Part shown: piece by piece, positions 1 through 23,140 of the stretch
How positions within the stretch are numbered: the first letter of the stretch is position 1
How the letters are laid out: each line of letters starts with the position of its first letter
IMG/VR virus record: IMGVR_UViG_3300029319_000539
Coordinates: 1-23,140 of that record
Reading direction: 5' to 3' (one strand)
Length of the DNA: 23,140 nt
DNA from: a virus
Position numbers and translations under genes: made by a program
Notes under the pieces: generated by a model
What the model saw: only the letters and a program-made list of their open reading frames with translations
Database searches by the model: none
Told to the model about the DNA's origin: nothing

Positions 1-250
1 AGATTTTGTCTTTATAAACTATTGCCGATCCAGATAATAATTCCATATCATAAGTTCTACCTTCTTTCAATACAGGACTGAAAGTAACTGTAATTCTTTG
101 TCCATTTGCTAAAGAAGATGCACTAACAGAGCTTGAAAACACTTGTTTGTTTTTACTTGTGTCTCTTAATTTTAATGTATAAGAAGATACAAAACTTCTT
201 GGAATTACATCCATTGTTTGCGAAGAAGCACTTGTTGTCATAATCTTCAT
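1..250 (-). CDS. Putative virion-associated protein, N-terminal part (runs off the left edge)
   Basis: An open frame of 83 codons starts at ATG 250 and continues past position 1, so only the N-terminus is visible. It begins MKIMTTSASSQTMDVIPRS and is rich in Ser/Thr and alternating hydrophobic residues, as in a beta-structured virion protein. The region around residues 60-83 (EGRTYDMEL, then AIVYKDKI) resembles, from memory, short proteins that follow the tail-tube gene in marine Bacteroidetes phages. I cannot give a function. The start is supported by the CGATATAT element ending 4 nt before it and by the terminator at 293-315, which isolates it from the preceding gene. It therefore probably opens a new late transcript that continues leftwards. 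Confidence 0.6.
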   Translation of the reverse strand, partial: MKIMTTSASSQTMDVIPRSFVSSYTLKLRDTSKNKQVFSSSVSASSLANGQRITVTFSPVLKEGRTYDMELLSGSAIVYKDKI

Positions 251-280
251 ATTTATATATCGAAATTAAAGTGCTATTTT
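251..280 (-). promoter_or_regulatory. Late promoter candidate 1 (AAAAT-N13-CGATATAT-N3-TAT)
   Basis: On the minus strand AAAAT (280-276) is followed after 13 nt by CGATATAT (262-255), then 4 nt, then the ATG at 250. The terminator at 293-315 ends just upstream, so this is the only room for a promoter of the leftward gene. If the A of ATG is +1, CGATATAT occupies -12 to -5 and AAAAT about -30 to -26. The promoter role is inferred; the sequence and spacing are seen directly and shared by five sites. Confidence 0.6.
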
Positions 281-292
281 GTATAGATGTAT

Positions 293-315
293 AAAAAAAG
301 GGGGTAAAAACCCCC
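293..315 (-). terminator. Rho-independent terminator after the tail-tube candidate
   Basis: Read on the minus strand there is GGGGG (315-311), a 6-nt loop, CCCCC (304-300) and seven T (299-293). It lies about 22 nt past the stop codon at 338. It closes the unit that includes the capsid and tail-tube genes. Confidence 0.85.
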
Positions 316-337
316 TCTTAAATCAAACAAACTAATA

Positions 338-862
338 TTAATTTACGTCAATTTGAGTACCTTGTGATTCTGCATTATAAGCTGCTGTTGTTACAAAATC
401 AGGTGCTTCTGTTTCTTGTGAAACAAACGTTAGAGAGTAGCCGTAAAGGTCTCCCATAGCTGCTCCATTTGAGAAATTTCCTGTTGTCAATTCTGCTCCG
501 TGATCTTTTCCAACTAATCTAAAGTTACCATTATAATCTTCTACTATGATGTGTGGTCTCGAAACTGCGAGTAATTTAATTTCAGCTTGAGTTTTTTCTT
601 CTTGGAAGATTAGATTCATTACAACAGTAGTTTCATAGAAAGTAGTTCCATTTTCTCTTGATGAAGTTACAACTGTGTCCATAGTTGAATTACCTTTGAC
701 ATCAAACTTCATAAAAGTTGGACTTCCTCCAAAATCTGTTATCATTTCATTTGCAATAGTTAAAGCACCTAAAGTACCATAATCTGCAAATGTAATTGAT
801 TTAATACCTCCTACCCCTGATTTACAAGGTAGTTCTCTTCCTTTTGTTAGTGTACAAGCCAT
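338..862 (-). CDS. Putative major tail tube protein
   Basis: The 174-aa protein starts MACTLTKGRELPCKSGVGG and has the character of an abundant, beta-rich structural protein without membrane segments. The motif TKGR.LPCK..VGGIK near the N-terminus followed by FADYGTLG is one I associate with tail-tube or major tail proteins of Bacteroidetes phages, placed just after the major capsid gene. That is recall, not a search. It lies between two hairpin terminators: the one at 876-910 ends only 13 nt before its ATG, leaving no space for a promoter, so it must be made by read-through from the capsid transcript. The A/T-rich leader just before ATG fits Bacteroidetes initiation. Alternative: another major virion protein such as a head-tail joining or decoration protein. 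Confidence 0.6.
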   Translation of the reverse strand: MACTLTKGRELPCKSGVGGIKSITFADYGTLGALTIANEMITDFGGSPTFMKFDVKGNSTMDTVVTSSRENGTTFYETTVVMNLIFQEEKTQAEIKLLAVSRPHIIVEDYNGNFRLVGKDHGAELTTGNFSNGAAMGDLYGYSLTFVSQETEAPDFVTTAAYNAESQGTQIDVN

Positions 863-875
863 ATTATTATTTTTT

Positions 876-910
876 AAAAAAAAAGGTAAGTAGGCCTATA
901 CCCACCTACC
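876..910 (-). terminator. Strong hairpin with T-run between capsid and tail-tube genes
   Basis: The minus-strand RNA has a 10-bp stem, GGUAGGUGGG paired with CCUACUUACC (two G-U pairs), a 6-nt loop and then nine U (884-876). It follows the capsid stop codon at 933 by 22 nt. Because the next ATG is at 862, it probably acts as a partial terminator or as an RNA-processing or stabilising hairpin, not as an absolute stop. Confidence 0.8.
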
Positions 911-932
911 TTTCTTTATGTTATACAAATTA

Positions 933-1829
933 TTAAGAGTATAATACGATATCTGAACCGATCCCGTGCTGTACTCCTGCACTTCCTCTTAATACCACTC
1001 TTACATTTTGACTTCCATCAATATCTGCCATATCAATTAACTTAACTTCTTGCCAATCATTTAATAGACCTGTTCCGAAGAATAAGTTTGAAGATTCAGC
1101 AGCCACCATTTTATCTGCACCTAAACCTGGAGCAGTAAATAGTGGAATACCTTGAAAGTTCATTTCTGTTTTTCCAACGTGATATAATTCTCTATAACCT
1201 AATGCTGCTTGTGCTTGAATGTAAAACTTAGCTGCACTTGTAGGAATATAGATTTTTAAATCTTCTTTATTGTAAACTCCACTTGGAATAGCATCAACTA
1301 CTTTTCCTAATTCAGCAATAATGTTTGAAGCTGATAGTGTAGTACCTGATACATCAACAACGTCGCTGTCTGCTGCTAATAATGCTTGAAAGCCGTCAAA
1401 CTCTCCATTGTTTGCAGTAGCACCTTGCCAAATGTTTTGCTCTACTTTCTCAGCAACTTTTGCTGCAACTTGTGCAATTAAGAAATCAGAAAATCTTCTA
1501 GGAAGATTGTCATATTGACTGAAACCCATACTCGCTGATTCCCAATCTTGTCTGAAATCTTTTTTACATAGTTGTAAGTTTACTTGAAACTCCTCTGGTT
1601 GTAAGATTCTTTCTGTTAATGTTACGTTTGAAGTTGGGTCAAAGTCGCAAGACGCATCTTTTAAAATGCTATCTAATGCAAGTTTTTTGATAACTTCTTT
1701 AAATTTTATGTTGGGTTTTATTGAAACCCCTCCTTGTGATAATGTAACTCCACTTAATAGAGCTGCTGCGATATATTCCCCAGCAAACTCGCCTGCGTAT
1801 GAAGTTGTTATACTTGTTGTAGTAGCCAT
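933..1829 (-). CDS. Major capsid protein (HK97-fold type)
   Basis: A 298-aa protein of the size and texture of a major capsid protein: a small-residue N-terminal arm (MATTTSITTSYAGEFAGEY), a long helical spine-like region around residues 110-140 (RFSDFLIAQVAAKVAEKVEQ) and a beta-rich C-terminus (VRVVLRGSAGVQHG). The IPTSAAKFY and FQGIPLFTAPGL segments fit the A-domain and P-domain strands seen in capsid proteins of Bacteroidetes phages. It is preceded by a candidate decoration gene, a scaffold candidate and a protease, the usual head-gene company. The leader before ATG 1829 is A-rich. It contains none of the GGCC sites common elsewhere, consistent with different constraint on a highly expressed gene. 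The protein assembles the icosahedral shell around the scaffold. Confidence 0.85.
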   Translation of the reverse strand: MATTTSITTSYAGEFAGEYIAAALLSGVTLSQGGVSIKPNIKFKEVIKKLALDSILKDASCDFDPTSNVTLTERILQPEEFQVNLQLCKKDFRQDWESASMGFSQYDNLPRRFSDFLIAQVAAKVAEKVEQNIWQGATANNGEFDGFQALLAADSDVVDVSGTTLSASNIIAELGKVVDAIPSGVYNKEDLKIYIPTSAAKFYIQAQAALGYRELYHVGKTEMNFQGIPLFTAPGLGADKMVAAESSNLFFGTGLLNDWQEVKLIDMADIDGSQNVRVVLRGSAGVQHGIGSDIVLYS

Positions 1830-1855
1830 ATCTCTTTTATTTATTTAATTAATTA

Positions 1856-2275
1856 TTAACTTGGGTCAGTAGCTGTAATTGAACCTGCTGAGTTTCCGAT
1901 TCCCCAAACATACCATTTGCTACCATCAGACCAGATGTCGATAAAGTCTCCAACTGATTCTGCTGATGCAACAAAGTTAATTTGATCTTCTCCAGAAGCT
2001 GCTACAGATGCACCATTTACTACTAAAATTCCATCTATATTATCTCCTTCTGCACTATCAATTATGTAATTTGAAGTATCAAATGCGTTTGCTACAACAA
2101 ATCTAAAGTTTAGTCCAGATTCTACTGCTGGTAATGTTACTGTTACACCTGCACTTGCTGCAAGTTCGTACCATTTACCACTATCTGCTGATGTAAGAGT
2201 AACTGCTGCTGATACTGCATCAACATCATTTTTAATTCTTACAACATCATTATTAACGTGTGTTAAAACTGCCAT
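1856..2275 (-). CDS. Putative capsid decoration or head-fibre protein
   Basis: A 139-aa, Cys-free, strongly beta-type protein with no signal peptide. It begins MAVLTHVNNDVVRIKND and contains a VTLTSADSGKWYELAASAGVT stretch of the 'expected value then white-space' type seen in fibre and decoration proteins, followed by VTLPAVESGLNFRF and IDIWSDGSKWYVWGIG near residues 110-125. Its position directly upstream of the capsid gene and downstream of the scaffold candidate argues for a head-surface protein made in high amounts. I do not recognise a named family with certainty. Alternatives are a head-completion protein or tail-tip decoration. The start is preceded by a run of AAAT-type repeats, an A-rich leader typical of Bacteroidetes. 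Confidence 0.6.
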   Translation of the reverse strand: MAVLTHVNNDVVRIKNDVDAVSAAVTLTSADSGKWYELAASAGVTVTLPAVESGLNFRFVVANAFDTSNYIIDSAEGDNIDGILVVNGASVAASGEDQINFVASAESVGDFIDIWSDGSKWYVWGIGNSAGSITATDPS

Positions 2276-2290
2276 AATTATTTATTTTAT

Positions 2291-2896
2291 TTATTTATTT
2301 ATTATAGTTTCCATCACTCTATCAAGAGTAGATTTTCTTCTGTTTCCAGCGAATTTAAATTTCATCTCTGTTTTAGATTCTTCTGGACTGTGTTTCATAG
2401 GTTCAGCAGCAGGTTTAGATAACTCTTCTTTAAGAGATTCTTTTTCTTCTGCTTCACTATTCAAGACTTCTGTTACTGCAAGAGAAACCTCTTCTGCAAC
2501 TTGAGAGGACATTTTTTCTTTTTCTTTGTCCTTGTGATCCATCATTTTATCAATATGCTCTTTCAATTCATCCATTTCTTTTCTGAACTCTTCTCTTGTA
2601 ACATATTTCATTTCTTCCTTATCCTCATCTTCTTCGTGTTCTTCTGCTTTGATTTCTTTGATGATACCTTCTTCTTCAACTACAAGAAGTCTATTATCTT
2701 CAAGTTCATATTCTCCAACAGGAAGAGCAACTTTCTCATCCTCAGTACGAATAAAAACTTCTTTACCTGATTCAAAAGCGTCTGCTTCCAAAACAGTTCC
2801 ATTCTCTAATTTTAATTCAGCTAATTGAATATCAGATTCAGATAGCTCAACTCCCAATAGATTTTTAACTTGATTTAAAATTTCTGTTGCTTTCAT
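2291..2896 (-). CDS. Putative capsid scaffold protein
   Basis: A 201-aa, very acidic, lysine- and glutamate-rich protein. Residues about 1-80 form a compact domain with LENGTVLEADAFESGKEVFI and ALPVGEYELEDNRLLVVEEE, and residues about 85-165 are a predicted coiled coil (EEFRKEMDELKEHIDKMMDHK and onward). The C-terminal 30 residues are basic (FKFAGNRRKSTLDRVMETI), the usual layout for a scaffold whose C-terminus binds the inner capsid surface. It sits between the protease and the capsid protein, which is the expected place for a scaffold. It likely directs procapsid assembly and is removed by the protease at 3109-4719. The ATG at 2896 is fixed by the CGATATAT element 4 nt upstream. Confidence 0.7.
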   Translation of the reverse strand: MKATEILNQVKNLLGVELSESDIQLAELKLENGTVLEADAFESGKEVFIRTEDEKVALPVGEYELEDNRLLVVEEEGIIKEIKAEEHEEDEDKEEMKYVTREEFRKEMDELKEHIDKMMDHKDKEKEKMSSQVAEEVSLAVTEVLNSEAEEKESLKEELSKPAAEPMKHSPEESKTEMKFKFAGNRRKSTLDRVMETIINK

Positions 2897-2926
2897 AATT
2901 ATATATCGATTTTTAAAATTTATTTT
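2897..2926 (-). promoter_or_regulatory. Late promoter candidate 2, before the scaffold-decoration-capsid genes
   Basis: On the minus strand AAAAT (2926-2922), 13 nt, CGATATAT (2908-2901), AATT, then ATG at 2896. The site lies in the 36-nt gap between the Cys-rich micro-gene and the scaffold gene, and its outer box reads GCAAAATA. Same geometry as the other four sites. Confidence 0.55.
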
Positions 2927-2932
2927 GCATTT

Positions 2933-3109
2933 TTACCCTGTTCTAGATACTCCATTTATAGTCGCATTACTGCCACCTTTCAAAGCACCTATACCTTGTG
3001 CGTGTAATTCTCCTGTACAACATTCTATCTTGTATGTTAATTTATCTTTACATAAACAAGCTCTTCTGCCATCAATAGGACTTGTATAACTTGGTATATA
3101 ATCTTTCAT
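2933..3109 (-). CDS. Cysteine-rich 58-aa phage protein of unknown function
   Basis: A 58-codon frame starts at ATG 3109, overlapping the stop codon of the protease gene by one base (TAATG), and ends at TAA 2933. The product has four cysteines in its first half (RRACLCKDK and YKIECCTGELHAQGIG), spaced so that they could bind a metal ion or form disulfides. I recall short proteins with the same GRRACLC and QGIG motifs in marine Bacteroidetes phages, always near head genes, with no known role. Coupling to the protease and the promoter-like element just after it make it the last gene of its unit. Confidence 0.75.
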   Translation of the reverse strand: MKDYIPSYTSPIDGRRACLCKDKLTYKIECCTGELHAQGIGALKGGSNATINGVSRTG

Positions 3110-4719
3110 TACTTATTACTTTTAGGATGTCCTTTTGGTAGTAAGTCAAAGTCTCCTGTGTATTTAGGATTCTGTGGCCTACCATTTCTAACTAAATAGA
3201 GATACGCATTTACCCTCGCTTGAGCCCAAGCTGTAGGGGATTGTATTCTTGGACTATGTGATACATTGAAAGCACCTAGTCCTCTTTGAAATACTGCTTT
3301 TAACTGTCCGATTGTAACACCATAACCTAATTTTTCTTTATATCTTTTATTAAAATCGTCAGACTTTTTTTGCAAAGTTGCTTCATCTTTCTTACTTACT
3401 TTTGCACCTCTACTTGTAGAAGCATCTCCCTTTGCTGTACCCTTGCCTTTTGGACTTGGATTTGGTGTACCTGACTTTGGTGCTTTTGGACTTTTTCTTA
3501 TACCTCCTCTTGGCCCTATCTCAGCCATCTTTACGCATTTATGTTTTTGATAATCTTTTTTATATCCCTTTGGACATTTATACTTTTTAAATTCTTCTTC
3601 TGTAAGTGCGTGTTTTTCACAAGGCATATACCAAGTTTGACCTTCAAAATCGTGTTCGTGTATTCCTTCACATCCAATATCTTCTGCAATTTTTTCAGCC
3701 ATCTCTTTCGAAGCATAAGCTAACCTATCCATAATGATTGCAAAGTCATCATTTACTTTTTCACTATAGAGTTCTAATTTGCCAAGTTCTTTTAATTTTC
3801 TCTCTGCATACCTTTTACCTGCAAGGCCACCCCATAATAAATATGATATTGTACCACAGGCTTCTTTATCTTCTGGTTTATAATACTCTTCTGCTCTTGA
3901 CAAAAACGAATACATACGAGTTACAGTTTGCTCTGATATTGCTCTACCTTGTGCAAGTTGTTGCGCCCTTATTTTACCAACATCAGTAGCACATCTGTTA
4001 TTTACTTTTTTATTTAACTCAATACCTCTTTTTGCATTATTCTTTACTGCATCAGGATAGTCTGAGAAACTTTCAAATATTATTCTTTTACCACCTTTAT
4101 ATCTTTTGTCATTTCTAATTATACCTTTTACTTGTGATAAAAGTTCTTGTGCTTCTTCTTCCTCTATTTTTGCAAGATCGCTTATTGTCTGGTCTTTTGG
4201 TCTTTCTGCTTTATCAGCAAAATAACCTTCAATAGAGAAACCTTTTACTTTTCCTGTTTTTACAAACTCTTCCCATACTTTGTCATTGTTTACTTTTACT
4301 GCACCTACCCAAGTTCCAACAGGATATTCAAGACCATATAAAGCTGTTTTGTCTTTCTTGGTATCTTCAACTATCCAACTCTCAACTAATGAAAGGCCTT
4401 TTAAAGTGTGCTTGTGTTCTAAAGTAGAATTGTTTTGGTTGCCTTTCTGTAAATAAATTTGGGAGGCCTTTCTTACTGTATCTCGTGAGAAGTATATATA
4501 ATATTCATCTTCTCCACTTTTCCTATAAATAGGTTTGTTTGGAATTAGTAAAGCTCCCAAAAGAATCTTTTTTTCTTTATCTACTTGTGCAAGTTGAATT
4601 ACCTGTTCATTATTGAGTGCTATGAAATCTTCTTCTATTGCAGGGTTTTCAACTATACTTATTGCTTCGATTCCAGTTAAATCTTCGTTATCATCTAAAA
4701 TTAATTCAACTATCTTCAT
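3109..4719 (-). CDS. Multi-domain prohead protease (XkdF-like) with C-terminal DUF5824-like domain
   Basis: This 536-aa protein has at least three parts. Residues about 1-170 match the XkdF/peptidase S78_2 type of prohead protease: the N-terminal ISIVENPAIEEDFIAL signature, STLEHKH with the candidate catalytic His at about 102-104, LVESW with candidate Ser at about 114, and GKVKGFSIEGYF. Residues about 205-315 contain RAQQLAQGRAISEQTVTRM and GTISYLLWGGLAGKRYA, a module seen fused to phage head proteases. The C-terminus (about 440-536) contains TIGQLKAVFQRGLGAFNVSH and ARVNAYLYLVRNGRP, which I would place in DUF5824. Between them lies a Cys/Lys-rich linker (KCPKGYKKDYQKHKCVK) and a Gly/Pro/Ser/Lys-rich stretch. 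It probably processes scaffold and capsid protein during maturation. Most of it may be removed by self-cleavage. The start is supported by the upstream element. Confidence 0.8.
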   Translation of the reverse strand: MKIVELILDDNEDLTGIEAISIVENPAIEEDFIALNNEQVIQLAQVDKEKKILLGALLIPNKPIYRKSGEDEYYIYFSRDTVRKASQIYLQKGNQNNSTLEHKHTLKGLSLVESWIVEDTKKDKTALYGLEYPVGTWVGAVKVNNDKVWEEFVKTGKVKGFSIEGYFADKAERPKDQTISDLAKIEEEEAQELLSQVKGIIRNDKRYKGGKRIIFESFSDYPDAVKNNAKRGIELNKKVNNRCATDVGKIRAQQLAQGRAISEQTVTRMYSFLSRAEEYYKPEDKEACGTISYLLWGGLAGKRYAERKLKELGKLELYSEKVNDDFAIIMDRLAYASKEMAEKIAEDIGCEGIHEHDFEGQTWYMPCEKHALTEEEFKKYKCPKGYKKDYQKHKCVKMAEIGPRGGIRKSPKAPKSGTPNPSPKGKGTAKGDASTSRGAKVSKKDEATLQKKSDDFNKRYKEKLGYGVTIGQLKAVFQRGLGAFNVSHSPRIQSPTAWAQARVNAYLYLVRNGRPQNPKYTGDFDLLPKGHPKSNK

Positions 4720-4749
4720 AATAATATATCGTTTATAATTAACTATTTT
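4720..4749 (-). promoter_or_regulatory. Late promoter candidate 3, before the prohead protease
   Basis: AAAAT (4749-4745), 13 nt, CGATATAT (4731-4724), TATT, ATG at 4719. The gap between the tape-measure stop (4752) and the protease start is 32 nt, so the element fills it almost completely; the outer box is ACAAAATAG, identical over nine bases to candidate 1. Confidence 0.55.
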
Positions 4750-4751
4750 GT

Positions 4752-6467
4752 TTATCCTAAAGCACTTTCTTGAATTATGTTTCTTTCTAATCCTTGTGCT
4801 GTTGTTACGTCTCCTGAAACTACAAATGCCTTTACAGGTTTACTTGTTTGTTCTGCCAAAGTTTGTGCTAATTGATTTTGAGAATCGCTACCAACAATAT
4901 TAAATGAAGGTACTTGTGGAGCTGCTCCACCTCCTGTGCTATAAGACCTACCACCTCCTGTTGCACCTGCTGGTGGTTCAGGGGTTTTTGTAGCTAATAT
5001 TGTTTTTACGTTTGCAAGACCACCTGCAATAATACCAATGGCTGCAACTGCACCGAAAATACCTCCTTGAGCAATAGCTTTATTTGCACCTGCGTATGTA
5101 TCAATTATAGCTTGAGCAACTGCAACGGCTTTTCCGAACTTACTATTTTCTCCTGCTAATTTACCAAGTCCACCTAAAGCACCTGATATTATTGACAGTT
5201 TAGCTTCTTGTGTAAGTTCTGTAATTTTTACTTCTGCTTCTCCACTTTCTTTTTCTAATTCTTCTTTCTTTTTATTGAAATCATCTTGAGCAGCTAATAA
5301 CAGTCTATTCTTTTCCTCTTCATCAGTAACCTCTTTTTCTATTAATGCTTTTTTCTCATCTAAGGCTTGTTGCAATTCTATAAGTTCTATTTCTCTTTCT
5401 GTTTTACCGATTAAAGCAAGTTCTTTATTTAACTCCTTTTGTTCTTCGAGTAAAGCATTTTCATTTGTAAGTTGTTCACTTCTTTGACCTGTTACTCTTG
5501 CTTGAATTGCTCCTTGTTCATTAAGAGCTTCTTGTAAAGCAGTCTGTAACTCAATATTATCCTCATTACCTTTTAGAGCTGCTCTTGCTGCATCTACTGC
5601 TACTTGAGAGTTCTTAAGCATTATTTCTGTTTGTTCATCTAATATTTCTCCTAATCTTCTATTTGCTTCTATCCTTTCTTCTATACTTAATGATGTATCA
5701 TCTCTTAACTGTCTTTGTTGCTCTGCTTGTACATCATACTTTTCTATGAGGCCTTGATTTTCTGCATTTAATAACTGTGCTGAATTTGCAAGTTTAACAT
5801 TTGCACTTGCTGTCTTAACTGTTTCAGTAGCATATTTAGTTGTTGCTTCTGCAACTTTAGTAACTGTTTCAACTGTTTTGTCAAAACTATCATCTACACC
5901 TGTAATAACATCAAATAATTCTTTACCTGCATTTTTTGCACTTTCTGCTGCTCCTTTAAAATCTCCTTCAAATACTTTTTTTATGGCCGTGCCTACAAAT
6001 CCTATAGCATCTAACATTGACCTAAATCTTTCTATCACATTGTCAAAAAGTGATTTACCAAAATTCTTAAGGCCTTCTACAGAAAATATTTGTTTAAAGG
6101 AATCTGCTACACCACCAACATTATCCAATACTAAGTTTATGAAATCATTGAAAACTATTCTTACAGTTTCAAAAGTAGTAGCAAAAAAATCAGCAACTCT
6201 TTGATTTGAATTTAAGACTTCTGTAAATTTTGCAAAAGCTGCAATTACCAAACCAATACCAATAGCTTTTAGTGCAGTACCTATTTTTGTAATGCCACCA
6301 GCAGCTTTGCCAGAAGATTTTTCTACGTCTTTAAGGCCTTTTGATGTTTTATCTGTGGTCTTAACAGCTTCTTTATTTACGCTTTGTATTTCCTTCTTTA
6401 AGTTTTTTACTTCTCTTACTGCTGTACCAGACTTAATTGTAAAATCTACTATTATTTCTTTTGCCAT
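4752..6467 (-). CDS. Tail tape measure protein
   Basis: A 571-aa protein beginning MAKEIIVDFTIKSGTAVREV, a typical tape-measure opening. It has a hydrophobic segment at about 58-80 (TKIGTALKAIGIGLVIAAFA), long predicted coiled coils from about 225 to 425 rich in Glu, Gln, Ala and Leu, and a second hydrophobic segment near 465-495 (FGAVAAIGIIAGGLANV). The C-terminal part is rich in Gly, Pro and Ser (about 495-520). It sets tail length and is passed into the host envelope on infection; at the usual ~0.15 nm per residue, 571 aa would correspond to a tail of about 85 nm (inference). The start overlaps a 48-aa gene by 16 nt. It is the last gene of the tail unit. Confidence 0.88.
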   Translation of the reverse strand: MAKEIIVDFTIKSGTAVREVKNLKKEIQSVNKEAVKTTDKTSKGLKDVEKSSGKAAGGITKIGTALKAIGIGLVIAAFAKFTEVLNSNQRVADFFATTFETVRIVFNDFINLVLDNVGGVADSFKQIFSVEGLKNFGKSLFDNVIERFRSMLDAIGFVGTAIKKVFEGDFKGAAESAKNAGKELFDVITGVDDSFDKTVETVTKVAEATTKYATETVKTASANVKLANSAQLLNAENQGLIEKYDVQAEQQRQLRDDTSLSIEERIEANRRLGEILDEQTEIMLKNSQVAVDAARAALKGNEDNIELQTALQEALNEQGAIQARVTGQRSEQLTNENALLEEQKELNKELALIGKTEREIELIELQQALDEKKALIEKEVTDEEEKNRLLLAAQDDFNKKKEELEKESGEAEVKITELTQEAKLSIISGALGGLGKLAGENSKFGKAVAVAQAIIDTYAGANKAIAQGGIFGAVAAIGIIAGGLANVKTILATKTPEPPAGATGGGRSYSTGGGAAPQVPSFNIVGSDSQNQLAQTLAEQTSKPVKAFVVSGDVTTAQGLERNIIQESALG

Positions 6468-6598
6468 TTTATTTCATTTTTTATTTGTTTAAACGTATCT
6501 GTAAACGTAGTTGGAAGATTATACTTGCCTTGTGCTATTCTGATATTCTCAGTTTCTCCATTTGCAAATTCCAATAGTTGTAATATACTTTGTAACAT
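6452..6598 (-). CDS. 48-aa protein of unknown function between baseplate-like and tape-measure genes
   Basis: ATG 6598 lies one base after the stop codon of the 864-aa gene (TAATATG) and the frame ends at TAA 6452, inside the start of the tape-measure gene, with a 16-nt overlap. The product begins MLQSILQLLEFANGETENIR and ends with a basic helix (TFKQIKNEIKWQKK). It has no cysteines, signal peptide or membrane segment. The tight fit between two tail genes, leaving no other use for the 130 nt, supports it as a real coupled gene, perhaps a tail-assembly factor. Function unknown. Confidence 0.7.
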   Translation of the reverse strand: MLQSILQLLEFANGETENIRIAQGKYNLPTTFTDTFKQIKNEIKWQKK

Positions 6599-6599
6599 A

Positions 6600-9194
6600 T
6601 TATATTTTATTTAATAATTCTAAACTACTCTCTCCTGTTTGTAAGTTTGTAGTTATTTTGTTTATGATAAATTCTTCATTTGCAATAACTATTGTATCAC
6701 TTAGTTTATAATTTATAAGAAAACTTTGTGGTAGTATTGCTTTGACTTTTACTAATCTTCTGTTGAAACTAAATATGTCGCTTAAATAATTTCTATAATA
6801 AGTTTTAAATAATGTCTCAGTATCTATAGTTGGGATGAAAGGATCAATTTCTGTACTAAAGTTTATTGTTTGATTTTCTGTAACCTCTGTGTATGCGATT
6901 GTAATATTAGATATATTATCAAAATTACTTGTTATAACTACACTATTTGTAATTACATTATTTATTGTTGTATTGTTATTTGGTGCAACTGTTGCTGTTT
7001 GAGTTGCATTGTTACTATCAAAGTAACTAAATGTAATTGAACTCGATTCTGCTGAAGCAACTGTTAAGGTTACATTAGAAGTACCTTGTCTGAAATTTGA
7101 AGGCCTATTGTATGTTGCTAAATAAGCAGGTGTACTTGCATCAATACCTGAGTGCATCATAATTTTTTGTGGAGATGGACTGCTTGTGTTTTTTCTTACA
7201 AACATCAAAGGATTTGCCACTACTGAATTTTGGTTGTCATCTACAAAATAACCGAAACCTATATTTGTACTAGCATCATTGTTCTGGTCTGTAAGTCTTT
7301 CATAGAGTACTTTTTCAAATCCTACCTCAACTCTATAATCTTGACCTCTATTTAATCTTGGGTCTCTACCACTATTCGGAGCATTACTTGCTTTTACAGA
7401 ACCATACTCTCTTGAATTTAATCTATCATAATAATACGATGCAAATGTTTTAGGTTCACTAAATTTAAATTCTATATCATTAAAAGGTACACTAAAATTA
7501 CTTTCACTCTCATCTATCTTTACAAACTCTGTAATATCTCTTGTTGTACCACCTGCATAAAAATCGTCAAGTGTTTGTACCTTTACTTGGTCAAAGGTTG
7601 AACTATTTACATCATTATCTACAAATGCTGTCAAGTTAAATGTCTTAAATAAAGACGTAAGAAAATTAAGTATTTTCATATCAGGTATTTGTTCTGTGAT
7701 ATATATAGTATCAACAACTCCTGTAGGCCCTATTGTTTGTGGTTGTACAGAATAGGTTGTTGTACCTGTAGCTATCTCTTCAAGTATTTTTTGACAAGTA
7801 AGTAAATAACTAACAGTAAGAGCTGTCTCTGTAGTTTCAATAACAAATTCTATATTATTATCTTCCATCGAAAGAGGATCAACACTTTCAAATAAATGGT
7901 CTATTGTAGTTGCTGCTGTACCTGAAATGTGTTCTTGTTCTACAATAGTTTCATTTGTTCCTGTCTTTCTTAATCTTACTGTAAAACTTTTTGTATTAAC
8001 AGTAGGCGTTACTGTCCAAGTAACTCTCATTCTCTCTATTTCATCAAACTGAGTAGAACCTAATATACCTGTTTTAAATCTAAATATACCTCCATCAAAA
8101 ACAGGGGAAAAACCTGTAAAACTATGTGGAGGCGTAAGGCCACCTGTACCATCAAAGAACTCTATTACATCTCCTGTAAAACTTGAAATCTTGTCAAGCA
8201 CTATTAAGTTTGTACCTGAACTATTTGAAGGTGTGATTCCTATGTCGCCTTTATTTCTGTGTAGCCACATATATAAATCTGCAAAGAACCCTGTATCCTT
8301 AAAAAAATCATCTGTAAATTTTAAATTTATATTAGGGTCTTGTTCTATAACCTTTATAATATCTATTATTCTTAATGCTGGTTTTAAGTCTGTAAATTGA
8401 AAGCCTTGTGTACTACTTAATCTTTCTGTTGCACCTGAACCTGTAGTGTTTTGTGAACCACATTCGTTAGTATACAAGTTTCTTGTAAGCTGACTTCTAT
8501 CTTGTGAAGTCAAAACACCTTGATTCAAACTATCAAATATAAATCTCTGTGTATGTGATATAAGAGGATAGATAATATGTGGTACTGATACTGTTTGGTC
8601 ATTTAATTGAGTTACAAATGTTTCAACACCTTGCTTTACAGTAGTTGCATTATAATCGTGATTAAACTGACTAAAGTCTAAACTACTTAGTTTTCTATCT
8701 TTTACTCTATCTTTTAATCTTATAGTTTGGCCGTAGAATGTAATGTTATAACTATCAGGTACATTGTTTTTTAATTTTACACCATTCATTACAATATACC
8801 CAGCTCTAAATGGTTTGTAGTTTAATTCAAGTATTGCATCAAGTTTTGAGTTTGCATCAAATATAGCATCAGGCGTAGCATCACTTACTATGTCTCTTCT
8901 GTAATAGTGTTTGAATAATCTATTGTTTATACTACTCGCAGGAAGATTAAATGTTCTACTAAAATCTGTAAATACTTTTTCTATATCTCTAATATCTTGT
9001 ATAGTTTGTGTAAGTGTGATCTGCTCATCTTCAAACAAATCTAAATGCTGAAAGTTTATATCAGTAATAAGATTTATTTCATCCCATTTTCTAAAAGTAT
9101 TTTCCCAAAGAGTTTCTGTCAAATTCCATAAGTCAGGATTTGGCTGAGGACTTTCTAGTATTATACTTGGAATTGATAGGCCTACTTGATTCAT
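6600..9194 (-). CDS. Large tail or baseplate-like structural protein
   Basis: An 864-aa protein with an N-terminal section (about 50-170) containing DEQITLTQTIQDIRDIEKVF, TFNLPASSINNRLFKHYY and KPFRAGYIVMNGVKLKNN. I recall this combination from large tail-tip or baseplate proteins widespread in Bacteroidetes phages, usually beside a protein like 9194-10333. The rest is Thr/Ser/Asn-rich and beta-structured, with LLTCQKILEEI and FLTSLFKTFNLTAFVDND in the middle. No enzymatic motif is visible. Its stop codon overlaps nothing, but its start overlaps the stop of the upstream gene (position 9194 shared). It probably forms part of the tail tip or distal-tail hub; host-receptor contact is possible but not shown. 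Confidence 0.65.
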   Translation of the reverse strand: MNQVGLSIPSIILESPQPNPDLWNLTETLWENTFRKWDEINLITDINFQHLDLFEDEQITLTQTIQDIRDIEKVFTDFSRTFNLPASSINNRLFKHYYRRDIVSDATPDAIFDANSKLDAILELNYKPFRAGYIVMNGVKLKNNVPDSYNITFYGQTIRLKDRVKDRKLSSLDFSQFNHDYNATTVKQGVETFVTQLNDQTVSVPHIIYPLISHTQRFIFDSLNQGVLTSQDRSQLTRNLYTNECGSQNTTGSGATERLSSTQGFQFTDLKPALRIIDIIKVIEQDPNINLKFTDDFFKDTGFFADLYMWLHRNKGDIGITPSNSSGTNLIVLDKISSFTGDVIEFFDGTGGLTPPHSFTGFSPVFDGGIFRFKTGILGSTQFDEIERMRVTWTVTPTVNTKSFTVRLRKTGTNETIVEQEHISGTAATTIDHLFESVDPLSMEDNNIEFVIETTETALTVSYLLTCQKILEEIATGTTTYSVQPQTIGPTGVVDTIYITEQIPDMKILNFLTSLFKTFNLTAFVDNDVNSSTFDQVKVQTLDDFYAGGTTRDITEFVKIDESESNFSVPFNDIEFKFSEPKTFASYYYDRLNSREYGSVKASNAPNSGRDPRLNRGQDYRVEVGFEKVLYERLTDQNNDASTNIGFGYFVDDNQNSVVANPLMFVRKNTSSPSPQKIMMHSGIDASTPAYLATYNRPSNFRQGTSNVTLTVASAESSSITFSYFDSNNATQTATVAPNNNTTINNVITNSVVITSNFDNISNITIAYTEVTENQTINFSTEIDPFIPTIDTETLFKTYYRNYLSDIFSFNRRLVKVKAILPQSFLINYKLSDTIVIANEEFIINKITTNLQTGESSLELLNKI

Positions 9195-10333
9195 TATCTG
9201 ATTGTATTTATTTTATCAAATGCAAATTTAAAATTGATAGTATAGTTTGCTAACCTATCATTAAGACTTGTTTTAAATACTACTTGTTTATCTTGTGGTA
9301 CAACAGGTAGCTGCTGACTATCTTTGAATATCCAACATCTTGGAGACATCAATAGCTCTTCTATTACTTGGTTGTAACTATCATTCACATAGCCTGTATT
9401 TAATACTATGCTTTCTCTACTCATTACATTTCTTGTTTTGTATTGATGGTTATTTATAGAATAACTCGCACCTGTTGTTAATGTATTTGCTTTGTATTCT
9501 TCTCTTTGTACATCAATACTTTCTATAGATTTTAGAAAAAAGTTTACTCTTTGCAAAGCACCGAATCTATTGACAAATGTTACAGGTAGATTTGTAAATT
9601 TATTACAAGGCTGTTCTTCTATTAGTATCGTTTCTGTACTGCCTCCTTTCACAATATCTACGCTTGTGAGTGTGGCCGTGTTACTTGTTGCATATTCTAT
9701 TGCTGTATTTGTTGTATCTATTCCTGTACCTACAGTAACACTTGTAACTGTGCTTGATCCATTTTTAAAATTGACTGTTGTTGCTCCTGTTAAAGTATCT
9801 GCACCTGAATTTACACTAAGGTTTGCTAATACAGGTATTTTAAGAATCTCTTGGCTCTCTCTAAATATTTTATTGTTTGACATCAATACAGATGTGCTAC
9901 CTACAAAACTACTTAAAGAAACAGTTGTGTTACTGTTTGTTTGTGTTTCTGTTGTAAAACCATTTTCAAAATAACCTACACCATCAAAGGCCAACATATT
10001 AGTTGTTATCGCAGAGAGAGCAGCACCAGCACTATTTGATGGAGTTGCTACAGTCTTTACCCAAAGGTTTAATCCGTTGTTTCCAAATGTACCATTGAAA
10101 CTATATGTAATATAATCTTTTATCAACTCTCCTATCTCAAATATTACAAAGTTATTGTTTGCTACCTCGTTTTTTCTAAGTGCATAAGTTGTACTTGGAC
10201 TTGTTTGGTATGTTCCTGAATATATTGAAATTGTTAGTGTACAACTAGATAGTGCATTGGATTCTGTTCCTCCACCATCATTTGCTACTTTTATATATAT
10301 AGGACTATTTATGTTTACTTTATATATTGCCAT
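9194..10333 (-). CDS. Tail structural protein of unknown exact role
   Basis: A 379-aa protein beginning MAIYKVNINSPIYIKVAND, rich in Ser, Thr, Asn and Val, with repeated short beta segments (for example TGATTVNFKNGSSTVTSVTV). Near residues 245-275 it has EEQPCNKFTNLPVTFVNRFGA, and near 325-340 YNQVIEELLMSPRCWIF, a pattern I associate with conserved tail proteins in marine Bacteroidetes phages. It overlaps the gp10-like neck gene by 14 nt and the 864-aa tail gene by one base, so the four genes are translationally coupled. Distal tail or tail-tip protein is my best guess. Confidence 0.55.
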   Translation of the reverse strand: MAIYKVNINSPIYIKVANDGGGTESNALSSCTLTISIYSGTYQTSPSTTYALRKNEVANNNFVIFEIGELIKDYITYSFNGTFGNNGLNLWVKTVATPSNSAGAALSAITTNMLAFDGVGYFENGFTTETQTNSNTTVSLSSFVGSTSVLMSNNKIFRESQEILKIPVLANLSVNSGADTLTGATTVNFKNGSSTVTSVTVGTGIDTTNTAIEYATSNTATLTSVDIVKGGSTETILIEEQPCNKFTNLPVTFVNRFGALQRVNFFLKSIESIDVQREEYKANTLTTGASYSINNHQYKTRNVMSRESIVLNTGYVNDSYNQVIEELLMSPRCWIFKDSQQLPVVPQDKQVVFKTSLNDRLANYTINFKFAFDKINTIR

Positions 10334-10826
10334 CTTCTATTGTTTTTTCTGCATCATTTACAAATGCTGCTATTAATTCTGGGGGTAAAGTTTTAAATCG
10401 TTTCTCAAAAGGTTTTGTAAAAAATAGACTTGGCCTGATGCCTTGTTCAAATATTGATTTGGCTATAATAAAATTTAGGCCTTTTCTTTTTGTGAATCTA
10501 CCTCCTTCTTCTCTTGGTGCAATACCTTTTCTTACTGTCCATTTATCAAAAGCTGATGAAGGTGGTCTCTTAGTTGTATATTTGAAAGGTGTCTTATATT
10601 TCTTCTTTGTACCTGAAACACCTTGATCTTGATATGCACCATATTCCTCCATCAAGAATTGTAAGATGAAACCTGAACTATCTGACAATATTTTATAGTC
10701 AAGAGAGTTATATAGTTTCTTGGAAACATTCTTATTTGTTTTTGTAAGATTGCTTCTTGATTGTTGAATTACATACTTAGCAAAACTGTTTAATATCTTT
10801 TGTGTCTCTTGTAATTCCATCAGCAT
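10320..10826 (-). CDS. Putative neck protein, HK97 gp10-like
   Basis: A 168-aa basic protein with an N-terminal helix (MELQETQKILNSFAKYVIQQ), a central FLMEEYGAYQDQGVSG motif followed by a Lys/Pro-rich stretch (KKKYKTPFKYTTKRPPSSAF), and a C-terminal part with RPSLFFTKPFEKRFKTLP. The combination 'EEYGxYQDxGV...KKKY...PS.FFTKPFE' is the usual look of HK97-gp10/Mu-gp-type head-tail connector proteins in Bacteroidetes phages. It lies directly after the tail-completion candidate and overlaps it by 7 nt. Two ATG codons near the start (residues 1 and 3) are both possible starts. Confidence 0.6.
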   Translation of the reverse strand: MLMELQETQKILNSFAKYVIQQSRSNLTKTNKNVSKKLYNSLDYKILSDSSGFILQFLMEEYGAYQDQGVSGTKKKYKTPFKYTTKRPPSSAFDKWTVRKGIAPREEGGRFTKRKGLNFIIAKSIFEQGIRPSLFFTKPFEKRFKTLPPELIAAFVNDAEKTIEDGNI

Positions 10827-11290
10827 TTACTTATATCATTCTCTATTAGTATATTCATTGTAGCTGCCCATCCTGCTAATTTGTTTTCAAATCTTTCATA
10901 GAAAGGTTCACAAGAAGGGTCTCCATCTAATTGGTATTTGGTTGTATATAAACTACCTCTTCTAAGTAACACTATAATTCTATTAAGTACGGCCAACTGT
11001 GTATTCAAAACATCTTGTTCATTGTCATTTCCCACAAATATATCTGTCTCTGCATCTTTGTATTCATTTATCATATCCATAGCCATAATTGTAATATTGA
11101 AAGACAATACTTGTTCTTGTGTAGTTACGTTATTTACTATAATATGAGCAAGAGGAAATATTGTTTGTTTGTTCAAATCAATATCTGTTATATCTCCTGT
11201 TGTTACTGTATTGATATTGCTATCGTTTAACAAGTTATCTTTTATAGTTGTTGTAAGTTGATAAAACCCTCTTATACCTTGATTACTCAT
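10820..11290 (-). CDS. Putative tail completion / tail terminator protein
   Basis: A 156-aa protein starting MSNQGIRGFYQLTTTIKDNL, with DIDLNKQTIFPLAHIIVNNV, a Asp/Glu-rich loop, DVLNTQLAVLNRIIVLLRRG and EPFYERFENKLAGWAATMNI near the C-terminus. The 'fixed helix, then PF.ERFEN.LAGW' end is typical of tail-completion (terminator) proteins of the gpU class in these phages. It is placed immediately after the tail-assembly chaperone. Its ATG overlaps the TGA of the frameshifted chaperone frame (ATGA at 11290-11287), not the stop of the unshifted frame at 11373, which supports the frameshift product. Confidence 0.6.
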   Translation of the reverse strand: MSNQGIRGFYQLTTTIKDNLLNDSNINTVTTGDITDIDLNKQTIFPLAHIIVNNVTTQEQVLSFNITIMAMDMINEYKDAETDIFVGNDNEQDVLNTQLAVLNRIIVLLRRGSLYTTKYQLDGDPSCEPFYERFENKLAGWAATMNILIENDISKC

Positions 11291-11541
11291 CTTGTTCTAT
11301 TTTTTAATTGTTTTGATTCTAATTCACTTTTCTCTTTCATAAAACTTAACATAGTCAAACACTTGTGTACATTTAGTTCAACGATATGCTCAAATCGTCT
11401 AATATCCCCCTGAGAGAGTGCAAAAATTGATTGATACCATCCCCATTTCTGCCCAAATTGAGAGACGGAGGTAAGGGCTTCTCCTTGTTCTGTTCCAAAT
11501 AAACTGTCATAAGCCTCGACAAGTCGATTCCTAAACGATAA
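11287..11541 (-). CDS. Tail assembly chaperone, -1 frameshift extension (gpT-like part of a gpGT-like fusion)
   Basis: This frame has no start codon near its beginning; it is entered by a -1 shift at T9 (11548-11540) inside the chaperone gene. It encodes 84 residues beginning LSFRNRLVEAYDSLFG, with the conserved-looking core KWGWYQSIFALSQGDIRRFE and CLTMLSFMKEKSELESKQL. The 'WGWYxxIxxLxxGDxxxFxxI...L.V...LT.L.F...K.E.E' pattern is what is found as the second half of tail assembly chaperones in related phages. The frame stays open through 85 codons, crosses the unshifted stop at 11373, and ends at TGA 11287 in an ATGA overlap with the next gene. The fusion would be 245 aa against 216 aa for the unshifted form. 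Confidence 0.75.
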   Translation of the reverse strand, partial: LSFRNRLVEAYDSLFGTEQGEALTSVSQFGQKWGWYQSIFALSQGDIRRFEHIVELNVHKCLTMLSFMKEKSELESKQLKNRTR

Positions 11542-12023
11542 AAAAAAAGCATACTACCAAGTACAATATCCATTGGCATATCCTTATATACATCTTGACC
11601 TTCTGCTTTATACTCCTCTATGGTATATTTGTTTTTATAAGTGTTTATGATTGGCCTATAAAGAACTGCCATAGCTTTTTCTACTTGTTCCCATTTACCT
11701 AAGTAAGTATCAAGATCAACATATTCTCCCAAAGTCATATCATCTAGGTTTGGTATAAAACCATACTCTATACCATTGAGTACAAACCTTGTTTTGATAT
11801 GTGGCTTTTGTTCAAACATATCTGCAAGTATTCCTGTAATTCTATGAACGTCTTTTGCTTTTAAAGTGTAGGCCTCTTTGAGACTTATACCACAAAATAT
11901 TTCTATCATTTTAGAAGCTAGAAAGTTCTCATCTGTATTATCTTCTTGTATCTTGACAAACTTCTGATACTGCCATAATTTGATTTCTGACAAATCATTT
12001 GGTACAGTTATTTTAACTCTCAT
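11373..12023 (-). CDS. Tail assembly chaperone, unshifted form (gpG-like)
   Basis: A 216-aa protein from ATG 12023: MRVKITVPNDLSEIKLWQYQ, then KMIEIFCGISLKEAYTL, RFVLNGIEYGFIPNLDDMTL and YRPIINTYKNKYTIEEYKAE. This pattern is typical of the tail-assembly-chaperone genes of Bacteroidetes phages. Residues 159-161 (Leu-Phe-Phe, CTT TTT TTT) form the slip site; beyond it this frame encodes a different, also family-like tail (NGDGINQFLHSLRGILDDL). An upstream TTG start at 12059 is possible by frame but falls in the T-run of the terminator, so I reject it; ATG 12023 has the CGATATAT element 4 nt before it. The role is to chaperone tube subunits around the tape measure; it is normally absent from the virion. 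Confidence 0.75.
   Translation of the reverse strand: MRVKITVPNDLSEIKLWQYQKFVKIQEDNTDENFLASKMIEIFCGISLKEAYTLKAKDVHRITGILADMFEQKPHIKTRFVLNGIEYGFIPNLDDMTLGEYVDLDTYLGKWEQVEKAMAVLYRPIINTYKNKYTIEEYKAEGQDVYKDMPMDIVLGSMLFFYRLGIDLSRLMTVYLEQNKEKPLPPSLNLGRNGDGINQFLHSLRGILDDLSISLN
11541..11547 (-). other. Programmed -1 frameshift slippery heptamer T_TTT_TTT
   Basis: In the zero frame the codons are CTT TTT TTT TAT at 11549-11538, so the heptamer T TTT TTT has the canonical X XXY YYZ phase. Both tRNAs can re-pair perfectly one base back. The run is nine T long (11548-11540), so RNA-polymerase slippage is a second possible route to the same fusion. An upstream stop in the -1 frame (TAG, overlapping AGT ATG just before the run) limits entry to this spot. 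Confidence 0.7.
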
Positions 12024-12053
12024 ATATATATATCGAAATCTAAAGTGGATTTT
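12024..12053 (-). promoter_or_regulatory. Late promoter candidate 4, before the tail assembly chaperone
   Basis: AAAAT (12053-12049), 13 nt, CGATATAT (12035-12028), ATAT, ATG at 12023. The T-run of the terminator ends at 12058, so only 34 nt separate termination from the start codon. The tail genes need a new transcription start here, and this element takes up nearly all of that space. It is the strongest single argument for promoter function. Confidence 0.65.
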
Positions 12054-12057
12054 TGAC

Positions 12058-12088
12058 AAAAAAAAAGGAGGCCAATTTGAGACCTCCT
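12058..12088 (-). terminator. Rho-independent terminator after the terminase unit
   Basis: On the minus strand an 8-bp stem, AGGAGGUC with GGCCUCCU (one G-U pair), a 7-nt loop and nine U (12066-12058). It ends the unit holding small and large terminase and the two small genes at 12144-12459, and directly precedes promoter candidate 4. Confidence 0.88.
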
Positions 12089-12090
12089 AT

Positions 12091-12162
12091 CATTCAGTTA
12101 TTATGAAAAACTAAACTAAATATGTTGCAATTAAATTAAACAACTAACTAATTAACTGAATG
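12091..12162. repeat. 10-bp perfect inverted repeat with 52-nt spacer
   Basis: CATTCAGTTA at 12091-12100 is matched by TAACTGAATG at 12153-12162. It lies in the 3' untranslated region before the terminator and reaches into the stop end of the 27-codon gene. It may extend the RNA structure at the transcript end. Chance is possible in AT-rich DNA, but ten bases with four G/C per arm is notable. Confidence 0.4.
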
Positions 12163-12227
12163 TATACTCCTATATAAAATACTAACCAAAGTAGTAATGC
12201 TTTTATGAAAAATTTAATATCTGACAT
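12144..12227 (-). CDS. 27-aa single-span membrane micro-protein (possible)
   Basis: A 27-codon frame from ATG 12227 to TAG 12144. The product starts MSDIKFFIKA, continues with one hydrophobic stretch of about 16 residues (ALLLWLVFYIGVYIQL) and ends at ISerStop. The leader is AAAAACAAAACAATG, a typical A-rich initiation region seen at real genes here, and the start is 11 nt past the stop of the 73-aa gene. It is too short for family recognition. The hydrophobic core and leader favour a real gene, but it could be noise in an AT-rich 3' region. Confidence 0.45.
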   Translation of the reverse strand: MSDIKFFIKALLLWLVFYIGVYIQLIS

Positions 12228-12237
12228 TGTTTTGTTT

Positions 12238-12459
12238 TTAAATTAATCCGTTTTCAAAAAGATATCTTTCATCGTAAAAATCGAAACCTGGATTTCTTTT
12301 TTCTCGTAATGCTTGTTCTTTAGTTTCACATTCAACACAGAATCCTGTTTCCTTACATACTACCATATAAGGGTATTCTTCTCCATCTGTTATATAAAAT
12401 GTAAAATCGTCAGGGTCTAACCAAACCCAATCTTTCGTGTTATCTTTTAAGTTACTCAT
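12238..12459 (-). CDS. Hypothetical acidic protein, 73 aa, with CxxxxxCxxC
   Basis: The product is acidic and aromatic-rich (KDWVWLDPDDFTFYITDGEE), with a short Cys motif (VVCKETGFCVECETKEQAL) at about residues 34-52. That could bind a metal ion, but only three cysteines are present. It lies between the large terminase and the terminator and is transcribed with the terminase genes. I do not recognise it. The start ATG has a CAAAACACTATG leader. Confidence 0.65.
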   Translation of the reverse strand: MSNLKDNTKDWVWLDPDDFTFYITDGEEYPYMVVCKETGFCVECETKEQALREKRNPGFDFYDERYLFENGLI

Positions 12460-12544
12460 AGTGTTTTGCTTTTAATTATACAGCTAATATAATACTTTTT
12501 TGAATATAATTAACATTTTTTAATAAATATTTTATCTACCTCTG

Positions 12545-13711
12545 TTATCTTATAACATATTTACCTTTGTTTGGCCTTTCTAATTGCATCATAAGTGCAT
12601 ATCGAGCTGCATCAATGCAGTCAGGATGTAGGCCTGTAGGTTTCTGTATATTGTTTCCTTCTTTATCTTTATCCCATACATAGCCTTGTAGTTCTCTAAT
12701 TAGATTCTTCGATCTTGATGTTACATACACTTCATTCTGATTTATGAGGTTTATACCATAGATTACAGAATCTCTACCTTTTGTAACAGGAAATATTCTA
12801 TGGCCATAACTTCTAATTTCTTGTATTGATTTGGGTTCTGCACTATCTGCGTAAATATGTTCTAATGCTCTGCTATCAGTAATAAAATTACTTATGTCTC
12901 TATTTAACATACCTTTTCTATACAGCAGCTCATCAAATATATAAGCATTGTTCCATTTGTATAATCTTATGTAAGTTGTAGGGTCTACAGAATATCCAAA
13001 GTCAAGACCTGCACAAAGAAGCCTTGCATCATCTGGTAATTTATCTATTGACTTCCAATCAGGAATACAAGCACCCTCTAAACTACCTATCTCTCCAAGT
13101 CCATATACTTTCCACCAATTAGCCCAATATGTAGATGTCTTAGCTTTTACTCTTGCTTTCTCTATTTCTTTTACTATTGACTTTGGTAAACTATCATTGT
13201 CTTTGTAAGTAAGTGTGATAAAGTTTGTATCTTCTTGGCCTATCAATTCTTTATCTACCCAAAATAAATTAGTTGGATTATAGTCAAGCCATATATTACC
13301 TGACGTTCTTACAGCTAATTGTTGGTAGGCCTCAAAGCTAATATTGTTACACTCATTGATAAATAAGTCTGTTCTTCTTGCACCTCTCAGTTTGTCTGGT
13401 TGGTCTGTGCTAAAGAACTCTATGTAACTACCATTACTAAATTCGTATTTTAAGATACTTCTATTGAACTTTCTTTCATCATACCTATTCAATACCTTAA
13501 GTATATTTAGAAAGTCTTTTAAAGCTCCTCTACGTAAGTGTGGTACTGATTCTGCAACAACGCTTATTTCTTTAAATCGATAACGCATACCATAATCTAT
13601 CAAGATCATAAGTATTGCAATAGTCTTTCCTGCTGACGAGCCTCCTCTAATTATTCGTAGTCTTTTATCAAGGCCTCTTAGTTTGTCGAGTGCCGTAGTT
13701 TTGGTAAACAT
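12545..13711 (-). CDS. terL: Terminase large subunit (packaging ATPase-nuclease)
   Basis: A 388-aa protein with a Walker A motif GGSSAGKT at residues 23-30, an adenine-binding-side segment RGGS before it, a Walker B-like DLFINECNN at about 115-123 (Asn before the catalytic Glu, as in many phage-type Terminase_3 members), and a C-terminal RNase-H-fold nuclease with GLDFGYSVDPT, YADSAEP and HPDCIDAARYA carrying the expected acidic residues. It translocates DNA into the prohead and cuts the concatemer. The start overlaps the last base of the small terminase. It is somewhat shorter than the commonest large terminases but both domains are complete. Confidence 0.92.
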   Translation of the reverse strand: MFTKTTALDKLRGLDKRLRIIRGGSSAGKTIAILMILIDYGMRYRFKEISVVAESVPHLRRGALKDFLNILKVLNRYDERKFNRSILKYEFSNGSYIEFFSTDQPDKLRGARRTDLFINECNNISFEAYQQLAVRTSGNIWLDYNPTNLFWVDKELIGQEDTNFITLTYKDNDSLPKSIVKEIEKARVKAKTSTYWANWWKVYGLGEIGSLEGACIPDWKSIDKLPDDARLLCAGLDFGYSVDPTTYIRLYKWNNAYIFDELLYRKGMLNRDISNFITDSRALEHIYADSAEPKSIQEIRSYGHRIFPVTKGRDSVIYGINLINQNEVYVTSRSKNLIRELQGYVWDKDKEGNNIQKPTGLHPDCIDAARYALMMQLERPNKGKYVIR

Positions 13712-13965
13712 CAGTCTATAAATAACGGCATATCCTCGTTTATACTGATGTCCTTAGTCTCTCTTGGTTTGCCGTACCTATAACCCATATATAAATTCAA
13801 AGCTCTCATATCTCCTTTATCAATTAAATGTTTTAGTTTTTTTATTACCTCTTCATTGTTGATTATGTTATCAAGTTTTTCTATGAGTTCTTTTTCTTGT
13901 GTTTTAGGTTTTCTACCTGCTCGTCCTTTTGTAGAATGGCCTCCATTATTTTTTCTTCCGTCCAT
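13711..13965 (-). CDS. terS: Terminase small subunit
   Basis: An 84-aa basic protein with an N-terminal NGGHSTKGRAGRKPK stretch, the standard opening of small terminases in Bacteroidetes phages, followed by a helical region with ELIEKLDNIIN and RALNLYMGYRYGKP, and an acidic C-terminus. It binds the packaging site and recruits the large subunit, whose gene starts in its stop codon. Its ATG is 45 nt downstream of the CGATATAT element at 14018-14011. The ATG at about 13985 meets a stop codon after three codons, so 13965 is the start. Confidence 0.8.
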   Translation of the reverse strand: MDGRKNNGGHSTKGRAGRKPKTQEKELIEKLDNIINNEEVIKKLKHLIDKGDMRALNLYMGYRYGKPRETKDISINEDMPLFID

Positions 13966-14006
13966 AGTAAAAATTAATAAAACATTAATTAATTAATTAT
14001 TTGTAT

Positions 14007-14036
14007 ATCTATATATCGTAAAATTTAATTAATTTT
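14007..14036 (-). promoter_or_regulatory. Late promoter candidate 5, before the terminase genes
   Basis: AAAAT (14036-14032), 13 nt, CGATATAT (14018-14011), AGAT, then ATA where the other sites have ATG. The predicted start site (about 14006) gives a leader of about 40 nt before the terS ATG. Because no start codon follows here, the shared element cannot be just a translation signal. It overlaps the last codon of the DnaA-like gene. Confidence 0.55.
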
Positions 14037-14445
14037 CGATTGTTTCAAATTCTTTTTGTTCCATTGTATCTACAAGCTCTACCATTGTCTTTATACTTTC
14101 ATCGCTTAAATAATTTACTTTAAGTTTTATAAATTCTATCTTGGCCTCATTGTTTACATCTTTAATATTCTTTGTAAGCATTGTCAGCCACTTTCCTAAA
14201 GTTTTATTTGTAGTCAAGTATATTTCAAACATATTTAGTGCGTGTAATACTGATGAATGGTCTGAGGTTTTTCCATACTTACGAAAGAAGTTTGCTATTT
14301 GTTGTAACTTCATCTTTTCATATTTGTATAGTATAAATACAAGTAGTGATCTTGCTTCTACTACATCAGACTTTCTTGAGTTCTCAAATACATCTACCTT
14401 TGCTATTTTGTTGATTCTGTTTGCTATTCTTAATTGTTTATTCAT
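14029..14445 (-). CDS. DnaA domain-IV-like DNA-binding protein
   Basis: A 138-aa protein whose residues about 30-75 follow the C-terminal DNA-binding domain of DnaA: ARSLLVFILYKYEKMKLQQI, then a helix-turn-helix, then DHSSVLHAL at 62-70, matching the signature DHTTVLHA of DnaA. The AAA+ ATPase part of DnaA is absent, so it cannot act as an initiator alone. It may bind DnaA boxes in the phage or host origin, acting as a recruiter or competitor of host DnaA (inference). It overlaps the exonuclease gene by 4 nt (ATGA). It is the last gene before the terminase genes, so an alternative role as a regulator of the late switch is possible. Confidence 0.65.
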   Translation of the reverse strand: MNKQLRIANRINKIAKVDVFENSRKSDVVEARSLLVFILYKYEKMKLQQIANFFRKYGKTSDHSSVLHALNMFEIYLTTNKTLGKWLTMLTKNIKDVNNEAKIEFIKLKVNYLSDESIKTMVELVDTMEQKEFETIEN

Positions 14446-15209
14446 AATGTTCCTTGTATTATATAATTATCTAAGTCATATCCTTCTATAAAAAACTTCT
14501 CAAATATTTTTAAAGCTTCCATAGTTTTACGTTCTCCTTCTGCATAAAATTCTTTACTACATTCCCATTTACCAATGTCCAAACTACCTTTGTCTATTAC
14601 AAGAAAAATAAAGTCTTTGTAACTAACATTATATAACTTACAATATAAAAAGCATTGTATATCATAAGAATATTTCTTTGCTGAGTATGGGAAACCTTTT
14701 ATGTCAGTTGTTGTTTTTATATCTACAATTCCTCTACTACTTAATACATCAGCCTTGCCTCTAAATGGGTAACCTAGTATTGTATCTATTGCAGGTACTT
14801 CAAATTGGCAGTCTGTTATGAATTTCAAGGCTTGTTCGTTTCTCAAAAAGGCATCAGCTATCTTTTCTGCATTTTCTTTTTCTGTTCTCGTATATACCAA
14901 ACCATATTTTTCTTTTGCTTCTTTATATGCTTTTGTATTTTTGGAAGATACATTTACAAATATTTGTTCTTGGAATTTATCAGGTTCTAATATACTTAGA
15001 TGTACTAATCTACCATCTCTTAATGGCTGTGTTTCTGGACTACCATATTCTGTAACAAACTTATATGTTTTTGGACTTGACAATAATAATTTTAAAGAAG
15101 AGCTGCTTAATACAAGTCTAGCAAGGTCTCCATAATAAAAATTATCATCCACCATTTTTTCTAACAAATCTTTCTTGTTGTATTCGTTTCCGTCTAAAAG
15201 TTGTATCAT
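14442..15209 (-). CDS. PD-(D/E)XK exonuclease, RecE-like (DUF3799 type)
   Basis: A 255-aa protein with motifs of the RecE/exonuclease VIII PDDEXK family: an early LSSSSLKLLLSSPKTYK, GRLVHLSILEP with His70, GYPFRGKADVL with Asp154, GIVDIKTTTD with Asp163 and Lys165, and the QCFLYC (Gln185-Tyr189) QxxxY motif. It would degrade one strand of duplex ends to feed single-strand annealing or recombination, consistent with nearby ssDNA-binding candidates. The start at 15209 overlaps the 83-aa gene by 65 nt; a later ATG at 15155 would reduce this to 11 nt, but the N-terminal LLDGNEYNKKDLLEKMVDDN looks like the family's own opening, so I keep 15209. Confidence 0.78.
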   Translation of the reverse strand: MIQLLDGNEYNKKDLLEKMVDDNFYYGDLARLVLSSSSLKLLLSSPKTYKFVTEYGSPETQPLRDGRLVHLSILEPDKFQEQIFVNVSSKNTKAYKEAKEKYGLVYTRTEKENAEKIADAFLRNEQALKFITDCQFEVPAIDTILGYPFRGKADVLSSRGIVDIKTTTDIKGFPYSAKKYSYDIQCFLYCKLYNVSYKDFIFLVIDKGSLDIGKWECSKEFYAEGERKTMEALKIFEKFFIEGYDLDNYIIQGTL

Positions 15210-15396
15210 TCTCTTGTTTTTTGATTATTATATTTGATTCTAATTTGTTTGTGTACATATACATTACGTTCAAACATTTTATAAAGTTTCCTATTTCTTT
15301 TTTTCTTTGTGGTTCTGCTGATTCAAATGCTTTTGTCATAGCATTACCAATATAGTTGAAAGCTAATTCAAACTTTTGTTTTTCTTTTATATCCAT
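15145..15396 (-). CDS. Hypothetical 83-aa helical protein
   Basis: A highly charged, helical protein (MDIKEKQKFELAFNYIGNAM, then KAFESAEPQRKKEIGNFIKC), with no signal peptide or membrane span. The C-terminus is very basic (RRKRIQQERFVRKNGG) and lies over the first 22 codons of the exonuclease gene, so its last residues may be constrained by the other frame. I do not recognise it. The start overlaps the stop of the 46-aa membrane gene by 10 nt, suggesting coupling. Confidence 0.6.
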   Translation of the reverse strand: MDIKEKQKFELAFNYIGNAMTKAFESAEPQRKKEIGNFIKCLNVMYMYTNKLESNIIIKKQENDTTFRRKRIQQERFVRKNGG

Positions 15397-15527
15397 AGTT
15401 TTAAGATTACATAGCTACCAATAGATATTGTAAATAGTATAAATGCAAATTTTAAGGTCTGGTAGGTAACTTCTTCTTTCTTTGGGTTTCTACCTTGATT
15501 GCTTCGATATTGTCTTTGTTTTTTCAT
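15387..15527 (-). CDS. 46-aa membrane micro-protein
   Basis: A frame from ATG 15527 to TAA 15387. The first 20 residues are basic (MKKQRQYRSNQGRNPKK) and are followed by one membrane span of about 20 residues (FAFILFTISIGSYVILKLWI), ending at the C-terminus. It overlaps the start of the 83-aa gene by 10 nt. This would insert with the basic part inside. Function unknown. The leader contains a GTGAA-TTCAC hairpin (about 15541-15555). Confidence 0.6.
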   Translation of the reverse strand: MKKQRQYRSNQGRNPKKEEVTYQTLKFAFILFTISIGSYVILKLWI

Positions 15528-15566
15528 TCTTGCAATATAGTGAAAATAATTCACATTTGAATATAA

Positions 15567-15980
15567 CTATGATTTATGTACGATACTTGCCATATCTTCT
15601 GTAAGTAAATATACTTTCTTGAGCAACTTCTTTTTTGTCCATAAGGTAGTATCAGGACAATACAATTCTTTTACTTTTGGCATTTCTAAATAGTTTATCC
15701 AATATAAATATGTTCCTTTTGGGTCGCTAACAAAATAAAGTTTGACGATCTCAGAATCCATTTCCATAAGTTTATCATACTTATACTTTTCAAGAAGTTT
15801 GTCTTTATAATATTTATTTCTAAACTTCATTTCCATAACGCACTTATGGCCTTTTGGTGTAAAACCAGATGCGTCATAATGTTCATACTTTCCCTCACTC
15901 CATTTAAGATCCCATCCTTCAAACTCATTAAGGAATGATACTACAGTTTTTTCAAACTTATTTATCGTTTCTATACCCAT
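15567..15980 (-). CDS. Putative PD-(D/E)XK nuclease
   Basis: A 137-aa protein with WDLKWSEGKYEHYDASGFTP followed by KCVMEMKFRNKYY: the candidate site is Asp36 and Glu50-x-Lys52, the spacing expected of a PD-(D/E)XK core. A Tyr/Trp-rich segment (YFVSDPKGTYLYWINY) follows. Such short proteins occur in replication modules of Bacteroidetes phages and are commonly taken for Holliday-junction or VRR-type nucleases, but I see only the core motif. The start overlaps the upstream gene by 23 nt. Confidence 0.6.
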   Translation of the reverse strand: MGIETINKFEKTVVSFLNEFEGWDLKWSEGKYEHYDASGFTPKGHKCVMEMKFRNKYYKDKLLEKYKYDKLMEMDSEIVKLYFVSDPKGTYLYWINYLEMPKVKELYCPDTTLWTKKKLLKKVYLLTEDMASIVHKS

Positions 15981-16191
15981 TGTCGTAAATAGTATTTATA
16001 TCACTAATCCATTGATTCCATTGTCGAGGTGTACAAGAACAAGGTAAATAATAATCGTGTACAAAATACTTAGAATGTATTTTTGCTATTAGTACTTGTT
16101 CCTCTTTGTTTATACTGCTACTATTTACAGACTTGAATACAGTCCATCTGTCGTATTCTTTCTTATTTAGTTTTTTCCATTTTGTCGCCAT
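15958..16191 (-). CDS. Hypothetical 77-aa protein
   Basis: Small soluble protein beginning MATKWKKLNKKEYDRWTVFK, with a CSC motif (YYLPCSCTPRQWNQWISDIN) at about residues 48-66. It is seen by memory in other Bacteroidetes phages without known function. It overlaps both neighbours (29 and 23 nt), consistent with a compact early or middle operon. Confidence 0.6.
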   Translation of the reverse strand: MATKWKKLNKKEYDRWTVFKSVNSSSINKEEQVLIAKIHSKYFVHDYYLPCSCTPRQWNQWISDINTIYDNGYRNDK

Positions 16192-16339
16192 TTCTTGATA
16201 TGTTGTTTAAGTATTCTTTTCTATCATCACATCCACAGTCATCATACCCTAATTTATTTGCTATCCAAGTAGCTATTGCCTTACCTTTTCCAAATGTAAT
16301 GATGTTTATTATATATTCTAATTTGTCTCCTAATCTCAT
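16163..16339 (-). CDS. 58-aa phage protein with C-x-C motif
   Basis: A frame from ATG 16339 to TAA 16163. The product starts MRLGDKLEYIINIITFGKGK, then AIATWIANKLGYDDCGCDDR and KEYLNN. I recall the same small protein (ITFG, then a 'GYDxCGCxxR..YLN' ending) from many Bacteroidetes phages; no function is known to me. It overlaps the downstream gene by 29 nt and starts just after the stop of the GIY-YIG-like gene. Confidence 0.7.
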   Translation of the reverse strand: MRLGDKLEYIINIITFGKGKAIATWIANKLGYDDCGCDDRKEYLNNISRNGDKMEKTK

Positions 16340-16345
16340 ATTATA

Positions 16346-16948
16346 TTATTTTGTAGCTAAATATTTCAAATAGTTATATTGTTTTTCTGTTAGTTTTTTA
16401 TTTGATTGAAAACTTTTTAAACACCATCTTAAAAAATCAATTTCATTGTATGTAGTAAATTTATTGTTACCCAGCATTTGTGATATAAAATTATATTGTT
16501 TTAAAGATAATTTGTAATATGCTTGACCATTCAAATAACTTTTGTTTGAAAATTTTTTAATTTTAGTAAAATTATTGCATCCCTGTATACTTAATTTTTT
16601 TTTTGGTTTTTTTATTTCATAATTGAAAGTATCTAGTTTTTTTTTGATTTGTCTTATCTCTTCTTTTTGTAAATGAAACCACTCAGTATTATTTGGTAAA
16701 AGTTTTTTTGTTGGCTTAAATTTACCAAAAATATAGTGTTTTACATTTTTTGCTTTATATTCTTTTTTTATCTCTAACTCAAAATTATATGTGTTTTCTA
16801 AATATTTTTCATATATAATTTTTAAATCAAAGTCTATATCTTTTTGAAGTGTTTGTTTTCTTTTTTTTACATTATTTGATACGCCAATTTTACAATATTC
16901 AAATTCAAAGGAATCTTTGAAACTCATTATGTATAAATATTTATTCAT
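16346..16948 (-). CDS. GIY-YIG-like protein (T5orf172/MUG113 type)
   Basis: A 200-aa lysine-rich protein. Residues about 4-92 follow a GIY-YIG-type fold: YLYIM (4-8), CKIGVSNNVKKRKQTLQ (19-35) with Lys20 and Arg30, a candidate catalytic Glu57 in NFELEI, and TEWFHL (89-93). The C-terminus contains two related segments, LSLKQYNFISQML and LTEKQYNYLKYLA. The gene is richer in A/T homopolymer runs than its neighbours, which suggests later acquisition; a free-standing homing endonuclease is possible. Its start overlaps the sigma-like gene by 4 nt (ATGA), so it has become part of the operon. DNA cleavage is inferred from fold only. Confidence 0.65.
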   Translation of the reverse strand: MNKYLYIMSFKDSFEFEYCKIGVSNNVKKRKQTLQKDIDFDLKIIYEKYLENTYNFELEIKKEYKAKNVKHYIFGKFKPTKKLLPNNTEWFHLQKEEIRQIKKKLDTFNYEIKKPKKKLSIQGCNNFTKIKKFSNKSYLNGQAYYKLSLKQYNFISQMLGNNKFTTYNEIDFLRWCLKSFQSNKKLTEKQYNYLKYLATK

Positions 16949-17424
16949 AAAAGCTCTTTTAGTTTTGATTTTACTTTGTTGAAAGTATTGTAAAGTGAGT
17001 AATAAGATATATCTGTTTTTCTTGAAAGCTCACTTATGCTTATGCCTTGCTCATCTACTATTTCATATACCTTTCTATCATACCAATATATTTCCTTAAG
17101 TGCATTTTGTATTTTTTCATATACCTCTACATAATTACAAGAATCTTGTTGAGTAATTTCAAGACCATTGAGTTCTACTAAAGTGTATTTCATTTTCTTT
17201 CTAATCAAATCGACATAAAGACCTCTAAGGATTCTAAAACAGTAATAATAATTTATGTCATCTCCATAACTAAAATCAATACCTTTCTTTGTATTTCTTA
17301 TTAGTAGGATGTATAATTCTTGAACAATATCTTCTACCTCTGTATCTTTAAGGCCACCGAAAGACTTAGTTATTTCTAACCATTTGTCGTGTCTATCGTA
17401 TGCCTTTTCTACAGGTGTTTTCAA
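16945..17424 (-). CDS. Phage RNA polymerase sigma-70-like factor
   Basis: A 159-aa protein with a two-domain sigma layout. Residues about 25-80 resemble region 2: EDIVQELYILL, a variable loop, then NYYYCFRILRGLYVDLIRKK. Residues about 105-158 resemble region 4, with a helix-turn-helix at about 128-150 (ISISELSRKTDISYYSLYNT) followed by VKSKLKELL. It overlaps helicase and GIY-YIG genes by 4 nt on both sides. I infer that it could direct host RNA polymerase to the CGATATAT elements found before the structural genes. No -10-binding residues could be tested, and it may instead be a helix-turn-helix regulator of other type. Confidence 0.65.
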   Translation of the reverse strand: MKTPVEKAYDRHDKWLEITKSFGGLKDTEVEDIVQELYILLIRNTKKGIDFSYGDDINYYYCFRILRGLYVDLIRKKMKYTLVELNGLEITQQDSCNYVEVYEKIQNALKEIYWYDRKVYEIVDEQGISISELSRKTDISYYSLYNTFNKVKSKLKELL

Positions 17425-18332
17425 AATGGAAAATTAAGTTGTTCTATTATTGATTTATTTATTATGTCTTTGTCTCCTAACTTATAACCTACATTGTTAG
17501 GTATGCTTTGTAGTAATAAAGGAGAATCGAAAGGTGTAGGTTTTGTTCCTGTATCGTGATCTTTAATTTTTTTTGAGTGCAGCTCTGTATATATCCATCT
17601 TGATTCGTGCTGTGTAAGTCTGTGTATCGTATAGAAGTCATCTGTTCTGTTTCCAAAAACATTACCTCCTTCTACATCACTCATAGCAAGAGGCAAAGGA
17701 TGTCCAGCAAATTCGTGATTAGTTGCATAACGTTTCCTAAATGCTTCAGTAACTGAGTGCATAATTAACCATAGACCTACATTGTATTGTTTCACAAATA
17801 TTCTAAAATCTGTCATACATTCATATAAATACTCATAAGCATTACTATATTTCATCATACCTTTATTCTTTCTTAAGCTGTTTATTGGATCGACAATTAA
17901 GCAGTCAAACTTATATTGAGGATATACAACTTCACATAAAGATAATAAATCTAAGTAATCATAGTTCTTTTCGCAGTCAATAAATTTAAAATGATTAAAT
18001 ATAAATTCTGAATCTTTTTCTAATTCTTCTGATGAAATTTTGTTTATAGGTTTGTAAGATTTGAACTCTAAGAGTTTTCTTATAAGGCCGTAAGGTTCAT
18101 TTTCAGAACTAAATACCAAGAACTTAGTTTTATGTTTCATAGCAAAGAGTAACATAAAATAAAGTATGATAGATGTTTTACCTACGTTTGCGTGTCCTGC
18201 AAAGCAAGTTACATTTCTTTTGAATCTAATAACATTATCTATTTCATCTATCCCTAACTTTGGAGCTTCTTTAAGTAGGCCTTGTCTTATTTTATCTACC
18301 TTATCTAATTCGTCTCCAAAGTTTATTAGCAT
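17421..18332 (-). CDS. DnaB/RecA-like ATPase, putative replicative helicase
   Basis: A 303-aa RecA-fold ATPase with Walker A GHANVGKTS at 46-54, a DnaB-like SSENEP (75-80) holding the catalytic Glu, Walker B FDCLIVDP at 142-149, and LWLIMHS near 187-193. It lacks the N-terminal primase-binding domain of DnaB, so it is the short single-domain kind seen in marine Bacteroidetes phages. It would unwind phage DNA at forks, or act as a RadA/KaiC-like ATPase. No primase is present in the window, so its partner is unknown. It is followed by the sigma-like gene, overlapping by 4 nt. Confidence 0.8.
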   Translation of the reverse strand: MLINFGDELDKVDKIRQGLLKEAPKLGIDEIDNVIRFKRNVTCFAGHANVGKTSIILYFMLLFAMKHKTKFLVFSSENEPYGLIRKLLEFKSYKPINKISSEELEKDSEFIFNHFKFIDCEKNYDYLDLLSLCEVVYPQYKFDCLIVDPINSLRKNKGMMKYSNAYEYLYECMTDFRIFVKQYNVGLWLIMHSVTEAFRKRYATNHEFAGHPLPLAMSDVEGGNVFGNRTDDFYTIHRLTQHESRWIYTELHSKKIKDHDTGTKPTPFDSPLLLQSIPNNVGYKLGDKDIINKSIIEQLNFPF

Positions 18333-18346
18333 TATTTTTTTGTAGT

Positions 18347-18745
18347 TTATAACTCAAAGTGCTGATTATTAGTAACCATTCTTCGGCCTTTTTCATTTAT
18401 AATTGCAACCCTATTTCTAAATGGAGTACAGGTTAGTTTATATTTTTTATCCTTTATTAGATGTTTACTTCTACTTGTACCTAAGTATTTTATATAATCG
18501 CCTCTTTTATATTTATCTAATATTTTTATATAATTTTTATTTTTTTCTGTTTGCAAACTTTCTAATTCAAATTGTAAATGATGTATTGCTTTCTCTAAAC
18601 ATCTATTAGGTGTTTTGTGTTTTCTATATGCTCTAAGTATATAAGTACAAGCAGTTCCAAGATTATAATTAAGGTCAAAGTTTTCTACAACTTCACGAGC
18701 TGTATAACCATTCTTACCATTATAATATTCTGGTGTTTTAGGCAT
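18347..18745 (-). CDS. DUF3310-domain protein with C-terminal extension
   Basis: A 132-aa protein. Residues about 10-62 fit DUF3310: YTAREVVENFDLNYNLGTAC, then YILRAYRKHKTP and CLEKAIHHLQFELESL, the 'N..GNA.KYI.R...K....DL.KA' pattern of the family. Residues about 75-132 look like a small beta domain (KRGDYIKYLGTSRSKHLIK, MVTNNQHFEL), an addition I cannot assign. DUF3310 proteins are common in phage replication modules; the biochemical role is unsettled. The start overlaps the stop of the DUF3127 gene by one base. Confidence 0.7.
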   Translation of the reverse strand: MPKTPEYYNGKNGYTAREVVENFDLNYNLGTACTYILRAYRKHKTPNRCLEKAIHHLQFELESLQTEKNKNYIKILDKYKRGDYIKYLGTSRSKHLIKDKKYKLTCTPFRNRVAIINEKGRRMVTNNQHFEL

Positions 18746-19080
18746 TAGAAAGGTAATGGGTCAGGTTCTACTCTATCAGGTTGTTGATCTTGTAAAGTAA
18801 CAACTTGGTCGTGCTGTATTCTCCATCCCACTATTGTATTGATATATTTGGTAACACCTTCTTTATTAGTCCACTCTCTGCCTCTTATATTAATGTTTAC
18901 TTTTGCTTCATCTCCTACAGAAAAATCATTTAGTAATTCACAGTTTTTTTGTTGAAAAGCTATTTGTATTTTTTGTGGATATTTCTCTTTTGTTTCAAGT
19001 AATATATTTCTGACCTTGAAATCATTACTACCAAATGTTTTTGTTTCTTCTATTTCTTTTATAATTCCTATTAGTTCCAT
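18745..19080 (-). CDS. DUF3127 single-stranded-DNA-binding-like protein
   Basis: A 111-aa protein matching the DUF3127 pattern: MELIGIIKEIEETKTFGSND, then KYPQKIQIAFQQKNCELLND, FSVGDEAKVNINIRGREW and TKYINTIVGWRI. The family, concentrated in Bacteroidetes, is predicted to be OB-fold. The C-terminus is DRVEPDPLPF: an acidic/proline tip ending Pro-Leu-Pro-Phe, similar to the partner-binding tip of bacterial SSB (acidic, then IPF). I infer it is the phage SSB. It ends one base before the next gene starts and begins 1 nt after the 133-aa gene stops. Confidence 0.75.
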   Translation of the reverse strand: MELIGIIKEIEETKTFGSNDFKVRNILLETKEKYPQKIQIAFQQKNCELLNDFSVGDEAKVNINIRGREWTNKEGVTKYINTIVGWRIQHDQVVTLQDQQPDRVEPDPLPF

Positions 19081-19081
19081 A

Positions 19082-19483
19082 TTATTTATCTAAAATTTTA
19101 AAATGTTTGTTTGTATATTCTTCCACATCATTTATGTTGATTTTACCTGCTGCTACCAATTCTATAACACCTTTATATGCAACTTGAAATAATATACTTC
19201 GAGCTGTGCTTAGTCTTGGTTGAGATGAGTAATCTTGTTTTTTTTCAAAGTTATTATACATAGGTTTTTTTATTTGTTGTTCAGCTAACTTTATTTTCCA
19301 TCCGTTTTTTTGTTGTACATAATCGTACTCTATGTAATCTCCCTTTGCTATATTTAATTCACTTGTATAAACTAATCCTGTGTGCTTTGTTGTAGTTACT
19401 TGATATGTATAAATATCATTTTTGTCTCCAAAAGGTTTTCTATCTAATTTGTGTATTTCTTTTATTTCTGCTTTATATTCCAT
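19082..19483 (-). CDS. Hypothetical replication/recombination-associated protein
   Basis: A 133-aa protein. The N-terminal half is beta-rich (TYQVTTTKHTGLVYTSELNI, GDYIEYDYVQQKNGWKIKL), compatible with an OB-fold; a Gln/Lys linker follows; the C-terminal 40 residues are helical (RSILFQVAYKGVIELVAAGK, then VEEYTNKHF). This two-part layout recalls phage single-strand-binding or annealing accessory proteins, but no family is certain. It sits directly upstream of DUF3127 with one base between. Confidence 0.55.
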   Translation of the reverse strand: MEYKAEIKEIHKLDRKPFGDKNDIYTYQVTTTKHTGLVYTSELNIAKGDYIEYDYVQQKNGWKIKLAEQQIKKPMYNNFEKKQDYSSQPRLSTARSILFQVAYKGVIELVAAGKININDVEEYTNKHFKILDK

Positions 19484-19487
19484 TGTT

Positions 19488-19685
19488 TTATTTTAAATGT
19501 TCTTCTAATTGTCTTTCGTTAGTAATTTTGTTTTTATTCATAACTAATCTGACTTTTATTTTTAAGTCTTGATTTTCACTTTTAAGGTCATTATATAAAT
19601 TTATTAAAGTATTTACTTTCTTGCCTAAAAGTTTTATCCTATTGTTTAGTTCGTCTATGTTAGGAGCTGCCATACTTACTATCAT
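19488..19685 (-). CDS. Hypothetical 65-aa coiled-coil protein
   Basis: A short predicted coiled coil from residue 9 to 50 (DELNNRIKLLGKKVNTLINL and on), without cysteines. Two starts are possible: ATG 19685, preceded by GTAAAAATTA, or ATG 19673, which would give MAAPNIDELNN. I favour 19685 for its A-rich leader. It overlaps the upstream gene by 26 nt. No function is visible. Confidence 0.6.
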   Translation of the reverse strand: MIVSMAAPNIDELNNRIKLLGKKVNTLINLYNDLKSENQDLKIKVRLVMNKNKITNERQLEEHLK

Positions 19686-19905
19686 TAATTTTTACATCAA
19701 TAAGAGAATCTATGGTTTGTACCATAACCTCTTTACTTACAAATCCTTTTTTGAATTGCTCTAAAGCCATAATTAAGGTTTTAAGTTGTACTTTATTTAG
19801 ATTGTTAGTCAATAACCATTCTCCTGTTTTATTCCAATGGTTTTGTATAAAAGCTAACTCCTCTTTAATTTCTAATGTATCTTGTGTTTCTTTGTTTATA
19901 TTCAT
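19660..19905 (-). CDS. Hypothetical 81-aa helical protein, first gene of the replication unit
   Basis: I take ATG 19905 as the start (MNINKETQDTLEIKEELAFI), giving 81 aa, because it is preceded by AAAAACAAAACTTATG. A TTG start at 19959 would add 18 residues but lies within the predicted promoter. The protein is all-helical with NHWNKTGEWLLTNNLNKVQL and ALEQFKKGFVSKEVMVQTID. I do not recognise it. As first gene after the NinG terminator, it opens the operon that runs through SSB, helicase and sigma-like genes. Confidence 0.6.
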   Translation of the reverse strand: MNINKETQDTLEIKEELAFIQNHWNKTGEWLLTNNLNKVQLKTLIMALEQFKKGFVSKEVMVQTIDSLIDVKINDSKYGSS

Positions 19906-19928
19906 AAGTTTTGTTTTTAAATGAGAAT

Positions 19929-19960
19929 CTAAATTAATTAAAAAATGTGAATAAAACAAA
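19929..19960 (-). promoter_or_regulatory. Host-type promoter candidate before the replication operon
   Basis: TTTG (19960-19957), a 20-nt gap and TAATTTAG (19936-19929), one mismatch from the Bacteroidetes -7 box TAnnTTTG with the usual -33 TTTG at typical spacing. It lies between the terminator at 19971-20000 and the ATG at 19905, where a new start is needed. Predicted leader about 20 nt. Confidence 0.45.
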
Positions 19961-19970
19961 TCATAATACC

Positions 19971-20000
19971 AAAAAAAAGGGGAAGAAATTAATCCTCCCC
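19971..20000 (-). terminator. Rho-independent terminator after the NinG-like gene
   Basis: Minus-strand stem of 8 bp, GGGGAGGA with UCUUCCCC (one G-U), 6-nt loop, then eight U (19978-19971). A second hairpin, CTTACC/GGTAAG at 20014-20031 followed by a T-rich run, lies between it and the stop codon at 20035, making a tandem pair. Confidence 0.88.
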
Positions 20001-20034
20001 TAAAAACAAAACGCTTACCGAAGGTGGTAAGAAC

Positions 20035-20439
20035 TCACAAAGATAATCTTTTATTCTCTATCTCTAACAATTTTTTATATTTTTCTACCATCTCTTTAAG
20101 ATCACTTATAGAATACTTTATTGTTTTTTTAGATTCGTTATATAGATGTTTAGGGAGGCCTTGTTTCTTTTTTTCTAATGCAAGACTATACACATACTGC
20201 ATACCATATCTATATCTATTGTCATATCTACTCTGTGGCCATACATTGTCCTCGTGCCACCTAGTACTCATTTCTTTACGAGAAATAAAATGTCCTGCAT
20301 CTACTTCGCTATAGTGATATTTTTTACCAGAAGTAATGCAAGTTACATAACCTCTTTTATCTGCATTTTTTTTTCTTATGTATTCTGAGAATATAGTATC
20401 GAGTTTTTTTATAAGACCTTTACGAGATATTTTTCTCAT
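20035..20439 (-). CDS. NinG-like (Rap) recombination protein with degenerate zinc site
   Basis: A 134-aa protein of the lambda NinG family, a nuclease of branched recombination intermediates. The family line is clear: KKLDTIFSEYIRKKNADKRG, YVTCITSGKKYHYSEVDAGH, RWHEDNVWPQSRYDNRY. In NinG a zinc site is built from C..C and PQC..CN; here the four positions are Cys34, Ser37, Ser70 and Asp73, so three of four cysteines are gone, while His50 and the HEDN segment remain. The fold may be kept by other contacts, or activity lost. It overlaps the 75-aa gene by 4 nt (ATGA) and ends at a strong terminator. The C-terminus is helical and basic. Confidence 0.78.
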   Translation of the reverse strand: MRKISRKGLIKKLDTIFSEYIRKKNADKRGYVTCITSGKKYHYSEVDAGHFISRKEMSTRWHEDNVWPQSRYDNRYRYGMQYVYSLALEKKKQGLPKHLYNESKKTIKYSISDLKEMVEKYKKLLEIENKRLSL

Positions 20440-20663
20440 CTGTCCATAGCTTGTAGTAAACTATTACCTAGTCTTTCATCTAATTGCTTAATAGCTCTGT
20501 ATATTATTCTGCTTTGTTTTTTTGCTTCTTGTCTTTCTGTCTTTGTAGAATCTATACCTAAATTACAATATATAGTAGCATCCATTTCAAGAAGTCTATC
20601 TATTTTGTCTCTTATAGATATTGAAGTATAGCCTAGTATTTTTTCTATAACATATTGTATCAT
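20436..20663 (-). CDS. Conserved phage protein, 75 aa, unknown function
   Basis: A helical protein: MIQYVIEKILGYTSISIRDK, then EMDATIYCNLGIDSTKTERQ and KKQSRIIYRAIKQLDERLGN. From memory, this 'MDA..YCNLGIDSTK.E......SR.IYRAIK' pattern recurs in marine Bacteroidetes phages, usually upstream of ninG. No function is known to me. The TATATTTG box lies 4 nt upstream of the ATG. Confidence 0.72.
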   Translation of the reverse strand: MIQYVIEKILGYTSISIRDKIDRLLEMDATIYCNLGIDSTKTERQEAKKQSRIIYRAIKQLDERLGNSLLQAMDR

Positions 20664-20667
20664 ATCA

Positions 20668-20675
20668 CAAATATA
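20668..20675 (-). promoter_or_regulatory. TATATTTG (-7-type) box directly before the ninG unit
   Basis: A perfect TAnnTTTG match 4 nt upstream of ATG 20663. If it is the -7 box, the transcript would start at or next to the ATG. No TTTG was found at the -33 spacing, so this is tentative. Confidence 0.35.
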
Positions 20676-20684
20676 TTTAAAATT

Positions 20685-20726
20685 AAAGAAAAGAAAGAAA
20701 AAGTAAACAAAAAGAAAGAAAAGAAA
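20685..20726. repeat. Homopurine mirror repeat, 18 + 6 + 18 nt
   Basis: The plus-strand arm at 20685-20702 consists only of A and G; the arm at 20709-20726 is its exact mirror image (same strand, reversed order) around GTAAAC. A purine-pyrimidine mirror repeat of this kind is the signature of intramolecular triplex (H-DNA). It lies in the non-coding gap between the membrane micro-gene and the ninG unit. Confidence 0.7.
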
Positions 20727-20815
20727 AGCCCTACCAAGAAAAGAAAATAATTAAAATACCTGATCCAAGTGCCTTCCAACTTTATTAGGTTGCACAAGTT
20801 TTGCTATAAGCAAGA

Positions 20816-20823
20816 CAAATATA
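20816..20823 (-). promoter_or_regulatory. TATATTTG (-7-type) box at the left end of the lysis block
   Basis: A perfect TAnnTTTG match just past the stop of the 44-aa membrane gene. It would give a leader of about 150 nt, including a GTGC...GCAC hairpin (about 20769-20795) and the mirror repeat. No -33 box is seen. Confidence 0.3.
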
Positions 20824-20826
20824 TAA

Positions 20827-20961
20827 TTATTTTTTTAATTTGAATTTTGAAAAAGAAAACATATCAAACACAAACTTTACTAATGCTATAAATAATATAA
20901 CTGTAAATATGTTAATATGTGATTCTCCACAAAATCCTAATATATGTTTTATTGTTTCCAT
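20827..20961 (-). CDS. 44-aa membrane micro-protein
   Basis: Begins at ATG 20961 in the stop codon of the upstream basic micro-gene (TAATG) and ends at TAA 20827. METIKHILGFCGESH is followed by one membrane span of about 18 residues (INIFTVILFIALVKFVF) and a basic end (FSKFKLKK). I recall similar short 'LGFCGE.H' membrane proteins in the lysis blocks of these phages. Its location beside holin candidate and amidase suggests a lysis role, which is inference. Confidence 0.65.
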   Translation of the reverse strand: METIKHILGFCGESHINIFTVILFIALVKFVFDMFSFSKFKLKK

Positions 20962-21095
20962 TATCTACCTTGACCTCTATATCTTTTTTTGTAATTTTTA
21001 CTTTGCTTTACTTTACTCATTTTAGTTTTTGAGTGTACACCTTTACGTTTTCTACTTTTAGATTTATAAACATTTACTTTTACTTTTCGTGCCAT
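20961..21095 (-). CDS. 44-aa very basic micro-protein
   Basis: Frame from ATG 21095 (within the stop of the holin candidate, TAATG) to TAA 20961. Almost half of the residues are Lys or Arg: MARKVKVNVYKSKSRKRKGV, then KQSKNYKKRYRGQGR. Proteins with the same 'KGVHSK...KNYKK.YRGQGR' pattern are, by memory, common in Bacteroidetes phages. It could bind nucleic acid or neutralise packaged DNA, but no experiment is known to me. Confidence 0.7.
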   Translation of the reverse strand: MARKVKVNVYKSKSRKRKGVHSKTKMSKVKQSKNYKKRYRGQGR

Positions 21096-21553
21096 TACTT
21101 GTTACCTTTAACTGCACTACCATAATAAAAACCAAAAATAGATAACACTATCCCTTGACTTATACCTAAAATATTTATAAATACTTCCTTGTTATTCTCA
21201 GGTACTTCAAGATAAACTACAGCATATATCATAAAACAAAAACTTATTAAACCGACTACACCTGTAAAAGAGTGCATATAATCTGTTTTACCTGTTTTAG
21301 CTATTTCTATTTCTCTTTTTCTTGCACTATCTCTATCTGCAACTTCAAGCTCGTACATTTCTGTTATTTGTGAGTGTATCATTTTTTTATCCTCTGCTGA
21401 TATATTTTTGTCTTTTGAAACTAAATTTTTAACAATACCTAATACACCTGCATCTGGTAATAAGTCTCCAGCTACACCTAATATATTTGGTGCTATACCT
21501 CCAATAATTTTACCAAGTTTAGTTTCTTTAAATTTTTTTTTAGGCTTACTCAT
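21095..21553 (-). CDS. Putative holin
   Basis: A 152-aa protein with a basic N-terminus (MSKPKKKFKETKLGKIIGG), an amphipathic middle with EVADRDSARKREIEIAKTGK, and two membrane spans near the C-terminus, about 94-114 (FTGVVGLISFCFMIYAVVYL) and 126-146 (NILGISQGIVLSIFGFYYGS), closing with a basic tail. This arrangement and its position directly after the amidase gene (8-nt overlap) fit a holin that makes inner-membrane holes for the endolysin. I recall the 'ADRDSARxREI...' motif from phage holins of gene-transfer or 3TM type. Direct evidence for pore formation is absent. Confidence 0.6.
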   Translation of the reverse strand: MSKPKKKFKETKLGKIIGGIAPNILGVAGDLLPDAGVLGIVKNLVSKDKNISAEDKKMIHSQITEMYELEVADRDSARKREIEIAKTGKTDYMHSFTGVVGLISFCFMIYAVVYLEVPENNKEVFINILGISQGIVLSIFGFYYGSAVKGNK

Positions 21554-21971
21554 TACTTATTAATTTATATTCTTCTTTAGCGTCATAAGACGGACATTCT
21601 TTTTTATCTGTAAAATCTTTATGGCCATATACTATAGCTTCTGGGTGTTTAATTTTAAGATCGCAAAGTAAATTATGTATGGCCTCTGTTTGTTCAGGTG
21701 TTCTCGTATCTTTCCAACTTTCCATATTTTTATCCATACCACCAATATAACATACTCCAATACTATCTTTGTTATGTCCTGCAACGTGCGCACCTGTTTT
21801 TTCTACAGGCCTACCTCCTTGCACAGTACCATCAAGTTTAATAACATAATGATAGCCACAGTCTGACCATCCATTACCTTTAACGTGCCATTCTCTTATA
21901 TCTTCTACATCAAAGTCTTTAAACTCAGGTGTAGCTGAACAATGTACTATAAGTTTATTTATTTTTCTCAT
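21546..21971 (-). CDS. N-acetylmuramoyl-L-alanine amidase (T7 lysozyme-like endolysin)
   Basis: A 141-aa amidase_2 domain with all catalytic residues of T7 lysozyme in place: zinc ligands His10 (IVHCSATP), His117 (VYGHKDF) and Cys126 (KKECPSYDA), with Tyr40 (DCGYHYVI) and Lys124 as the catalytic helpers. It cuts the amide between N-acetylmuramic acid and L-Ala in peptidoglycan. There is no signal peptide, so it depends on a holin to reach the cell wall; the holin candidate follows with an 8-nt overlap. Unlike T7 lysozyme it lacks a recognisable N-terminal extension for RNA polymerase inhibition. Confidence 0.92.
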   Translation of the reverse strand: MRKINKLIVHCSATPEFKDFDVEDIREWHVKGNGWSDCGYHYVIKLDGTVQGGRPVEKTGAHVAGHNKDSIGVCYIGGMDKNMESWKDTRTPEQTEAIHNLLCDLKIKHPEAIVYGHKDFTDKKECPSYDAKEEYKLISNE

Positions 21972-21987
21972 AAGACATCAATTTGAA

Positions 21988-22326
21988 TTAATTTGTGCTT
22001 ATTCTTCTAATCGGTGTTTTATTGTTTATAAGGTCTTGTATTTCTTTGACAGGTGTATCTATTGATAATGAGATCCCACCATCATACTTGCCTATTAAAT
22101 TTCTGTCTCTATAAATAAATATTACAGGTACGGATTTTATTTGTTGTTTTACACTTGGTTTTTGTTCTTCTAATAATGCTGTTACTATTTTAGCACCTTT
22201 AATTTTATTAAGGTCTTTATAATCGTTTTTATAGTTCCAACTACTATTAATATGTAAAACTGTATATTCTTGACTGCTACCTAATGCAAATGCAAATAGT
22301 GCAATTAGGACAAATATCTGTTTCAT
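21988..22326 (-). CDS. Secreted thioredoxin-fold-like protein without CxxC
   Basis: A 112-aa protein with a signal peptide at 1-19 (MKQIFVLIALFAFALGSSQ) and a mature part that follows a thioredoxin-like pattern: YTVLHINSSWN (21-31, strand then the site where CxxC would be), KIKGAKIVTALLEEQKP, and SVPVIFIY (65-72) with the cis-Pro position. No CxxC is present, so it is not a disulfide oxidoreductase; it has no cysteine at all. I recall related short secreted proteins from the same gene neighbourhood in marine Bacteroidetes phages. Export to the periplasm next to the lysis genes suggests envelope targeting. Confidence 0.65.
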   Translation of the reverse strand: MKQIFVLIALFAFALGSSQEYTVLHINSSWNYKNDYKDLNKIKGAKIVTALLEEQKPSVKQQIKSVPVIFIYRDRNLIGKYDGGISLSIDTPVKEIQDLINNKTPIRRISTN

Positions 22327-22604
22327 TTCTGTATAATTTCATATAGTTTTTCATCTATTCTATCTAATTTTTCTGAGTTCTCTTGTACTTGTTCTGCTGT
22401 GTTTTCAATAGTCTCCCTTATAAGCTGGTCTTTCAGGTCATACTCTGTCCTTGTAAGTTCAGGTTTTGGTAATTCTTTTGCGAGTTCTATCTCAGCAGTT
22501 AAGGTAAAATATAAACCAGCAAGTGATATAGCACCTGCTAAAATTAAACCTATTGTTTTTAAATCAAGTTTTACTTGAGTTTCCTCATTTATTACTTTGC
22601 TCAT
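22323..22604 (-). CDS. Membrane-anchored coiled-coil protein, spanin/Rz-like or holin accessory
   Basis: Taking ATG 22604 gives a 93-aa protein: MSKVINEETQVKLDLKTIGL, a membrane span at about 19-37 (GLILAGAISLAGLYFTL), PKPELTRTEYDLKDQL, and a C-terminal coiled coil. An ATG at 22634 would add ten residues, but 22604 has GAAATTGAAAACA before it and reduces overlap with the upstream gene from 50 to 20 nt. One span plus a coiled coil resembles Rz-type inner spanins; no partner o-spanin lipoprotein was recognised. It overlaps the next gene by 4 nt. Confidence 0.65.
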   Translation of the reverse strand: MSKVINEETQVKLDLKTIGLILAGAISLAGLYFTLTAEIELAKELPKPELTRTEYDLKDQLIRETIENTAEQVQENSEKLDRIDEKLYEIIQK

Positions 22605-22854
22605 TGTTTTCAATTTCTTGAATAGAGCCATCATTCAAATCAATATTGACCTTGCCATATTTACCTTCTAACTTTTGCATATATTTATTTAAGTCTTTTT
22701 GAGTTTCTAAGTTTTCTTGCACCAGACTATCCATCTGTGCTTTTGCTACTTCTCTTTGCTCATACTTTTGACCTATTGCAATATAGTTTTTAGTTTTACT
22801 ATCAAATGAATCTTTGATGTACTCTAATTCGGATTTTTCTAATTTTTTACTCAT
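22585..22854 (-). CDS. Coiled-coil phage protein, 89 aa
   Basis: A soluble helical protein beginning MSKKLEKSELEYIKDSFDSK, coiled coil over about 5-65, then GKYGKVNIDLNDGSIQEIEN. The 'KYGKV.I.L.DG.I' ending is shared by a small protein family I recall from marine phages. It may be a tail-fibre chaperone or lysis accessory, but the function is unknown. A TATATTTG box lies 16 nt upstream of its ATG. Confidence 0.65.
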   Translation of the reverse strand: MSKKLEKSELEYIKDSFDSKTKNYIAIGQKYEQREVAKAQMDSLVQENLETQKDLNKYMQKLEGKYGKVNIDLNDGSIQEIENNEQSNK

Positions 22855-22870
22855 AATTTTATATTTTATT

Positions 22871-22878
22871 CAAATATA
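22871..22878 (-). promoter_or_regulatory. TATATTTG (-7-type) box before the lysis block
   Basis: A perfect TAnnTTTG match in the 30-nt gap between the partial right-hand gene and ATG 22854. It would give an mRNA leader of about 10 nt. A TTTG at the -33 position was not found. Confidence 0.35.
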
Positions 22879-22884
22879 ATAAAT

Positions 22885-23140
22885 TTACCATTCTGGTCGT
22901 AATACAACGTCAGTTGGTTTTTCAAGTTTACTAATTTGATCTGATAAGTCAGCTTTCATAGAATCTACATCTAATTTAGCTTCTAACCATTCAACAACAT
23001 CAGATTTTTGTAAATTATCATACTCGATAAAATTATCTTTGTCATACTCAACACCCATAGTGCCTATCATATTAACAGAATAATCTCCTTTGTTTGCATA
23101 ATAGCCCCAATGTATATTATATATAACATTACTATTTTTG
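22885..23140 (-). CDS. Conserved short phage protein, C-terminal part (runs off the right edge; DUF7936-like)
   Basis: The frame stays open to the right edge, well upstream of the first internal ATG (23070), so the gene begins outside. The visible 84 residues include NVIYNIHWGYYANKGDYSVN, MIGTMGVEYDKDNFIEYDNL and DVVEWLEAKLDVDSMKADLS, ending in VVLRPEW. I recall a widespread short family in marine phages with 'IHW...G.....GT.G..Y....F..Y..L....V..W.......' and a Pro-Trp end, which I would name DUF7936 from memory. The role is unknown; such proteins usually accompany tail-fibre genes. Confidence 0.6.
   Translation of the reverse strand, partial: KNSNVIYNIHWGYYANKGDYSVNMIGTMGVEYDKDNFIEYDNLQKSDVVEWLEAKLDVDSMKADLSDQISKLEKPTDVVLRPEW

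Follow-up and report, generated by a model that had tools for sequence, protein, structure and literature searches.

Our analysis of the window (the whole stretch of DNA studied here, an entire IMG/VR record that is a linear fragment of 23,140 bases) indicates that the five copies of a two-part element, AAAAT-N13-CGATATAT, are very probably promoters of the late modules, read by host core RNA polymerase together with a phage ECF-type sigma factor and initiating at or near the A of the ATG. We observed directly the five copies, their orthology in relatives, the sigma gene, and a one-to-one co-variation between residues of the sigma and bases of the promoter; binding by the sigma, late timing, and the 5′ ends are inferred, and there are no transcript, binding, or expression data. 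In the mechanism that we propose, host core polymerase carrying the phage sigma would transcribe the structural modules from the five copies. The sigma4 domain would bind the AAAAT box, at about −30 to −26, the specificity helix of sigma2 would read C−12, G−11, and A−10 through R75, D72, and G68, respectively, and transcription would begin at the A of the ATG or within 1 to 2 nt of it. Four of the five units would then yield leaderless or nearly leaderless mRNAs, and the terminase unit would yield an mRNA with a leader of ~41 nt. Such a scheme would explain how the late genes are transcribed in an abundant, uncultured group of marine phages.

The five-copy element and its orthologs

The positions that the earlier note had given for CGATATAT, all on the minus (gene) strand, were right (Table 1), and AAAAT indeed stands exactly 13 nt upstream in every copy. 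The exact dyad is absent from the other strand of the window, and 1000 dinucleotide shuffles gave a mean of 0.002 copies and a maximum of 1. In four copies, the ATG begins 4 nt past the 8-mer; in the fifth, ATA stands at that position and terS begins 45 nt past the 8-mer (41 nt past the inferred +1). Two of the sites are directly preceded by terminators. Each module start has a single site, the five units beginning with a gene of unknown function, a scaffold-like gene, a protease-like gene, gpX, and terS/terL. CG[AT]TATA does not occur on the gene strand outside these sites, so that, as claimed previously, none lies in the replication or lysis half. The reported misfit with the host TAnnTTTG box also held: the −12 to −5 interval of the sites reads CGATATAT, and TAnnTTTG matches overlap none of the five. 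A sixth CGATATAT, omitted from the earlier note, is found on the plus strand at 1769; it looks like chance, since it is antisense within a capsid-like gene and has no AAAAT box upstream. The phage is a marine one of flavobacterium-type bacteria.

Table 1. Features of the window discussed in the text
Feature	Coordinates	Strand	Remarks
Promoter copy 1	255..280	minus	AAAAT-N13-CGATATAT, with CGATATAT at 262-255; inferred +1 at 250, the A of the ATG of gene 2-250 (unknown)
Promoter copy 2	2901..2926	minus	CGATATAT at 2908-2901; before scaffold-like gene 2291-2896 and capsid unit; inferred +1 at 2896; relatives retain the orthologous site
Promoter copy 3	4724..4749	minus	CGATATAT at 4731-4724; before head maturation protease-like gene 3109-4719; inferred +1 at 4719; sister-clade ortholog CGTTATA
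Promoter copy 4	12028..12053	minus	CGATATAT at 12035-12028; before gpX; inferred +1 at 12023
Promoter copy 5	14011..14036	minus	CGATATAT at 14018-14011; before terS and terL; inferred +1 at 14006, 41-nt leader
Intrinsic terminator	12066..12088	minus	Directly upstream of promoter copy 4
Intrinsic terminator hairpin	296..319	minus	Directly upstream of promoter copy 1; −15.6 kcal/mol
Palindrome ATTAATTAATTAAT	13984..13997	minus	Within terS leader
gpX	11373..12023	minus	Opens the unit that follows terL; served as anchor when promoters were compared
terS and terL	12545..13965	minus	terS 13711-13965, terL 12545-13711
ECF-type sigma gene (putative)	16945..17424	minus	159 aa, TTG start; specificity helix LRG(68)LYVD(72)LIR(75)KK; in replication half

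We gathered about 480 loci from viral contigs. Those close to the window (clade A) keep the CGATATAT element, on the gene strand, at the corresponding module starts, and a search of relatives, by which the earlier note had proposed to check its claim, placed the element before the same modules, always on the gene strand, in more than 100 of them. In the sister clade (clade B), whose TerL is 82 to 85% identical but whose sigma is only 39 to 50% identical, the equivalent sites read CGTTATA, and the AAAA box and the distance to the ATG are unchanged. Sites that precede terS retain both boxes despite differing upstream genes, and both boxes persist where the flanking DNA lacks homology. Depending on the relative, the promoter after terL reads CGATATA, CGTTATA, CTATATA, or TTATATA. 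With the gpX ATG as the anchor, the comparison covered 239 loci; nearly all of them had one of these four heptamers at −12 to −6, CGTTATA being the most frequent promoter class. An apparent CGGTATA in locus L184 was a single site counted three times; the gpX promoter there reads CGTTACTA. The proposal that the element represents a family of phage late promoters is thus strongly supported by the orthologous module starts, the conserved boxes, and the co-variation with the phage sigma described below, with late timing remaining an inference.

Position of the transcription start

The register proposed earlier, with +1 at the ATG and the boxes at −12 to −5 and −30 to −26, agrees with that of the Mtb SigH open complex, which reads G−11 T−10 T−9 (PMC6411747); if +1 is the A of the ATG, then C, G, and N fall at −12, −11, and −10, as in the numbering of that complex. 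An ATG is present at the predicted +1 in 210 of 234 gpX loci (146 of 168 distinct upstream sequences) and at the same place in most other non-terS sites. Moreover, T−1 A+1 T+2 is kept in all 37 distinct CGATATA-class terS sites that have no ATG there, which bears out the earlier view that the element is more than a ribosome signal and means that the TAT is part of the promoter, with the start codon superimposed on it.

The late mRNAs are likely to be leaderless, a reading that depends on 5′ ends inferred from the register; none has been measured, and the start could be 1 to 2 nt off. Start-site choice can vary by 1 to 3 nt. Such variability leaves it possible, if unlikely, that the promoters are as described but that the transcripts carry leaders of a few nucleotides and are not strictly leaderless, and among the mRNAs mapped in Flavobacterium psychrophilum just 5.5% lack a leader (PMC9723704). 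The SigH register nevertheless places +1 on the A of the ATG itself, and the invariant TAT at terS sites lacking an ATG is what would be expected of an initiator. We continue to favor initiation at the A of the ATG, or next to it. Given how consistently an ATG stands at +1, one may ask how mRNAs of the late capsid genes would be translated if they have no leader.

A phage sigma factor gene and a residue-to-base correspondence

The earlier note did not name the factor that reads the promoters; the sigma gene lies within the window. Judged by profile matches and by its modeled fold, its product is an ECF-type sigma factor (sigma2 plus sigma4), and its activity on host core RNA polymerase is inferred. 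Against NCBIfam, it matched SigZ (E = 1.2e-8) and sigma70-ECF (E = 1.7e-6) over residues 26 to 159, with scores under the curated cut-offs (27.8 versus 42.9 bits for sigma70-ECF). Pfam and PHROG profiles also count toward this identity. The Pfam Sigma70_r2 profile was weak for the window protein alone (E = 0.026; 14.7 versus a cut-off of 24) and matched 9 of 13 family members; the window protein was the sole Sigma70_r2 match in the record. Because the E-values are significant but the sequence is divergent, we use the term “ECF-type” and do not assign the protein to a named ECF group. An AlphaFold model predicted two confident helical domains (mean pLDDT, 86.5) joined by a low-confidence or disordered linker around residues 80 to 97. 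The top Foldseek matches of this model were without exception structures of ECF sigmas bound to RNA polymerase or an anti-sigma; for Mtb SigE, SigL, and SigH, E. coli sigmaE, AlgU, and SigW, E was 2.3e-5 with a probability of 1.00. Whole-chain TM scores against ECF structures were only about 0.4, which is expected because the sigma domains are free to move. Besides this fold, the protein meets two criteria for an ECF sigma, namely, an architecture of sigma2 and sigma4 domains only, with a flexible linker, in 159 aa, and a CG(T)-type −10 element whose bases co-vary with the residues that correspond to N88 and N92 of SigH. Searches of bacterial genomes for the phage sigma, and of named phages by single-sequence tblastn, gave no match.

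Both the sigma and the promoter were present in 92 loci, representing 71 distinct sigmas. Among the latter, residue 68 was G with A at −10 (33/33) and S, T, or C with T at −10 (38/38); residue 72 was D with G at −11 (58/58) and N, S, or A with T at −11 (13/13); and residue 75 was K with T at −12 (10/10), the 61 with C at −12 having R apart from a single L. When all 159 columns of the sigma were scanned, residues 68, 72, and 75 ranked first for −10, −11, and −12, respectively; all three lie on a single helix, at i, i+4, and i+7. For the open complex of Mtb SigH, a bond of N88 to T−10, where N88 is proposed to set specificity, and contact of N92 with the −11 pair have been described (PMC6411747). 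In a profile alignment to Mtb SigE (TTNLFLD), the N falls opposite residue 68 and the D opposite residue 72, and we infer from this family alignment that residues 68 and 72 are equivalent to N88 and N92 of SigH. The pairing of residue 75 with −12 is known from co-variation only, without checked structural support.

When the helix columns were left out of the sigma tree, sigma and promoter were seen to have changed together in about 3 (−10), 2 (−11), and 1 (−12) independent events, with L191/L246, nested within sister clade B, as a clear independent switch. With so few switches, a sign test on independent pairs cannot be significant, and so we fixed the rule beforehand and then fetched new loci. 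The held-out set comprised 26 loci in which both the sigma and the promoter were unseen. The rule predicted 23 of 26 by script and 25 of 26 once two miscalls due to overlapping repeats had been inspected by eye; these two of the three script misses contain the predicted CGTTATA inside a longer TATATA run. The remaining miss, L467 (G68 N72 K75), reads TGATATA and was wrong at −11. No new members of the CGA class appeared in the held-out set. Elsewhere, L198 has G68, yet it has one CGTTATA site in its contig, not before gpX, which is unexplained, and L325 carries R75L and keeps C−12. Sigmas with T/D/R and TTA, which had seemed to be exceptions, are not, as TTATATA had been misread inside CGTTATATA. 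We also considered loop L3 as the specificity determinant and rejected it: L191/L246 have a clade-B-like loop yet have base A and G68, so that helix residue 68 tracks the promoter better than the loop does.

These data bear on who reads the element. It could be an operator for another phage DNA-binding protein, most plausibly the DnaA-C-domain protein encoded at 14029-14445, that activates late transcription by the host holoenzyme. This is conceivable because the DnaA-C-family protein is always present (71 of 71 loci with sigma and promoter), adjoining terS, and its conservation is higher within clade A than across clades. As a reader of the motif, however, it explains far less of the promoter variation than does the sigma: its best columns reached 0.27, 0.21, and 0.23, versus 0.63, 0.79, and 0.85 for sigma residues 68, 72, and 75, and among the columns of the DnaA-C-domain protein and of TerL, the best accounted for 0.32 of the joint entropy versus 0.63 to 0.85. 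The element also has promoter geometry and a fixed spacing to the start and contains no host TAnnTTTG box, and we consider the operator explanation very unlikely. We give hardly any credence to recognition by a host ECF sigma in place of the phage sigma. An ECF-type promoter class of F. psychrophilum does have a CGT box at −10 (PMC9723704), and the sister clade reads CGTTATA, but the promoter letters follow amino acids of the phage sigma, also at the nested L191/L246 switch in clade B, and host sigmas would not switch along with a phage gene. Finally, the idea that the element serves translation initiation or the leader, or is an AT-rich repeat that arose by chance, can practically be set aside, even though the ATG abuts four of the five copies, given the terS sites with no ATG at that place, the upstream box ~30 nt away, the shuffle expectation for the exact dyad, and the co-variation with the sigma.

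Taking the phage sigma as the reader, the related phages provide a natural, testable code book for sigma-DNA recognition, and their matched sigma/promoter pairs, in which the −10 element switches with single helix residues, constitute a direct test of the structural model of ECF recognition. A broader proposal, for which we see about even chances, is that a large family of marine Bacteroidota phages has repeatedly rewritten the DNA specificity of its late sigma, with all module promoters changing together each time; that residues 68, 72, and 75, on one face of a helix, form a predictive code for −10, −11, and −12; and that nearly the whole structural program is leaderless, in a phylum whose host mRNAs are rarely so.

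Comparison with known systems and cultured relatives

Phage ECF-like sigmas with late promoters are already known, and the present family is a new, unrelated, and widespread variant. The sigmas gp36 of phiEco32 and gp47 of phage 7-11 are ECF-like and redirect host core RNA polymerase to late genes through a few highly conserved middle/late promoters, which in 7-11 are bipartite (GTAAtg-16-aCTA), with start sites 6 to 9 nt from the box (PMC4331800, PMC8948821); their late promoters have been verified in vitro (PMC8948821). The window resembles these phages in having a sigma gene and its own promoters before structural genes, here five at module starts. It differs in host and promoter sequence, and the portions of those accounts available describe no leaderless arrangement. 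Our family profile found no significant homology to the two phiEco32 and 7-11 sigma sequences (E = 0.03 and 0.1), so that the family works alike but belongs to a separate lineage.

With bacterial ECF (group IV) sigmas (Mtb SigH and SigL, E. coli sigmaE, SigZ, and Bacteroidota ECF), the window sigma shares the sigma2-linker-sigma4 architecture and fold, the CGT-type −10 of the majority class, and the helix positions that contact −10 and −11 (PMC6411747). In contrast with them, it is phage borne, scores below curated cut-offs, and has no identified anti-sigma partner, and its promoters have an A-rich −35 box and a −10 element extended to CGNTATAT, followed by T(−1)A(+1). The host ECF promoters of F. 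psychrophilum SM6 share the CGT box but serve a host nutrient/secretion regulon, not phage structural genes, and were not shown to be leaderless (PMC9723704).

Through gpX, we found the cultured Nonlabens (Persicivirga) phages P12024L/S (Inhavirus), which make the promoter and leaderless claims testable; a literature search found no description of their promoters. They are very distant from the window phage (gpX about 27% identical), and their −10 element is CGTTAATA. They encode a syntenic sigma-70 region 2 protein before terS-terL-gpX (profile E of about 1e-12). Their gene strand has six AAAACA-N13-17-CGTTAAT sites (shuffle mean, 0.055), mostly with the ATG at the same distance. The sigma residues of P12024L/S are N68, D72, and R75, and N68 with T−10 is the pair seen in SigH.

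Palindrome in the terS leader

The terS leader contains a palindrome that is also found in the terS leaders of relatives, and across these phages its variant tracks the type of TerS. With the ATTAATTAATTAAT form, the TerS N-terminus reads MDGR in 22/22 cases; where the palindrome is TTGATTAATCAA or TTGAATAAACAA, TerS begins MDKR or otherwise. The palindrome is possibly a binding site for TerS, a packaging site, or an element of translational control. The gene directly upstream of terS encodes a member of the DnaA C-terminal domain family, which was found in 71/71 loci checked.

Features of the window
Feature	Position	Strand	Location
terS-leader palindrome	13984-13997		terS leader
Small protein with DnaA C-terminal DNA-binding domain	14029-14445	-	directly upstream of terS
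T5orf172/MUG113 GIY-YIG-type nuclease-like gene	16346-16948	-	immediately downstream of sigma gene
Sixth CGATATAT	1769-1776	+	antisense within capsid-like gene

Variation in promoter sequences

In relatives with promoters of the TTATATA class, a conserved GT lies immediately 5' of the box (GTTTATATAT; L179, L180, L199, L247, L259, and other loci), which suggests that sigmas carrying N72 and K75 make additional contacts at -14/-13. One related locus (L198, a short contig with a single site) is an exception to the residue rule, pairing a G68 sigma with a CGTTATA site. Within the window, the plus-strand copy of CGATATAT lacks the upstream box.
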